A stretch of DNA of 64,000 nt, taken from positions 1-64,000 of the forward strand of contig JAJDEV010000115.1 of NCBI GenBank assembly GCA_029259605.1, in the 5' to 3' direction. Origin of the DNA: Planctomycetota bacterium. Lineage in GTDB: Bacteria > Planctomycetota > UBA1135 > GCA-002686595. The notes below the pieces were generated by a model that did not search any database, had not been told where the DNA came from, and saw only the letters and a program-made list of their open reading frames with translations. Below, piece after piece: positions 1-64,000 of this stretch. The position numbers and the translations under genes are program-made. How positions within the stretch are numbered: the first letter of the stretch is position 1; every line of letters starts with the position of its first letter.

Positions 1-185
1 CCCGCAGAACGCCGTCCTCCACTCCGGCTTGGCCCCCGAAAGCCTCGCCGAATCCACCGATTCGCCTACGTTTCCGGAGACCAACCCGGAGCGGATGCCG
101 ACGCTCTGCGGGCGAAGCACTTTCGCCACAGCCTGCTAGCATCGCTCCGCGCCAATCCTCCGCGAGCGAACCCTGCGACGATCCC

Positions 186-1358
186 ATGCGAATCCACCAC
201 GAGCTCCTACTGGTCGCCGCCTGCGCGGCGTTCCCCGCGACCCTCCGCTCCACGCCCGACGACCCGACGGTCGGAGACGCGGCTCCGGCGCTGGAGGTCG
301 ACGCGCCCGATGGCGTCGCGACCGATTGGGAAGAGCTGCGCGGCAAGGTCGTCGTGCTCGAGTTTTGGGCGACGTGGTGTGCGCCGTGCTTGCCCGCCCT
401 CGATCATCTCGGCGCGCTCGCGCGAGAGTTCGGGGACGAGGTCGTCTTCCTGGGCATTTCGCCGGAGTCGGCCGAGCGCATGCAGCGCTTCCTCGACGCG
501 CGCGCGGTCGAATTCCCGATCGCGCTGGATCGCGACGGTGCGACCTTCGCCGCCTACGGCGCGCGCATCGTTCCGACGACCATCGTCGTCGACGCGAACG
601 GCAAGCTCGCGGCGCGCACGCGTCCGGAGAACGTGAACGCCGACGTGCTGCGCCGAATCCTGGCGGGCGAGCCCAGCGGTCTCGAAGCCGTGCACGACGT
701 CGCCAGCAACATCGACTGGGAGCCCGACGACTCCGACGAAGGCGAGGTCTTCGCGCGCGTCGTCATCGCGCCGTCCTCGTCGGCGTCGGGCGGCATGCGC
801 TTCGTTCCGGGCAGTGGGAGGGTCTCCGGCGACGGCATGCACCGCGACAACATGATCCAACTCGCGTACGGCGTGTCGCGGACGCACATCCGGAGCAACC
901 TGACGCCGTGGTCGGCCGACGACCCCGTATTCAAGCTGTCGGTCCTCGCGCCCGGCGGCGACGACGACCTCGCGCGCCGCATGCTCGCGCGCGCGATCGA
1001 GGTGAAGTTCCACTTCGAGGCCCACTTCGAAGACGTCGAGACCGACGTGTTCGCGCTCGCCTGGGACCCGGAGGTCCACGACTGGCCCGAGTCGACGGCG
1101 GCGGAGAGCGAGCGCACTGCGTCGGCCTACGGCGGCGGCGTCGACTACGTCGGAACGCAACTCGCCCCCGTTTGCGGCTGGTTCGAGAACATCGTCGGCA
1201 AACGCGTCGTCGACGAGACCGGCCTCGAGGGTCGCTACGACGTCGAGATGGAGTGGGTCGACCGCGCGAGCTTCCACGAAGAGCTGGCGCGCCTGGGGCT
1301 GGAGTTGATCCCGGAGCGTCGCGTCGTTTCGACGCTGGTCATCGATCCGAAGCCGTAG
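186..1358 (+). CDS. Secreted TlpA-like thioredoxin fused to a TIGR03435-type domain
   Basis: This 390-aa protein has a short hydrophobic N-terminus (residues 5-20) that suggests export. Residues about 28-160 form a thioredoxin/TlpA fold with the redox motif WCAPC near residue 63 and the cis-Pro segment IVPTT near 128, so it should exchange disulfides or thiols on exported proteins. Residues about 185-390 resemble the TIGR03435 family, known from acidobacteria and other soil bacteria. The closing segment VVDETGLEGRYDVEMEW is the family's most recognisable stretch. Its function is unknown. The first ATG at 186 directly precedes the signal-like segment. Bases 1-185 upstream show no gene and probably hold the promoter. 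The mini-element at 1377 starts 19 bases after the stop. Confidence 0.85.
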   Translation: MRIHHELLLVAACAAFPATLRSTPDDPTVGDAAPALEVDAPDGVATDWEELRGKVVVLEFWATWCAPCLPALDHLGALAREFGDEVVFLGISPESAERMQRFLDARAVEFPIALDRDGATFAAYGARIVPTTIVVDANGKLAARTRPENVNADVLRRILAGEPSGLEAVHDVASNIDWEPDDSDEGEVFARVVIAPSSSASGGMRFVPGSGRVSGDGMHRDNMIQLAYGVSRTHIRSNLTPWSADDPVFKLSVLAPGGDDDLARRMLARAIEVKFHFEAHFEDVETDVFALAWDPEVHDWPESTAAESERTASAYGGGVDYVGTQLAPVCGWFENIVGKRVVDETGLEGRYDVEMEWVDRASFHEELARLGLELIPERRVVSTLVIDPKP

Positions 1359-1376
1359 GCCGCGCGCTTGGGCTAG

Positions 1377-1551
1377 CCCGGATCATTCATGAGCCTTCAC
1401 CGAGATCGACGCAGCTGCGCGCCATATCAACGCTTCCCTTCCTCACCGGGTTCGACGACCCGTCAAGGTCGCCTCCACGCGCTTCGGTCGCGAAGCGCTG
1501 ATCTGACGCGTAGTTGCGTCGATCTCGGTGAAGCCTCATGAATGATCCGGG
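1377..1551. mobile_element. Palindromic MITE-like element, CTAG at both ends
   Basis: About 44 bases at each end are near-perfect inverted repeats. The outer left end reads CCCGGATCATTCATGAG and the outer right end reads CTCATGAATGATCCGGG. A middle of about 85 bases has no open frame of note but contains a small hairpin around 1461-1476. CTAG flanks the element at 1373-1376 and 1552-1555, which fits a 4-bp target duplication, although CTAG is its own complement and so could belong to the palindrome. The right CTAG contains the TAG stop codon of the pirin gene. No transposase is encoded, so this is either a non-autonomous element moved in trans or a large REP-like palindrome. I found no second copy in the window. 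Confidence 0.65.
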
Positions 1552-2433
1552 CTAGGACAGATGCCCCATCCGGCCATCGCGGTAGTCCGCCATGGCCTGC
1601 GCGATCTCCTGTTCGCTGTTCATGACGAACGGTCCCGCGCCGACGATCGGTTCGTCGATCGGTTCGCCGCTGAGGAGCAACGCGCGCGCGCCCTCGGCGG
1701 AGTCGATGCAGATGCTCGCGCCCGCGCGATCGAACAGCGCGACCTCCGCCTCGCCGACCGGCTCGGAGCCGTTGACGCGCAGCGAACCGTGGAGCACGAC
1801 GAGCGCCGTCGTCCACCCGTCGGGAAGCGCGAGGTCCGTGCGCTGCTCGCCGTCGAGCCGCAGGTCCCAGACGTGCATCGGCGTGTGCGTCTGCGCCGGC
1901 CCGCGCTGTCCGGAGAACTCGCCCGCGATCACGCGCACGGTGCCCTGCCCCTCCGGAAGATCGACGGCCGGAATGTCGCTATCGAGGACCGCCTGATAGC
2001 CGGGCTTCGTCAGCTTGTCCTTGGCCGGCAGGTTGACCCAGAGCTGCACCATCTCGAACACGCCGCCGCGCTTCGCGAACGCGCGCCCGTGAAACTCCTC
2101 GTGCACGATACCGGCCCCGGCCGTCATCCACTGCACGTCCCCCGGCCCGATCTTCCCGCCCGCGCCGGACGAGTCGCGGTGCTCGACCTCGCCGTCGTAA
2201 ACGATCGTCACGGTCTCGAACCCGCGGTGCGGATGCTCGCCGACCCCGAGCCGCTGCGTCGTCGGTGGAAAGTCCCGCGGCCCCGCGTAGTCGAGCAAGA
2301 GAAACGGCGTGATCACCGGCCCGAGGTTCGGATAGGCGAGCAACGTCCGCACGGGAAACCCGTCGCCCACCCAATGGCGGCTGACGCTGCGCTGAACGGA
2401 CCGGAACTTCTTGGGGGCTGTGTTCTGAGTCAT
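1552..2433 (-). CDS. Pirin family protein
   Basis: The 293-aa bicupin has the pirin core early in the protein. Metal-ligand residues lie in the segment around HPHRGFET and the following HRDS and HEE segments (H, H, H and E ligands of the N-terminal cupin), and a less conserved C-terminal cupin follows. Pirins bind iron; some act as quercetin 2,3-dioxygenases and others as redox-sensing co-regulators, and the sequence cannot decide between these. I chose the ATG at 2433 because MTQN directly precedes the conserved N-terminus; the frame is open for another 36 codons upstream. The gene is divergent from the sigma-factor fusion, with 106 bases between them for both promoters. Its TAG stop lies inside the CTAG that borders the mini-element. 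Confidence 0.9.
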   Translation of the reverse strand: MTQNTAPKKFRSVQRSVSRHWVGDGFPVRTLLAYPNLGPVITPFLLLDYAGPRDFPPTTQRLGVGEHPHRGFETVTIVYDGEVEHRDSSGAGGKIGPGDVQWMTAGAGIVHEEFHGRAFAKRGGVFEMVQLWVNLPAKDKLTKPGYQAVLDSDIPAVDLPEGQGTVRVIAGEFSGQRGPAQTHTPMHVWDLRLDGEQRTDLALPDGWTTALVVLHGSLRVNGSEPVGEAEVALFDRAGASICIDSAEGARALLLSGEPIDEPIVGAGPFVMNSEQEIAQAMADYRDGRMGHLS

Positions 2434-2539
2434 GGCGACACTTTGGGTTCGAAGGCGCGCTCGGCGCGGGGGACGAGCGGCGATTCTACGATGCGATCCG
2501 CTGAATCGATTCCGCGATCGGCGACCATGGAGGGGCACC

Positions 2540-5500
2540 ATGAAAGACCCGCTCGAAGGCTCGATCGCGGAGCTGCGCCAGTTGGCCCGCGGCCTCCTCT
2601 ACGACTGGCACGGGGCCGAGGACGTCGTGCAGGAGGCATGGCTCGCGGCGTTGAGCGCTCCGACGAGGAGCGAACGGTCGGCGGGCTGGCTGGCCGGCGC
2701 CGTGCGGCGCCTATCGCGCAACCGAATGCGTAGGGACGCGCGACGACGCTCACGCGAAGTCCGATCCGCGCAACCCGAGGCGCAACCCGCCGTCGACGAA
2801 CACGCCGGCCGCATCGAACTCCTGCACCTCGTGCTCGACGCCCTGGCGAAGCTGCCCGAGCCCTACCGCGTCGCGGTCATGCTGCGCTACTTCGACGAGC
2901 TCCCGCCGCGCGACATCGCGCGCCGCCTGTCGCTCCCGGTGAACACGGTCCGCACGCACGTGCGCCGCGGACTGGAACGGCTGCGCGCGGAGCTGGACGG
3001 CGAGGAGGGGCGCGGGCGCGAGGAGTGGTTCGCGGCGCTGGTCGCGATCGCGGGTCCGCCGCCGGCGACGCTTGCTGGTGGCTCGGCGAGTGCGCCCGCG
3101 CCGAAGTCCGGATCCGCTCGCCATTCGAAGGCAGCCCTCGGCGGTCTCGCGCTCGCGATCGCAGTCATAGCGCTGGTCATCGGGTCGTTCCCGCGCGAAC
3201 CGGTCGGGGCGCGGCAAGGCGCCCGCTTGGTCGAGGGCGCGGCGTCTGTCGTCGCCCCGGTTGTCATCGACGAGTCGACTCCGGTCTCGGCGTCGGTGGA
3301 GACAGCGCGCACGCAAGTCGACGGCGCGGCTCCCGCGTCCACCCCGTGGATCGTGCGCGGGGCGGTGCTCAGGAACTACAACGAACCCGTTCCCGGCGTG
3401 CGCGTGCGCGGTCGCGTCTACGCGGGAACCGAGCCCGAGGGGGAACCGTTGGTCGACCGCCTCATCACGACCGACGCGCGGGGGACGTACTCGTGGCCTA
3501 TCGAGCCGCCGACGGAGATGGTGCGCGTTTCCGTCGAGCTGTTCGAAGAGAACGTGCTGTTCCGCGACCCGATCTGGGACGTCTTCCTCCCCGGCGACAC
3601 GCTGACCGCCCCGTGGAACCTGCGGATGGCGGCGCTCGACTGCCGCTTGACCGGAACGGTTCGAAACGCGGCGGGCGAGCCGATCGCGGGGGCGCGCGTC
3701 TACGATCAGCAACTCCTCGAGCCGACTCACGTGACCACGGACGCGACAGGGCGGTATTCGATCGACTACGCGTCCGCGAGCATGGACGATCGTGTGCGCG
3801 TCTGCGCCGACGGCTACGCCGATCAGGTCGTTGCTGTGAACCTGCGTCCGGGCGAGCTGACCCAGGACGTCGTGCTCGTCCCCGAGCGACGCGTTCGAGG
3901 CCGCGTCGTCGACGAATTCGGGGATCCGGTTGCCGGCGCGTTCGTCTCTCGCAACATTCCCACCGATGTCGAGGCTGTCGTCACGGACGAACAAGGGGGT
4001 TTCGAGCTCGGGGGATTCAGCGACGCGCACCTGAACGAGTCCTTCGTGCATCTTTCCGCGTCGAAGGACGGATTCGCTACGACCCGCCGCTCGTTCCGAC
4101 CGTCCGAATTCTCTTTGGGCGAACTCGGCGAGCCGCTCGTCATCGAGCGCGGTATTCGGCTGTCCGGGCGCGTCGTCGATTCATTCGGCGCGCCCTTGCC
4201 CGGCACGTGGGTCTCCGTCGGGTACGGCACGTACCCGTCGAACATGACCTACACCGACGCCGACGGACGCTTCGAGCTCGAGAACGCGCTCGTCGGGTAC
4301 TGGCCCCTTTGGTTCTGGCGCGTGGGCTTCGCGCAACTCCGGCGCGACGTCGAAGTCCCGGCCGGGGCGGATCGCGTCGATCGCATCGAGGTCGCCTTGA
4401 CGGAGCCGCACTTCATCGGCGGCGTCGTGCTCGATGTCGACGGTCAGCCGATTCCGTACGCGTGGGTTTCCGCCGACGATCCGAAACGTCGCTCGCGCTT
4501 CGAGGGATTCGGGCAGAATGCGGACGCTGATGGACGCTTTCGTATCGACGGCCTACCCAATTCGCCCGTCCAGCTCTCCGTGGGAAGGCGCGGCGGCGCG
4601 CCGCTCATCGCGGAGTTCGATGAGATCGATCGAGACGACATCGTCCTGCGGTTCGATCCGGCGGGCGTGTTGCGCGGGATCGTCACCGACGAGAGCGGTC
4701 GAGCCGTGACGCGCTTCACCGTGCGTGTCGTGCGGAGCCTCGGTCGGCAGTCGACGGGCCTCCAATCGACGCTGTTCGAGTCGTCGGACGGAACGTGGGA
4801 GATTTCGGAACGGATTCCGGCCGACGGCAGGTTCTTGATCGAAGTCCGAGCCGACGGCTTCGTTCCTGCGCCGACCGTTGCGAAGGCGGGCCCCAGGACT
4901 GAGCCTCCAGTCGCCGTTCGCCTCGAGCGTGGAGCGACAATCGCGGGATCCGTCATCGACGCCTCGACGGGGCTCCCCCTCGAGGACGCGCTGGTGCGCG
5001 CGCGCGGACCTTGGGATCAGATGGAGACGGGCGGGCGGCCGAGGTCGACTCGCACGGACGCGAACGGGAGGTTCGAGCTCCGCGACATCGAGTCGGGAGC
5101 CGTGCAGCTGCACGTCGCGACGCGCGAATGGGGTCACATCGATGGCCCTTTCGAAGTCGACGGCACGGCGCCCATCGAACGACACATCGAGTTCGGCGGC
5201 GCGGGCCGCATCGTGGGGTGCTCGTTGTCCGCGGACGGCTCGCCGCGCGCGGGAGAATCGATCTCGCTGTACGCGAGCGACGTCGAAACCGACGAACGCC
5301 ACGGGCGCACGCTGACGAATGGCGAAGGCGGATTCGTCTTCGAGCGCTTGCGTCCGGGCTTGTACGCGGTGGGGCGAGAAGTGAGCGACGGCACGCAGTC
5401 GTACCGTGACTCGAGTCAAGACGTGGCGGTGCGGGTCGGGGAAGACAGCGTCGTGGAGTTGCGTCCCGCGGGGCGCGCGGAGGCGGTCGTTCGGGTACAC

Positions 5501-5758
5501 GCCGCGAGCGGCCTCCCCGACGCGGTCATCGTGCGGCTTTCGCATCGAATGCAACTGGGTGACAGCATCGCGGAGTGGAACCGAACGGCGCTCGCGACGG
5601 GCGGGGAGGCTCGCTTCTATCCGATCGAAGGAGGGACGACGTCCGTGAACGCATGGGCGAGGCTCACGAACGGAGCGTGGCTGCGCGGATTCAAAGGAGT
5701 CGAGATTCCGACACGCGGGCGCATCGAGATCGACCTCGAGCTCGAACGCGACGACTGA
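2540..5758 (+). CDS. ECF sigma factor fused to a membrane segment and carboxypeptidase-regulatory-like repeats
   Basis: The 1072-aa protein starts at an ATG preceded by GGAGG 7-11 bases upstream. Residues 1-160 are a sigma-70 ECF factor: a region-2-like segment with DVVQEAW, and a region-4 helix-turn-helix in LPEPYRVAVMLRYFDELPPRDIA and following residues. Residues about 196-217 are a single transmembrane helix (LALAIAVIALVIG). The remaining ~850 residues are a string of carboxypeptidase-regulatory-like beta domains with recurring G-x-V-x-D-x-x-G-x-P-x-x-G-A and T-D-A-x-G-R-F patterns, presumably outside the membrane. The arrangement suggests a sigma factor held at the membrane by an extracytoplasmic sensor and freed by proteolysis. 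That mechanism is inference; no anti-sigma gene is adjacent. Confidence 0.85.
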   Translation: MKDPLEGSIAELRQLARGLLYDWHGAEDVVQEAWLAALSAPTRSERSAGWLAGAVRRLSRNRMRRDARRRSREVRSAQPEAQPAVDEHAGRIELLHLVLDALAKLPEPYRVAVMLRYFDELPPRDIARRLSLPVNTVRTHVRRGLERLRAELDGEEGRGREEWFAALVAIAGPPPATLAGGSASAPAPKSGSARHSKAALGGLALAIAVIALVIGSFPREPVGARQGARLVEGAASVVAPVVIDESTPVSASVETARTQVDGAAPASTPWIVRGAVLRNYNEPVPGVRVRGRVYAGTEPEGEPLVDRLITTDARGTYSWPIEPPTEMVRVSVELFEENVLFRDPIWDVFLPGDTLTAPWNLRMAALDCRLTGTVRNAAGEPIAGARVYDQQLLEPTHVTTDATGRYSIDYASASMDDRVRVCADGYADQVVAVNLRPGELTQDVVLVPERRVRGRVVDEFGDPVAGAFVSRNIPTDVEAVVTDEQGGFELGGFSDAHLNESFVHLSASKDGFATTRRSFRPSEFSLGELGEPLVIERGIRLSGRVVDSFGAPLPGTWVSVGYGTYPSNMTYTDADGRFELENALVGYWPLWFWRVGFAQLRRDVEVPAGADRVDRIEVALTEPHFIGGVVLDVDGQPIPYAWVSADDPKRRSRFEGFGQNADADGRFRIDGLPNSPVQLSVGRRGGAPLIAEFDEIDRDDIVLRFDPAGVLRGIVTDESGRAVTRFTVRVVRSLGRQSTGLQSTLFESSDGTWEISERIPADGRFLIEVRADGFVPAPTVAKAGPRTEPPVAVRLERGATIAGSVIDASTGLPLEDALVRARGPWDQMETGGRPRSTRTDANGRFELRDIESGAVQLHVATREWGHIDGPFEVDGTAPIERHIEFGGAGRIVGCSLSADGSPRAGESISLYASDVETDERHGRTLTNGEGGFVFERLRPGLYAVGREVSDGTQSYRDSSQDVAVRVGEDSVVELRPAGRAEAVVRVHAASGLPDAVIVRLSHRMQLGDSIAEWNRTALATGGEARFYPIEGGTTSVNAWARLTNGAWLRGFKGVEIPTRGRIEIDLELERDD

Positions 5759-5837
5759 ATCCGTATCGCTGGCGTGACAAAGTCCGCGTTGCGTGTGCTC
5801 CGACGCCAGCGTGACGCCCCCGCGCTATCCTGCGTCG

Positions 5838-6983
5838 ATGCTGATCGCTCTCCTCCCGCTCGTTGCTTCCCTCGCGCCCCTGAACTCCACGCGACAAGAC
5901 GACGTCCTCCTCGAGCGTACCTACGGCGGTTTCGGGCGCCAGGTCGGGAACGCGGTCGTCGTGCGCGACGGTGGTGGGTTCGTCGTCGCCGGGTACACGG
6001 ACGACGACGATGTGGGCGACGGGTCGCGCGATGCGGACGCGGTTGTGCTCGCCGTTGATGCGGAGGGCGACGAGCTGTGGCGCGCGCGGCTCGGTGGTGC
6101 GGGTGAGGACTTCGGGTGGGATCTGATCGCGAGCGGCGGGGGCTACCTCGTTGCGGGCTTCACGCAGAGCCGTGGTGCGGGTGGCTATGACGCTTCGCTC
6201 ACGAGGCTGACGGCGCGCGGGGAGGTCGTGTGGGAGAAGGCGTTCGGCGGCGAAGGCGACGAGCGTGGTTGGTCGCTCGTCGACGACGGCCTTGGCGGTT
6301 GCGTCGTCGCTGCCGAAACGGCTGCGCCGGGTTCGGAGTCGCGCGACGTGCTCTTGCTGCGCATCGACGCGAAGGGCGACGTTCGATGGCGCGTCTCGCC
6401 GGCGATGCCCGGTGACGACCGCGTGTTCGAGGTCGCGCGGACGCCGACCGGCTACGTGTTCGCCGGGGCGACGACGACCGAGAGCGTGGGCGAGCGCGAC
6501 GCGTTCGTCCTGCACGTCGACGAGGACGGCGCGATCGTGAAGGAGACGCGGCTCGGCGGCGTGCGCGAAGTCGTGGCGCACGGCGTGCTCGCGCTCGACG
6601 ACGGCGGCGTGCTCGTGACGGGCTACGGCGCGTCGTTCACCGAGAACGGCGATCACGACGCGCTCCTCTGGCGGCTCGACGCGAACGGCGACGTGCTGTG
6701 GCGGCGCGAAGTCGGCGGACCCGGCGACGACCGTGCGATGACGAGCGCCGCCGATGCACGCGGCGGGTTCTGGGTCGTCGGCACGACGCGCGAGGGCGGC
6801 GACTACAACGCGACGATCGTGCGCGTCGACGCAGGGGGCCAGGTCGTCACGCGCACCGAGCTGGAGCGCGCCGGCAACGACCGCGGTGTCGCGCTCGCTT
6901 CGCTGCCGGCCGAGGGTTGCGTGGCGGTCGGAATGCGCGGTGGCGACACCGAGGAGCTGTGGCTCTTCGTGCCCGCGCTCTGA
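5838..6983 (+). CDS. Secreted beta-propeller repeat protein
   Basis: The 381-aa product starts at the ATG at 5838, which places a signal peptide (MLIALLPLVASLAPL) at the N-terminus; the frame is open 15 codons further up but with no signal-like sequence. The mature part consists of about six or seven repeats of 45-50 residues in which G-G-x-x-V-A-G-x-T alternates with L-D-A-x-G-x-x-x-W and G-G-x-G-D-D/E. This pattern is typical of seven-bladed propellers of the delta-60/PQQ-like kind. No catalytic residues are recognisable. It is probably an extracytoplasmic binding or scaffold protein. It lies 79 bases after the sigma fusion on the same strand and could be cotranscribed with it. Confidence 0.75.
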   Translation: MLIALLPLVASLAPLNSTRQDDVLLERTYGGFGRQVGNAVVVRDGGGFVVAGYTDDDDVGDGSRDADAVVLAVDAEGDELWRARLGGAGEDFGWDLIASGGGYLVAGFTQSRGAGGYDASLTRLTARGEVVWEKAFGGEGDERGWSLVDDGLGGCVVAAETAAPGSESRDVLLLRIDAKGDVRWRVSPAMPGDDRVFEVARTPTGYVFAGATTTESVGERDAFVLHVDEDGAIVKETRLGGVREVVAHGVLALDDGGVLVTGYGASFTENGDHDALLWRLDANGDVLWRREVGGPGDDRAMTSAADARGGFWVVGTTREGGDYNATIVRVDAGGQVVTRTELERAGNDRGVALASLPAEGCVAVGMRGGDTEELWLFVPAL

Positions 6984-7100
6984 GCGCCGCCGCCGTCGCT
7001 TCAGGCGCCGCGAAGCGAAAGGCGAAAGGGCACGACGAATCGTGCGCCGCTCTGCGCCCGTTCCTCCGTACTTCGAACACCACGAACCGGAGCAAGGGAC

Positions 7101-8003
7101 ATGGACCGGACCATCGTTTGGTCGGCATCGATGACGGGCGCCGTTTGCGCGCTCTTCGCCTGGACGGGCTACAGGGTCCATGCCGCCGACCGGGCGACGA
7201 CCGCTGCGCTCGAGGAGCGGGTGAACGCGCTCGCCGCGCGACTGGAGGAGCCGCGGGACGCGCGGATCAAGCGCGATGAACCGGAGACGGGCCTCGACGT
7301 CATCGAGGCGCGCGTCGAAGAACTGAGGATGCGCGTCGCGCGCCTCGAGCGACCGCCGCGCGTCGCGGTCGTCGAGGAAGCGACGGCGCCCGTTGCGGTT
7401 GCCCCGGACGACGGGGCTGTGGGGGACGCCGCGCACACGGCCGAGTTCGAAGCGCTGCTCTCCCGGATGATCGCGAACGGCTGGGACTTCTCGCGCTCGT
7501 CGGACGAGTACGAGCGTTTTCTCGAGCTCGCGCGCTCGACTGACCTGCTCGACGCGCGCATCGACGAGCTCGTCGCGTGCGTCGCGGCGTCGCCGGAGGA
7601 CATCGAGCTGCGCCTCGCGCTCGCGCGCAGTTACGAGGGCAAGTTGATGACGGTCGCCGGGCCCGAGCAAGGACTGTGGGGCGGCCGCGCGGAAGAGCCG
7701 TACCTCGCGATCGTCGAGCTCGACGACGGGCACTGGACGTCGCACGCGTGGCTCGGAACGAACTACAGCTACTACCCCGAGGTCATGGGCAAGACGGCGG
7801 ACGCGCTCGAACACCTGGAACGCGCGCGGGAGCTGCAGCGCTCGATGCAACCCGATCTCGAGCACGTGCGCACGTATCTCTTCCTCGCGCGCATGTACGA
7901 GCGCGACGGCAAGCTCGACGCGGCGCGCGACGCGTTGGACGAAGGGCTGAGCGTGTACCCCGGGAACGCGGAGCTCGAGACCGCGCTCGCGCGCTTGCAG
8001 TAG
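7101..8003 (+). CDS. Membrane-anchored coiled-coil/TPR-like protein
   Basis: The 300-aa protein has a probable membrane anchor at residues 5-25 (VWSASMTGAVCALFAWTGY) followed by a coiled coil at about 35-95 rich in A, E, R and L. Residues about 150-300 look like TPR or TPR-like helical pairs, for example the segment KTADALEHLERARELQ and the following ARMYERDGKLDAARDAL repeat. Such proteins act as protein-binding scaffolds; no enzyme motif is visible. Its stop lies 7 bases from the 3' end of the convergent amidohydrolase gene. Confidence 0.65.
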   Translation: MDRTIVWSASMTGAVCALFAWTGYRVHAADRATTAALEERVNALAARLEEPRDARIKRDEPETGLDVIEARVEELRMRVARLERPPRVAVVEEATAPVAVAPDDGAVGDAAHTAEFEALLSRMIANGWDFSRSSDEYERFLELARSTDLLDARIDELVACVAASPEDIELRLALARSYEGKLMTVAGPEQGLWGGRAEEPYLAIVELDDGHWTSHAWLGTNYSYYPEVMGKTADALEHLERARELQRSMQPDLEHVRTYLFLARMYERDGKLDAARDALDEGLSVYPGNAELETALARLQ

Positions 8004-8009
8004 CGCGAG

Positions 8010-9431
8010 CTACTCGATCGTCCCGGCCACCGAGTCGCGCAGCTCGTCCGGCGACAGGCGCGCGCCGGCTTGGAACACGATGCGCGTGTTGCCCACCGCC
8101 TGGATGTCGCTCGACGGATCGCCGTCGACGACGATCAGGTCCGCGAGCTTGCCGGGTTCGATCGAGCCCAGGTCGTCCTGCAGTTCGAGCGCTTCGGCGG
8201 CGTGCAGCGTGCAAGCGCGAATGGCCTCGAGCTCGGTCAACCCGGCGAGGACGAAGTGCTCGAGCTCGCGGTGCATGCCGTAGCCCGGCAAGACCTCGAT
8301 GAAGACGGGGTCGGTGCCGCCGACGACGCGGCCGCCGGCCTCGTGCACGCGGCGCGCGAGTTCGCGCTGCTTGTCGAGCACCGCGGCGACGACCAGGTCC
8401 CACTCCTCGCGATCGGTGCCGGCCGCGTTGCGGAGCCCGTCGAACACGCGCGCGCGCTGGGCGAGGATCAGCGCGGCCTGCGGCGTGAGGTAGCGCTCCC
8501 AATCGTCGACGAGCACGAGCGGGCCGTCGAAGAGCGCCTCGAGGATGACGATGGTCGGATCGATGACGATGTGATGGGCGACGATCTGTTCGATCAGGGC
8601 CGCGCCCGTTCCGCTCTCGAAGTCGATGTCGGCGAGCCCGGCCATGTAGTCGATGTCGAACGGCTTGGCCGGGTTCGGACGCCCGAACTCGGACATCGCG
8701 TAGATGCCGTGCTCGAGCCGATCGATGCCGAGCTCGATGGCCTGCTTCGCGGTGAGCGAACCGAGGTGTCCCGTGACGCGCAGGCCGAGCTCGTGCGCCA
8801 ACTCGGCGACGGCGGCGAACTCGTCCGGCGTGATGCCCGTGTAGACCTTGACGCCGTCGATGCGGTCGCTCCACGCGGTCAGCTTGGTGCGCGCCTCGTC
8901 CGCGTTCGCGACGCCGGGCATCGAGCGGTCGTCGTTCCCGTGCGTGAAGTAGGGACCGGCGGTGTAGATGCGCGTGCCCGTTTCCTTGCCGGCGCGCTGC
9001 GCGTCGCGGAACGCGGTCGCCGCCTCCGGGTCGAGATCGCCCGGCGAGAAGACGGTCGTGACGCCGCCGGCGAGGTAGAGGCGCGCGAACGGCTCGAGCA
9101 ACATCCTCATCTCGTTGCCCACGTTCGCGTTCAGATGCCCGTGCATGTCGATCAAGCCGGGCATCACGGTCTTGCCCGTGACGTCGAGCACTTCGGCGCC
9201 TTCGGGAACCTCGACCGACTCGCCGACGGCGACGATGCGCTCGCCGTCGATCACGATCGTGCAGTTCGCGCGCGGGCCCGCGCCCGTTCCGTCGATGACG
9301 CTCGCACCGACGAGCGCGACGATGCCGCCGGCCGGTCGCACGAGGCCGGGCGGCAACGGTGCCTTCGGTACGGACGTGGCGCCGGCGGCGAGGAGGGCGA
9401 GGAACGCGATCGAGAGCCAGGGCGTGCGCAT
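8010..9431 (-). CDS. Secreted amidohydrolase (imidazolonepropionase-like)
   Basis: The 473-aa metal-dependent hydrolase has a signal peptide (residues 1-20). The family signatures appear in order: GLIDMHGHLN near residue 95 (the HxH metal ligands), VTGHLGSL and LEHGIYAM near 225-250 (further His ligands), and GGTDPVF near 373 (the catalytic Asp). The N- and C-terminal strands form the usual composite beta domain (VALVGASVIDGTG at the front, GKLADLIVVDGDP at the back). The substrate cannot be read from sequence; cyclic amides, dipeptides and xenobiotics are all possible. The start ATG lies directly at the signal peptide and the next gene is divergent. Confidence 0.88.
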   Translation of the reverse strand: MRTPWLSIAFLALLAAGATSVPKAPLPPGLVRPAGGIVALVGASVIDGTGAGPRANCTIVIDGERIVAVGESVEVPEGAEVLDVTGKTVMPGLIDMHGHLNANVGNEMRMLLEPFARLYLAGGVTTVFSPGDLDPEAATAFRDAQRAGKETGTRIYTAGPYFTHGNDDRSMPGVANADEARTKLTAWSDRIDGVKVYTGITPDEFAAVAELAHELGLRVTGHLGSLTAKQAIELGIDRLEHGIYAMSEFGRPNPAKPFDIDYMAGLADIDFESGTGAALIEQIVAHHIVIDPTIVILEALFDGPLVLVDDWERYLTPQAALILAQRARVFDGLRNAAGTDREEWDLVVAAVLDKQRELARRVHEAGGRVVGGTDPVFIEVLPGYGMHRELEHFVLAGLTELEAIRACTLHAAEALELQDDLGSIEPGKLADLIVVDGDPSSDIQAVGNTRIVFQAGARLSPDELRDSVAGTIE

Positions 9432-9517
9432 GCATGCAGGGTACGCGCCGCCGGCGTCGGCGCGCGAGGGTAGGATGGTTCACGCTCTGTCCGAACGTCG
9501 ATTCCCTGCGTCCTCCG

Positions 9518-12500
9518 ATGAGCCACCGCATCTCGATCTCGAGCGTCGTTGCCGCGTTCGTCGTCGTCGCTCTCAGTGACGCGACCGCGCACGCGCAGAA
9601 CTTGCCCGAGGGGCCGGCGATCTGGCGCGAGGTCAGCGGGATCGAAAACATCACGGCGTCGGGATGGGATCCCGCGTTCCTGCGCCCGCACGTGCCCTCG
9701 TTCCGCACGACGCGCGACGGGCGCGTGTGCTGCAACGTGAAGGGCGTGCCGCGCTTCACGCTGCTCATGCCCGAGAACCTCGACGGCGAGGCGGAGCCGC
9801 TGCTGCATCAACCGGCGGGCGCGTACACGCTGAGCCTCGACAACCGCGCCGCGCCGAACGCGGGCTACGTCGGCGGTTCCGAGGCGGAGGCCGAGGACAT
9901 CCTGACCGGCGGCACGGGCCGCAACGTGCTGCACGGTTGTCTGTGGGACGACGCGCTTCCGACCAGCAACGCCGAAGGGCAGGACGTGTACGCGCTCAAG
10001 GCGCTCGTCGCGACGAACGACCCGGGCGGCGCGGGGCCGCGCAGCCTGCAGATCTTCGTGACCGAGCTCACGGTCGTCGTCGATCAACCCAAGACCACGA
10101 ACGCCACGATCGCCTCGGTCGTCGTCACGCCCGGCACGACGACGAGCGCGGGTCCGGTGTACGACTCCAGCCCGAACGTCACGCGCCAGTTCCTCGGTTC
10201 GGGCTTCGAGCCGACGATCGCCGGCGACGGGCGCCTGCTGGTCTTCCGCGTCGTGTCGAACAACCTCCCGGTCGGCCCGGCGGGGAACACGACGCCGGAG
10301 TCGATCGACATCGTCTATTCCTATTATGAAGGCGGCGAGACGGCGGACCCGACGCGCTGGCTGGACGTCTATCCGATCGCGCACGCGCACCACGACCCGC
10401 GCATCAACACGAAGTTCGGCTTCGCGCTCTTCCCGCTGCTCGATCCGCGCGGCTACCCGATCCCGGATTGGGAGGACATGGGCGGGACCTATCCGTGGAT
10501 CGATCGCGCGGCGAAGAACCTGTTCTTCACGAGCGTGCGCTCGCTGCTCCACACGGCGAAGTCGAACTGGACGGCCGGGCGCTATCCGTTGCGCCCGTTG
10601 CCCGGCGATCCGAACGTGCACTTCGGTTCCGAGGATCCCGGCGCGACGCGCGGCGTGACGTTCGCCGGGCTGTGGAGCCGCGGCAAGATGGTCCTGGTCG
10701 ACAACCTGAACAGCAACATGGACTACGCGATCGGAAACGAGGGCGCGCCGGTCCTCCCGCTCTACGTCGGTCCGCAACAGCGCGTCGTGCAGCTCTACTC
10801 CGACGGCGCGTCGAGTCCGTCGGGCGACCCGGGCGAGATCCAGCTCGGCTACGGTCGGGCGAGCTACAACCCCGCGATCCCGGAGGGCGAGAACGGCAAC
10901 TCGACCATCCTCCAGTCGATGGAGAACGAGCTCAACTACAAGCGCGGCGCGCTGCCGATCGCGCCGCGCGACGTGGTGTGGTTCGTGCAGAACGGGCTGC
11001 ATACGGACCAGCTCGTCTTCGACGACTACCTCGACCCGGACGCGCTCGTCATCGCGTCGATGGCGGGGCTGCTGCGCTTCCCGGTCGACGTTTCGGGCAA
11101 GGGCTACAACGTGTTTCGCTACGACGACGGTTGGAACGCGGCGCAAGAGCTGTTCGGCGAGCCCGCCGCGTTCCCGATTCGCGTGCAGAACGCAGCAACG
11201 GCGCACCACCGTTGGGCGTTGCCGGGTTGGGGCCAGATGCTGCACAGCGGCGGCGGTCGCCTGGAGCCCGTCGCCGCCGGCGGCGTGCACGGCAAGGGGC
11301 TGTGGCTCGAGGACGGCGTCGGGCTGGTGTTCGTCATGCCGTCGCAGGCCGGCGCGCCCTCGGGGCTCGACGCGAGCGAGCGCGCGAAGACGGTCAGCCT
11401 GTTCGTCGATTGCCGTTTCGACGACGACGGCGCCGACCGCTTGCTGCTCACCTTCACGGACCAGTCGAAACTCCTGCTGCGCGGACGCAGCCAGATCGTC
11501 TTCGCCGACGCGAACGGCCCCGTGCACTTCGCGAACGTGCCGAGCGCGTTCACACACACGTCGCCGAACCCGCCGTCGCCCTTCGCGTTCCTTCCGAAGC
11601 GCGGCTGGTCGCACCTCGGCCTCCGCATCGAGGACGCCGGGCACGCGGTGACACTGTTCCTCGACGGGCTGCCGCTCAGTCGCTGGAGTCATCCCGCTGC
11701 CACGTTGTTCGACGTCGAGGACGGCGACCTCGTCGTCGGCGACCTCGGCGCGAGCTACCCGGGCGCGAGCTTCCGCGGCTGGATCGACGACTTCAAGATT
11801 CTGCTGCGCGACGTCGACCCCGAGACCGCGTGCAACCACGCGGGCGGCACGCTCGTCGGCGTGCGCGCGGGAGCGGGGGCGTCGAGCTGGGCGCGGCGCT
11901 TCGCGCAGAGCTTCCCCGCGTGGGCGCACGCGGAGATCACGCGCGAGCTGCGCGCGCGCGGCGAGGACGCGTACGCGCTCTACGCGAACTTCCACGACCC
12001 CTCGCGCGACGACGGCGTGTACGCGGGCGTGCTGCCGGCCGACGCGGACCCGCTCGCCGCCGCGATCCACTTTCCCGAGGGCCCGCTCTTCCGCGATCGA
12101 CCGCGGCCCGACTCGAGCACGAACCGCTTCTGTTTGTCGTGCCACACGTCGGACGAGGCGCGCGGTCTGACGCTCGACGCGCTCGACTACGACGGTGCGC
12201 TCTTCGCGCCCGACGATCCGCGACGCCAGCCGATGCAACCGCCCGCGCGTCTGAGCGGGTTCGTACCGGCGGGGCTCGTGAACGCGGGCGCGACCGCCGA
12301 GCCGGCACAGGCCGTGAACCTCGGCGCAGCGACGCGCGCGGTGGACGACTGGTTGATGCCGGCGCGCGGCGCGACGGCGTCGACGGTCGAGTCGGTGTTC
12401 GTCGTCGCGGCGGGCTCGGGTGAGCCGCTCGTCGAGCTCGATCCGACGTCGCGCGTGACGCTCGATCCGGCCGTGCTCGGGACGCGCGACTTCACGCTGC

Positions 12501-13309
12501 GAGCCCAGCTCGATTCGGCCCAGGGCGCGGTCGCGCTCGAGCTGAAGCTCCCCGGTCGCAAGCCGCGCGCGTCGCTCGTCCAAAGCGTCGACGTGCCGGT
12601 CGCGCCCTACACGATCTTCAAGCGCGCGCAGGATCCGTTCCACGGCCGACGCTTACGGCCGGGCGACCACACGTTGCGTGTCACGCCCGACGGCGGAAGG
12701 GCGCGGACGTACGACTTCCGCGTGCTTGGCGAGGCGCCGCGCAAGATCGCGGGCTATCGCGAGGACTTCCGAGCGGGCGCGGCGCGCGCCGGTTGGTTCT
12801 ACCTGTGGAACGCGCTCGGTGCGGTCGATGCCCCGACGCGCCGTCTCGCGCTGAGCTGGAACGCGACCGAAGCGAAGTACACCGAGACCGGCGCGGACTG
12901 GCCGAACGCGCTGCCGAGCGAGCTCGCGCACGGCTCGCTGCACGCGACGGGCGGCTGGCCGGGCCGCGGGACCGCGCAGCCCGGCGTGACGAGCGACCGC
13001 TTCGTGGTCGCCGGCTATCGCGTCGCTGCGGACGGCTTCGCGTCGATCGAAGCGCTCGACGTCGCGCCGCTCGCCGCGGAATCGAACGGCGTGCGCGTGC
13101 TCGTCCTGCGCGAGACGTCGGGCGCGCTCACCGTGCTCGACGACGCCGGCGTCGCCACCCAGCCGGCCCCGCTCGCGAACCACGCGACCGCGCGCTTCCC
13201 CGTCACCGCGGGCGACGTCGTGTGGATCGCGATCGGTCCCGAGGGCGACAGCACCGCGGACGCCTTCGACCTCGACTTCGAAGTCTGGTTCGGCGAGCGC
13301 TCCTGGTAG
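9518..13309 (+). CDS. Large secreted protein with LamG-like domain and one CxxCH haem motif
   Basis: The 1263-aa protein begins with a clear signal peptide (MSHRISISSVVAAFVVVAL, cleavage after AHA). Residues about 600-770 form a LamG/concanavalin-like lectin fold, with VTLFLDGLPLSRW and FRGWIDDFKIL as the characteristic strands. A single c-type haem motif, FCLSCH, sits near residue 873, so covalent haem attachment outside the cytoplasm is likely. The C-terminal 300 residues are beta-rich. The large N-terminal part is not recognisable. It is probably a periplasmic or surface protein. It ends 4 bases before the ECF sigma gene. Confidence 0.75.
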   Translation: MSHRISISSVVAAFVVVALSDATAHAQNLPEGPAIWREVSGIENITASGWDPAFLRPHVPSFRTTRDGRVCCNVKGVPRFTLLMPENLDGEAEPLLHQPAGAYTLSLDNRAAPNAGYVGGSEAEAEDILTGGTGRNVLHGCLWDDALPTSNAEGQDVYALKALVATNDPGGAGPRSLQIFVTELTVVVDQPKTTNATIASVVVTPGTTTSAGPVYDSSPNVTRQFLGSGFEPTIAGDGRLLVFRVVSNNLPVGPAGNTTPESIDIVYSYYEGGETADPTRWLDVYPIAHAHHDPRINTKFGFALFPLLDPRGYPIPDWEDMGGTYPWIDRAAKNLFFTSVRSLLHTAKSNWTAGRYPLRPLPGDPNVHFGSEDPGATRGVTFAGLWSRGKMVLVDNLNSNMDYAIGNEGAPVLPLYVGPQQRVVQLYSDGASSPSGDPGEIQLGYGRASYNPAIPEGENGNSTILQSMENELNYKRGALPIAPRDVVWFVQNGLHTDQLVFDDYLDPDALVIASMAGLLRFPVDVSGKGYNVFRYDDGWNAAQELFGEPAAFPIRVQNAATAHHRWALPGWGQMLHSGGGRLEPVAAGGVHGKGLWLEDGVGLVFVMPSQAGAPSGLDASERAKTVSLFVDCRFDDDGADRLLLTFTDQSKLLLRGRSQIVFADANGPVHFANVPSAFTHTSPNPPSPFAFLPKRGWSHLGLRIEDAGHAVTLFLDGLPLSRWSHPAATLFDVEDGDLVVGDLGASYPGASFRGWIDDFKILLRDVDPETACNHAGGTLVGVRAGAGASSWARRFAQSFPAWAHAEITRELRARGEDAYALYANFHDPSRDDGVYAGVLPADADPLAAAIHFPEGPLFRDRPRPDSSTNRFCLSCHTSDEARGLTLDALDYDGALFAPDDPRRQPMQPPARLSGFVPAGLVNAGATAEPAQAVNLGAATRAVDDWLMPARGATASTVESVFVVAAGSGEPLVELDPTSRVTLDPAVLGTRDFTLRAQLDSAQGAVALELKLPGRKPRASLVQSVDVPVAPYTIFKRAQDPFHGRRLRPGDHTLRVTPDGGRARTYDFRVLGEAPRKIAGYREDFRAGAARAGWFYLWNALGAVDAPTRRLALSWNATEAKYTETGADWPNALPSELAHGSLHATGGWPGRGTAQPGVTSDRFVVAGYRVAADGFASIEALDVAPLAAESNGVRVLVLRETSGALTVLDDAGVATQPAPLANHATARFPVTAGDVVWIAIGPEGDSTADAFDLDFEVWFGERSW

Positions 13310-13313
13310 CGAC

Positions 13314-13871
13314 ATGACCGCTCCCCTCGATTCCGACGCCGTCGCGCACGTGCTCGTGGCGAACCACCGGCGGTTCCTCGACTTCGTCGAGCGGCGCACC
13401 GGCAGCCGCGCGGATGCGGAGGACGTGCTCCAAGGCGCGTTCGTGCGAGCGCTCGAGAAGGGCAACGAGCTTCGCAACGGAGAGTCGGTCGTCGCCTGGT
13501 TCTACCGCGTGCTACGCAACGCGCTGATCGACCGCCAGCGCGCGGACGCGGTGCGCGGGCGCGCGCTCGAGTCGCAGGCGTCGGGCGATCCGGACGACGT
13601 CGAAGACGATCCCGAGCTGCGAGCCGAGGCGTGCCGCTGCGTTCTCGACCTGCTCTCGACCCTCAAGCCCGAGTACGCCGACCTCCTGCGGCGCGTCGAG
13701 CTCGACGGCGAATCGGTGAGCGGGGCGGCCGCGGCCGTCGGCGTTACCGCGGGCAACGCCGGCGTCCGGCTCCACCGCGCTCGCAAAGCCCTCGCGCGCG
13801 AGGTCGAGCGCACGTGCCGCACCTGCGCGACGCACGGCTGCCTCGATTGCACGTGCGCGAACGACGCGTAG
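13314..13871 (+). CDS. CorE-like ECF sigma factor with cysteine-rich C-terminal tail
   Basis: The 185-aa protein has ECF sigma region 2 (RADAEDVLQGAFVRAL, residues about 32-47) and region 4 (about 105-160), with a CRC pair near residue 106. After region 4 it carries a metal-binding-like tail with cysteines at 168, 171, 176, 179 and 181 (C-x2-C-x4-C-x2-C-x-C). A Cys-rich tail on an ECF factor is the hallmark of CorE of Myxococcus (group ECF44), which binds copper directly and needs no anti-sigma factor. The next gene on the same strand is a copper-type P-ATPase, the expected target. The CorE assignment is by architecture and context. The ATG at 13314 follows the previous stop by 4 bases. Confidence 0.8.
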   Translation: MTAPLDSDAVAHVLVANHRRFLDFVERRTGSRADAEDVLQGAFVRALEKGNELRNGESVVAWFYRVLRNALIDRQRADAVRGRALESQASGDPDDVEDDPELRAEACRCVLDLLSTLKPEYADLLRRVELDGESVSGAAAAVGVTAGNAGVRLHRARKALAREVERTCRTCATHGCLDCTCANDA

Positions 13872-13991
13872 GGCGGTTCGAACGGATCGGTGTCGGAAGG
13901 GGTGTAATGAACGCGGGACCGGGCCGTCTGCCCCGATGTTCGGCGGAACTCGCCGCACGCCTTCGACGACCCGAGACCGGAGATGAGAGAG

Positions 13992-16352
13992 ATGAACCAG
14001 CACGACCACGCTTCCCACAACACGCCGTCGACGTCGACGGACGCCACGCTCGTTCGCGACGTCGTGTGCGGCATGCAAATCGACCCGCGCCGCGCGGCCG
14101 AGACGCTCGAGCACGAGGGCGTGACGTACTCGTTCTGCAGCGCGGGTTGCGCGGCGAAGTTCCGCGGCGACCCGCAGCGCTACCTCGCCGAGGGAGTCGA
14201 AGCGGCCCCGGCCCCGGCGCCGACCGCGAGCGCGTCCGGCAAGTGGACCTGCCCGATGCATCCCGACGTGATCGAGGACGGCCCCGGGGCGTGCCCGATC
14301 TGCGGGATGGCGCTGGAACCGATGACGCCGTCGGGCGACTCCGACGAAGCGAACGCCGAGCTGGCCGACATGGGGAAGCGCTTCGGCGTGAGCGCGGCGC
14401 TCAGTGCGCCGCTGCTCGTCGTGTCGATGGGCGCCATGCTGCCGGGGCTCGCCGATCTCTTGCCCGAGGGCGGTACGCGCCAGCTCATCGAGCTCGCGCT
14501 CGCGACGCCGGTGGTCCTGTGGGGCGCGTGGCCGTTCTTCGCGCGCGGCTGGCGCTCGCTCTCCACGCGCAACCTCAACATGTTCACGCTGATCGCGCTG
14601 AGCGTCGGCGTCGCCTACGGGTTCAGCGTCGTCGCCGCGCTCGCGCCCGGGATTTTCCCCGCGACGTTCCGCGAGGCGGACGGAACGGTGCCCGTGTACT
14701 TCGAGACCGCGGCGGTCATCGTCACGCTCGTTCTTCTCGGCCAGGTGCTCGAGCTGCGCGCCCGTAGCCGGACCTCGGGTGCGATTCGCGCGCTGCTCGG
14801 ACTCGCTCCGAAGACCGCGCGCCGGATCGAGAGCGACGGGAGCGACGTCGACATCCCGCTCGACGCCGTCCAGCTCGGCGACCAATTGCGCGTGCGACCG
14901 GGCGAGAAGGTCCCGGTCGACGGCGTGGTGGTCGAGGGCAACAGCAGCGTCGACGAGTCGATGCTCAGCGGCGAGCCGATCCCGGTCGAGAAGACGGCGG
15001 GCGACGCGGTGACCGGCGGAACCGTGAACGGAACGGGCTCCTTCGTGTTGGGCGCCGAGGCGGTGGGGAGCGCGACCGTACTCGCGCGCATCGTGCAGAT
15101 GGTCGCCGACGCGCAGCGCAGCCGCGCGCCGATCCAGAAGCTGGCGGACAAGGTCTCCGGTTGGTTCGTGCCGGCCGTGATCGGCGTCGCCGCGCTCGCG
15201 TTCGGCGCGTGGTGGTGGCTCGGGCCGGAACCGCGCTTCGCACACGCGCTCGTCAGCGCCGTGGCCGTGCTCATCATCGCGTGCCCGTGCGCGCTCGGGC
15301 TCGCCACCCCGATGTCGATCATGGTCGGCACCGGACGCGGAGCGACGGCCGGCGTGCTGATCCGCGACGCGGAAGCGCTCGAGACGATGGAGCGCGTCGA
15401 CACGGTCGTCGTCGACAAGACCGGCACGCTCACCGAGGGCAAGCCGGCGCTCGTCAGCGTCGAGCCTGCGGACGCGGTGCAGGCGGATGACCTGCTGCGC
15501 TTCGCGGCGGCGATCGAGCGGGGGAGCGAGCACCCGCTCGCCGCAGCGATCGTGGCCGGCGCCGAGGCGCGCGACTTGTCCGTGCCCGCGGCGACGGACT
15601 TCGCGTCGCGCACCGGGCTGGGCCTGACGGGCACGGTCGAGGGGCGGCGCGTCGCGATCGGCAACGCGGCGCTGATGGCCGAACTCGGCGTCGACGCTTC
15701 GGCGCTCTCCAGCCGCGGCGATGCGCTGCGCGCCGCAGGGCAGACGGTCGTGCTCGTCGCGATCGACGGGCGCGCGGCCGGCCTGCTCGGCGTCGCCGAT
15801 CCGATCAAGCAGGGGACGCCCGAAGCGCTCGCGCAACTCCGCGCCATGCACGTCGAGGTCATCATGTTGACGGGCGACAACCGCCGCACCGCCGAGGCGG
15901 TCGCGCGCGAGCTCGGCATCGACCGCGTCGAAGCCGACGTGCGTCCCGAGAAGAAGCGCGACGTCATCGAGCGCTTGCAGAACGAGGGACGCACCGTGGC
16001 CATGGCGGGCGACGGCGTGAACGACGCGCCCGCGCTCGCGCGCGCACACGTCGGCATCGCGATGGGAACCGGCACGGACGTCGCGATGGAGAGCGCGGGC
16101 ATCACGCTCGTCCAAGGCGACCTGCGCGGCATCGCGCGCGCGCGCCGCCTGTCGGGCGCGACCATGCGCAACATCCGCCACAACCTGATCTTCGCCTTCG
16201 CCTACAACGCGCTCGGCGTCCCGATCGCCGCGGGCGTGCTCTATCCGATGTTCGGCATCGTGTTGAGCCCGATGCTGGCGGCGCTCGCGATGACGTTCAG
16301 CTCGGTGTCCGTGATCACGAACTCGTTGCGGTTGCGCACCACGGCACTCTGA
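13992..16352 (+). CDS. copA: Copper-type P1B heavy-metal translocating ATPase
   Basis: This membrane pump would export monovalent copper or silver using ATP. The N-terminus has a His-rich start, a YHS-type domain ([10 protein letters not shown], then [10 protein letters not shown]) and a heavy-metal-binding domain ([15 protein letters not shown]) instead of classical CxxC domains. Membrane helices follow, with the CPC metal-site motif in [12 protein letters not shown], the phosphorylation loop [10 protein letters not shown], the SEHPLA nucleotide motif and the hinge [12 protein letters not shown] chose the ATG at 13992 (786 aa) because GGAG at 13979-13982 is well spaced for it; an in-frame ATG at 13983 is too close. 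It lies 120 bases after the Cys-tailed sigma gene, which probably regulates it. Confidence 0.93.
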
Positions 16353-16384
16353 GGTGGGCGAATCGAATCCGTACCGTCGATTCG

Positions 16385-18853
16385 CTAGCCGTGCTGCAGG
16401 CGCCCCTCGAGGAACGCGTCGATGCGTTCGGCGATGTCCGTGAAGTGGGCCTGGACGATGCGCTCGGTCGCGCTCGTTCCGCGCGTGCGGGCGGCTTCGG
16501 CGAGCTCGGTCAGGTGGAGCCGCGCGAGGGCGCCCGCGTCGGACGCGACGAGCGCCTTCTCGGTCATCAGCCACTCGAGGCGCGCGACGTGCGCGCGCTG
16601 CAACGCGCGCGCGTACGGGTCCGTCGCGTCGGTCCACACCGCGGCGCGCACGTCGTCGAACAGCTCGGTGATCGTGTACGCGTCCGCGCCCTGCTCGGCT
16701 TCCGTGTCGACGAGGCGCTGCATGCGCTCGGGGCTCAGGAGTCGGTCGAGGTAGCGCGACTGGAGCCCGCCGATGCGCTCGATCTCGCCGCCGGACGCGA
16801 TGCGGCGCAGGAGCTCGGGATCGAGCAACCACGTCGGCGCGCTCAACGCGTTCTCGGCGAGGAACGCCATGGCGCGGCGTTGCTCCGCGCCGGCGACGGG
16901 GCGGTAGACGCGGCCCGCCTGGTCGCCCGCCTTGCGGTCTTCGTAGACGCCGCCGACGACGGTCACGACGTGGCCCATCAAGCGCGAGTACTGACCGACG
17001 AGTTCGCCGAAGAGCTCTTCGAGGTCGGTGTAGTCCTCGCCCGCCACAGCCGTCCACTCGACGAGCCGCGGCACGACGCGCTTCAGGTTCGCGACGCCGT
17101 AGCCCGACGCGGACACCGGGTCGTCGCTCAGGTCTTCGGTTTGCGCGCGCGGATCGACGGAGCTGCGATCGCCGAAGCGGTACATCGGGTCGTCCGCCTT
17201 GGCGGTGATCCAACCGTCGAGCACGGGCTTCTCGTCAGCGGGCGTCGCCGCGTCGGGGAGGACGCGATAGCCCCACTCGATCGCGTACTTGTCATAGGGA
17301 CCGATCTGACGGATGAAGTCGCCGGCTTCGAGCCCGTCGCCCGGCTGCGCGACGTAGTTCTGCCGCGCGTAGTCCATGATCGTGGCGGACACGCCCATGC
17401 GCTTCGCGAACGCGGGATCGCGCAACGACTCGACCGGATAGGACGAGCTCGCGATCATGTTGTGCGGTAGGCCGAGCGCGTGCCCGACCTCGTGCGCGAT
17501 GACCTGGCGCAGCGCCTCGCCGAGCAGCTCGTCGTCCACGGGCAAGGAGCGCGCGAGCGGGTTGGCCGCGCCGGTTTCGACCAGGAGCCGGTTGCGGTAC
17601 GAGCGCATGTGGTTGTGGTACCAGACGATGTCGCTCTCGATGATCTCGCCCGAGCGCGGGTCGGACACGCTCGGACCCATCGCGTTGCGCGTCGTGTTCG
17701 CGGCCCAGCGCACCATCGAGTAGCGCACGTCCTCGCCGCTCCACTCGGGATCCTCTTCGAACGACGGCGGATCCTTCGCGACGATCGCGTTCTTGAAGCC
17801 CGCGGCTTCGAAGGCGACCTGCCAATCCTCGACGCCTTGATGCACGTACGCGCGCCACTTGTCCGGCGTCGCCGCGTCGATGTAGTAGACGATGGGCTTC
17901 ACGGGCTCGACCAGCTCGCCGCGCGCGTAGGCTGCGGGATCGCTGGGCTCGAGGCGCCAGCGGCACAGGAACTCTTCCTCGGCCGACTTCTGTTCGTCGA
18001 GCCCGTAGTTCGTGCGTTGCACCGTGAACCAGCCGACGCGATGGTCCGCGAAGCGCGGTCGCATGGGCTCCTCGGGGAGCAGGATCATCGACTGGTGCAT
18101 CTCGAGCGAGAGCGTCTGCGCCGCGTTGTCGCTCGGCGGCGCGGTCGCCTTGAAGGTGAGCGTGTGGCGCACGTCGACGTTCTCGGGGAACGCGCGCGCG
18201 TAGTTGAGGAAGGAGCGTTCCTTGTCGAGCCCCTTCACCTCGTGCGCCTCGCGCACGAACGAGGCCAGGCCGCTGATGGCGGGGACGTCCTCGGCGAAGA
18301 GCGAGGTGACGTCGATCACGACGGTGGTCTTCGCCTCGCTCGCATCCGTCGTTTCGGCGGGCGCCGGCCCCTCGACCTCGACGTCGAACGCCGCGAGGAT
18401 CGGGAAGAAGTTGTTGTTCACGACCGAGCGATAGATCGGCTGCTCCGCGTCCGCGACGTTGCGGTAGGAGACCTTGCGCAGCAGCACGCGGTCCTCGTCC
18501 TGCCGCTCCCAACGCACGACCTGCTCGCCGGTCTTGTGCCCGGCGGCGATGAACCCGCCGACCATGTCGGCGGGCACGCGCGCGATGCGGCTGACCAGCA
18601 AGAAGTCACGACCGAACAGCTCGGTCGGGATCTCGAACAGCAGCTTGTCCTCGACGCGGTGCACGAGGAAGAGCCCCGCGTCGGTCTCGGCGTCCTCGGG
18701 AACGACGTCCGCGTACGTGGGCTCTTTCTTCTTGTCGCCCGCAGCCTTCGTGGCGGCGTCCTGCTTCGCGGCGGGCGTCGACTTGCAGCCCGCGGCGAGC
18801 AGGCAGGGGACGCAGAGAGCGAGGAGGAGAGTGTGTTTCGCTATGGCCTTCAT
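16385..18853 (-). CDS. Zinc-dependent metalloprotease lipoprotein (DUF5117 type)
   Basis: The 822-aa protein carries a lipoprotein signal peptide with lipobox LAAGC near residue 23. The extended zinc motif HEVGHALGLPHN near residue 460 matches HExxHxxGxxH of metzincin-like peptidases. The region before it (about 60-380) resembles DUF5117, which usually accompanies this peptidase family. The long helical C-terminal part (about 640-820) is also typical. It should act as an outer-membrane or periplasmic peptidase; its substrates are unknown. It is followed at 18881 by a serine hydrolase on the same strand, and the 27-base gap suggests one transcript. Confidence 0.88.
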   Translation of the reverse strand: MKAIAKHTLLLALCVPCLLAAGCKSTPAAKQDAATKAAGDKKKEPTYADVVPEDAETDAGLFLVHRVEDKLLFEIPTELFGRDFLLVSRIARVPADMVGGFIAAGHKTGEQVVRWERQDEDRVLLRKVSYRNVADAEQPIYRSVVNNNFFPILAAFDVEVEGPAPAETTDASEAKTTVVIDVTSLFAEDVPAISGLASFVREAHEVKGLDKERSFLNYARAFPENVDVRHTLTFKATAPPSDNAAQTLSLEMHQSMILLPEEPMRPRFADHRVGWFTVQRTNYGLDEQKSAEEEFLCRWRLEPSDPAAYARGELVEPVKPIVYYIDAATPDKWRAYVHQGVEDWQVAFEAAGFKNAIVAKDPPSFEEDPEWSGEDVRYSMVRWAANTTRNAMGPSVSDPRSGEIIESDIVWYHNHMRSYRNRLLVETGAANPLARSLPVDDELLGEALRQVIAHEVGHALGLPHNMIASSSYPVESLRDPAFAKRMGVSATIMDYARQNYVAQPGDGLEAGDFIRQIGPYDKYAIEWGYRVLPDAATPADEKPVLDGWITAKADDPMYRFGDRSSVDPRAQTEDLSDDPVSASGYGVANLKRVVPRLVEWTAVAGEDYTDLEELFGELVGQYSRLMGHVVTVVGGVYEDRKAGDQAGRVYRPVAGAEQRRAMAFLAENALSAPTWLLDPELLRRIASGGEIERIGGLQSRYLDRLLSPERMQRLVDTEAEQGADAYTITELFDDVRAAVWTDATDPYARALQRAHVARLEWLMTEKALVASDAGALARLHLTELAEAARTRGTSATERIVQAHFTDIAERIDAFLEGRLQHG

Positions 18854-18880
18854 GGCCCGGACTATAGCGGAGGGGTGCGT

Positions 18881-20989
18881 TCAGTCGCGCAGTTCGAACG
18901 CGCCTTCGGGCACTTCGACACCGAGCTCGAACCCCGTCGTCGTCGTGACGATCGCGCCGATGAGCGGGTTCGCCAGCACGGTCTCGGTGCGAAACGGCAG
19001 CTGCATGCCGGCGACGTCGCGGAAGTCGCCGTACGTCAGCCGCTGTCCGACGCGGCCCATCCCGTCGACGAAGGTCGTGCTCATCTCGCGCAGGACGCGG
19101 CCGCTCTCGGCGGCGACGAACAGCGTGCGCGCCGGTGCGGACGTGCCGCCCGTTCGAACCACGATGGCTTGGCCTTCCTCGAGCGTTTGGATGACCCGCG
19201 CGTCGGGATACCAGCGGCGCCAGTCTCCGAAGGCGACAAGCATGCCGTCGAAGCGCATGAGCTCGCTGCGGTCGGCGTCGAGCGTGGCGACCGGCTTGGC
19301 GGACGAGCTGGTGTGCGCGTGCTCGCCGTCGAACGCGACGCGTTCGGATTGATCCCCGGCGACCGTGTCGATGCGCCAACGGTTCGGCCACGCGACGGTC
19401 GTGCTCGTCTCGCCCGTGATGCCGAGCTTCTCGATCGTCAACGCGCCGGTGAAGCGCACCGGGCCGAGCGACTCGAACAGGTCGACGCGATGGAACGCCG
19501 CGACGCGCGCCGCGACGTCCTCGGCGCGCGGCAGGTCCGCGCCGGGCTCGAAGCGAAACTCGTGGTGATCGCCGATGCTGTAGCCGGTCACCGCGCCGTC
19601 GCCCGCGCGCTGGAAGGCGAGCACGATGCTCGGGTTCGGACGGAACTTCCATCTGTCGTCGCCGACGTAGGTGAGCGGTACGATGCCCTTGCCCAGGATC
19701 TCGAGCGCGAGGTCGTCGCCATCGCGGATGATGGCGCGGTACAGATCGCCTTCGCCTTCCCAGTAGTAGCCGAGGTAATCGTCGAACGGCGGCGCGACTT
19801 CGTTCGCGTCGAAGGGCGCGCCGAGGAACAGCGTCGCGAGCGCTTCCTCCACGCGCAGCCCGGTCGGGTTCTGCCGCGACTGCGTGAAGTAGAGCACCAT
19901 CGCGTCCTGCTCGGGGAAGACCCACGCGTGCGTGCCATCCGATCCGGTGTGCCCGAAGGCGACGACCTCGCGCTCGCCGTCGTGCTCGCGGGTCCACAGC
20001 TGCATGAGCGCGCCGTAGCTCGTGCTCAGTCCCGGAAGACCGGTCGCGCTCGGGAACGGGAACTCGCTCGGCGTGAGCGCCTTGCGCACGGAACGCGACG
20101 CGATCAGCCGGCCGTCCGGGCCGCGCCCCTTGCGCTCCCACATGCGCATGAAACGCGCGTAGTCCTCGAGCGTCGAGTAGAGCCCCTGCGAGCCGAGGAA
20201 GATCGGGAACAGCGGCGGCTCGTCGGGACCCCAGAAACGGGTCCACGCGCCGCGCGAGCCTGCGTACTTGACGAGCGCGCGCGAGCGCAGCGGGCTGTCC
20301 TCGGTCAGCACGCACGTGCTGTCTTGCATGCCGAGCGGATCGAGCACGCGCGTGCGCACGAACTCCGCGACCGGCATGCCGCTGACGACTTCGATCAACG
20401 CGGTGAGCGTGTCGGTGCCCTGGTCGCTGTAGGAGATGGCCGTGCCCGGCGCGAAGTCGAGCGCGTAGCCCGCGCCGAGCTCGGCCACGGCTCGGATGCT
20501 CTCGAGCGTGCGCGGATCCTTGCCGAGGATCAGCGACATCGGCAGTCCGCTCGTGTGCGTCAGCAAGTGCTCGATGGTGATGTCGCGCGAACCCTCGACA
20601 TCGAACGACGGCAGGTACCGCGCGACGGGGTCGTCGAGCGCGATCACCTTCTCGTCGATCAGCATCCAGATCGCCGCGCCGACGACCGGCTTCGTCATCG
20701 AGCGCACGCAGAAGACGCTGCCGACCTCCATCGGCTTCTGCGCCTCGCGATCGCCGAAGCCGTACGCCTCGTGCAGGATCGAACGCCCGTGCTCGAGCAC
20801 GAGCAGCTCGGCACCGACGACCTCGTCGTCATCGACGAGCTTCCGCACGAGCGCATCCAACGCAGCGAGCGCGTCCGGCGACACGCCTTCGGCGAGGGCG
20901 GTGGAGGCGGGGAACGGGTCGTCGCCGGCGACCTGCAGCGCGTGCGTTCCGGGCGCGAGCGTGGCGAGAAGAGCGAGGTGGAGTTTCAT
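18881..20989 (-). CDS. Secreted serine hydrolase (class C beta-lactamase family) with C-terminal beta domain
   Basis: The 702-aa product begins with a signal peptide (MKLHLALLATLAPGTHA), which is why I prefer the ATG at 20989 over the longer open frame. Residues about 30-380 are a beta-lactamase/penicillin-binding fold with the SxxK motif in RSMTKPV (catalytic Ser), a YSD triad in ISYSDQGTDTL where most family members have YxN, and HTGSDG in the third motif position. The C-terminal ~300 residues are beta-rich and look like two further domains, one comparable to lipoprotein-sorting-type folds. It is probably a periplasmic esterase or peptidase rather than an antibiotic-resistance enzyme. It lies directly upstream of the metalloprotease. 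Confidence 0.82.
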   Translation of the reverse strand: MKLHLALLATLAPGTHALQVAGDDPFPASTALAEGVSPDALAALDALVRKLVDDDEVVGAELLVLEHGRSILHEAYGFGDREAQKPMEVGSVFCVRSMTKPVVGAAIWMLIDEKVIALDDPVARYLPSFDVEGSRDITIEHLLTHTSGLPMSLILGKDPRTLESIRAVAELGAGYALDFAPGTAISYSDQGTDTLTALIEVVSGMPVAEFVRTRVLDPLGMQDSTCVLTEDSPLRSRALVKYAGSRGAWTRFWGPDEPPLFPIFLGSQGLYSTLEDYARFMRMWERKGRGPDGRLIASRSVRKALTPSEFPFPSATGLPGLSTSYGALMQLWTREHDGEREVVAFGHTGSDGTHAWVFPEQDAMVLYFTQSRQNPTGLRVEEALATLFLGAPFDANEVAPPFDDYLGYYWEGEGDLYRAIIRDGDDLALEILGKGIVPLTYVGDDRWKFRPNPSIVLAFQRAGDGAVTGYSIGDHHEFRFEPGADLPRAEDVAARVAAFHRVDLFESLGPVRFTGALTIEKLGITGETSTTVAWPNRWRIDTVAGDQSERVAFDGEHAHTSSSAKPVATLDADRSELMRFDGMLVAFGDWRRWYPDARVIQTLEEGQAIVVRTGGTSAPARTLFVAAESGRVLREMSTTFVDGMGRVGQRLTYGDFRDVAGMQLPFRTETVLANPLIGAIVTTTTGFELGVEVPEGAFELRD

Positions 20990-21091
20990 GCGAGGGAACG
21001 GGTCCGAGTCTGCGCGATACGAATTCGAGTCCACGGACACCTGCGCCGACCGCGCCGCTCGCGCCTCACGCATTCGCGCGATTCCGCGCCG

Positions 21092-21745
21092 CTAGTGGCG
21101 CTTCGTGCGATTCCTGGATGCGAACAGGCGCGGGTTCCTCACGACGAAGCCCCGGATCCAGCGCTCGACGAAACCGTCCCGATCGCCGCGACGCAGCGTG
21201 CGCCAACCGAGGATCGCGACCACGAGCGCGCCCACCGTGTCGACGATCAGGCCCCACATCGTGTCGACCAGCCCGCTCTTCTGCATGTTCATCCCGAAGG
21301 ACTGATCCATCGCGAACTCGAAGATCTCCCACAGCGCGCCGAGCCCGACCGAGAACACGAACGCGAAGAGCGCGACGAAGCCCGGCTTCAGGTGCATCTC
21401 GATGCGCTCGTGTTCGTTCAGCACGTGCACCAACAGGAAGCCGAGGATGCCGAGCAGGAATCCCGAGCCGGTGTGCAGCAGCGCGTCCCACCACCAGAAC
21501 CGGACGTAGTAGCCGTGCACCTCGCCCAGGAAGAGCGAGGCGTACACGAACGCCACCGCCATCAGCTCCATCTCCGCCGGCAGCCGGACGCGGAAGTGGC
21601 GCTCCAGCACGAGCGGAAGGAACGCGATGCCGGCGATCGTCGCCGTCGTCAGCGCCGGGAGCCAACGCCCCTGGATCGCGGCGAGCACGGCGCCCAGCAC
21701 GAGAATGAACTGCAGGATCAGAGTCGCGCGCTTGCTGAGAACCAT
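21092..21745 (-). CDS. DUF2238/YjdF-like integral membrane protein
   Basis: The 217-aa protein has about six hydrophobic helices, starting at residues 10-30 and ending near 185. It contains the conserved polar membrane motif LLHTGSGFLLGILGF and the segment GALWEIFEFAMDQ that mark the DUF2238 (YjdF) family. The function of this family is not established. The gene stands alone between a serine hydrolase and the BNR-repeat protein, all on the same strand. Confidence 0.75.
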   Translation of the reverse strand: MVLSKRATLILQFILVLGAVLAAIQGRWLPALTTATIAGIAFLPLVLERHFRVRLPAEMELMAVAFVYASLFLGEVHGYYVRFWWWDALLHTGSGFLLGILGFLLVHVLNEHERIEMHLKPGFVALFAFVFSVGLGALWEIFEFAMDQSFGMNMQKSGLVDTMWGLIVDTVGALVVAILGWRTLRRGDRDGFVERWIRGFVVRNPRLFASRNRTKRH

Positions 21746-21831
21746 CGGGGTTGCCGCGGAGGCCGGGGCAGCCTAGCACGAGCGCATTGGGCACCGGAGC
21801 GACGCGACCGTGCCGACGGCGCGCGCGGCGC

Positions 21832-23595
21832 TCAGAGTATCCAGAGCTCGAGCCCGCGCGACAGCGCGATGCCGCGTGTGGCGGCGGGATCGAAGACGGT
21901 CGCTTGGAAGTCGACCTGCTGGCCGATCAGCGACACGTCGTACGGAATCGCGCCCGCCACCGTCGCCGAGCCGGCGCCGGGTGCGCCAGCGGCTCCGCTC
22001 AGCGTCACGGCCACCGAACCCCACGGCGGGGCGACCAGGAGGGGCCCGAAGCGCGAGGCGATCGCCGCTCGCCCGGTGAAGCCGTAGACCAAGAGGCAGA
22101 GCGCTCCGCCGCGGCCGCCGGCGATGTCGATCACCGAGGTCGAGCCGATGGAGGCGGGCCCGGAACCCGCGAGTCGCGGCACGAGGCCGCCGGTTCCGGG
22201 CGTGCCCGCCTCGCCGTACCTCTGGTATCCGAGCGCCAAATTGAAGTAGACATCGGTTTTCGTGCCGCCGCGCACCTCGGTCCAAGCCACGTAGGTGGAC
22301 GAGGCGTCGTGGGCGATCTCCGGTCCGTCGGCGTTGGCGACGGGGGGGCTTCCGACGTTGAGCGGGACGCCGACGTCCAGCCACGTCGTGCCGCCGTCGA
22401 GGGAGCGGTTGAAGTAGATGCTGTTCTCCGAGTTGCGCGGATCGCTCCACACCGCGTGCACGTCGAGCCCCGCCGCGGCGAGCCGGACGCCGTCGGTGCT
22501 GATCGGCCCCGGAGGTCCTTGAATGTCCAGTTGGAACTCGTTCGCGAGCCACGTCGCGCCCTGATCGAGAGAGCGGTTGAAGTACACGTGGATGCTGCTG
22601 CTGCGGAACCCCACCCAGGCGGCGTAGACGCCGTCCGGCGTCGCGACGACCCGCGCGTCGAACGACGGGTTCGCGCCCGCCGGCGTGCCGACGTCGAGCC
22701 GCACATCGTTGGCGAGCCAGTTGTCGCCCGAGTCGAGCGAGCGGTTGCAGTAGATGTTCGCCGAGCCGGCGCGCTCGTCGCGCCACACCGCGAAGACCGA
22801 CGCGCCTTCCACGGTCACGCGCGCCTCGCGCGCGAAGTTGACGCCGTCGACGTCGAGCCGCGTCGGCGAGGAGAGCCAGGTCGTGCCTTCGTCGAGCGAG
22901 CGGTTGTAGACGACGGAGCTGGCGTCTCCGATGTCTTCGATCCACACGACGTGGACGCCAGAGGTCGACGCGGCGATCTCCGGCTGCGCCTCAGCCTCGC
23001 AGCCCGCGAAGCCGAGGTCCTTCTCGCTCGAGAGCCAGGTCGCACCCCCGTCGAGTGAGCGGTTGAGGTAGACCTGGTAGCACCCGGTGCGCAGATCGGA
23101 CCACGCGACCCAGACCGAGGATCCCACCGCGGCGAGAACGGGGGGGCTCACTTGCAACGTACCGGGAGCGATCCCCACGTTCAGCCGCGCAGCAGGGGAC
23201 CAGGTCGCGCCGGCGTCCAGCGAGCGGCTGAAGAAGACGTCGCCGCTCGACGGGCCGAACGTGCGCCACGTCACGTAGACCGACGATCCGACGGCCGCGA
23301 TCCGGCAGTCCAAACAGCGGACCGACCCGCTGTGGACCGGGACGTCGGACGGCAGCCACGTCGACCCGCCGTTCCGCGAGCGGTTGACGCGCACGTCGGT
23401 GGGCCCCTCGATCCAGGCCACGTACACGTTCTCTCCCGCGGCCGCGATCTGCAGCGCGCTCGAGACCGACGCGCCCACCGCGGTCGACGTGTCGAGCCGC
23501 ACGTCGGGCTTCTTCTGCGCGCGGACAAGAGGAGCGAGCGAAGCGACGAAGGCGAGCGCGAGCGCTGCTCGCCGGACACACAAGATGGAGCCCAT
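21832..23595 (-). CDS. Secreted sialidase-like (BNR/Asp-box repeat) protein
   Basis: The 587-aa protein has a signal peptide (residues 1-25, ending VRAQ). About seven or eight Asp-box repeats follow, each close to N-R-S-L-D-x-G-A/T-T-W-L and spaced 55-65 residues apart, alternating with strands such as VYVAWIEG and VHAVWSD. This is the propeller of the sialidase/exo-alpha-sialidase superfamily. I do not see the arginine triad expected of a true sialidase, so a carbohydrate-binding or structural role is as likely. The last ~130 residues form a separate beta-rich C-terminal domain. The start at 23595 is fixed by the signal peptide. Confidence 0.8.
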   Translation of the reverse strand: MGSILCVRRAALALAFVASLAPLVRAQKKPDVRLDTSTAVGASVSSALQIAAAGENVYVAWIEGPTDVRVNRSRNGGSTWLPSDVPVHSGSVRCLDCRIAAVGSSVYVTWRTFGPSSGDVFFSRSLDAGATWSPAARLNVGIAPGTLQVSPPVLAAVGSSVWVAWSDLRTGCYQVYLNRSLDGGATWLSSEKDLGFAGCEAEAQPEIAASTSGVHVVWIEDIGDASSVVYNRSLDEGTTWLSSPTRLDVDGVNFAREARVTVEGASVFAVWRDERAGSANIYCNRSLDSGDNWLANDVRLDVGTPAGANPSFDARVVATPDGVYAAWVGFRSSSIHVYFNRSLDQGATWLANEFQLDIQGPPGPISTDGVRLAAAGLDVHAVWSDPRNSENSIYFNRSLDGGTTWLDVGVPLNVGSPPVANADGPEIAHDASSTYVAWTEVRGGTKTDVYFNLALGYQRYGEAGTPGTGGLVPRLAGSGPASIGSTSVIDIAGGRGGALCLLVYGFTGRAAIASRFGPLLVAPPWGSVAVTLSGAAGAPGAGSATVAGAIPYDVSLIGQQVDFQATVFDPAATRGIALSRGLELWIL

Positions 23596-23726
23596 AGGCT
23601 TTCCTCTCTGTTCCGAGCCCCGGCGGCGTGCCGAGCGATCCAACGCTAAGGCAGGTCCGTGGAATCCGTCAACGGGGATTCGGGCCACGCCCGCGCACGC
23701 GGTCCGGAGTTCGGCGCCCGGGGCAC

Positions 23727-26330
23727 CTACTTCGGTGGCGCCCACCGTTCGAGCGGCCGCGCCGGCCGCGCGCCGATGTTGAAGTCGCGGAAGGCCGGGT
23801 GCTCGTTCACGCGCGCCGATGCGCGCGACTGGCCGGCGGTGTCGTAGAAGCTGCCGCCGCGCGTCACGCGGTCGCGGGCGTCTTCGTCGGCGCACACGGG
23901 GTCGACGCGCGGGCTGCGCTGGTAGTAGGACCTGTCGTAGCGATCGCGGCACCACTCGGCGACGTTGCCGACGACGCCGTGGAGTCCGAACGGGTTCGGT
24001 GCGAGCGCGTCCACCGGCGCCGATCCCGCGAAGCCGTCGTCGTAGTCGGTCCAGGCGAGCGAACGGGCCCAGTCCATGTCGGCGCGCTGCGCGGCGAGGT
24101 CCTTCAGGTTGGCGGCGACCGGCGTGGCGAGGGACTCCGGCTCGACGCCCGTCCACCACGGCGTGCTCGTCCCGGCGCGCGCCGCGTACTCCCACTGCGC
24201 TTCCGACGGGAGCGTCAGTCCCCACTGGCGGAACACGCGCGCGAAGACGAACCACTCGACGCTCTCGACCGGGTTCGTGAGCGTGATGTGCAGCTCGCGG
24301 TTCCGGTACTCCTCGGAGTAGAAGCTCGGGTTCGAGCCGGTCAGTCGCAGCCACTGCGCCTGCGTGAGTTCGTACTTCGAGAGGAAGAACGGCGACACGT
24401 CGACCTCGTGCACCGGCGCCTCCTCGACGGCGGCCTCGGCGTTGTAGTTCTCCGCCGCCGCGTCCGCGGACTGCGCGCCCATCCGGAAGCTGCCGCCCGG
24501 AATCAGCACGAAGACGATCCCCGACGCGTCTTCCATCGTCCAGCGATCGTCGTCCGAGCGCGCGGGCGCGTCGCCGGTCGGACGATGCAGAAACTCCCAC
24601 AGGCCGCTGCGCTCGTCGCGCCCGAGCGGAACCAGATCGACCTGCGGCGCGATCACGAGGCCCGCGTAGCGCGGACACTCGTCGACGTCGGCGATCGAGC
24701 GCGCGGCTTCCTCCCAACGCCGGCGATGCGCCTCGTCGCGCGCGCTTCCCTCCGCCGCCCAAGCGCGGCGCCGCGCCACACCCCAGCCGACGTCGGTCGA
24801 CAGACCGTGAACCGGGCCGTGTTCGGGGTCGGCGAAGGCGCGGATCTCGGCGATGAGCTTCACGAGCTGGCCGTGCCACCAGCGCTCCTCGTCGGTGGCG
24901 AACTCCCAGCGCGCGGCGTCCGCGCTCCCCACGCGCCGGCCGCGCGCTTCGAGTTCGGCCAGTCGAGCGAGGTGTCCCGGGTCGTCGTCGCGCGGCTGCA
25001 AACCGGCGACGAGGTCGTCGGCCGCGCGCAGCCAAGCGTCGAGTTCGGGCAAGCGCTCGGCGCGCGGCGGCCACAGCGCGTCCGCCTCGGTGCGCAGGTC
25101 CTCGAGCTCCTGGAACGCGGAGAGGCGCAGCACCTTGTCGCGCTCGGCGCGCGCTTCCTCGCGGCGAATCTTCTCCGCGGCGAGGCCGGCGATCAGCGCG
25201 AGCACGACCGCCGACGCCGCGACGACCTGGATCCGATTGCGCCGGACGTAGCGCGCGAGCCGGAAGCGCCACGTCTCGCGCCGCGCGAGGATCGGCCTTC
25301 GATCGAGCCAGCGCTCGAGGTCGTTCGCCAGCTCGCGCACGCTCGCGTAGCGCCGCTCCGGCTCCTTGCGCAGCGCCATCAGGACGATCGTGTCGAGCGC
25401 CGCGTCGATGCGCGGGTTCGTCGGCGCCTCCTCGCAAACGACGCGCTCGATCTCGACCGACGTCCCGGTCTCGAAGCGATAGGGACGCGCGCCGGCGAGC
25501 AGTTCGTAGAGCAGGATCCCTAGCGCGTACACGTCGGTCGCGACCGAGACGCGCTCGCCGCGCACCTGCTCGGGGCTGGCGTAGGCTGGCGTCATCAGGC
25601 GGCGGTCGGTGGCGGTGACGTCGACCAGGGCCGCGTCGCCCTGGACGCCGACGAGCTTCGCGATGCCGAAGTCCACCAGCTTCGGGCGCCCCTCGCGCGT
25701 GACCAGCACGTTCGACGGCTTCAGGTCGCGGTGCACGACGCCGATCTCGTGCGCGTGCTGGACCGCGGCGCACACCTCGATCAAGAGGCGCACGCGCGCC
25801 GCGCGGTCGAGCCCGCGTTCGGTGCAGTGGCGATCGATCGGGACGCCTTCGACGAGCTCCATGACGAGGAACGGCCGTCCGTCGTCGGTCGTTCCGGCGT
25901 CGTGCAGTCGCGCGATACCCGGGTGGACGAGGTCGGCCAGGACTTCGCGTTCGATGCGGAAGCGCTCGAGGATGTCGTCGGTGTCGAGGCCGCGGCGCAG
26001 GACCTTGATCGCGACCAGTCCTTCGCTCTCGTCATCGGCCTGGACGGCGAGGTAGACCGTGCCCATCCCGCCGCGACCGAGCACGCCTTCGATCCGGTAC
26101 GGGCCGGTCAGGCGCGGATAGTCCGAGCTCGACGGAGGCGACACGCGCTGCGGTTCGAGCGACCGGTCCTCGCTGCGATCCCTTTGCAGGAGCGCGAGCA
26201 CCTCGTCGCGCAGCTCGTCGTCCGCGCCCGCGACGCGCTCGACGAACGCCTGCCGCTCGCGCGGGGGAACGGAGAGGCTGCGTTCGAACACCTCCTTGAT
26301 CGCGTTCCAGCGCTCGCCGTCCATCTGCAT
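23727..26330 (-). CDS. Ser/Thr protein kinase fused to a SUMF1 (formylglycine-enzyme-like) domain
   Basis: The 867-aa protein has a eukaryotic-type kinase at residues about 75-340: glycine loop GRGGMGTVY, VAIKVLR with the catalytic Lys, HRDLKPSN in the catalytic loop and DFGIAK at the Mg site. A single membrane helix lies near 385-405, and a helical linker follows. Residues about 600-860 form a SUMF1/FGE-sulfatase-modifying fold (VLIPGGSFRMGAQ, TQAQWLRLTGSNP, GVVGNVAEWCRDRY). The kinase therefore faces the cytoplasm and the SUMF1-like sensor or lectin-like domain the outside. The ATG at 26330 overlaps the stop of the upstream ECF sigma gene (TGATG), so the two are translationally coupled and probably function together. 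Confidence 0.92.
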   Translation of the reverse strand: MQMDGERWNAIKEVFERSLSVPPRERQAFVERVAGADDELRDEVLALLQRDRSEDRSLEPQRVSPPSSSDYPRLTGPYRIEGVLGRGGMGTVYLAVQADDESEGLVAIKVLRRGLDTDDILERFRIEREVLADLVHPGIARLHDAGTTDDGRPFLVMELVEGVPIDRHCTERGLDRAARVRLLIEVCAAVQHAHEIGVVHRDLKPSNVLVTREGRPKLVDFGIAKLVGVQGDAALVDVTATDRRLMTPAYASPEQVRGERVSVATDVYALGILLYELLAGARPYRFETGTSVEIERVVCEEAPTNPRIDAALDTIVLMALRKEPERRYASVRELANDLERWLDRRPILARRETWRFRLARYVRRNRIQVVAASAVVLALIAGLAAEKIRREEARAERDKVLRLSAFQELEDLRTEADALWPPRAERLPELDAWLRAADDLVAGLQPRDDDPGHLARLAELEARGRRVGSADAARWEFATDEERWWHGQLVKLIAEIRAFADPEHGPVHGLSTDVGWGVARRRAWAAEGSARDEAHRRRWEEAARSIADVDECPRYAGLVIAPQVDLVPLGRDERSGLWEFLHRPTGDAPARSDDDRWTMEDASGIVFVLIPGGSFRMGAQSADAAAENYNAEAAVEEAPVHEVDVSPFFLSKYELTQAQWLRLTGSNPSFYSEEYRNRELHITLTNPVESVEWFVFARVFRQWGLTLPSEAQWEYAARAGTSTPWWTGVEPESLATPVAANLKDLAAQRADMDWARSLAWTDYDDGFAGSAPVDALAPNPFGLHGVVGNVAEWCRDRYDRSYYQRSPRVDPVCADEDARDRVTRGGSFYDTAGQSRASARVNEHPAFRDFNIGARPARPLERWAPPK

Positions 26331-26896
26331 CAGTCCTCGAGGTCGCGCAGCAGCCAGGCGCGCGCGAGCCGCCAGCGACGTTGCACGTGGGACACCGAGC
26401 AGTCGAGCGCGCGCGCCGTCTCCGCCAACTCGAGGCCGGCGAAGAAGCGCAGCTCGACGAGCTCGGCGAGCTCGGGGTCGAAGGCGCTCAGTCGTTCGAG
26501 CGCTTCGTGCAGTTCGAGCACGTCGGTGTGGCGCTGCTCGATCGCGCCGAGCAGGTCCTCGACGATCTCGGGCGCGAGCTCGACGCGTTGGCCACGCTTG
26601 ACCGCGCGCCGCTTGCGCGCGTGATCGACGAGGACGCGCCGCATCGCGCGCGCCGCCGTGTGCACGAAGTGGCGCCGATCCTGCCAGCGCGGCGCCTCGC
26701 CGACGGTGAGCCGCATCCAAGCCTCGCGCACGAGCGCCGTCGGCTGGAGCGTGTGCCCGGCGCGCTCACTCGAAAGGATCCCGCCGGCGAGCTCGCGCAG
26801 CTCGCCGTAGAGCGCCTCGAGCAGCTCCTCGCTCGCCGCCGCGTCTCCGTCCTCCACGCGCTGCAGCAGCCGCGCGGTCCGCTCCTGATCGTCCAA
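26330..26896 (-). CDS. ECF sigma factor of the planctomycete kinase-associated type (TIGR02999-like)
   Basis: The 188-aa ECF sigma factor has region 2 in ELLEALYGELRELAGGIL through FVHTAARAMRRVLVDHARKR, and region 4 in LVELRFFAGLELAETARAL and the following helix. I propose the TTG at 26896 as start: it has GAGGA about 9 bases upstream and gives the family's usual length and N-terminus (DDQERTARLL). An ATG at 26962 would add 22 residues. Its stop overlaps the kinase start. ECF factors of this kind are very often encoded next to Ser/Thr kinases in Planctomycetota, where phosphorylation is thought to control them; here that is inference. Confidence 0.85.
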   Translation of the reverse strand: MDDQERTARLLQRVEDGDAAASEELLEALYGELRELAGGILSSERAGHTLQPTALVREAWMRLTVGEAPRWQDRRHFVHTAARAMRRVLVDHARKRRAVKRGQRVELAPEIVEDLLGAIEQRHTDVLELHEALERLSAFDPELAELVELRFFAGLELAETARALDCSVSHVQRRWRLARAWLLRDLED

Positions 26897-26979
26897 TCGC
26901 GTTTTCCTCGGGATTCCTGACCGTCGGCTCCGCCCGTTTGCGCTCGGACCCTGCTCGCCCATCGCACCGGAGTCACGAC

Positions 26980-28011
26980 ATGAAGCAACAGCGTAGCGAA
27001 AGAACGAAGGCACGGATTCTGACGGCCGTGCTGCTCGCCCTGGGGACGTCCAGCGGCGCGGGTTGCGCCGGGGGCGGCGGTGGAGGAGGGGACGAGGACG
27101 CGTTCATCCCGTCGATGCTCGCGTTCTCGCTGGGGACGACGGGAGGAGGAGGCGCGCCGCTGACGGTCGAGTACGCGGGCGAGGACGTCGTGGTCGACAT
27201 GATGTTCGCGGGCATGTACGACGTCGACCGCGACGATTGGGCGACGGATCGGGCGACGACGTTCACGCTCGACACAGGCGTTGCGCGCTTCGGCGTGCTC
27301 GAGGTGAGCGTCCTGCTCGAACTCGCGGGCGCCGCCTGGGACCGCCCGCGGCGCGGCTCGCTCGAGGTGCGCCAAGCGTCGACCGGCGACGTCGTGACGA
27401 TCTCGGTGTCGTCGACCGTCGACGGCGTCGACGTGCACTTCGACGAGGACGGCGACGGCGTGAACGTGCTCGGTCCGTTCACCCACACGTGGGGCGAGTT
27501 GCTCGAGCTCTACTCGACGTCCGCGCAGGACGACGAGCGTATCGCGTCGCTCGCGTGGACGGTCGTCGAGCTCCTGCGCGAACGCTTCCTGATCGTCTTC
27601 GAGCTCTTCTACACGATCTTCGACCTGCAGGAGTTCCTCGAGGGCATCGGGCCGGAAGCCAACGTCGAGATCCCGAACGCCTGCGCCACCCTGCCCGGCT
27701 CGGGCACGATCGGCGACGGCATCTTCCGCTGGCACGACGACAACATGGACGGCCTGATCGACAGCGGCGACTCGTTCTCCGTGATCCTCACCGACTGCTG
27801 GGTCGACGCACCGGGTGACTTCGACCACGTGTACGACGGCACCTTCGAGCTGACCGGTTTCGTGTACGTCGAGCGCCCGTTCGAGACCGGCGCAACGGTC
27901 GACTTCGCGGCGCTGAACGACGAGGTGGTCGTGGACCTGGGCGGTGTGTTCACGGCCATCCCCGAACTCGAGACCGAGACGAGCGGCGGGGTGAGCGTGG
28001 GGTTCGAGTAG
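26980..28011 (+). CDS. Putative lipoprotein of unknown function
   Basis: The 343-aa protein starts at an ATG with GGAG 8 bases upstream. It carries a signal peptide with a lipobox-like SGAGC near residue 30, followed by a run of glycines that acts as a flexible linker. The rest is acidic and beta-rich; I recognise no domain. A segment near 150-170 (VDVHFDEDGDGVN) and another near 255 (HDDNMDGLIDSGDS) are Asp-rich and could bind calcium. It is divergent from the sigma/kinase pair and convergent with the SUMF1 protein at 28023. Confidence 0.6.
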   Translation: MKQQRSERTKARILTAVLLALGTSSGAGCAGGGGGGGDEDAFIPSMLAFSLGTTGGGGAPLTVEYAGEDVVVDMMFAGMYDVDRDDWATDRATTFTLDTGVARFGVLEVSVLLELAGAAWDRPRRGSLEVRQASTGDVVTISVSSTVDGVDVHFDEDGDGVNVLGPFTHTWGELLELYSTSAQDDERIASLAWTVVELLRERFLIVFELFYTIFDLQEFLEGIGPEANVEIPNACATLPGSGTIGDGIFRWHDDNMDGLIDSGDSFSVILTDCWVDAPGDFDHVYDGTFELTGFVYVERPFETGATVDFAALNDEVVVDLGGVFTAIPELETETSGGVSVGFE

Positions 28012-28022
28012 GGGCGAGCGCC

Positions 28023-28865
28023 CTACTCCTCGCGCCGCGGCTCGAAGACGAGCCGGAAGCCCATGTAGAAGTCGCGCGTGTCCTCCCGCGCACTCCCGCG
28101 ATCGGCCGCGCGGCAGTGCAGGACGCGTCCGGTGAAGGCGCCGCCGCGGGACAGCCGGCGGTTCGCCAAGTCGCCGTTCGCGGGAGCCGCGGATTCCTCC
28201 TCGGTCGCACCGGTGGGATCGGTCACCGGACCCGTGGGGTATTGCGCATAGCGATCCTGGCACCACTCCGTCACGTTGCCGTGCATGTCGAACAGGCCCC
28301 ACGCGTTCGGGTCGCGCGTCGCCACCTCGTGCGATTGGCGCGGCGAGTTCGCGCGCGTCCATGCGATCGCGTCACGGTCGCCCGCAAACGGGCCCGTCGT
28401 CCCCGCGCGACAGGCGTACTCCCACTCGGCCTCGGTGGGCAACCGAAAGCGCCCGTCGGTGCGCCCGGCGTTGAGCGTTTGCAGGAACGCTTGAACGTCG
28501 AGCCACGACACGTTCTCGACCGGATAGCGCGGCCCCGCTTCGTGCTGGCTCGGGTTGTCGCCGGTCACGGCCTCCCACTCTCCCTGCGTGACCTCGGTCT
28601 GCCCGAGGAAGAAGCCGCGCGTCAGCGTCACCTTGTGCTGCGCCTCGGTGTCGAAGCTCGGCGTCTTCCAGTCGCTGCCGCTCGGCAGATAGGAATAGGA
28701 ACGGTCCGGTTCGTCGACGGGGCTCCCCATGACGAACGTTCCGGGCGGGATCCAAACCGTCGGCACGTCGATCCCGGCGGTGAGCGACACGACGTGCTCT
28801 TGACCGGCCGCGCGGGTGTCCTGCAGCGGGAGCGTGACGAGGAGCGCGAGGAGCGTGAGGGTCAT
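28023..28865 (-). CDS. Secreted SUMF1 (formylglycine-generating enzyme-like) protein
   Basis: The 280-aa protein has a short signal peptide (MTLTLLALLVTLPLQ). It then shows a complete SUMF1 fold: WIPPGTFVMGSP, TQGEWEAVTGDNPS, YPVENVSWLDVQAFL, RLPTEAEWEYACRAGT, GLFDMHGNVTEWCQDRY and RGGAF. The catalytic cysteine pair of authentic formylglycine-generating enzymes is not evident, so this is more likely a binding or regulatory member. No sulfatase gene lies nearby. Confidence 0.85.
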   Translation of the reverse strand: MTLTLLALLVTLPLQDTRAAGQEHVVSLTAGIDVPTVWIPPGTFVMGSPVDEPDRSYSYLPSGSDWKTPSFDTEAQHKVTLTRGFFLGQTEVTQGEWEAVTGDNPSQHEAGPRYPVENVSWLDVQAFLQTLNAGRTDGRFRLPTEAEWEYACRAGTTGPFAGDRDAIAWTRANSPRQSHEVATRDPNAWGLFDMHGNVTEWCQDRYAQYPTGPVTDPTGATEEESAAPANGDLANRRLSRGGAFTGRVLHCRAADRGSAREDTRDFYMGFRLVFEPRREE

Positions 28866-28979
28866 GGGGAGACGCGAAGTCGGGGGCGCATTCGCGCCCG
28901 GGATTCACAGTCGTCCGCCGGCCGCGTTCGATGGACCGTCGCACGAGCGATCCTCGACCGAGCGCGCCGCAGCCGTGCG

Positions 28980-29789
28980 CTATCTGCTCGCGTAGACGAC
29001 GACGTCCTCGCCGCTCGGCTCTCGCTCCGGTGTCTCGGGCAGCGAACCCGTGACGCGCACGTCGTGGAAGCCCCGCTCACCGAACCACGCACCGAGTTCG
29101 TCCGGCAGCCAGGCGCGCACGCGGTTCGCGCGATGGAGCAGCGCCTCGGGCTCGCGCGCGTCGCCCGCTTCGCCCGCGAGCACCGAGAAGTGCAGGTCGC
29201 AGCGGCGCACGCCGTCGTCGCCGGGCGGGACGGCGAAGTCGACGAAGCGCACGAAGTGGAGCGCGCGGCCCTCGTGCTCGCGGCGTACGAGCGGCATGTA
29301 GGGGTCGCCGCTCTCCGCGCGCACGCCGAGGGCCTTGAGCGCGACGATCACGAGACCGCCCGGTCGCACGAGCGCGTGCAACGCGTCCGCCGCCGCGCGC
29401 GCGTCGGCGTCGACCACGAGCGAGGGCCACACGTTGCCGAGGCTCACGATCGCGTCGAACGGCGCGCTGTCCGCGAGCGTCGCCGGCGGCGGTTCGCCGA
29501 GCAGCCAGCGCTCGAAGGTCGCGTCGCCGCCGCAGAGCTCGCGCGCCTGCACGAGCATGTCCTCCGACGCGTCGGCGCCGTGCGCGTCGAACCCGCGCTC
29601 GCGCAGTGCGTGCACGTGTTGACCGGTGCCGCACCCGACGTCGAGCACGCGCCGCGCGCCGATGGCCGAAAGGTGCCGCTCGAGCGTCGGCATCTCGCGC
29701 CCGAGCCGACCCTCCCAGTCGACGAACACGTCCCAGAGGTCGGACATCTGTCCGTGGATGCCGCGTCTCGGTGCTTCTTCGGTGGTCAT
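28980..29789 (-). CDS. Class I SAM-dependent methyltransferase
   Basis: The 269-aa cytoplasmic methyltransferase has motif I in RVLDVGCGTGQHVHAL (residues about 48-63), the acidic loop GADASEDML and the post-motif FDAIVSLGNVWPSL. The substrate is unknown; family relatives act on small molecules. The start at 29789 (MTTEEAP) is 41 residues upstream of motif I. It is followed on its own strand, after a 114-base gap, by the SUMF1 protein. Confidence 0.8.
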   Translation of the reverse strand: MTTEEAPRRGIHGQMSDLWDVFVDWEGRLGREMPTLERHLSAIGARRVLDVGCGTGQHVHALRERGFDAHGADASEDMLVQARELCGGDATFERWLLGEPPPATLADSAPFDAIVSLGNVWPSLVVDADARAAADALHALVRPGGLVIVALKALGVRAESGDPYMPLVRREHEGRALHFVRFVDFAVPPGDDGVRRCDLHFSVLAGEAGDAREPEALLHRANRVRAWLPDELGAWFGERGFHDVRVTGSLPETPEREPSGEDVVVYASR

Positions 29790-29869
29790 GGTTGCGGAGG
29801 ATTGGGGCCTGGGTGCGTTGGCATCGTAGCGTCGGGTCGCCGCGGGCGACGCGCTCGAGCGCGCGTGCC

Positions 29870-30271
29870 TCAGCCGCGACTCGCCACGCCGTTGCCGCGG
29901 CACGCGATGTAGAGGAAGAGGAAGGCGTACACGAGCGCCGGCTCTCCGCCGTTGACCGCCGGGAAGACGTTCTCGTCGAACTGGAACTTCCAGTGGAACT
30001 GGGTGTACGCCACGGCCATCGTTCCGCTCGCCAGGAAGGCGGACAGACGCGTGTAGAACCCGACGGCGATCAGAACGCCGGCGACGAGCTCGATGACGCC
30101 GCCGATCCAAACCTGCGAGAGCACCGGCGGCTGCTGCTCGGTCAGCACGCCGAGCACCTTCTGCGCGCCGTGGAACGCGAACAGCAGGCCGGAGACGATC
30201 CGCAGCGCGGTGTAAGCGGCGCCCGCGCAGGGCATCAGGGCTTTCTCGAGGGACGTAGGGTCTTGGCTCAT
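29870..30271 (-). CDS. DoxX family membrane protein
   Basis: The 133-aa protein has four transmembrane helices. The DoxX signature appears in ALRIVSGLLFAFHGAQKVLG near residue 25 and VIELVAGVLIAVGFYTRLSAFL near 60-80. DoxX proteins are linked to thiol/redox or quinone-related membrane chemistry; the precise role here is unknown. The start at 30271 is the only ATG that keeps the first helix. Confidence 0.82.
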   Translation of the reverse strand: MSQDPTSLEKALMPCAGAAYTALRIVSGLLFAFHGAQKVLGVLTEQQPPVLSQVWIGGVIELVAGVLIAVGFYTRLSAFLASGTMAVAYTQFHWKFQFDENVFPAVNGGEPALVYAFLFLYIACRGNGVASRG

Positions 30272-30403
30272 CGCAGCACTCCAGGGGACAGGGAAGGACC
30301 CCCGCACGAACGCGTCGCCAGGGGTTGTGGTGTCCACGCATCTTGCGCACCAGAGCCCCCCGCTGGCCAGCTTCCCGCGCTCGAGCCGTGTCTCCGCCGT
30401 CGC

Positions 30404-31402
30404 GTGGCGCTCCCCCGGCTCCAAGACGCGCTGCGCGAAGAAACCGCGCAACCCGCCGCGCCCACGACCGTCTTGCCCGGGAGTCATCCCTTGGCGATCA
30501 CCCTGCGCGACGCGATCCCGCTGCACCTGCGCGCGATGCGTGCCAAGGGGTGCTCCGCCCGTTCCATGGATGCGTTCGGCGAGGAGTGCGCGCGGCACCT
30601 TCGCGATTGGCTCGATCGATCGCTCGCCGAGCTGTCGCGGCACGAGGTGGCGCTGCGGCATGAAGCGCTGACGGAGTCGAGCGGGCCGTACCTCGCGAAC
30701 CGCGTCATGCAGCAGTTCCGCGCGGTCTACAACACGGCGGCGCGGCGTTTCGAGGAGCTGTCGCCGACGAACCCGGTCGTGGCGGTGACGTTCAATCGCG
30801 TGCGGCGGCGGCGCGAGCCGGTGGCATGGGAAGAGCTCGCGGCGTGGCGGCGGCGCGTCGACGGGTTGTCGAATCCCGTGCGGCGCGACCTGCAGCTCGT
30901 GCTCTTGTTCACCGGACTGCGGAGCCTCGACGCGCGGTCGATGCGCTGGGAGCACGTCGACTTCGAGCGCGGCACGGTGCACCGACCCAAACCGAAGGGC
31001 GGCGAGGACCGCGCGTTCACGGTGCCGCTCGCGCGCGTGGTGCTCGAGCTCCTCGCGCGCCGCCGCGAGGACGAGGGCTGGGTCTTCCCCGCGCGCAATC
31101 GCGCCGGCGAGCGCGTGCACATCGTCGAGGCCAAGGAGCAGCGCTACGAGAACGGCCGCAAGGTGCGCTGGCTCCCGAGCCCGCACCGCCTGCGCGACAC
31201 GTTCGCGACCGCCGCGCACGAAGCGGGCGTGCATCCGCTCGACCTCAAGGTGCTGATGAACCACGCGCTCCCGGCCGCGGACGATGTGACGATGGGGTAC
31301 ATCCGGCCTTCCGTGGAGCACTTGCGCGCGAGTGTGGAGCGGGTGGCGGGGTTCCTTCGAGTGAGGATGGGGGAGTCGCGCTCACGCGCCGACGATGCGT
31401 AG
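30404..31402 (+). CDS. Tyrosine recombinase / phage-type integrase
   Basis: The 332-aa protein has an N-terminal SAM-like core-binding region (about residues 30-110) and a C-terminal catalytic domain with the complete set of active-site residues: Arg in LFTGLRSLDARSM, a beta-hairpin Lys region (PKGGEDRAF), HRLRD (H-x-x-R), His in LMNHALP, and the nucleophile Tyr in TMGYIRPS. It should cut and rejoin DNA at att sites. The start is uncertain: I use GTG at 30404 because coding character begins there; TTG at 30473 is an alternative. It lies 2.4 kb before tRNA-Arg and the mosaic of defence genes, and is the likely integrase of the island. It ends convergently with the metallophosphatase, overlapping by 21 bases. 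Confidence 0.85.
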   Translation: MALPRLQDALREETAQPAAPTTVLPGSHPLAITLRDAIPLHLRAMRAKGCSARSMDAFGEECARHLRDWLDRSLAELSRHEVALRHEALTESSGPYLANRVMQQFRAVYNTAARRFEELSPTNPVVAVTFNRVRRRREPVAWEELAAWRRRVDGLSNPVRRDLQLVLLFTGLRSLDARSMRWEHVDFERGTVHRPKPKGGEDRAFTVPLARVVLELLARRREDEGWVFPARNRAGERVHIVEAKEQRYENGRKVRWLPSPHRLRDTFATAAHEAGVHPLDLKVLMNHALPAADDVTMGYIRPSVEHLRASVERVAGFLRVRMGESRSRADDA

Positions 31403-32044
31403 CTGGTCCTCGCCCCAATCGATCACGACCGGCGGATTCACGGGCCGGTAGCGACGGTCGCAGCTGCAGGCGTTCACCGACAGGATCTCACCGTTGAGCG
31501 CGGTCCCGTAGGCCTCGTGGATGTGCCCGAAGACGTGCAGCCGCGGACGAATGCGCAGGAGTTCGCGCTCGAGGTCCGCGCAACCGACGCGCTCGCCACT
31601 CTGGACCCGGTCCAGAATGCCGGCCGCCGGCCCGTGCGTCATCAGGACGTCGACCCGATCGGGAACGAGCTGCCACTTCTCGGCCAGAGCAATCCCGCGC
31701 GGTCGCGTGAAGGCCCAGTCGCCGAACCACGGCTGCCACGGAGAGCCCCAGATGTGGAGCCCCTCGAGGTGCACGCCCGAGTCGCGCAGGTAGATCACCC
31801 GGTCGCCGAGCAGCGCGCGCGCCCGTTCGTCCTCGCGCTGGAACAGAAAGTCGTGGTTGCCCGCGATCACGACCTTGTGCCGGTGGGGGAGACGCGCGAG
31901 GAACGCGCCGAAGGCCTCGATCTCGTTCTCCGTCCCCATGCCCGTCGCGTCCCCGGCGTGGAGCAGCACGTCGCCGTCCGGGACGACGAGGTCGTCGTGA
32001 CGATTGTGCGTGTCGCTGAGGCAGACGAGGCGGAGGGTGGTCAT
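31382..32044 (-). CDS. Metallophosphoesterase (calcineurin-like)
   Basis: The 220-aa protein contains the metallophosphoesterase motifs in order: LSDTHNRHD (D-x-H), HAGDATG (GD), IAGNHDFLF (GNHD), LMTHGPAAG, and FGHIHEAYG (GHxH). It should hydrolyse phosphoesters with two metal ions. The start at 32044 (MTTLRLVCLSDTH) is the family-typical N-terminus. A 78-base gap separates it from the divergent AbiEi-like gene. Confidence 0.9.
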   Translation of the reverse strand: MTTLRLVCLSDTHNRHDDLVVPDGDVLLHAGDATGMGTENEIEAFGAFLARLPHRHKVVIAGNHDFLFQREDERARALLGDRVIYLRDSGVHLEGLHIWGSPWQPWFGDWAFTRPRGIALAEKWQLVPDRVDVLMTHGPAAGILDRVQSGERVGCADLERELLRIRPRLHVFGHIHEAYGTALNGEILSVNACSCDRRYRPVNPPVVIDWGEDQLRIVGA

Positions 32045-32121
32045 GGGGGCCGCGGTCGAATGTGGCGAAGGCACGCGCACTCCAGCCCGCAAAAAGGCTC
32101 AAATTGTTCATACCTTCTTGC

Positions 32122-32739
32122 ATGGCCTACCGCGGAACACGGCACGCACGGCAAGCCCTACAGGGGATCGCGGTGACGCAAGGCGGGTACGTGACGTCGC
32201 AGCAGGCCGGGAGCGTTGGCTACGACTCCCAGCACCTCGCCTACCACGTGCGCGCCGGCAACCTAGCGAGGGTGGGATGGGGCCTCTACCGCGTTCCGAA
32301 CCTCCCCGTCTCACCCCACGACGACTTGATCCGCTGGACGCTCTGGTCACGCGACCGAACCGGAAAACCCCGAGCGGTCGTCGGGGACGAGAGCGCCCTC
32401 GCCGTCCACGACCTGGGGGACAGCCTGCCGACGACGGTCCACCTGATCGTGCCCCGGACGTTTCGCAAGGAGCCGCGGGGAGGCTGTCGCCTCCACCGTG
32501 CCGAGCTTTCCGCGGCCGATGTCGAGGCGCACGAGGGTTTCGGCGTGACGACCGCCGTCCGCACCGTGCTCGACCTGGCCGCACGCATGGAGTTCCCCGC
32601 GAGGATCCTGCGCCGCGCGGTCGCGGAGGCGATCGAGAGCGGCAAGATTCGCGCGCCGGTTCTCCGCGCCCGCGCCGAGCGGCTCGACCTGTCGGCACGC
32701 CTGGGGCTCGCGGTGCGGATCGGCCGGAAGAAGGCGTGA
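32122..32739 (+). CDS. AbiEi-type regulator / antitoxin-like protein
   Basis: The 205-aa protein starts with a winged-helix domain of the AbiEi_4 kind, with the motif pattern GYVTSQQAGSVGY and GNLARVGWGLYRV (residues about 15-55). Its C-terminal ~140 residues (DESALAVHDLGD, TAVRTVLDLAA) match the AbiEi antitoxin or PD-(D/E)XK-like tail found in this group. AbiEi proteins repress their own operon and antagonise an AbiEii nucleotidyltransferase. No AbiEii gene follows immediately, but 105 bases later there is a winged-helix/nucleotidyltransferase pair on the same strand. I chose the ATG at 32122; an in-frame ATG at 32062 would add 20 residues without conserved character. Confidence 0.78.
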   Translation: MAYRGTRHARQALQGIAVTQGGYVTSQQAGSVGYDSQHLAYHVRAGNLARVGWGLYRVPNLPVSPHDDLIRWTLWSRDRTGKPRAVVGDESALAVHDLGDSLPTTVHLIVPRTFRKEPRGGCRLHRAELSAADVEAHEGFGVTTAVRTVLDLAARMEFPARILRRAVAEAIESGKIRAPVLRARAERLDLSARLGLAVRIGRKKA

Positions 32740-32784
32740 TGGAGTGGGGCCGCAAGAAGGCGCCCACGCCGTCACCTCAGATGG

Positions 32785-32810
32785 GGGTTATGAAACCCTA
32801 AATTAGGGTT
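32785..32810. promoter_or_regulatory. Inverted-repeat operator upstream of the winged-helix gene
   Basis: The stretch contains three alternating half-sites: GGGTT, AACCC and GGGTT. AACCCTAA at 32794-32801 and TTAGGGTT at 32803-32810 form an 8-bp inverted repeat with one base between, and GGGTT at 32785-32789 pairs with the AACCC as well. It lies 34 bases before the start of the winged-helix gene in the only intergenic gap of this group, so autoregulation is plausible. Binding is untested. Confidence 0.5.
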
Positions 32811-32843
32811 GCTTCGCCCCTTGTTGAGGTCGATACTCGAGCG

Positions 32844-33191
32844 ATGGAGTCGACGCTGGAGGCCCTGTTCGGAAGCCGCTCCGCCGCGCAGTTGATGCTC
32901 TACCTCTTCCATTATGGAGAGGCGTATCCGACCGGCGCGGCGCGGGATCTCGGCCTGGCGCTCAGCCCTGTCCAGCGTCAGTTCGAGAAGTTCGAGGCGG
33001 CGGGCGTCCTCGTGTCGAGGCTCGTCGGGGGAACGCGCATCTACACGTTCAACCCGAAGCATCCCGCCACGGAGAGACTGCGCGACCTCATCGAGGTCTT
33101 CTACGAAGGGATGTCGCTCACGGAGCGCGAGCGCGTGTTCCGCGTGCGAAGGCGCCCGCGCCGACGGGGCAAGCCGGTGAAGGGAGAATGA
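32844..33191 (+). CDS. Small winged-helix (ArsR-like) regulator
   Basis: The 115-aa protein has a winged helix-turn-helix at residues 5-75 (RSAAQLMLYLFHYGEAYPTG, then LGLALSPVQRQFEKFEAAGVLVSR, then the wing GGTRIYTFNP), and a basic tail. Its stop overlaps the ATG of the nucleotidyltransferase gene by four bases, so the two proteins are made together. It is probably the repressor or antitoxin half of a two-gene toxin-antitoxin-like module and is preceded by the GGGTT/AACCC operator. Confidence 0.78.
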   Translation: MESTLEALFGSRSAAQLMLYLFHYGEAYPTGAARDLGLALSPVQRQFEKFEAAGVLVSRLVGGTRIYTFNPKHPATERLRDLIEVFYEGMSLTERERVFRVRRRPRRRGKPVKGE

Positions 33192-33739
33192 CGCCGAGGA
33201 TCGACTTGGCCACGTGCACCGAAGCGCGGCTCTGGCGCTTCGTCGGTTCGCACCTCGAGAGTCGCGGCATCAAGACGGTGCTCGTCGGCGGTGCGGTCGT
33301 CGCCGTCTATACGGACGGCGCCTACCGATCCGGCGACCTCGACTTCGTTCTCGAACGGGAAGCCGACGATCGCATCACCTCCGCGATGGCGGAGATCGGC
33401 TTTCAACTTCGAGGGAGGCACTTCGCCCACCCGGAGTGCGAGCACCTCTTCGTCGAGTTCGTGCCGGGCCCCGTTGGCATCGGCCAAGACCTGTCGATCG
33501 TCCCACGCATCGAGCGCGTAGGGCACCTCGAGCTCAAGATCCTGTCGCCCACCGACTGCGTCCGAGACCGACTCGCGAGCGCGATCCACTTCCGCGCCCG
33601 AGAGTGTCTCGAGCAGGCCGTCCTGGTCGCGCAAGCCCACGATGTGGACTGGGAACGCATCGAAGCCTGGTGTCGCGCGGAGGATCCATCGGGTGCGCAG
33701 GTCTTCGCGAACCTGCGACGCCGCGCAGGGAAGCCGTAG
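33188..33739 (+). CDS. Nucleotidyltransferase-like protein, putative toxin partner
   Basis: The 183-aa protein contains the nucleotidyltransferase signature: GGAVVAVYTDG near residue 36 followed by SGDLDFV, giving the G-G and D-x-D of the polymerase-beta-like fold. The downstream segment LSPTDCVRDRLASAIHF is typical of AbiEii-like and DUF6036-like members. Such enzymes transfer nucleotides to tRNA or proteins in toxin-antitoxin modules. Whether this one is active or is an antitoxin-type (MNT-like) enzyme cannot be told. It overlaps the upstream winged-helix gene and lies 81 bases before tRNA-Arg. Confidence 0.75.
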   Translation: MTPRIDLATCTEARLWRFVGSHLESRGIKTVLVGGAVVAVYTDGAYRSGDLDFVLEREADDRITSAMAEIGFQLRGRHFAHPECEHLFVEFVPGPVGIGQDLSIVPRIERVGHLELKILSPTDCVRDRLASAIHFRARECLEQAVLVAQAHDVDWERIEAWCRAEDPSGAQVFANLRRRAGKP

Positions 33740-33820
33740 CGGATCCGCGGGGTCGCTTCCGTCTCTCCAGCGACGCGATGCTCGCTCCGGCGCGCCGAGG
33801 GGATAGGATGCTCCATCGAA

Positions 33821-33897
33821 GCGCCCGTAGCTCAGCAGGATAGAGCACCGGTTTCCTAAACCGGGGGTCGTGGGTTCGAATCCCGCCGGGCGTACCA
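33821..33897 (+). tRNA. tRNA-Arg (anticodon CCT)
   Basis: The 77-base cloverleaf folds fully. The acceptor GCGCCCG pairs with CGGGCGT (first pair G-T). The D-arm is GCTC...GAGC, the anticodon stem CCGGT/ACCGG carries loop TTCCTAA, and the T-arm is GTGGG TTCGAAT CCCGC. CCA is encoded at 33895-33897. The anticodon CCT reads AGG. tRNA 3' ends are classic integration sites. Related T-arm/3'-end sequences recur downstream at 45240, 49442 and 50189 in the same orientation. Confidence 0.97.
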
Positions 33898-33910
33898 CTG
33901 ACCGGTCGCA

Positions 33911-33925
33911 CGGGAGTAGCTCCCG
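33911..33925 (+). other. Short hairpin after tRNA-Arg
   Basis: CGGGAG and CTCCCG form a 6-bp stem around a 3-base loop, 14 bases downstream of the tRNA. No T-run follows, so this is at best a weak terminator or processing site. Confidence 0.35.
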
Positions 33926-33974
33926 GGAACGCGCAAAGGGACGAACGTGGTTTGTTCGAACCCTAAAAAGGAAG

Positions 33975-33986
33975 TCATTCGAATGA
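33975..33986. promoter_or_regulatory. 12-bp perfect palindrome across the start codon of the DUF499 gene
   Basis: TCATTCGAATGA reads the same on both strands and contains the ATG (33983) of the DUF499 gene. A second palindrome with the same TTCGAA core, GTTCGAAC, lies about 20 bases upstream. This could be an operator for autoregulation or simply a site for the methylase of the operon. The ribosome-binding sequence AAGGAAG lies between the two. Confidence 0.4.
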
Positions 33987-36900
33987 AGACAATTCGAGAT
34001 GCCTGCGATCTGCAGGACAACGCGCTCTCCATCAAATTAAGCGATCAAGTCGAGCAGCTCGACGAGCTAATAACGGCCGAGGCGGACGGAGCGGCTTTCT
34101 TTGATAAGACGTTTCTCACGCAGGGGATGCAGGACTTGGTGTCCGAGGGCATTGCCAGGCTGGCCGGTGCATCGTCTCAAGCGGTCTTCCACCTCAAGCA
34201 GGCGATGGGGGGCGGCAAGACGCACCTTCTCGTTGGTTTTGGCTTGCTCGCAAAGCATCCGTCCCTGCGCGCGACGCACTGCGCCGGCATCTCGCACGTG
34301 GACGCGTTCGACAGCGCGGCGATCGCCGCCTTCAACGGCCGGAACAGCCCAGAGCACTATCTCTGGGGTGAGATCGCGGAGCAGCTCGGGAAGGGCGATC
34401 AGTTCCGAGGATTCTGGACGAGCGGTCCCAAGGCCCCGGACGAGAAGGACTGGCTCAAGCTGTTCGAGGGCGATCGGCCCGTGCTGATCCTGCTCGACGA
34501 AATGCCGCCGTACTTCCACTACCTGGACACCCAGAAGGTTGGAAACGGCACCGTAGCGGACATCGCGACGCGCGCCTTCGCGAACCTCCTGACCGCAGCG
34601 GGCAAGAAGAAGAACGTCTGCGTGGTCGTTTCCGATCTGGCCGCGGCCTACGACGCCGGTGGACGGCTCATCAATCGAGCTCTCCAGGATGCGCGAGCAG
34701 AGCTCGGTCGTCAGGAGCGGAACATCACGCCAGTGGACCTCGCCGCCAACGAGATCTACGACATCCTCCGCAAGCGGCTCTTCAAATCCCTACCGGACAA
34801 GGCGGAGATCGCGGACGTTGCGGACGCCTTCGGCCGCAAGCTTGCCGAAGCTGCCAAGGCGAAGGCAGCAAACCGCGGAGCGGAGTCGATCGCCGACGAG
34901 ATCACCTCGACCTACCCGTTCCACCCCCTGCTCAAGAACGTTGTCGCCCTCTTCAAGGAGAACGAGCAGTTCAAGCAGACACGCGGTCTGATCGAGCTCG
35001 TTTCTCGTCTGTTGAAGTCCGTCTGGCAACGGCCGGCGAATGACGTATTCCTGATCGGGCCCCAGCACTTCGACCTTTCCCTGGCCGAGGTTCGAGACAA
35101 GCTCACCGAGATCTCCGGGATGCGCGAGGTCATTGCAAGAGACCTCTGGGACGCCCAGCAATCTGCGCACACGCAGATCATCGACCTTCAGTCCGGCAAG
35201 GACACCGCTACGCAGGTTGGCTCGCTCCTCCTGACCGCAAGCCTCTCCACCGCCGTGAACGCCGTAAAGGGACTGACTCGCGAAGAGATGGTGGAGTGCC
35301 TGGTCTCGCCGCTGCGCGAGCCCTCCGATTTCCTGACCGCCTTCGAGGAGCTTGAGGGCGTCGCCTGGTATCTCCACCACACTCCCGAGGGGCGCTACTA
35401 CTTCGACCGGCAGGAGAACCTGACCAAGCTGCTTCAGAGCCTCGCCCAGGAGGCGCCCGAGAATCAGGTCGATGACCTGATTCGGCATCGCTTGCGCGAC
35501 ATGTTCAAGCCGACGCGCAAGACCGTGTACGAGGAGGTGCTGCCGCTTCCGAAGCTCGATGACGTCGCCGATCGTGTCAGGAAAGGCCGGGTCCTGCTCG
35601 TGGTCAGCCCGGACTCGAAGATCCCACCCGAAGAGGTCCAGAAGTTCTTCGAGGGCATGAGCCAGAAGAACAACCTCTGCGCCCTCACCGGGGACAAAAC
35701 CGCGATGGGCAGCGTCCAGAAGGCCGCTCGCCAGCTCTTCGCGTCCCAGAAAGCCGACGGGCGCATCCCGAAGGGGCACCCGCAGCGCGAAGACCTGGAG
35801 CGCAAGCAGCAGAGCTACGAGCAGGACTTCAACGCCACGGTCTTGAGCCTGTTCGACCAGGTGCTGTTCCCGATCCAGCGCGCAGGTCGACCGCCGCAGC
35901 TCGTGTCGAAGCCACTGGACGCTACTCGCGACGGGACGAAGCCGTTTAACGGTGAGGAGCAGATCGAGAAGACGCTTACGTCCAACCCGATCAAGCTGTA
36001 CCTCGACGTAGACGAGGACTTCGACCCGATTCGCGACAAGGCTCAAGATCTTTTGTGGCCTGAGAACCAGGACGATGTGCGTTGGGCCGACGCGGCCGAC
36101 CGCTACGCTGAGCAGGCCGGAATGCCCTGGCTGCCGCCTCGCGGGCTCGAGACGCTCAAGAGCATCGCCTGCAACCGCGGCTTGTGGGAGGACCTCGGCA
36201 ACGGCTACCTCTCGAAGAAGCCGACGAAGAAGCGCACTTCGGCCCAGGTAGTGGCCGAGCCGCTTGTCGGTGATGAGGGACGGGTTCAACTGAAGGTCAA
36301 CCCGGTCAACGCCGGGCCTGCGCCGCGCATCCACTATGCCGAGGATGCTGCTGTGTCGGAGTCGAGCCCCGTCCTCAAGGACAACCCGTACTCGACGACC
36401 GCGCTGCACGTCGGTTTCCTCGTCTGCGATGTCAGCGATCAGTACCAGACAGGCGATCCCGTCCTCTGGTCCAACAGACTCTTGCTACGGAACCGTCTCG
36501 ACGAGAAGGACGGCAAGCGCATAGTCGAGCTCCTCGTCGCCCCTCGCGGCGAGATCCGCTACACGCTGGACGGCAGCGAGCCGCGCGAGGGCATCCACTA
36601 CGAAGGCCCCATCCCGATCGGCGACGACGATGTGCTGCTCCGAGCCTTCGCATCGGCCGAGGGCCTGGAGGCGAAGGCCGACTTCCGCTTCGCTGCCCGA
36701 GGCGAGAAGGGCGTTCAGATCGACGACGTGAAGCCCGCGCGGCTCGTATCGCGGACTGGGTGTAAGCTCGACTCGCGGGCGACTACGTTTGCCGGCCTGG
36801 GCGAGGGAAGCGAGAAGCGCGTCGAGTTCGAAGGCGTGATGCTCCACGTGGGGCAAGGAGCGCAGGTGGCTTCCATCATGGTCGGCGAAGTTCGCGTGGA

Positions 36901-37066
36901 CGCGCCCTTCATCACGCGGCTACTGGAGGCCGTGCTGGAGAAGTTCGCTCCCGACACGCCGGTCACGATGACCTTCAAGAAGGCGCACTTCTCCTCGGGG
37001 CACGACCTCCGGGAGTTCGCCGGGACGCTCTCGATCGAGCTCAACCAAAACGACGTGGAGCAATGA
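33983..37066 (+). CDS. DUF499 AAA-type ATPase of an anti-phage (Hma-like) operon
   Basis: The 1027-aa protein has a P-loop near residue 75 (LKQAMGGGKTHLL) and a Walker B in RPVLILLDEMPPYF near 165, as in the DUF499 family of large ATPases that sit beside DUF1156 methylases in defence islands. Near residue 855 the segment RYTLDGSEP marks a chitobiase-C-terminal-like/Fn3 beta domain within the protein. The start at 33983 has AAGGAAG 8 bases upstream. Its last codons overlap the next gene (ATGA). It should supply ATP-driven work on DNA in a complex with the other three proteins; the exact step is unknown. Confidence 0.88.
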   Translation: MKTIRDACDLQDNALSIKLSDQVEQLDELITAEADGAAFFDKTFLTQGMQDLVSEGIARLAGASSQAVFHLKQAMGGGKTHLLVGFGLLAKHPSLRATHCAGISHVDAFDSAAIAAFNGRNSPEHYLWGEIAEQLGKGDQFRGFWTSGPKAPDEKDWLKLFEGDRPVLILLDEMPPYFHYLDTQKVGNGTVADIATRAFANLLTAAGKKKNVCVVVSDLAAAYDAGGRLINRALQDARAELGRQERNITPVDLAANEIYDILRKRLFKSLPDKAEIADVADAFGRKLAEAAKAKAANRGAESIADEITSTYPFHPLLKNVVALFKENEQFKQTRGLIELVSRLLKSVWQRPANDVFLIGPQHFDLSLAEVRDKLTEISGMREVIARDLWDAQQSAHTQIIDLQSGKDTATQVGSLLLTASLSTAVNAVKGLTREEMVECLVSPLREPSDFLTAFEELEGVAWYLHHTPEGRYYFDRQENLTKLLQSLAQEAPENQVDDLIRHRLRDMFKPTRKTVYEEVLPLPKLDDVADRVRKGRVLLVVSPDSKIPPEEVQKFFEGMSQKNNLCALTGDKTAMGSVQKAARQLFASQKADGRIPKGHPQREDLERKQQSYEQDFNATVLSLFDQVLFPIQRAGRPPQLVSKPLDATRDGTKPFNGEEQIEKTLTSNPIKLYLDVDEDFDPIRDKAQDLLWPENQDDVRWADAADRYAEQAGMPWLPPRGLETLKSIACNRGLWEDLGNGYLSKKPTKKRTSAQVVAEPLVGDEGRVQLKVNPVNAGPAPRIHYAEDAAVSESSPVLKDNPYSTTALHVGFLVCDVSDQYQTGDPVLWSNRLLLRNRLDEKDGKRIVELLVAPRGEIRYTLDGSEPREGIHYEGPIPIGDDDVLLRAFASAEGLEAKADFRFAARGEKGVQIDDVKPARLVSRTGCKLDSRATTFAGLGEGSEKRVEFEGVMLHVGQGAQVASIMVGEVRVDAPFITRLLEAVLEKFAPDTPVTMTFKKAHFSSGHDLREFAGTLSIELNQNDVEQ

Positions 37067-37638
37067 GCCCCCAAGGACAGTCCGTTGATTTCGGCGCGCC
37101 CGAGAAGTTCGGGGCGCACCTCTTCCGGGTCGAAATCCCCGCGGCCCGAACGGCATCGGTCGTGATCGTGGAGGACTACGGTTTCCGCGGGAACGAGGCT
37201 GGGATTCCCCGGGACGAGGAGCGAGCCATCCTCGATCGGCGAGTCTGGTCGAAGATCTCGGACACGGCGCGGCGCGAGTTCAACGCTCGACTGAAGGCCG
37301 CGAAGATCCCGGCCGGCCGCTGGCACTCGGGCACGAACTTGGTTGAGCGTCTGCTGGGCAAGGAGCTCTGCGTGCTGACTTGGGCCGCGGAGCCGGCGAC
37401 CGACGATCAGCTTCCGGTCGTGTGCAGCAAGTGGACGGCGCTCCGCCCGGAAGAGCGCTGGTGGCTCTTCTCGATGACTGTCGCAGAGGCCGGACTACCG
37501 GACGACAAGGAACGCGGCTGGCGGCGCGCCCTCTACCTGGCGTTCGCCGATGGGGAGAAGCCGGCCGCCAACCGCAAACGCCGTCGTCCCACGGAGCACG
37601 ACCTCTTCGACCTACCGCTCGTCGAGGAGCCCCGATGA
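37063..37638 (+). CDS. DUF3780 protein of the Hma-like operon
   Basis: The 191-aa protein matches the DUF3780 family by its size, its position and its segments FGAPEKFGAHLFRVEIP and RWHSGTNLVERLLGKELCVL. The latter half contains KWTALRPEERWWLFSMT, the family's strongest block. No enzymatic motif is visible; a structural or adaptor role is likely. It overlaps both neighbours by four bases (ATGA junctions at 37063 and 37635), which implies balanced co-expression. Confidence 0.85.
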   Translation: MSPQGQSVDFGAPEKFGAHLFRVEIPAARTASVVIVEDYGFRGNEAGIPRDEERAILDRRVWSKISDTARREFNARLKAAKIPAGRWHSGTNLVERLLGKELCVLTWAAEPATDDQLPVVCSKWTALRPEERWWLFSMTVAEAGLPDDKERGWRRALYLAFADGEKPAANRKRRRPTEHDLFDLPLVEEPR

Positions 37639-40600
37639 CCGCCGGTGTGGAACCGTTCTCCCTAAAGGACGCGCCGGCTCTTATTGAGCGTCTTCTCCCC
37701 GTCCAGAAGCTCTCGGCCGAGGCGTACAAGGAGCAGATGGCGGTGCATGGAAAGACCCTCACCGCGCTGGGCAGCTACTGGAAGGGGCGCAAGCCCTTGA
37801 TCCTGAACAAGGCGTGCATCCTGGGCTGCCTCCTGCCGGCGACGGACGATGCAGCGCGCGACCTTCAGGTCTTCGAGATGCTGATGGGCATGGACGACCT
37901 GTCGTTCGTGCCCCGCTGGAAGCGTCAGCTGCGCCCGAAGGAAATCCTGGGCATGGTCTCGCTGGCTCGGATCTCAGACTACTTCGTCGCGACTCCTGCG
38001 AAGGTACTGCCCCAGTCGTCTCCCGTGGACTGGGAAGACCCGGCGTTCGAGAAGGTCAAGGTTGCGTGGCGTGACGACCTCTCGAGTAGTCAACGGCGGA
38101 CAGTCGAAGCACAGGCGCTGCCAGAGGGGTCCTACCGCGAGCGTGTCGATCAGGCTCGACGCCCGGAGGAAGTCCTCGAAACCGTCCATGAGCACATCTG
38201 GGACGAGGTCAACGCTCACCTCGGCACGTCGGCCTCCACGATGAACGAGCTTGTGGAGCAGCTCGGCATCATGCGCTTCGGGCATCGACCGCGCGTCGCC
38301 GACACCTTCTGCGGCTCGGGCCAGATCCCGTTCGAGGCGGCACGACTCGGTTGTGATGTCTACGCCTCGGATCTGAGCCCCGTCGCGTGCATGCTCACGT
38401 GGGGGGCGATCCACATCGTCGGCGGCAGCGAGGAAGAGCGCGCCGTGCTGGTACGAGCGCAGCGCGAGCTCGTCGAGCGAGTGCAACGCGAGATCGATGC
38501 GCTTGGCGTCGAGACGGACGGCGACGGGTGGCGAGCGAAAGTCTTCCTCTACTGTCTCGAGGCGCGATGCCCGCAGACGGGGTGGATGGTGCCGTTGCTC
38601 CCGACCTTGGTGGTCAGCAAGGGGTACCGAGTCGTCGCCGAGCTCGTTCCTGACGTGAGCAAGAAGCGCTACGACGTGGCGATTCGATCGGAGGTCAGCG
38701 ATAACGCGCTCAAGGTCGCGGAGGTCGGCACGGTGCGTTCGGATGGACGCGGGCAGGACCCGTACCTCGTCCACGCCATCGAGGGCACGGAGTACCGCAC
38801 GAAGATCTCGACGCTGCGTGGCGACTACCGTCGAGACGATCGCACGAACGCGAACCGCTTGCGACTCTGGGAGAAGGGAGACTTTAGGCCGAGGCCCAAC
38901 GACATCTACCAGGAACGTCTGTACTGCATCGAGTGGATGAGGCCGAAGAGCGAGCGCGGCCCCGAGTTCGCACACCTGCGAGGCGACGACTACGAGTTCC
39001 GCACCGTGACGCCGGACGACCGCGATCGCGAGCGGACGGTCGAGACCTTCGTTGGGGACCACTTGGCCGAGTGGCAACATCACGGGTGGGTGCCAGGCAT
39101 GCGCATCGAGCCCGGTGCCAAGACCGACGAGCCAATACGCACGCGGGGCTGGACGCACTGGCACCACCTATTCAATCCCCGACAGCTCCTCGTGGCTGGT
39201 CTGGTGAACCAATTCAGCGATGCGAAGCTGAAGTTCGGACTGACGCAGGTGCTGAACAACAACTGCCGGTCAAGCCGGTGGCATCCGGGGGGAGGTGGCG
39301 GAGGGCAGACCGTCGGGGTGTTCGACAACCAAGCGTTGAACACGCTGCTGAACTATGGTTGTCGTGGCTCGGAGTATGCCGCGAGCTTCCTCCTCCAGTC
39401 ATACCGGAGCTTCTCGCTGGATGCAGACCTGAAGGTAGAGATCAACGCCTGCCCGGCAGAGAGCATCGCTATCGAAGCCGATCTCTTCGTCACCGACCCG
39501 CCGTATGGCGACGCTGTCAAGTACGAGGAGATCCTGGAGTTTTTCATCGCATGGCTCCGCCGAAATCAGCCGCCCGAGTTCGCGGACTGGACCTGGGACA
39601 GCCGGCGTGCGCTGGCGATCAAGGGCGAAGACGAGGGCTTCCGGCGTGGCATGGTCGCGGCGTACAAGCGTATGGCCGAGTGCATGCCCGACAACGGCCT
39701 CCAGGTGGTGATGTTCACCCACCAGTCCGGGTCCATCTGGGCAGACATGGCGAACATCGTCTGGGCGGCGGGTCTCCAGGTCACGGCCGCTTGGTACGTC
39801 GTGACCGAGACGAGCAGTGCCCTCCGCGAGGGCAGCTACGTGAAGGGCACCGTGCTGCTGGTGCTGCGCAAACGAGTCGGAGAACCCAAGTCGACACGGG
39901 ACGAGCTAGCATGGGACATTCAGGACGAGGTCAAGAAGCAGGTTGACTCACTCGCTGGGCTCAACCAGGAGGCCCGCGGCCTCTATCGTGACGAGAACGT
40001 CTTCGAGGATGCCGACATTCAGATGGCGGGCTATGCCGCTGCGCTGCGCATCTTGACCCGTTACGCCACGATCGACGGGCGGGACATGACCTCCGAAGCG
40101 AGTCGTCCCAGGGTTCGCGGCGAGACGACCTTTGTGGACGAGCTGATCGCCTTCGCCGTCGATACGGCCAATCAGTGCCTCGTTCCGCAGGGTCTCCCGC
40201 GAAGCCACTGGAACAAGCTCTCCAGCGCCGAGCGCTTCTACCTAAAGATGATCGACATGGAGGCGCGCGGGGCCAAGACGCTCGACAACTACCAGAACTT
40301 CGCCAAGGCGTTCAAGGTCGGCGACTTCCGCGCCTTCATGGCCGACGAACGCGCGAACCAGGCACGCTTGAAAAGCGCGGTCGAGCTCGGCCGGTCCGAG
40401 ATGAGCGAGGGGTCTGAATTCCACCAGTCCACGCTCCGCGCGGTCCTGTACGGGATCATGGAGCTGGAGAAGAACCTCGACGGCAACGAGGTGGTGGCCC
40501 ACCTCATGCACAACGTCCCGAACTACTACGGAGACCAGACCCAACGCGACCGAGCGATCGAGATAGCGGACTACCTCGCCAAGCGGCTCGAAGAGATCCG

Positions 40601-40664
40601 CCCCGGCGAGGCCAGCTCATCCCGGGTCCTCTGCGAGCTGCTCCGGGCGCAGCGCCTGGGCTAG
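37635..40664 (+). CDS. DUF1156 DNA methyltransferase of the Hma-like operon
   Basis: The 1009-aa protein has an SAM-binding motif I in ADTFCGSGQIPFEAARLG near residue 222 and the catalytic motif TDPPYGDAVKYEEI near 620, typical of amino-methyltransferases acting on adenine N6 or cytosine N4. Between them is a long insert with a putative zinc-ribbon (CLEARCPQTGWM). The N-terminal 150 residues include the DUF1156 segment KACILGCLLPATDD. It probably modifies host DNA, or cooperates with the helicase to tell self from non-self. The start overlaps the DUF3780 stop; the helicase gene begins one base after its stop. Confidence 0.9.
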   Translation: MTAGVEPFSLKDAPALIERLLPVQKLSAEAYKEQMAVHGKTLTALGSYWKGRKPLILNKACILGCLLPATDDAARDLQVFEMLMGMDDLSFVPRWKRQLRPKEILGMVSLARISDYFVATPAKVLPQSSPVDWEDPAFEKVKVAWRDDLSSSQRRTVEAQALPEGSYRERVDQARRPEEVLETVHEHIWDEVNAHLGTSASTMNELVEQLGIMRFGHRPRVADTFCGSGQIPFEAARLGCDVYASDLSPVACMLTWGAIHIVGGSEEERAVLVRAQRELVERVQREIDALGVETDGDGWRAKVFLYCLEARCPQTGWMVPLLPTLVVSKGYRVVAELVPDVSKKRYDVAIRSEVSDNALKVAEVGTVRSDGRGQDPYLVHAIEGTEYRTKISTLRGDYRRDDRTNANRLRLWEKGDFRPRPNDIYQERLYCIEWMRPKSERGPEFAHLRGDDYEFRTVTPDDRDRERTVETFVGDHLAEWQHHGWVPGMRIEPGAKTDEPIRTRGWTHWHHLFNPRQLLVAGLVNQFSDAKLKFGLTQVLNNNCRSSRWHPGGGGGGQTVGVFDNQALNTLLNYGCRGSEYAASFLLQSYRSFSLDADLKVEINACPAESIAIEADLFVTDPPYGDAVKYEEILEFFIAWLRRNQPPEFADWTWDSRRALAIKGEDEGFRRGMVAAYKRMAECMPDNGLQVVMFTHQSGSIWADMANIVWAAGLQVTAAWYVVTETSSALREGSYVKGTVLLVLRKRVGEPKSTRDELAWDIQDEVKKQVDSLAGLNQEARGLYRDENVFEDADIQMAGYAAALRILTRYATIDGRDMTSEASRPRVRGETTFVDELIAFAVDTANQCLVPQGLPRSHWNKLSSAERFYLKMIDMEARGAKTLDNYQNFAKAFKVGDFRAFMADERANQARLKSAVELGRSEMSEGSEFHQSTLRAVLYGIMELEKNLDGNEVVAHLMHNVPNYYGDQTQRDRAIEIADYLAKRLEEIRPGEASSSRVLCELLRAQRLG

Positions 40665-40665
40665 A

Positions 40666-43377
40666 ATGGGCGATCTGCGACGCTTCTCCTCCCGCCGCCA
40701 GCGGCTGGACCACGCCTTCCTGAACGAGAAGCTCAAGGGCGCTCGCTCCTACCGGCGGATCGCCGGCTACTTCCGCAGCTCCATCTTCGAGCTCGTCGGC
40801 GAGGAGATCGCCGGCATTCCGAAGGTGCAGGTCATCTGCAACAGCGAGCTCGACGCGAAGGACGTTGTCATCTCGAAGCACGCGCGCGAAACCGCGCTCA
40901 AGGAGCGCTGGAACGAAGCGCCCTCCGAGGTTGAGGCGTTGTTGCATCGCGAGCGATATCTACGGCTGTACGAGCTCCTGAGCAGCGGCCGCCTCGAGAT
41001 CCGCGTCGTTCCCAAGGACAGGGTCTTCATCCACGGCAAGGCGGGTGTCGTCGAGGCCGCGGACGGCTCGAAGACCTGCTTTCTCGGATCGATCAACGAG
41101 ACGCGGAGCGCCTTCGCGCACAACTACGAGATCCTCTGGGAGGACCCGTCGGCCGAAGGGGTCGATTGGGTCGAGGAGGAGTTCCAGGCCCTCTGGGACG
41201 ATCCGCACGCCCACCCGCTTCCCGACGCGATCATCGAGGAGGTCCGCCGCGTCGCCGAGCGCGTGGAGATCCGGTTTGAGGAGGCGGCGACGGAGGAGAT
41301 GCCGGCCGCTGCGCTGGCGGAAGCGCCGATCTATCGCGGGGGCGAGCAGCTCCAGCCCTGGCAACGCTCCTTCGTCACGATCTTCCTGCAACACCGGGAG
41401 ACTTACGGCAAGGCCCGTCTCCTGCTGGCGGACGAGGTCGGGGTCGGCAAGACCTTGTCCATGGCGGCGAGCGCGATGATCTCGGTGCTACTCGGGGATG
41501 GGCCGGTGCTGATCCTGTGCCCGTCTACGCTGACCTTGCAGTGGCAGGTCGAGCTGGTCGACAAGCTCGGCATCCCGAGCGCGGTGTGGTCCTCCGCGAA
41601 GAAGCTCTGGCTGGACGCCGGCGGTCACGAGATCCGCACGCGCGGCCCCGAGGACGTGGCGCGCTGCCCCTCGCAAGTCGCGATCGTCTCAACGGGTCTG
41701 ATCTTCCACGACTCGGAAGAGCGGAAGCACCTGCTGACGAGGAAGTACGGGACGGTGGTTCTCGACGAGGCGCACCGGGCGCGGATGCGCGGCGGGCTCG
41801 GGAAGCGGAACGACGAGCCCAACAACTTGCTGGACTTCATGCTGAAGGTCGGCGGTCGAACTCGGCACCTGATCCTGGGCACCGCAACTCCGATCCAGAC
41901 CGAGGTCCGCGAGTTGTGGGACCTGCTACGTGTGCTCAACGGGGGCGTGGACTTCGTTCTCGGGCGGGAGTACTTCGGGCAGTGGGTGAACTGGGAGGTA
42001 GCGCTGCCCGTCGTTAAGGGCGAGCATGTGCCGACGGAGGACCGCGAGGCTTGGGAGTGGCTGCGCAATCCGCTTCCCCCGGGAGTCGAGCACGCGCTAT
42101 TCGCGAGCCTGCGACTTCAGCTCGGCATCGCCGACCACGTGTTCTTCACGGACAAGGGCTTCGGCTCGTTGGGGTACCTGGAGAAGGAGTCCATCAGCCA
42201 GACGCTGGAGCCTGGGTTCTTCCGCGAGCACAATCCGGTGGCGCGCCACACGGTGCTTCGCCGTCGCAAGACCCTCGAGGATGCGGGCCTTCTGGAGCGT
42301 GTCGGAGTCGAGGTTCATCCCGACCCCGATGCACCTGCTGGAGCCTACGGGCCGACTAGTTTCGCCGGCCTGGGGTTGGTGACGAACCACCCGTTCGATC
42401 TCGCCTACCAAGCAGCGGAAGCCTTCACGGCTGCGCTCCAACGGCGGACGAAGGCGGCGGGCTTTATGAAGACGCTGCTCCTACAGCGGATCTGCTCCAG
42501 CTTCGCGTCGGGGCGCTCGACCGCCGCGAAGATGCTCCAGCGAGAGACCTTGGACGAGGAAGAGCCGAACAAGGCAGCGGACGCTCTACTGAGCTCTCTC
42601 ACCGAAGTTGAAGCGCGGCACCTGCAAACGATCATTGACGAGCTCGGACGACCGGAGGCCCGCGATCCGAAGACGGCAGCCGTTCGCTTCTTTCTCACGG
42701 AGCACCGCACCGAGGGCAAGACCTGGCTGGAGCACGGGTGCATCATCTTCAGCCAGTACTACGACACCGTGCGATCTCTGGCTGCCGAGTTGGCGCGCAT
42801 CCTCGACGGAGAGCCGGTCGCGATCTACGCGGGCGCCGGCAAGAGCGGGCTCTATAGGGACGGTGACTTCGCTTCGGTCGAGCGCGACGAGATCAAGGCG
42901 GCCGTGAAGCGAAGAGAGGTGCGGCTGCTCGTGGCGACCGACGCGGCGTGCGAGGGCCTCAACCTCCAGACGCTCGGCACGCTCATCAACGTGGACCTGC
43001 CCTGGAACCCGTCCCGGCTGGAGCAGCGCCTCGGCCGCATCAAGCGGTTCGGTCAGGCGAGGCAGACGGTGGACATGCTGAACCTCGTCTACCACGACAC
43101 GCAGGACGAGCAGGTCTACGCGGTCCTTTCCCGACGCATGAAGAACCGCTACGACATCTTCGGCAGCCTTCCCGATACGATCGAGGACGACTGGATCGAG
43201 GACATCGAGACGCTGGAGGAGACGATGGACCAGTACATACACCTCCGCCGGAAGGCGAAGGACGTGTTCGAGATCCGCTACGAGCGCAAGATCGATCCGG
43301 ACGAGGATCGCTGGGAGCTCTGTTCCCGGGTACTGGCGCGGCGAGACATCGTGGACAGGCTCTCAGCCCCGTGGTAG
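40666..43377 (+). CDS. PLD-domain SNF2/DEAD helicase of the Hma-like operon
   Basis: The 903-aa protein starts with a phospholipase-D-like domain (residues 1-170) with HGKAGVV followed by GSINETRSAF, the H-x-K and G-S-x-N half of the HKD motif. A superfamily-2 helicase follows: Walker A ADEVGVGKTLSMA near 265, VVLDEAHRARM near 366, TATPIQTE near 405, and the C-terminal VATDAACEGLNLQ plus QRLGRIKRFGQ near 750-790. It would translocate on foreign DNA and may cleave it with the PLD domain. It is the last gene of the operon; a 128-base gap separates it from the DUF262 gene. Confidence 0.9.
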   Translation: MGDLRRFSSRRQRLDHAFLNEKLKGARSYRRIAGYFRSSIFELVGEEIAGIPKVQVICNSELDAKDVVISKHARETALKERWNEAPSEVEALLHRERYLRLYELLSSGRLEIRVVPKDRVFIHGKAGVVEAADGSKTCFLGSINETRSAFAHNYEILWEDPSAEGVDWVEEEFQALWDDPHAHPLPDAIIEEVRRVAERVEIRFEEAATEEMPAAALAEAPIYRGGEQLQPWQRSFVTIFLQHRETYGKARLLLADEVGVGKTLSMAASAMISVLLGDGPVLILCPSTLTLQWQVELVDKLGIPSAVWSSAKKLWLDAGGHEIRTRGPEDVARCPSQVAIVSTGLIFHDSEERKHLLTRKYGTVVLDEAHRARMRGGLGKRNDEPNNLLDFMLKVGGRTRHLILGTATPIQTEVRELWDLLRVLNGGVDFVLGREYFGQWVNWEVALPVVKGEHVPTEDREAWEWLRNPLPPGVEHALFASLRLQLGIADHVFFTDKGFGSLGYLEKESISQTLEPGFFREHNPVARHTVLRRRKTLEDAGLLERVGVEVHPDPDAPAGAYGPTSFAGLGLVTNHPFDLAYQAAEAFTAALQRRTKAAGFMKTLLLQRICSSFASGRSTAAKMLQRETLDEEEPNKAADALLSSLTEVEARHLQTIIDELGRPEARDPKTAAVRFFLTEHRTEGKTWLEHGCIIFSQYYDTVRSLAAELARILDGEPVAIYAGAGKSGLYRDGDFASVERDEIKAAVKRREVRLLVATDAACEGLNLQTLGTLINVDLPWNPSRLEQRLGRIKRFGQARQTVDMLNLVYHDTQDEQVYAVLSRRMKNRYDIFGSLPDTIEDDWIEDIETLEETMDQYIHLRRKAKDVFEIRYERKIDPDEDRWELCSRVLARRDIVDRLSAPW

Positions 43378-43505
43378 CGGAGTTGGACCAGACCATCCGA
43401 TCGTGCGCTTGTCGTGGGCGAAGACATTCCTATCAGCCAACACGAATCTGAGGCATAGTAGTTCAGCGAAGCGCCGCTATCAGGTGTGTCGCAGCAGGAG
43501 ATCAC

Positions 43506-44513
43506 ATGGAACGGGTTGACTACGAGTCACTAATTATCCAGGACATCCTCGCCACGCACGAACGGCGAGAGCTCGACATCAATCCCTGGTACCAGCGCCG
43601 GGCGGTTTGGACGAAGCCCCAGAAGGCGTATCTCATCAATACGGTCTTTGAGAGGAAGCCTGTTCCTTCCATTTACGTCAGGCACGCCATTGACCTGGAC
43701 TCAGAGAAGAGCGTCAAAGAGGTCGTTGACGGCCAGCAGCGAATACGATGCGTGCTGGAGTACCGAGCTGGCAAATTCGCGGCGCGACATCCCGAGCACC
43801 CGAGACCGGTCAAGTACGATCAGCTGACCAAGCCTCAACGCATGAGCTTCTTGCAGACGGCCCTATCGGTCGGCTACCTGGTGGGCGCATCGGACAAGGA
43901 TGTCATCGAAATCTTTGCCAGGATTAACACGGTCTCCAAGACACTTAACCCGCAAGAAAAGCGCAACGCACAGTTCAGCGGAGCCTTCAAGCAGTTTTGC
44001 CTTGAAGAAGCGGTGGAGCGGTTGCCGTTCTGGCGCAACAACGGGATATTCAGCGACAATGACATCTCGCGCATGGTCGAAGTCCAGTTTGTGTCAGATC
44101 TAGTGATGAACCTCTTCGATGGCCTGCAGGACTTTTCATCGCAGCGACTGACAAAGTACTACGCCGCGAACGAAGATGAGTTTGAGGCAGAGGAAGACGC
44201 TCGCTGTCGACTCGATGCTCTGTTTAGTCAGCTGCTTTTGCTTCATGAAGGCCGACTGAAGGGGACGGTGTTCGCGCGTCCGCAAGTACTCTTCAGTCTT
44301 CTGGTCGTCATAGACGGGCTTCCGCGGCGTCCATCTATCGGTCTCGTTGAGCGATGCGTGGACGATCTTGACGCGCGCGTCGAGTCTGTGCGAAGTGGCG
44401 ACAACCTCAGCGCGCTATCGACAGATGTATACGAGTCGTTCACGACTGGCAACATGCACAGGATTCGCTTTCGAAGACTTCGCGACGAGTCCATTCGGGG
44501 CTACTTCGGCTGA
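43506..44513 (+). CDS. DUF262 protein (ParB/GmrS-like domain only)
   Basis: The 335-aa protein contains the DUF262 signature DGQQRIRCVLEY near residue 80, preceded by PWYQRRAVW (an N-P-x-Y-Q-R-R-like strand). GmrSD-type restriction enzymes combine DUF262 with a C-terminal DUF1524 HNH nuclease; here the protein ends without DUF1524. DUF262 binds or hydrolyses NTPs and recognises modified DNA in characterised members. GCAGGAG lies 6 bases before the ATG. The next gene starts 3 bases after its stop and encodes a HEPN-motif protein, so the effector is probably that partner. Codons are visibly less GC-rich than those of the upstream operon. Confidence 0.85.
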   Translation: MERVDYESLIIQDILATHERRELDINPWYQRRAVWTKPQKAYLINTVFERKPVPSIYVRHAIDLDSEKSVKEVVDGQQRIRCVLEYRAGKFAARHPEHPRPVKYDQLTKPQRMSFLQTALSVGYLVGASDKDVIEIFARINTVSKTLNPQEKRNAQFSGAFKQFCLEEAVERLPFWRNNGIFSDNDISRMVEVQFVSDLVMNLFDGLQDFSSQRLTKYYAANEDEFEAEEDARCRLDALFSQLLLLHEGRLKGTVFARPQVLFSLLVVIDGLPRRPSIGLVERCVDDLDARVESVRSGDNLSALSTDVYESFTTGNMHRIRFRRLRDESIRGYFG

Positions 44514-44516
44514 GTC

Positions 44517-45128
44517 GTGCCTGCTCCGAGCTTGGGGACGACCTGGACGACGTTTCAATCAGAAACGCGCCGTCTGCAGCTTCTGCTGCCCTCTCTTGTG
44601 CAGTTGAGCCCGGGGCACCGGAAGCTAGTCGCAGAGATCACTCTGATTCGTCTCTTCTTCATGGTTGAGAACGCGGTGGCCGCGGCCGCGAAGAAGGCGT
44701 TGTGCGGAGCGCCATACCTGGATGGAACTACCCCAAGGCGTCTGGTGACGCCTCGCTCGCTTGTTGCTGCGGAAGCGGCCATGAAGTCGCATGGCCGAGC
44801 GCGGGCAAGGACGCTTTCGTGGACTCAGTCGAAGGAGATACGAGAGAACATCGCGCACACTCTAGACGGCGGCGATCCGTTCTTCGGAACGGTGATCCGA
44901 TATGGGACTCTGCTGACGGAGATACGGTTTGTGAGGAATCAAGCAGCGCACCACAACAGTGGTACGCGCGCTAGCTTTCGCAAGGTTCTCAAACAGTACT
45001 ACGGAGGAGTGCGGAAGGGTATCACTCCAGGGCTGCTACTCCTGACGCTTGCCCACGGAAAGCCCTGTCTGCTGGAGAGATACATCATCTCCTGCCGCGT
45101 CTTCTTGAAGGAACTGGTGCGAGCCTAA
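44517..45128 (+). CDS. HEPN-motif protein (MAE_28990-like), putative RNase effector
   Basis: The 203-aa helical protein starts at a GTG 3 bases after the DUF262 stop. It contains RNQAAH (R-x4-H) near residue 144, the active-site motif of HEPN ribonucleases, in the context EIRFVRNQAAHHN. Small HEPN-like proteins of the MAE_28990/MAE_18760 kind are known neighbours of DUF262 genes. It should cut RNA, perhaps tRNA, when DUF262 senses infection; this pairing and its mechanism are inference. Lower GC and different codon use set it apart from the neighbouring genes, suggesting recent transfer. Confidence 0.72.
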   Translation: MPAPSLGTTWTTFQSETRRLQLLLPSLVQLSPGHRKLVAEITLIRLFFMVENAVAAAAKKALCGAPYLDGTTPRRLVTPRSLVAAEAAMKSHGRARARTLSWTQSKEIRENIAHTLDGGDPFFGTVIRYGTLLTEIRFVRNQAAHHNSGTRASFRKVLKQYYGGVRKGITPGLLLLTLAHGKPCLLERYIISCRVFLKELVRA

Positions 45129-45239
45129 GCTGGCGCGTTGACGAAGCCAGTGACGGCCTCTCGTGACCCGTGTCATATGCCCATACGAACGAGAACGACG
45201 GTCCGTTCCGAGTCCCGCTGAGCCCCTTCTAGACGGGGC

Positions 45240-45256
45240 GTCGTGGATTCGACTCA
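45240..45256 (+). repeat. tRNA T-arm-like repeat, copy C
   Basis: GTCGTGGATTCGACTCA matches the T-arm of tRNA-Arg (33867-33882) at the GTCGTGG and TTCGA blocks and lies in the same orientation. It overlaps the stop codon of the helicase-3'-end relic. It may be a degenerate attachment site. A hairpin (GCCCC/GGGGC) lies just upstream at about 45222-45240. Confidence 0.45.
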
Positions 45257-45360
45257 CGCTACCGCCGCCGCGAACGACGCGAACAGGTCGCCCGAGAGCG
45301 CATGCCGCACGCGCCAAGTCTCCGCCATCGGCCGCTCCGACCGATGCTCCACATACGTCG
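45254..45360 (-). pseudogene. Relic of the 3' end of the DUF3427 helicase gene, copy C
   Basis: About 107 bases encode the last ~35 residues of the DUF3427 helicase (ATYVEHR...HALSGDLFASFAAAVA then TGA). They are aligned without gaps to 52291-52397 but with many substitutions, about 80 % identity by eye. Upstream the similarity stops and the adjacent AbiEi-type gene begins 40 bases further on. It is older or more diverged than copy B at 49456. The 125 bases before it (45129-45253) show no gene. Confidence 0.7.
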
Positions 45361-45399
45361 CCGGCGAAGAGCGCCAGATCGTCGTCGGAGTAGCTCGTC

Positions 45400-46494
45400 T
45401 CACGCATTGCGCGGTACGAGGTAGTTCTCGTAGAGCTTCGTCGCCACGCCGGCGACCCGTTCGTCGGGAATGGTCAGACACTCGGCCCAGACCAGGAGCG
45501 GATGGGCGAGCGGGACGGGCTGACGGGGAAGCCGATAGTCGTCGCCCAGGCCGTAGCGCGCGAGCAGCGTGATCGGCCCCTCCTCCGCCGGCACGAGCTT
45601 CAGGGCCTTGGCAACCTTGCGCTGCTGCGCCGGCGGCGTGTGGATCGTCGCGCGGTCCGTTCGCAGGAAGCGAGTGAGTCGTCCGGCGGCGCGCTCTCCG
45701 CCGAGGAGGCATCCGAGGTCTGGCTCGACCTCGGCCATTCTCCTCTCGAGGCCTCCCTCGTCCTCGAGTTTCAGCATCCGATAGCGCTGAGGGCGGAGCT
45801 TGGGACGCAGTGTGGTCGCCCAGCCGTCGGCAAAGCGTCGCAGTCCCTCGACCCGGTCGGCGACGCGCCACTGGCGCTTTCCAACGGGCTCGAGGATGCG
45901 GAGCTCGACGAGCTTGTTGCGGCCCTTGCCGATCAGGCCGAGCGCGATCCCCGCTCGGTCGGCGAGCTCTTGCTGGATCGCTTCGCCTGCATCGGGATCC
46001 CGAAGGAAGACGCCGAGGAGTTTGATCTCCGCGCCGGTGAGGTTCGGGCGCGCACGCAGTTCATGCGCGGCTGGGCGCCGCCCATCCACGAACAGGTACA
46101 GGCCCGGAGCGCGGAGATACGCGTTGCCCCCGAGGTCCACGTAGGCCACTTCCTTTTCGCGCAGAGCCTCGCCGACTGCCTTGGGGATGCGCCGGGCACA
46201 GACGAGCAGACGCTCGTCTCGAAGCTTCTTGGCGAGCTGAACGAGCGCGCCAACATGAGCGAGTCGGATCATCGGCTTGACCTCGACCGCGTAGGGAAGC
46301 CTGTGTTCTCCGAGGCGAGCCTCCACATACCCGTCCACTTGACGTTGCCGGTTCCCATCCGGTCGCTTCCGTTTCCACGTCAGTCCCCCGACTTCTTCCT
46401 GAACGGCTGCGAGGCAACGCTCGAGCAGTTCGAGCTCGTAGGCGTCTCGCTCGTTCCGACGCGGCTTCGCAGGGCCTTCGCGGTTCTCCTTCAT
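45400..46494 (-). CDS. Large AbiEi-family antitoxin, apparently orphan
   Basis: The 364-aa protein resembles the long form of AbiEi (type IV toxin-antitoxin regulator). The N-terminal part contains RQVDGYVEARLGEHRLPYAVEVKP, a nuclease-like strand pattern with E and K. The middle holds EIKLLGVFLRDPDAGEAIQQELADRAGIALGLIGKGRNKLVE, a winged helix. The C-terminal block PHPP-like HTPPAQQRKVAKALKLVPAEEGPITLL completes the family pattern. The usual toxin gene (AbiEii nucleotidyltransferase) should follow on the same strand, but downstream there is only the helicase relic at 45254. The antitoxin therefore seems orphaned by recombination. Confidence 0.75.
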   Translation of the reverse strand: MKENREGPAKPRRNERDAYELELLERCLAAVQEEVGGLTWKRKRPDGNRQRQVDGYVEARLGEHRLPYAVEVKPMIRLAHVGALVQLAKKLRDERLLVCARRIPKAVGEALREKEVAYVDLGGNAYLRAPGLYLFVDGRRPAAHELRARPNLTGAEIKLLGVFLRDPDAGEAIQQELADRAGIALGLIGKGRNKLVELRILEPVGKRQWRVADRVEGLRRFADGWATTLRPKLRPQRYRMLKLEDEGGLERRMAEVEPDLGCLLGGERAAGRLTRFLRTDRATIHTPPAQQRKVAKALKLVPAEEGPITLLARYGLGDDYRLPRQPVPLAHPLLVWAECLTIPDERVAGVATKLYENYLVPRNA

Positions 46495-46663
46495 CTGGGG
46501 TCCTCGAACGCTCCCTTGGACGGGCTTCGTGGGGCACGCATTTTCAGTCTAGTCGTCTTTTCATGAAACGTGAAACACGGCAAAATCCGAAAAATGGCTC
46601 CCCTGGATGGCCTGGGAAGGGCTGGAGCGCCCAATGGCGGCGCTGACCCACTCGCCGCACCCG

Positions 46664-46800
46664 GCTCTTCATCGCCGCGTTCGTATCGGCGTGCGCGGAC
46701 GACGGACACGGCGAGTTGGTCACGCAGGACGCGTTCGCCTGGTTGCGCGCGCACCCCACGAAGGACTCGCTGGTCGAGCTCTATCGCGCGCACGAACTGC
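46664..46800 (+). pseudogene. Unidentified coding fragment
   Basis: A run of about 45 codons with strongly GC-biased third positions reads in frame on the plus strand (AFVSACADDG, then QDAFAWLRAHPTKDSLVELY). It has no start and loses frame at about 46800. I do not recognise the family. It is one of the broken pieces filling 46495-47100 between the orphan antitoxin and the 749-aa gene. The rest of that stretch (46495-46663) appears to be the antitoxin's promoter region. Confidence 0.3.
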
Positions 46801-47104
46801 CCGACGCCCGGTGCATTCCAGCTCGGCGGCCTCGGGCTCGCGGCAGCGGGGCGAACTCCTGGGGTTCCACGCGTTGCGCTCGGCGCGACCCATCCGGACG
46901 CACGCTGGGCTGCTTCAAGGTCGAAGCGGTCGAACAGCGCAGCGTGCGGACCTCCGCCTCCACCTCCGCGGGGCCGTGGTCGTGCGTGTCGTCCCACGGC
47001 ACGAGCGCGAGGAGCGCCGGCGGGGCTGCGCCCGTCGCGTCCTCGATCGCGGCCGATCCGTCGTGCGCGCCCGAGTGCGGGGAGGCGTCCCGCGTCGCGC
47101 TCAT
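46780..47104 (-). pseudogene. Decayed gene overlapping the 749-aa gene stop
   Basis: An ATG at 47104 overlaps the stop of the 749-aa gene (ATGA), the usual sign of a coupled second gene. The frame reads about 58 codons (including LLALVPWDDTHDHGPAEVEAEV), and then coding character jumps to another frame (LFDRFDLEAAQRASGWV) near 46930 and fades near 46800. It looks like a frameshifted and truncated partner gene; its family is not recognised. Confidence 0.35.
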
Positions 47105-49350
47105 TCCGCGGGGGCGAGGCCGAGCTCCCGCAGGAGCTCCGCGCGCGGCACTTCGATCGGGCCGTAGGGCGAGCCGATCGGCGACATGGTGTTCACGAGC
47201 AGCGCGACGCGGCGGCGGCCGTCGGCGGTCTTGCACGCCTCGCGCGGCGTGAGGTCGCCGAGCGCCGGGACGCGCTCGTCGGGCCAGCGCAGGCAGCGCT
47301 CGCGCGCGAACTCCCTGAGGGACTCGAGGGCGTCCGGCGTCGGAGGCTCGGGCGGCGGGCCGGGCAGGCGATCGTCGAGCGGCACCGCCGCGGAGTCGGT
47401 CGCGTGGCTCGTCGCGCGCTCGAAGCGCACACCCGGCACGGCGTCGAGCCATTCGCGCGCACGCTCGAGACGACGGCGCGCGTTCACTTCGACGACGAGC
47501 CGGTCGTCCAGGAGCTCGAGGCGGGCGAGCACGGTTCGCTCGCCCGTATCGGACGGCGCGGACAACCAGGTCCAATCTCCCTCGACGTCGTCGTGGTCGA
47601 CGTCCTCGCGCTTCGCGAGCGCGCGCTCCAGCGCCTTCGGCTCCGCGACGCGGAACGTGGCCGTGCTCGGCTCGAAGGGGTCGCCGTCGGTGTTCGTCAG
47701 CACGGGCGGGCGCCGCCGGCGGTCCCGGGCCCAGGACCAGAGTTGCCCCAAGAGGTGCGCGTCCGAACGCAGGCCTTCGGGCGAGAGCTCGGCGCCCGCG
47801 CGTTCCAGCGCCTGCAACGCGTCGCGGACGTCGTGCCCCGCGAGCGGCGGACCGGCGATCGCCGAAAAGGTCCAGCCTCCGTCGTGCGGGACGTGGAGCA
47901 GGCGCAGGGGAAGGTAGAGGCCTTCGCGAGCGCCGCTCGACAGAGCGCGATCGTGCAGCGTGTACCGCCGGCCGGAGAGCACGTCCGTCACCTCGATCGC
48001 GACGCCGGGCTCGCACGCGTCGACACGGTAGATGGAGACCTCCGCGTCCCGGCGCGCCTCGAGCAGCACGCGCTCGTCCGGATCGAGGCGCTTGCGCGTG
48101 AGGCGTCGCTCGACGCGCGTCTTCGAGCGCCGCGTGGCGCGGTAGTCGGCGGCGAACCACTCGATGTAGGCACCGATGGGCGAGACGTCGCCGAGCTCCT
48201 CGAGGAACGCCTGCAGCTCCTGGTCGCTGCCGAAGAAGCGCGCGCTCGTCCGCGCCGAGTCGGCGTCGAGCGTCTCCTCGCTCAGGGACTTCGCGACGCG
48301 CCGGTCCGCGTCCTTCCAGCGCGCGAGGGGGCTCGATGCGACCTCGTCCTCCGCCTCCTCGACCGCCATCTCTCCGATCGCGGCGGCGATGTCCCGCGCT
48401 TGCGAGGAGTCGGGGTCGAGCGAGCTCTTGACGTCGAGCGCGGCCAGCCCGGAGGCCAGGGCGGCGTGCAGGCGCCCGTCGGCGATCACGACTTCGCGCG
48501 GCAGGCCGAACTCGCGGAAGGCGCCCGTGAGCATCTCGCTCACGGGGGCCAGGTCGTCGCCGAGCGTGATCGTGTTCGCGATCACCAGGCCGCGACGTTC
48601 CTCGGCCACGAACACGCCGAAGACGGCGCGCTCGTCGCCCTCGATCCCGCCGGGCATGGAAACGAGCGCGAGGCACCAGCGCTGGTCGCTGCGCGGCAGG
48701 TCGCCGAGGTCGCGCGGGAGCGCCAGGAGCGGCGGAAGGTCGTGGAGGAGCACGTCCTTCGGCCAGGGGATGCGGCGCGCGGTCACGCTCGGCCGCTTCG
48801 GCGCGCCGCCGATCTCGAGTTCGAGCACTTCGCTCGGCGGCTCGCCCGAAGCGAGGATCGGGATCGGGTGCAGTTCGCCCGCGTCGTGCGCGGCCAGCAC
48901 GCCGCGCAGCGCCCACAGCACCGTGCGCAGCTCCGGCCGCCGCGCCGGTCGCGCGAGTTCGAAGGCCGGCTTGGCGAACACGACCGGCATCGCACGCTCG
49001 CGACTCGGGCTGAGTCCCGCGGCGAGCACCAGCCGCCGAAACTCGTCGGCGATCTCCGCCCAGGCAGCGAACGAAACGGAGAGGTAGTTGCGCTCGTGCT
49101 CCGCGCTCTCCAGCTCGTAGCCGAGCGTGAGTTGCGCCATGTCCGCGAGGGCACCCGCGCCGGTGAACATGGCGAGTCCGAACTCCTCGCCCGCCTGCCC
49201 CATGACACTGACGGCCAGCGGGAACTCCTCGTCCGGAACGCGCAGCGAGAAGAACGCGTCGCCCGGGACCTCGCGCCACAGCCGGCGACGGTAGAACTCG
49301 AGCGCGGTCTCGACGACGTCGCGGGCGAGGCGATCGCGGCGTTCGGGCAT
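47101..49350 (-). CDS. 749-aa protein of unknown function (DUF7309/DUF6930-like)
   Basis: The protein is soluble, with no signal peptide or membrane helix. Residues about 235-345 (FGVFVAEERRGLVIANTI, PREVVIADGRLHAALASGL) resemble the DUF7309/DUF6930 domains that occur in SEC-C-containing proteins. A helical acidic region covers 345-440. The C-terminus holds ALGDLTPREACKTADGRRRV, a motif I associate with the end of those same proteins and with toxin-binding domains of Xre/ParS-type antitoxins. No catalytic motif is evident and the SEC-C zinc motif itself is missing. It lies between two helicase-3'-end relics, inside the mosaic, so a defence role is plausible but unproven. Confidence 0.55.
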   Translation of the reverse strand: MPERRDRLARDVVETALEFYRRRLWREVPGDAFFSLRVPDEEFPLAVSVMGQAGEEFGLAMFTGAGALADMAQLTLGYELESAEHERNYLSVSFAAWAEIADEFRRLVLAAGLSPSRERAMPVVFAKPAFELARPARRPELRTVLWALRGVLAAHDAGELHPIPILASGEPPSEVLELEIGGAPKRPSVTARRIPWPKDVLLHDLPPLLALPRDLGDLPRSDQRWCLALVSMPGGIEGDERAVFGVFVAEERRGLVIANTITLGDDLAPVSEMLTGAFREFGLPREVVIADGRLHAALASGLAALDVKSSLDPDSSQARDIAAAIGEMAVEEAEDEVASSPLARWKDADRRVAKSLSEETLDADSARTSARFFGSDQELQAFLEELGDVSPIGAYIEWFAADYRATRRSKTRVERRLTRKRLDPDERVLLEARRDAEVSIYRVDACEPGVAIEVTDVLSGRRYTLHDRALSSGAREGLYLPLRLLHVPHDGGWTFSAIAGPPLAGHDVRDALQALERAGAELSPEGLRSDAHLLGQLWSWARDRRRRPPVLTNTDGDPFEPSTATFRVAEPKALERALAKREDVDHDDVEGDWTWLSAPSDTGERTVLARLELLDDRLVVEVNARRRLERAREWLDAVPGVRFERATSHATDSAAVPLDDRLPGPPPEPPTPDALESLREFARERCLRWPDERVPALGDLTPREACKTADGRRRVALLVNTMSPIGSPYGPIEVPRAELLRELGLAPAE

Positions 49351-49441
49351 GGGGGAGAGTCTAACTTCGATCGCTCGTGCCCGGCGAGGACCTGGCGCCC
49401 CGCGTCGAGGGCCGGTCGCCCCGTCGTGCTTGCAATCCGGA

Positions 49442-49458
49442 GTCGTGGGTTCGACTCA
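49442..49458 (+). repeat. tRNA T-arm-like repeat, copy B
   Basis: GTCGTGGGTTCGA (13 bases, 49442-49454) is identical to tRNA-Arg 33867-33879 and runs in the same direction. It continues CTCA where the tRNA has ATCC. It abuts the TGA of the helicase relic. The preceding 20 bases (CTTGCAATCCGGA) also look like an anticodon-arm remainder, but no complete cloverleaf can be drawn. Confidence 0.5.
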
Positions 49459-49987
49459 CGCGACCGCCGCCGCGAAGGACGCGTACAGATCCCCCGAAAG
49501 CGCGTGCTCCAACCGCCAAGTCACCGCCATCGGCCGCTCCCCCCGATGCTCCACATACCTCGCCGGCCCAAGGAACCAGAACGCCCGCTCATCCGTCCGC
49601 AACCGCGCGAACAGCATGACGCTGCTCCCCATCGCCACGTGCTTCTGATACCGCACCCCCGTCTCCGAATCCGCACGCGTTGCCGACTGGCTCTCCCAGT
49701 GGATCAGCTCGCGGCTGATGGCGTAGTCGCGGTAGCGCGTCGTCGGTGAGAACTGGCCGCTCGTCTTGTCGAGCGTGAAGGCGAACAGGTCCGCCGCGGC
49801 TTCCTCCGCCCAATACACGCCCGATTGCCACGGCGCGACCTTGGCGCCGCTGCCGACGCCGAAGCCGGCCAGGATCTCGAGGCGCGTGTAGCGACCGTGG
49901 ACTTGGAGCGGGACGCCCTGTTGCTCGGCGAGCGCGGTGTGGACGTGGTCGGTGCGAGTGGCGAGCACGTCGAGGAGGTCGAGCAGC
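49456..49987 (-). pseudogene. 532-bp copy of the DUF3427 helicase 3' end, copy B
   Basis: The segment aligns without any gap to 52291-52822, with roughly fifteen substitutions (about 97 % identity by eye), seven of them in the 35 bases next to the stop codon. It encodes the last ~177 residues of the helicase in an uninterrupted frame from LLDLLDVLATRTDHV to the TGA. It has no start or helicase motifs. The similarity ends abruptly at 49987, where a different relic begins. A recent duplication, or gene conversion with the full copy 2.8 kb away, explains the high identity. Confidence 0.9.
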
Positions 49988-50129
49988 AGATCGGGGGGGC
50001 GGTGTGGCTCAGCAGGACGCGAAAGCGGAAGTGGGCGCGCTTCGGCTCCGCTTGCGCCGCCCTGGGGCCTTCCGCTTCCTTCTTCTGGCAGCAGCGCTTG
50101 AACTTGCGCGCGCGTCCACAGAGACAAGG
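49988..50129 (-). pseudogene. SEC-C / pRiA4b ORF-3-like fragment fused to the helicase relic
   Basis: In the minus-strand frame starting at 50129 the sequence encodes PCLCGRARKFKRCC, a SEC-C zinc motif (C-x-C-x8-C-C), and then HFRFRVLLSHTAPPI, which resembles the start of the pRiA4b ORF-3 domain (usually ending PPIWRR). The fragment is cut exactly where the helicase copy begins (49987) and is not in frame with it. A stop codon lies directly upstream, so nothing is expressed as a normal gene. The remaining 200 bases to 50346 hold the tRNA-like repeat at 50189 and no gene. Confidence 0.65.
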
Positions 50130-50188
50130 TTAGTTGCGACCGGTGGTTCGAGCGCGTTGCGTCGGCGCAGCATAGCGGACCGGCGATC

Positions 50189-50215
50189 GCGGATTCGAAT
50201 CCGGCGGGGCGCGCC
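50189..50215 (+). repeat. tRNA 3'-end-like repeat
   Basis: This sequence aligns with the 3' end of tRNA-Arg (33871-33897) at about 20 of 27 positions, including the T-loop core GATTCGAATCC and the acceptor-like GGGGCG. No tRNA body precedes it. It lies in the same orientation as the tRNA and as copies B and C, about 160 bases before the membrane-protein/HEPN cassette. It is possibly a degenerate attachment site. Confidence 0.45.
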
Positions 50216-50346
50216 GGCGATGGCGGGAGCCGAACGCACGAGCTCCCCCCTCCTCCTCGCACCATTGGAAAGAGCCCGCGCAAGCGCTTCAGGACGTCCT
50301 CCCGTGGCTCTGCCGGGGATTATCACCCTGATGCAGGGAAGCCTAG

Positions 50347-51135
50347 TTGCCAAGACCGGGGAAGGCTAGGCTGCCGTACGTGGAAGAACTCCATGACGGG
50401 CGGTCCGGGTGGCGGTCGTTGGCGAGTCTGCGCCGCGTGTGGCGTTGGTTCAGTGACACAATGACCATCGTGGGACTTGGCGGAGTGTCAGACGACGTGG
50501 GTGTCTGGCAAACTTGGAACCCGTTTCCCGGCGGAGTGTTCGCTTGGCTCCTGATCGTTGTCGGGGTCGCTCTCGCCAGGACGGGCCTCGACTACTGGAG
50601 CAATCTCTTCCGTCGCCTCAGAGCGCGCTTGACGCAGGCTTCATTCCGGCTAGAAGCACCGGTCTTCTGTTCTCAGTTCACGCCCCATACGAGGGATCTG
50701 GACGAGACCCCCGCCCGCATCGGGTTGACATTCATAGTCGTCAACCTCTCGACCGAACCCGTAGCCTTCGACGATCGAGTGCGCGGCTACTTCGTCGTCA
50801 ACCGAACTGAGTCGATCCACGGGCTTTCCCTAAAGGGTCCGAGAGAACTCGCGCCGCTTGGGCATTCGACGATTACCCTGTGCGCGCAGATCGACGAGGG
50901 GTTGGCCGGTGCGATTCGATCAGCAAGAGACAGCGAGCCGAAGAATCGCTTGGAATTCACAGAGATGGCCTCGATATCGCTTCAGCATGTCGAAGTCAGC
51001 GTGAAGTCCAAGGAAGGCAGGGGTGTGCTCGCCCTACCCCCGGAGCTCCGCATTCGGGACGGCTGGTGGGCTCAAGTCGTATGCTCAGCTGACATCCGCG
51101 CGGCAATGGGCGGAGCCTCAACCGAGATTCGGTAG
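50347..51135 (+). CDS. Single-pass membrane protein of unknown function, partner of a HEPN gene
   Basis: The 262-aa protein has one transmembrane helix at about residues 62-82 (GVFAWLLIVVGVALARTG) followed by a beta-rich domain to the end (IGLTFIVVNLSTEPVAF, HSTITLCAQIDEG). I do not recognise a family. The TTG at 50347 has AGGGAAG 5 bases upstream; GTG at 50380 is an alternative. Ten bases separate it from the HEPN-motif gene, and both have lower GC than their surroundings. The pair lies inside the helicase-end array, so I suspect a defence cassette with a membrane-linked sensor. Confidence 0.6.
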   Translation: MPRPGKARLPYVEELHDGRSGWRSLASLRRVWRWFSDTMTIVGLGGVSDDVGVWQTWNPFPGGVFAWLLIVVGVALARTGLDYWSNLFRRLRARLTQASFRLEAPVFCSQFTPHTRDLDETPARIGLTFIVVNLSTEPVAFDDRVRGYFVVNRTESIHGLSLKGPRELAPLGHSTITLCAQIDEGLAGAIRSARDSEPKNRLEFTEMASISLQHVEVSVKSKEGRGVLALPPELRIRDGWWAQVVCSADIRAAMGGASTEIR

Positions 51136-51144
51136 GAGCGATTC

Positions 51145-51864
51145 GTGAAGAGGGACGGAGACGATTTCCAGCGCGATATCCTGGCCTCGGGGACTGGAGG
51201 CAAGCGCAGCTACCTCTCTCAGCAGCATCTTTGGTCGGCTGAGCTGCTTGCTCGGAAGGCCCAGGAGTTGGAAGACGGAGCCACGCAGCCCGATCCGCCC
51301 TTGAAGCCCAACCGGGATCACCGGGCATTTGTGATCGGGTCCGTGCTGAGTTCGGTTGCTTACCTTGAAGCTTCGATCAATGAGCTCTTTGGTGATGCCG
51401 TGGATGGCGGCGATGGTCAGCGCCAGCTTGATACGGATACTGTTGCGCGTTTGGCCCGAGTGTGGGGGATAGGCAACGAACGCGCCCGCATGTTGGACAA
51501 GTACGAGCTGGCACTTTTCGCGGCTGGGAAGCCTCCTCTGGACCGAGGCAATGCAACGTACGGCAACGCTAAGGGCGTCGTAGCACTCCGCAACGCACTC
51601 GTTCACTATTCTCCTGAATGGCACTACTTCGGCGAAGCAGGGCCGCAGCCGCCGCAGGAGCGACATCGGCTGGAGAAGACCTTGGGAGGGAAGTTCACTC
51701 CGAATTGCCTCGCCGATTCGCTCTTGCCGTTCTTCCCCGATAAGTGCCTTGGTGGCGGTTGTGCACGGTGGTCGATCGAATCCGGCAAGGCATTCTATGA
51801 AGACTTTCGCCAGAAGATCGGTCTTCCACCGGAGCGCGCTTCGGAGCTTCTCGAATGGCAGTAG
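51145..51864 (+). CDS. HEPN-motif protein, putative RNase
   Basis: The 239-aa helical protein starts at a GTG with GGAG 6 bases upstream. It carries ALRNALVHYSPEW near residue 148, in which R-x4-H (RNALVH) is the HEPN RNase motif. An N-terminal helix, VIGSVLSSVAYLEASINELF near residue 70, is also typical of HEPN folds. The protein is unrelated in sequence to the other HEPN-motif protein at 44517. It probably cuts RNA in response to a signal from its membrane-protein partner; there is no direct evidence for the substrate. C-terminal cysteines (PDKCLGGGCARW) are a local oddity. Confidence 0.68.
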   Translation: MKRDGDDFQRDILASGTGGKRSYLSQQHLWSAELLARKAQELEDGATQPDPPLKPNRDHRAFVIGSVLSSVAYLEASINELFGDAVDGGDGQRQLDTDTVARLARVWGIGNERARMLDKYELALFAAGKPPLDRGNATYGNAKGVVALRNALVHYSPEWHYFGEAGPQPPQERHRLEKTLGGKFTPNCLADSLLPFFPDKCLGGGCARWSIESGKAFYEDFRQKIGLPPERASELLEWQ

Positions 51865-51869
51865 AAGTC

Positions 51870-52021
51870 CTACCCGACCAGCGTCTCGTAGGTCATCACG
51901 TCGGAGGACATGAGCACGACGAGCGTGTCCCGGAAGAGGTACGGTTCACCCTCGACCTGGAACGGCCGGCGCACGCCGCGCGTGACGACGGCCAGGTCGT
52001 GCGCGGGATCGCCGCGCTCAG
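51870..52021 (-). pseudogene. C-terminal fragment of an unidentified gene
   Basis: The minus-strand frame reads about 50 coding-like residues (AHDLAVVTRGVRRPFQVE, then FRDTLVVLMSSDVMTYETL) ending in a stop at 51870, with no start. The pattern resembles the tail of an exported beta-rich protein but I cannot assign it. It is convergent with the HEPN gene, whose stop lies 6 bases away. Confidence 0.35.
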
Positions 52022-52024
52022 CTA

Positions 52025-52264
52025 GGAGCGACCGACGAGGAGAATGGACACGCGCTTCGCGCCGGTTTTCGGTTCCGAGCAAACGAGAGACTGGAACTGA
52101 ACGGCGGATTCGGTGTCGACGACATCGACGATTCCGAGTCTGGCTTCGATGGCGGGGCGGTTGTTGCATTGAGCGAAGTGATAAGCGGAACGATCGGCGT
52201 GAGCGTGTCGGACGACGCAACAGCGCTCACCTTCGGACTCCGGATCTACTTCGGATCGGACTAG
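52025..52264 (+). pseudogene. C-terminal fragment of an outer-membrane beta-barrel gene
   Basis: About 79 codons read in one frame to TAG at 52262 (HALRAGFRFRANERLELNGG, then GTIGVSVSDDATALTFGLRIYF). Alternating polar and apolar residues and an aromatic end (IYFGSD) are typical of a beta-barrel terminus. No start or signal sequence remains. It is another relic wedged against the helicase 3' end, whose stop lies 27 bases further on. Confidence 0.5.
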
Positions 52265-52290
52265 GAGCCAAAGGGTTCCGTCGGTTCGGT

Positions 52291-55200
52291 TCACGCGACA
52301 GCTGCTGCGAACGACGCAAACAGGTCCCCCGAAAGCGCGTGCTCCAACCGCCAAGTCACCGCCATCGGCCGCTCCCCCCGATGCTCCACATACGTCGCCG
52401 GCCCAAGGAACCAGAACGCCCGCTCATCCGTCCGCAACCGCGCGAACAGCATCACACTGCTCCCCATCGCCACGTGCTTCTGATACCGCACCCCCGTCTC
52501 CGAATCCGCACGCGTTGCCGACTGGCTCTCCCAGTGGATCAGCTCGCGGCTGATCGCGTAGTCGCGGTAGCGCGTCGTCGGTGAGAACTGGCCGCTCGTC
52601 TTGTCGAGCGTGAAGGCGAACAGGTCCGCCGCGGCTTCCTCCGCCCAGTACACACCCGATTGCCACGGCGCGACCTTGGCGCCGCTGCCGACGCCGAAGC
52701 CGGCCAGGATCTCGAGGCGCGTGTAGCGACCGTGGACTTGGAGCGGGACGCCCGGTTGCTCGGCGAGCGCGGTGTGGACGTGGTCGGTTCGAGTGGCGAG
52801 CACGTCGAGGAGGTCGAGCAGCTCGGCTCGGACTTGGGGGTGCTGCCAGATCAAGCGCGCGCCGTCAGCGAGCGTCGTGTCCTTGCTGACCGCTTTGTTG
52901 GTGACCGATGCGACCAGCATGCGGAGGAGGCGCCGATCGTGCTCGGACATCGCGCTCGGGTCGGGCGCCTCGCGTTCGCGCAGGAACGCTCGGAACGCGT
53001 CGATGCGCACCTCGTCGTCGACGTGCAGCAAGCGACCGCACGCGCGCCGCAGCTGATCTTCGTGGGAACCCGCTGCCGCCACCGAGAGCCCCGCCTCCTC
53101 GCGCAGCTTCGTCCAACCGCGGTTGCCCTTGTAGACGTCCTCGAGCTCGAGGTCGCTCGCTCCCAAGAACGCGGCCAAGCTCACATCGCCGCCGTCCGCG
53201 CTCTGCGCGATGAGCCGCAGCTCCTCCGCCTTCGCCGCCCAACGACTCGGCACGGCGTCGCGGATGTTGTCGAGCACGATCTTGCTGGCGACCGGATCGA
53301 GCTCCATGTGGCAACCCGCCGGCAGGAACGGGAAGCCGCCTTCGATCTGATCGATCAACTCGTTGCGGCTGCCGCCGAGCAAGGCGCGCATGCGGCGGTC
53401 GAAGCGGAACTCCTTGCGGTGGTGGCCGACGAAGTCGAGCACGGTGCACGCGGTCTTGCCCTTGCTGCGCCGGAGTCCGCGGCCGAGCTGTTGCAGGAAG
53501 AGCGTCGCGCTGTCGGTCGGTCGCAGGAGGAGGAGCGTGTCGACGGTCGGGACGTCGATGCCTTCGTTGAAGAGGTCGACGGAGAAGACGACTTGGATCG
53601 TGCGATCGGCCAGGTCGCGTAGCGCGGCGCGGCGCTCGTCGGCCGGGCTGTCGCCCCACACCGCAACCGCGGCGACGCCCGCCTCTTGGAAGACGCGCGC
53701 CATGAAGCGGGCGTGGTCGACGCTCACGCAGAAGCCGAGGACGCGCATGCGCCCCGCGGCCTCGGCGTGGTCGATCAGGTGCTTGAGCACGAGCCGCGCC
53801 CAACTGTCGTTCGCGGTCAGCACGTTGGACAAGCCCTCGGTGTCGTACCCGCGCCCGCGTTTCCACGGCACCTCGCGCAGGTCCACGCCATCGTGGATGC
53901 CGTAATAGAGGAAGGGAGCGAGCCTCTGCTGATGGATCGCGTCCCACAGGCGCAGCTCGGCGGCGATGCGGTCGTCGAACCAGCCGAGGATGGGCAGGCC
54001 GTCGCTGCGCTCGGGTGTGGCGGTGAGGCCGAGCAGCTCGCACGGCTGCACGTGGTCGAGGAGCGCGCGGTAGGAAGGCGCGGCGGCGTGGTGGAACTCG
54101 TCGACGATGACGACGTCGAAGTGATCGGCGGGCAGGTCGGCCAGGTTCGCGGCGTTGAGGCTCTGGATCGAGGCGAAGACGTGCTCGAAGCGCGTGGGCT
54201 TGTGGCCGTCGACCCACAGCTCGCCGAAGGCGTGGTCGCGGATCGCGTGGCGGAAGGTCGCGCAGCTCTGCGACAGGATCTCCTTGCGATGCGCGACGAA
54301 CAGGAGCCGCGCGCGGGGCAGCCGATCGCGCAGGCGCAAGTAGTCGAGCGCGGCCATGACCGTCTTGCCCGTGCCGGTGGCGGAGACGAGCAGGTTGCGG
54401 TGGTGTCCCTGCGAGCGCGAGAGCTCGATCTGTTCGAGCAGGCGCTCCTGGAACGGCTCGGCGCGCAGCTCGACCGGGCTGAGGTAGATCTGCGGCCCGC
54501 CGTCGTCGGTGCGCTTCGTGTTCTCGAGGAACTCCTCGGCGTCGTAGGGCACGAAGTCGCCGCCGTTCCAATAGCTCTCGAACACGGCCGCGACCTTCTC
54601 GATGACGTCGGGGTTGCGCGCGCCGGAGACACGGACGTTCCACTCGAGCCCGGTGACCTGGGCCGAGTGCGTGAGGTTCGACGAGCCGATGTACGCGGTC
54701 GAGAAGCCAGAGTCGCGGTGGAAGAGCCACGCCTTCGCGTGCAGGCGAGTGAGGCTCGTGTCGTAGGACACGCGGACGTCGGCACCCGCTGAGATCAATT
54801 CGTCGAGCGCGGCGGCTTCGGTCGAACCGGTGTACGTCGTGGTCAGGACGCGGACCGGGCGGCCGGCACCGCAATGCTTGCGGAGCGCTTTGCGCAAGGG
54901 ACCGATGCCGGTGCGTCGAATGAACGCCATGACGACGTCGATGCGATCCGCCGACTCGACTTCGGTGCGAATCTGGTGCCCGACACGGGGTTCGCCGGGG
55001 GAGTTCGTGAGGAGCGTGGTGTCTAGGAGGGGGATGTCAGGCGCCTTGATCGCTTCGGCTTCACCCTTGGGGTTGCGCGCTGCGACCGCCTGAAGCACCT
55101 CGGCCGACTCCCTCGGCGCTTCGTCGCCCGCGTTGGCGTTGGGAAGCGCCGCGTCGATCTGCTGAATCAAGTCACGCGCGAGCTCGATCCCCAGGGCGAC

Positions 55201-55392
55201 TCGCTGCTTGTCGTCCACCGACGCCAAACTCCGTCGCAGCTCCCGGCCGATGTGCAGCGCAATACGGTCCGCGGCCTCCGCCGAGCGGAGGGGGGTGCGG
55301 AGCGCAACGAGGTGTCGCGCGAGGTCTCGAAGCTCCGACTCGAGCGCTTCGGTGATCAGAACCTCGTGCAATCCGCGCTGCGGGGTCGACAT
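52291..55392 (-). CDS. PLD-DEAD/DEAH-DUF3427 helicase, complete copy
   Basis: The 1033-aa protein combines a PLD-like domain (about 130-280; HAKAWLF and GSSNLTHSA) with a superfamily-2 helicase (Walker A ATGTGKTVMAALDYLR near 345; VIVDEFHHAAAPS near 425; LLGLTATPERSDG; motif VI LQQLGRGLRRSKGK near 645) and a C-terminal DUF3427 domain (about 760-1033). This architecture is a recognised stand-alone defence-associated helicase that may degrade foreign DNA with the PLD domain. The ATG at 55392 begins MSTPQRGLHEVL. Its last 532 bases are duplicated at 49456 and its last ~107 at 45254. Confidence 0.92.
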   Translation of the reverse strand: MSTPQRGLHEVLITEALESELRDLARHLVALRTPLRSAEAADRIALHIGRELRRSLASVDDKQRVALGIELARDLIQQIDAALPNANAGDEAPRESAEVLQAVAARNPKGEAEAIKAPDIPLLDTTLLTNSPGEPRVGHQIRTEVESADRIDVVMAFIRRTGIGPLRKALRKHCGAGRPVRVLTTTYTGSTEAAALDELISAGADVRVSYDTSLTRLHAKAWLFHRDSGFSTAYIGSSNLTHSAQVTGLEWNVRVSGARNPDVIEKVAAVFESYWNGGDFVPYDAEEFLENTKRTDDGGPQIYLSPVELRAEPFQERLLEQIELSRSQGHHRNLLVSATGTGKTVMAALDYLRLRDRLPRARLLFVAHRKEILSQSCATFRHAIRDHAFGELWVDGHKPTRFEHVFASIQSLNAANLADLPADHFDVVIVDEFHHAAAPSYRALLDHVQPCELLGLTATPERSDGLPILGWFDDRIAAELRLWDAIHQQRLAPFLYYGIHDGVDLREVPWKRGRGYDTEGLSNVLTANDSWARLVLKHLIDHAEAAGRMRVLGFCVSVDHARFMARVFQEAGVAAVAVWGDSPADERRAALRDLADRTIQVVFSVDLFNEGIDVPTVDTLLLLRPTDSATLFLQQLGRGLRRSKGKTACTVLDFVGHHRKEFRFDRRMRALLGGSRNELIDQIEGGFPFLPAGCHMELDPVASKIVLDNIRDAVPSRWAAKAEELRLIAQSADGGDVSLAAFLGASDLELEDVYKGNRGWTKLREEAGLSVAAAGSHEDQLRRACGRLLHVDDEVRIDAFRAFLREREAPDPSAMSEHDRRLLRMLVASVTNKAVSKDTTLADGARLIWQHPQVRAELLDLLDVLATRTDHVHTALAEQPGVPLQVHGRYTRLEILAGFGVGSGAKVAPWQSGVYWAEEAAADLFAFTLDKTSGQFSPTTRYRDYAISRELIHWESQSATRADSETGVRYQKHVAMGSSVMLFARLRTDERAFWFLGPATYVEHRGERPMAVTWRLEHALSGDLFASFAAAVA

Positions 55393-55545
55393 CCGCGGAG
55401 TCTAGGGAATCGGAAGCCCGCGCTCGCGCGAGCTCACCGACAAACTAGGGCCGTTTCTGAAGCGCCTGGCGAGCCCGCTCGCGACGCGCGCCCATCTGGG
55501 ACGCGGAAGATCTTCCGAGAAGGAGCGCTTCAACACCCTCGCGGT

Positions 55546-56481
55546 TCAGTTGTCCTCGAACAGGCCGCCCGCGACCCAGTCGTCGAGCCCTTGCGCCGTG
55601 CGCGAAACACCACCGGCGACAACGGACCCGACGCCGCTGGCCGTGCAGAAGGCTCCCGCCGAGACGGTCGACTGCACACCGATTGCCATGTTGCTTCCAC
55701 CGCCGTGCACCGAGGACTCCGGTTGGCTCGCGAGATTCTGCTGGCCAGCCGTGATCGAGGAGTGCGAGCCGCTCGCCGTATTCGTGCGGCCACCGCTGAT
55801 GCACGCACGCGTTCCGCTTGCGTGGTTGCCCGAGCCGCCCAGCACGGACGACTCTTCCCCGCCGGCAACGTTCAACATGCCACCCGAGACAGCGGAACGA
55901 AGTCCGACTGCCTGATTCAGTTGGCCTCCCGAGATCGTGGACTGCTGTCCGGAGGCGATTCCTGCGTTCCCGCCGCTGATCGTGGAGAGGTAGCCACTTG
56001 CCGTTCCACTCGATCCACCGCTGATGGTCGCGAGCGGAGCCAGAATCTGATTGTCGCGACCGACGACGAGGCCCCCATAGCTCGACGCGTTCTGATGGTA
56101 GCCGCAGATGAGGTTGTGAGATCCCGTGCGGTCGTCGCCTCCAACGTGCCCGAGTTCGTTGTATCCGATGATCAGGTTTCCGAGGCCGTTGGTTGCGCCG
56201 GACGCGATGCTTGTCGGATCCATCGGGTTTCCGTTCGTCGCGCCGAGACCGTTCACGATCTGCACGTTCAGTTGGCTGATGCGAAGCGTCTTGACCGTGC
56301 CGCCAACTCCATCAGGAAGGTGCTCGATACTCATGTGGCTCAAGATCGCCGCTTGCTCCGCCGTGAGACCGAGCTGCTGCTGCTGACGCTTCGATGAGAG
56401 TTGCGCGAAGCTAACGAGGCCGAGAACGATCGCGAGCGCGCCGGCGCCTGCAATGGCTGACTTGGGGTCGATCGTGGACAT
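55546..56481 (-). CDS. YadA-head-like repeat protein with N-terminal membrane anchor
   Basis: The 311-aa protein has a hydrophobic N-terminal helix (residues 9-28, AIAGAGALAIVLGLVSFAQL), then about ten short repeats near the pattern S-S/T-I/V-S-G-G-x-x-N-x-A-S-G (13-23 residues). These are the left-handed beta-roll units of trimeric autotransporter heads (YadA/Hia type). The beta-barrel anchor that autotransporters need is absent, so it is not a classical adhesin. The context among defence genes may be accidental. Bases 55393-55545 upstream of the helicase start show nothing recognisable. Confidence 0.65.
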   Translation of the reverse strand: MSTIDPKSAIAGAGALAIVLGLVSFAQLSSKRQQQQLGLTAEQAAILSHMSIEHLPDGVGGTVKTLRISQLNVQIVNGLGATNGNPMDPTSIASGATNGLGNLIIGYNELGHVGGDDRTGSHNLICGYHQNASSYGGLVVGRDNQILAPLATISGGSSGTASGYLSTISGGNAGIASGQQSTISGGQLNQAVGLRSAVSGGMLNVAGGEESSVLGGSGNHASGTRACISGGRTNTASGSHSSITAGQQNLASQPESSVHGGGSNMAIGVQSTVSAGAFCTASGVGSVVAGGVSRTAQGLDDWVAGGLFEDN

Positions 56482-56611
56482 GAAGAAGACTCGTCTGTGG
56501 TTGCGGGCGATGATCGAGAGCCTTGACTACCACTTCGGGAATCGAGGCTCAAACCGCGCTGCCGTGTTCTTAAGCACCGACGAACGGCTGGACGTAAGCC
56601 GCGGTGGCTAG

Positions 56612-58237
56612 CTAGTTGCCTCTTGGAGGCACCTGCAGGCCCTTCGGCTTGCAAAGACCCGCAAGCGCACGCTCAAGATTCGTGCGCTCTTCGCCAGGGC
56701 TCAGAGGAATGATCCCTACTCCGTCGCAGTGGGTTGGCAGGCTCGCCGCCGTCGTCGACTCGCCGGTGCTTTCGTCGAAGAACCGAAAGGCCTCACCGGG
56801 ATAGAGCACCCACGAGGTCCGTACGGTCGGAAGCGCGTCGCGGTACGTGTGCATCTTGTGCAGGTCGGCGACCTTGAAGGTCGACCCGGTCTGCTTGCGT
56901 TCGTCGTCGAAGAGGTTCTCGGCGCCCTTGCGCAGCCGGAACTTCGCGTCGAGGACGTGCAGTCCGGCGCTTGCTCCGAACGGGACCGTCAGGACGACGT
57001 CGGGACGCAGCGGGATGGAGTACGACTGCCGCGGCTGCGATTTGGAGCGCGAGAACGAGAGGTTGTAATGAACAGCCGTGCCGTTTGCCCACGTCACGAC
57101 CGCGCCATGTGGCAAGTGTGACTGCCATTCGGTGGCGTCGATCAGCGCGGCCTCGGTCGGACTGTCTCCCACCACGTTCCGCACGGCCTCAACGACCTGG
57201 ACGTAGCACCACGACTCGTAGAGCGTCGCGATGTTCTTGATCTCGAGGAGTTCCCGCGCTTGTTCGCGCGACAGCGGCAGTCGGGTGGACAGGCGCAGGC
57301 GAACGAAGTGGTGCAGAACGTCGCGGTAGCCGCGACGGCGTTGGAGCACCGTCGACTCGGAAGGAAAGCGACGCATGGGGCCCACGTCGCTCCACATGCC
57401 ATGGCTCAGAATCGGACGGAGTCTGCGTTCGAGCTCGTCGCACTGCGCGCCGATCCGGCGGGCGAAGCGTTTCGATCCCTTCCTCGCTGCGCGGGCGCGT
57501 ACGTCTTCGACGATCCCTACCGCCAGGTCGAGGAACGACTTCACGAAGCGATTCTCGGGGACGTCGAAGGTCGGGTGCGTGATGGTCTCGTCGATCTCGC
57601 GTGGAAGGCGACCGTTCAAAAGCGTCGCGAGGGGTGAGGCATGCCCCGCGGGTGCGCGATCGAGGTGCCCCGTCACGGCGCGCAGCGCACTCGACGGCTC
57701 GACATGACCGGCGAGTGCGAGGGGGACTCGACGCTGGCGGCGCACGAGCCGACGGTGCGGGTCGGACAAGACGCTTCGCAGCGCGGGAAGCAGCGGGTGC
57801 GCTGTCCGTGCGCGGCCGGTGAGGGCGTGGCGAAGGTAGACGAACGCGTGATAGAGCACGTCTTCGCGGCGTGCGAGGCTGCGATCGTACGGCAGGCTTC
57901 CCGCTTCGCCGGCGGTGAACGGCAGGGACGCCGAGACACGGACGATGTCCTCGAGCATCGTGTCGAAGTCGGTCTCGCTCCACTTGCCGGTTGTGACTTC
58001 CAAGCGGCCGAGGCCGGGGACGTCGAAGTGTCCTACGGCGTTGCCGAACTCGAGCAACAGGGCGGGGCCGACGCGCGACGTACAGGATCCAGGGAGCGCA
58101 ACTTGAGCCGCATCGACAGCGTCAGGCGGGCCGGTAACGACCCACGCGCGTTCGGCGTTCAATCGCCAGCCGTTCTCGGTCGCCTCGGGCGAGTCGCCGG
58201 ACTTCTGATCGAGAAGGGTGAGTTGCGCTTGCTGCAC
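56612..58237 (-). CDS. DUF2357 / PD-(D/E)XK nuclease, McrC-like partner
   Basis: The 541-aa protein has a DUF2357 region in the N-terminal two thirds, including NRFVKSFLDLAVGIVEDV. A PD-(D/E)XK nuclease follows near residues 400-450: RPDVVLTVPFG, then LHVLDAKFRLRKGAENL, giving the D ... D-x-K catalytic pattern. It should cut DNA under control of the McrB-like ATPase next door, like McrC. I place the start at GTG 58237, one base after the ATPase stop; the open frame extends upstream but reads non-coding there. The pair forms one translationally coupled operon on the minus strand. Confidence 0.85.
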   Translation of the reverse strand: MQQAQLTLLDQKSGDSPEATENGWRLNAERAWVVTGPPDAVDAAQVALPGSCTSRVGPALLLEFGNAVGHFDVPGLGRLEVTTGKWSETDFDTMLEDIVRVSASLPFTAGEAGSLPYDRSLARREDVLYHAFVYLRHALTGRARTAHPLLPALRSVLSDPHRRLVRRQRRVPLALAGHVEPSSALRAVTGHLDRAPAGHASPLATLLNGRLPREIDETITHPTFDVPENRFVKSFLDLAVGIVEDVRARAARKGSKRFARRIGAQCDELERRLRPILSHGMWSDVGPMRRFPSESTVLQRRRGYRDVLHHFVRLRLSTRLPLSREQARELLEIKNIATLYESWCYVQVVEAVRNVVGDSPTEAALIDATEWQSHLPHGAVVTWANGTAVHYNLSFSRSKSQPRQSYSIPLRPDVVLTVPFGASAGLHVLDAKFRLRKGAENLFDDERKQTGSTFKVADLHKMHTYRDALPTVRTSWVLYPGEAFRFFDESTGESTTAASLPTHCDGVGIIPLSPGEERTNLERALAGLCKPKGLQVPPRGN

Positions 58238-58238
58238 G

Positions 58239-61200
58239 CTACTCGATGAACGAGGTGAAGCCTTGCTGGTGCAGGCGGCGAAGCATGCGCTCGAGCTTTC
58301 GCTTCGAGCGGGGGAGCAATGGATCGACGGCGCTCGCTGTGTCGGAATCGTCGGAGTCCGCGCTCGACGCTGTCGCGCTCTTCTTCGGACTCGCCCCGGT
58401 GATGCAGAAGTCGCGCAGGTCCGCGAGAACGATCTCGAGCTCCTGTTGCGTTCCATGCAGCTTGACGAGCACCTTGGAGAGGATTGCGACGTCGAGCGCG
58501 GTCCAGAGGGTCTTTGATTCTCCGCTCGCCTGCTCGTTCGCCAGATTGACGAAGCGCGCGATCTCGCTGGCAACGCGGTAACCGAAGTGGCGGTGCTCGC
58601 GCTCGAGGAGCTTGTTCAGGTCTTCGATCGTGTTGGACAGCTTCCCCGCCTCGAGCCTTCGCATCGCCTGCCAGTCTGCTGCACTCGGTTTCCGCGCGCC
58701 CAGCAACGCGCCGTTGAACTGCTCCAACGCAAGAGGGCTCTGTACCTCGTCCACATCGCCCACGTCTTCGAGCGGGCGGAACGTCGTCAAGTCGACCTCG
58801 TTGAACTCGAGCGTGAACGCGCGATCGAGGACCTTCGGGCTGAACATGTAGGTCGTCTCATCGACGTTGACCGTTCCGGTAACATAGAGGTTGCTCGGAA
58901 TGTCGAGCCGTCGCGGTACAGGGTCGTCGTCGCCGTTCTCCTCTTCGATGCGCGGATCCTCGTGCAGGAGAATGGGCTTGCCCGATTCCGACGCTGAGAG
59001 GAAGTCCGAGAAGTAATGCTCGACCCGGGCAAGGTTCATCTCGTCCAGGATGAGGAAGTACGGCCGGGGCGGTCGTCCTCCACGCTTGGCACGTGCGATT
59101 TCGTCGCGGGCTTCGAGGAGCAGCCGCAACGTCGGCGTCATCACGTAGGTTCCGAGTAGCGGGTTGTGGAAGCCGAGGAGCCCGCGTGCGTCGGTCCAGT
59201 CGGGACGGACGGGGATGATCACGGAGCTGGACGGCGAGGCGTTGCGCGGGTCCTTGGTGGGGAGGTCGATCGAGAGGATTGAGGAGACGCCGTCTTCGTC
59301 TTCCTCGACGTTGAGCAGGAACGTGTCACCCTCGGTGAGGTTGTCGTCGAACCAGCCGCGGACATCACCGCTCAAGAGAACCCAGCATCGGTCGGTGTCC
59401 GGCTTGCGATACACCGACTGCGTGATCGGATCTGCGCCGGGCACACGCACTTGCAAGGGGACGTTCGTGATCGCGTCCAGCAGTTCGGGATGCTGCTCGA
59501 CGAACGCTGAGTTCAGGGCGAAGCGGTGGTACTTCACCATGTAGGGAAGCACCTTGCGCGGTGTGCCGGCTTGAAGTGCGGCGATGGGTGGTTCGGTATC
59601 GACCCCTGCTTGGAACGCTCGTGCGACGGCCAGAGCGAGTTGCGTCTTGCCCGTTCCGGAGATTCCGGAGAGGAGCACGAAGCGCTTGGTTTGGAGCGCC
59701 AAGAGGTACGTCGCAACGGTCTCCTCCGGGAACTGCAGTCCGTGATTGTCGAGTTCGGCGAGGATTCCGGCGAAGTCGAGTTGGTTCGATTCCGTCTCGG
59801 GTTCCTGCCACGGGTCCGGAACGGACGCGCCGCCCAGGATCTCTTCGAGGTCCGCCGGCTTGAGGCGAATAAGCGTGCGGCGCCAGCCAGGTCGATCGAC
59901 CGTTCGTTCGGCGACGTCGTCCCACTTGACCAGAAGTCGATGGCGGTGATCCGCCGCGCTCTCATCGAAGAAGTAACCACCGACGACGGTGCCGACACCC
60001 AGCACGCTTGTGGTCCCTCGGTTGGCCACGAGTTTCGCGCCGACGGGAATGCAGCGGAACTTCCAGACTTGGTTCGGACCGCCCTTGTTCCAGTCCGGAT
60101 GGGCCTCGAGTTGCTCGTCGCGGCGAGCGTGGAACTCGGCCTCGTCGCAGTCCGTCAGGTCGCCCAGGTCGTCCCAGCCGATCGTGGCGACTCCCTTCTC
60201 TTTCCACATCTCCCAGTATCTACCACCGGTCTCCGGTGAAATCTTCCAGACCGGCGTCGTCTCGTCGATGACATCGGCGTTCCCACGCCGCATCCGTGCT
60301 TCGTAGGAGAGATCGTGAAAGCTATCGAACCGGTCCGAGGCGACCTTCAGAAGCTCGAAGTACTCGGACCAGTTCGCCGGCTTGGCCGAGATTCCCTGAC
60401 TCTCGAGCAGCGCACGCGTGTTCGCGTCCATCGGTAGAAACTGATGCGGCGAAAGCCAGAACAGGCCCATCGTCAGTTTCCCCATTCCAACGGATCGCGC
60501 CGCCAAGGACCGGTCGAACACGGCGCCATCGATTCCGTCCGGCCCCTTCAAGACCGCTTGTCGCGCGAGCTGCCAGAGTTCGGGAATGGCGTGGGTTTCA
60601 CGGTGCTTTCCTTGGTCGAAGAAACGGGAAGACTGGTTGTTCACGATCGGGATCCCGTAGACGTCCTTCGGGACGTCTGAGTCCAATTCAAACTGGTCGC
60701 GGAGCCGCGCGAACAAGTCGAATCGATGGTCGATTCTGGTTCCCCGATTGAACGTGGCGAAGAAGGTGAATGGATCGATGTCGGAGATCTTCGCGGCCTC
60801 GCCACTCGAGAGGTGCTCCATGAGATCGATCACCTTCACACCTTCCTCTTGGAGCGACGACAGCCAATCGATCAGCTCTTGTTGGCGGTCTTCGTACGTG
60901 AGGATCTTCTCGGCGAGTTCACCGTAGAAATCGATCCACGTGAACATCGGGCCTTCGATCGACGCGGAACCCACGGCGTCGTCGAACCGGGGGTCCGGGA
61001 GGTCCTCTTCCAATTCCTCCCGGAGCAGCTCGACGACTGCCGGCGAATAGCTGCGGTGAAACGCCGTGCGTTGGGAGCGTGCCAAGGCACGGTCCACGAA
61101 CGCGATGTAGCCCTCTCGGAACGAGTCGACGAGCTTCAGGAAATCGGGACCGTCGAGGTAATACCCGGGGAGTCCGACGAGGTCCCTAGAGCGAATCGCT

Positions 61201-61985
61201 CCCTGCTCGAGGCGTTCGATCGTGTCGGCGGAAACGTGTTGCGGGTCGACGTAGACTCGCACGCCCTTCTGGGTCACGTCGAGCGTCATCATCACGCCCA
61301 CGTTCATACGAACGGATCGCTTGAAGAGGCTCACGGACCACGAGCGCGGGCTTGCCGCGTGAGCCTTTCTGATCGTGTCCGCCAGCAGGCGATAGACCGC
61401 GTTGCGCGCTTCGGCGTCGGGAAGTAGGGACTCGATCGTGCTGCGAGCTGCGGCGACATCGCGGCGGCGCGCTTCTCGTCTTGCCGAGGGGCTTTCAGCG
61501 ACAAGGCTTTCGTCGAGCTCACCGCGTCTGTGTCGATCGACGAGAGAACCAAGGATCGTGTTCTCGCTTTCGTCTACTTGGAAGTTGGTCCCCTGGGCGA
61601 ACGAGAGGATCGACAGGTTCTCGAGTCCAGGCTCGATCTTGACTCGGCTCCGATGGAGCGGTGGGGCTATCGAGTCCTCGATCGCTAGGACGACGGACTC
61701 ACTTCCGATCGCTAGCCGCGAGGCGTCGCGAAGAAACGGGCGTTCGTCTTCGGGCAGCTCGCGAACGGCGGGCTCGGTGGTGATCCGGCCCACGCCGACG
61801 ATTCCCCCGTCGCGGCCCGACTCCCACAGATAAACGCGGTCGCCAACCTGGACTTGGTTCCGCGCTTGCTTGGCCGAGAACTGAATCTGGTCCAGAGCGG
61901 CGCATGCACCGCGGATGTCGAAGATCTCGGGGTTCGCCTGGAAGATCCAAGCTCTCGAAGACGCCGTTCCTTGCAGCTCACTCAC
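58239..61985 (-). CDS. EVE-domain McrB-like AAA+ GTPase/ATPase
   Basis: The 1248-aa protein begins with an EVE domain (residues about 10-145: RAWIFQANPEIFDIRG, VYLWESGRDGGIVGVGRI), which binds modified bases. A large helical middle part and a second EVE/PUA-like region (about 590-715, VWKFRCIPVGAKLVANRG) follow. The AAA+ motor has Walker A LLSGISGTGKTQLALAV near 775, Walker B YFLILDEMNLARVEHYFSD near 1010 and sensor YVTGTVNVDETTY near 1060, all characteristic of McrB. Together with the DUF2357 nuclease it should restrict modified foreign DNA. I prefer GTG 61985, which has GAGGGGG 6 bases upstream, over GTG 62003. Confidence 0.9.
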   Translation of the reverse strand: MSELQGTASSRAWIFQANPEIFDIRGACAALDQIQFSAKQARNQVQVGDRVYLWESGRDGGIVGVGRITTEPAVRELPEDERPFLRDASRLAIGSESVVLAIEDSIAPPLHRSRVKIEPGLENLSILSFAQGTNFQVDESENTILGSLVDRHRRGELDESLVAESPSARREARRRDVAAARSTIESLLPDAEARNAVYRLLADTIRKAHAASPRSWSVSLFKRSVRMNVGVMMTLDVTQKGVRVYVDPQHVSADTIERLEQGAIRSRDLVGLPGYYLDGPDFLKLVDSFREGYIAFVDRALARSQRTAFHRSYSPAVVELLREELEEDLPDPRFDDAVGSASIEGPMFTWIDFYGELAEKILTYEDRQQELIDWLSSLQEEGVKVIDLMEHLSSGEAAKISDIDPFTFFATFNRGTRIDHRFDLFARLRDQFELDSDVPKDVYGIPIVNNQSSRFFDQGKHRETHAIPELWQLARQAVLKGPDGIDGAVFDRSLAARSVGMGKLTMGLFWLSPHQFLPMDANTRALLESQGISAKPANWSEYFELLKVASDRFDSFHDLSYEARMRRGNADVIDETTPVWKISPETGGRYWEMWKEKGVATIGWDDLGDLTDCDEAEFHARRDEQLEAHPDWNKGGPNQVWKFRCIPVGAKLVANRGTTSVLGVGTVVGGYFFDESAADHRHRLLVKWDDVAERTVDRPGWRRTLIRLKPADLEEILGGASVPDPWQEPETESNQLDFAGILAELDNHGLQFPEETVATYLLALQTKRFVLLSGISGTGKTQLALAVARAFQAGVDTEPPIAALQAGTPRKVLPYMVKYHRFALNSAFVEQHPELLDAITNVPLQVRVPGADPITQSVYRKPDTDRCWVLLSGDVRGWFDDNLTEGDTFLLNVEEDEDGVSSILSIDLPTKDPRNASPSSSVIIPVRPDWTDARGLLGFHNPLLGTYVMTPTLRLLLEARDEIARAKRGGRPPRPYFLILDEMNLARVEHYFSDFLSASESGKPILLHEDPRIEEENGDDDPVPRRLDIPSNLYVTGTVNVDETTYMFSPKVLDRAFTLEFNEVDLTTFRPLEDVGDVDEVQSPLALEQFNGALLGARKPSAADWQAMRRLEAGKLSNTIEDLNKLLEREHRHFGYRVASEIARFVNLANEQASGESKTLWTALDVAILSKVLVKLHGTQQELEIVLADLRDFCITGASPKKSATASSADSDDSDTASAVDPLLPRSKRKLERMLRRLHQQGFTSFIE

Positions 61986-62301
61986 CGGGACCCCCTCTCT
62001 CACGGATGTACTCGCGCCCTCGCGACGAGGCGCGGAATTCCGGGTTCAGCACGCGTCGTACGATTGCATTGGGTCGAACGGAGCGGGCCCCCGCTTCTGG
62101 ACGTGCATTGTGCTTATTGCACGGCGACCGACCAACCCCGCGCGAAGGTCACGACGGTAGTTCGCCGGGCGCCGGTCCGCGGCGAGGACGTCCCAGAGCT
62201 TTGAATTGTGGCGCGCGGCCGAAGCCCAACCGCCGTCCCTCCACACCCCTCAACCTGGCACGCTCCACACCCCCCACGCTAGACTCCCCACCCGGTACCC
62301 C

Positions 62302-64000
62302 ATGAACGACACCAGCGGAATCCCGCACGCGCAGGAGCCCGCCGGGGATGCCAAGCCATCGCCCGCCGGCGAGCAGCCGGGCGATCGCATCGATGGCTAC
62401 ACGCTCGTCGAGGAGATCGGCGCGGGTGGCATGGGCACCGTGTGGCTCGCCGAGCAGGAGCAGCCCGTTCAGCGTCAGGTCGCGCTGAAGATCATCAAGC
62501 TCGGGATGGACACGCGGCAGGTGGTCGCGCGCTTCGAGGCCGAGCGGCAGGCGCTCGCGTTGATGGATCATCCTTCGATCGCGAAGGTGTACGACGCCGG
62601 GGTGACGGAGACGGGGCGGCCGTACTTTGTGATGGAGCTCGTGCGGGGGGCGCCGATCACGGAGCTCTGCGATGACGAGGGGCTGCCGACGGCGGAGCGG
62701 CTCGCGCTCTTTCGGCAGGTCTGTTTGGCGGTGCAGCACGCGCACCAGAAGGGGATCCTGCACCGTGACCTGAAGCCGTCGAACATCCTGGTCACGAGCG
62801 TCGATGGGGTGCCGCAGCCGAAGGTGATCGACTTCGGGATCGCGAAGGCGATCGAGAAGCCGCTCACCGATTCGAGCCTCGCGACCGAGGCCTTTCAGGT
62901 CATGGGCACGCCCGAGTACATGCCGCCCGAGCAGGCTGCGGGTCAGGACGTCGACACGCGCGCGGATGTCTATTCGCTCGGCGTCGTGCTGTACGAGCTC
63001 CTGACCGGCGCGCCTCCGTTCACGCGCACGACCAGCGGGCTCGACGACCTGGGGAACTTGCTGCGGCAGATCCACCACGTGACTCCGCCCAAGCCTTCGA
63101 CGCGGGTGAGCGAACTCGGGGAAGCGCTGCCGGGGGTCGCCCGGATGCACGGCGTGCAGCGCGGCACGTTCACGCGCTCGCTGCGCGGCGACCTCGACTG
63201 GATCGTGATGAAGGCGCTCGAGAAGGATCGCGAGCGGCGTTACGCGACGGCGCTCGAGTTGGCGGAGGACATCGGGCGGCATCTGGCGAACGAGCCGGTC
63301 GTCGCGTCGCCGCCCAGCACGACCTACCGCGTGCGCAAGTTCGTGCGTCGCAACCGGCTGACGGTCGGTGCGGGCGCGGTGGTGCTCGCGACGCTCGTCG
63401 TCGCCACGATCGGGCTCGGCTTGTTGTACTCGCGCTCGCTCGCCGCCGAGGCGCGGGCGACGCGGCAGGCCGAGACGTCGCGGCAAGCGTTGGGCTTCAT
63501 GACCGGGATGTTCGAGGTCTCGGACCCGAGCGAGGCGCGGGGCGAGACTGTGACCGCGCGCGAGATCTTGGATCGTGGTGCGGAGCGCATCGATCGCGAG
63601 CTGGCCGATCAACCGGAGATCCGAGCGACGCTGGCGGCGACGATGGCGAACGTCTACCGCGGACTTGGGCTCTACGACCGGGCCGAACAGCTGATGGGTT
63701 CGGCCGCGCGCATTCGGAGCGAGCTCTTCGGCGAGGAAGATCCCGAAGCGCTGCGCTTGTCCGCCGGGATCGCGGCCCTGTGGACGCGCCAGTCGCGCTT
63801 CGACGAGTCGGAGAAGTTGCTGCGCGAGACGCTCGAGCGGCAACAGCGTGTGCTCGGACCCGATCACATCGACGCGCTCGACACGCGCTTGTCGCTGAGC
63901 TCGGTGCTCGAGCTGCGTAGCGAGTTCGACGAGGCCGAGGCGCTCGCGCGCGAGGTCCTGGAGGCTGTGCGCCGCACCCTCGGCGAGGATCACGAGCTCG
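62302..64000 (+). CDS. Ser/Thr protein kinase with TPR-like repeats, cut by the window edge
   Basis: At least 566 codons run to the window end without a stop. The kinase domain (about residues 30-310) has [21 protein letters not shown] with the catalytic Lys, [10 protein letters not shown] and VIDFGIAK, and [20 protein letters not shown] in the activation region. A membrane helix lies near 355-375 ([21 protein letters not shown]). It is followed by helical TPR-like repeats ([30 protein letters not shown]). The ATG at 62302 starts MNDTSGIP. The 298-base gap before it carries divergent promoters for this gene and the EVE-McrB gene. This is the typical planctomycete kinase-TPR architecture. Confidence 0.9.

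Follow-up and report, generated by a model that had tools for sequence, protein, structure and literature searches.

In integron-like platforms, a tyrosine recombinase, IntI, lies near cargo that has no recombinase of its own, and attC sites are used. Prophage e14 integrates in the icd gene. Genomic islands of the Islander type are found at tRNA genes, where a restored target and a displaced fragment are left (PMC4383910), and the dusA islands integrate at the end of a protein gene, i.e. the 5' end of dusA (PMC4482086). The locus studied here lies in a window of 64,000 nucleotides from a planctomycete, the whole stretch of DNA that we analysed, and resembles each of these systems in part. It is an array with a tRNA boundary, tRNA-like internal junctions, stacked cargo and a content that varies between genera, as in Islander-type islands; unlike in these, what is repeated is chiefly a restriction-gene end, a search of the cargo detected no integrase, and the match to the tRNA is partial. 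The dusA islands and e14 are paralleled by two other genomes, L109 and L123, with insertions at one gene end, direct repeats and an intact gene that is kept; unlike for the dusA islands, the target is the 3' end of a defence gene, and the observed inserts carry no integrase. Finally, a tyrosine recombinase lies near recombinase-less cargo as in integron-like platforms, but this cargo spans several kb and the recombinase is a candidate identified by its match to PF00589. Read rightwards, the array consists of tRNA-Arg(CCT), cargo 1, junction and stub A, cargo 2, junction and stub B, cargo 3 and the intact gene, copy C:

33821..33897, plus strand: tRNA-Arg(CCT), intact, left boundary of the array (ARAGORN; Rfam, 68 bits)
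33947..45128, plus strand: cargo 1, with DUF499, DUF3780, DUF1156, PLD-helicase, DUF262 (GmrSD_N) and a 203-aa gene (Pfam; PADLOC DUF499)
45232..45259, plus strand: junction A, like the 3' half of tRNA-Arg(CCT) (22/28 to the tRNA), overlapping the stop codon of stub A
45254..45365, minus strand: stub A, the last ~111 nt of the copy C gene, more diverged
45400..49350, minus strand: cargo 2, an AbiEi_2 protein (364 aa; 45400-46494) and a 749-aa DUF7309/DUF6930 protein (47101-49350) (Pfam)
49434..49461, plus strand: junction B, like the 3' half of tRNA-Arg(CCT) (23/28 to the tRNA), overlapping the stop codon of stub B
49456..49987, minus strand: stub B, the last 531 nt of the copy C gene with the DUF3427 domain, open frame
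50178..50211, plus strand: another sequence like the 3' half of tRNA-Arg, between stub B and cargo 3 (82% over 33 nt, E=2e-4; 22/28)
50347..51864, plus strand: cargo 3, ORFs of 262 aa and 239 aa (no Pfam or PADLOC match)
52291..55392, minus strand: copy C, intact SauUSI-like type IV restriction gene (PLDc, SF2 helicase, DUF3427; 1033 aa)

Judged from its domains, the product of copy C is a SauUSI-like type IV restriction enzyme and is predicted to cleave 5-methylcytosine-modified DNA. The order of an N-terminal PLDc, a central helicase and a C-terminal DUF3427 domain (Pfam) agrees with the layout described for SauUSI (PMC3874153), PADLOC assigns the protein to mREase_IV (E=2e-260), and residues 127-663 are covered by a match to PDB 7clg (E=1.5e-74). 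To the right of copy C follow a 311-aa ORF and then a DUF2357/PDDEXK_7 protein and an EVE-domain protein (Pfam, PADLOC), which we infer to be McrC- and McrB-like, respectively.

A first-pass annotation of this DNA had claimed that the 3' end of the helicase gene is repeated without gaps and with about 15 substitutions at 49456-49987, that a shorter and more diverged copy lies at 45254-45360, that all three copies are on the minus strand, and that unrelated cassettes separate them. The alignment of the three regions that it proposed bears this out: the repeats are real and absent elsewhere in the genome. Positions 49444-49987 and 52279-52822 match over 544 bp without gaps at 96.7% identity (E=0), with 15 substitutions and no indel in the 531 coding nucleotides; stub B has an abrupt edge at codon ~858 of the restriction gene and carries DUF3427 (Pfam, E=6.5e-19). 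The region of stub A (45237-45381) is 83% identical to stub B over 145 nt, and its core (45242-45365) is 84.7% identical to copy C over 124 nt (E=1e-28), so that A runs slightly past 45360. Both stubs and copy C are co-oriented. A search of the whole genome gave no further copy of the gene end, the sole extra match being 30 nt long (E=9e-4). The intervening cassettes are indeed unrelated, an AbiEi_2 and a DUF7309/DUF6930 protein in one case and two ORFs of no family in the other; the labels "membrane protein" and "HEPN" given to the latter are not confirmed, as neither ORF (50347-51135 and 51145-51864) matches a family in Pfam or PADLOC. Just past the abrupt edge of stub B, at 50005-50020 (plus strand), there is an 11-nt exact match to the D-arm of tRNA-Arg (GCTCAGCAGGA), which may be due to chance.

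The stubs do not look like serial copies of copy C. Over 111 nt, stub A shares 86.5% identity with B and with C alike, and the next best genome reaches 75.7%; since A is equally near to B and C and much farther from the gene ends of other genomes, the three represent alleles from a single lineage. Of the changes that separate stub B from copy C, 12 are synonymous and 3 non-synonymous (p=1e-5, tested against neutrality); for stub A and copy C, the numbers are 9 and 6 (p=0.007). This mostly synonymous change indicates that the sequences were functional during most of their divergence; hence, the stubs would be the ends of once-functional alleles, or stub B would itself be under selection. The idea that each event leaves a copy of the end of the resident gene is thus not upheld, since A and B look like the ends of separate functional alleles. 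Moreover, the differences between B and C are unevenly spread: 7 fall in the terminal 45 nt and 8 in the other 486 (Fisher p=8e-5, with the cut chosen post hoc), and it is therefore probable that sequence close to the gene terminus was exchanged. A recent origin of B or gene conversion, as had been suggested, is possible for the upstream part, which is 98.4% identical to copy C, but not for the divergent last 45 nt.

About 18 bp beyond the stop codon are common to A and B and resemble the T-arm side of tRNA-Arg(CCT). The sequence GTCGTGGRTTCGACTCACG is found exactly only at these two junctions, the tRNA being next with two mismatches, and chance alone would give 0.10 matches to the shared pattern in the window when up to three mismatches are allowed. 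The tRNA-like repeats comprise 19-28 nt and reach 22-23 of 28 positions, against a background best of 19-20 for a 28-nt match, and they accompany stubs of unequal length. At junction C, the likeness to the tRNA does not exceed background and was rejected. With tRNA-Arg(CCT) directly beside the array and sequence resembling tRNA-Arg at junctions A and B, the earlier analogy to integrases that regenerate tRNA ends is apt. The Rfam search found no RNA besides the tRNA. A tyrosine recombinase gene (PF00589; 30473-31402, plus strand) lies 2.4 kb 5' of the tRNA. When the genome was searched with PF00589, the only match on the contig (30896-31267) lay on the other side of the tRNA, outside the array; no integrase was detected inside the cargo, in contrast to integrase-made islands, which encode their own. 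Just 5' of the tRNA, at 32844-33739 (plus strand), there are a 115-aa DNA-binding-like ORF, with a 74%-identical relative in genome G020, and a 183-aa nucleotidyltransferase-like ORF, possibly a toxin-antitoxin pair.

The same tRNA occurs with other defence cargo in G015 and G020, which belong to other genera of this family. In G015, tRNA-Arg is followed by QatABCD, a tRNA-Arg-like fragment and then the end of the restriction gene; in G001, a 25-nt tRNA-Arg end lies ~95 bp beyond the stop codon of the restriction gene, and in G020 an island with MzaC/MzaE follows the tRNA. Pieces of 45-48 nt from the 3' part of tRNA-Arg occur in G080, G091 and G093, and several genera have ordinary genes beside tRNA-Arg(CCT). 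Given these islands and displaced 3' pieces, tRNA-Arg(CCT) appears to be a hotspot of integration at which defence genes are frequent. A tyrosine recombinase is present on the 5' side of the tRNA in G000, G015 and G020 (67-71% identical), those of G015 and G020 being orthologues of the gene at 30473-31402; none appeared in the remaining upstream regions inspected, several of them short. A short copy of the restriction gene in G015 was considered as a further stub and rejected: the gene is complete but split at codon 858 by an element with IstA/IstB-like ORFs and 60-bp inverted ends, which we take to be of the IS21 type.

The clearest insertions come from the search for extra 3'-end copies with other cargo, which had also been proposed and which led to L109 and L123. 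In L109, an independent MAG, a 3.9-kb insert lies exactly at the gene end between 29-bp direct repeats; L101 and L102, whose genes are ~91-92% identical to that of L109, have the gene joined straight to the flank beyond the repeat of L109, i.e. an empty site. The insert encodes a DUF6288 protein and a protein of 370 aa that matches nothing in Pfam, and no known defence cargo was found in it. Since L103 has the 370-aa gene and no right-hand repeat, and L102 and L103 are rearranged farther on, not every event was clean. Past the gene end, L102 and L103 have ~450 bp of flank and then a DUF6288 gene; this flank is much longer in L101 and L109. In L123, an AbiE operon alone lies between 28-bp repeats of the gene end; the insert has no integrase, and an empty site was sought for it, but its flank is shared by no relative. 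We kept 80 of ~490 DUF3427 loci. Among the 73 with usable flanks, the last 30 nt of the gene and 6 downstream are repeated in two, L109 (29/36) and L123 (27/36); the best score in randomised flanks was 26, and 0 of 1460 reached the scores of these two loci. Such arrays are rare: in a pattern scan of 51 genomes, extra gene ends on the same contig were found, among the matches listed, in L109, L123 and the window genome only, and a scan of Myxococcota gave no further same-contig array. One Myxococcota MAG (L160, 9881-10531) has an orphan DUF3427 end whose frame is open; the remnant of an integrase and tRNA-Met lie close to it. A limited search of the open-access literature returned nothing on DUF3427 gene ends as insertion sites. 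With single insertions at the same gene end in L109 and L123, the end of the restriction gene appears to be a docking site for incoming cargo.

We favour, with about even confidence, the explanation that separately acquired cargo was stacked between tRNA-Arg(CCT) and the 3' end of the SauUSI-like gene, with site-specific recombination as the leading candidate agent. The gene terminus, made up of the FAAAVA codons, the stop codon and a short stretch past it, here beside tRNA-derived sequence, would be the recombination site. Incoming cargo would be joined at this terminus, the intact gene would keep or recover an undamaged terminus, and on the far side of the cargo an older or foreign gene end would stay behind as a stub. 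We infer that the process seen in L109 and L123 also made the window array, and that the agent would be a site-specific (tyrosine) recombinase acting in trans. Further points in favour are the tRNA-Arg-like junctions A and B, the same tRNA with other defence cargo in G015 and G020, and the displaced tRNA-Arg fragments past the gene in G001 and G015; junction C at background level, the L109 insert outside known defence cargo, and L103 with part of that cargo and no right-hand repeat count against it. The earlier proposal of insertion or recombination at the helicase 3' end is partly supported, namely by the insertions in L109 and L123; stubs of 111 and 531 nt instead of ~29 bp and the cargo without a detected integrase speak against it, and given these lengths the same crossover is not established for the window. 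It is possible, if doubtful, that homologous or homology-assisted recombination built the array: an incoming partial restriction gene of another strain with neighbouring cargo would recombine in the shared end, giving variable stubs with no dedicated integrase. The varying stub lengths, the descent of A, B and C from one lineage, the mostly synonymous divergence, the uneven differences between B and C and the cargo without a detected integrase all agree with this. However, homologous recombination alone leaves both the exact 28-29 bp terminus repeats in L109 and L123 and the likeness of junctions A and B to the tRNA unexplained. Judged from this one draft genome, recombination may have been site-specific, like that in L109 and L123, or homologous, as the variable stub length would suggest.

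It is unlikely that whole islands accreted in tandem at tRNA-Arg(CCT), each with a complete tRNA-proximal restriction gene, and that older copies decayed with only their ends at the attachment sites surviving. This would account for the tRNA-like junctions A and B, the displaced tRNA fragments within the family, the derivation of the stubs from functional alleles, and the position of the gene end beside tRNA fragments (G001, G015) or T-arms (L118, L137, L153), convergent in every case; yet A and B lack the part of the tRNA that forms the acceptor stem, cargo 1 has no gene end at its start, and no tRNA is present at the insertions in L109 and L123. We consider it rather improbable that the resident tyrosine recombinase 5' of tRNA-Arg(CCT) in three genera is a trans-acting, stationary platform for integrase-less defence cassettes, in which the 3' half of the tRNA and the terminus of the SauUSI-like gene would be the attachment sites and each acquisition would leave one stub. 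Tandem duplication with later deletion, the case that the first-pass annotation had named as refuting its reading, or repeat misassembly, which a draft MAG of 305 contigs would allow, is highly improbable: the downstream DNA is duplicated for ~18 bp at most, the cargo differs between copies, the change is mostly synonymous and unevenly spread, and a comparable pattern is seen independently in L109 and L123.

So far, the gain and loss of systems in defence islands has mostly been inferred from gene content. If cargo was indeed stacked at the restriction gene end, such a stub-leaving docking gene would provide a record of acquisition and a way to locate cargo boundaries, and the 749-aa DUF7309 protein and the 262/239-aa pair, which are without an assigned function, would become candidate defence genes. 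Where the 749-aa protein has relatives in other genera, neither the gene end nor a tRNA-Arg fragment was present in the flanks examined. A search of viral contigs gave no relative, and searches of phages and plasmids gave only relatives below 60% identity. Both ends of the contig repeat an internal segment (window 1-139, and contig C19 73001-73139 and 84534-84595; 97-100%), and the contig thus breaks at a repeat. Right of the window, contig C19 carries a family of short repeats (65226-65458, 68124-68356, 80588-80761 and 81704-81777; 75-92% identical), and positions 25656-25766 and 62728-62847 form an inverted repeat pair (81% over 120 nt).
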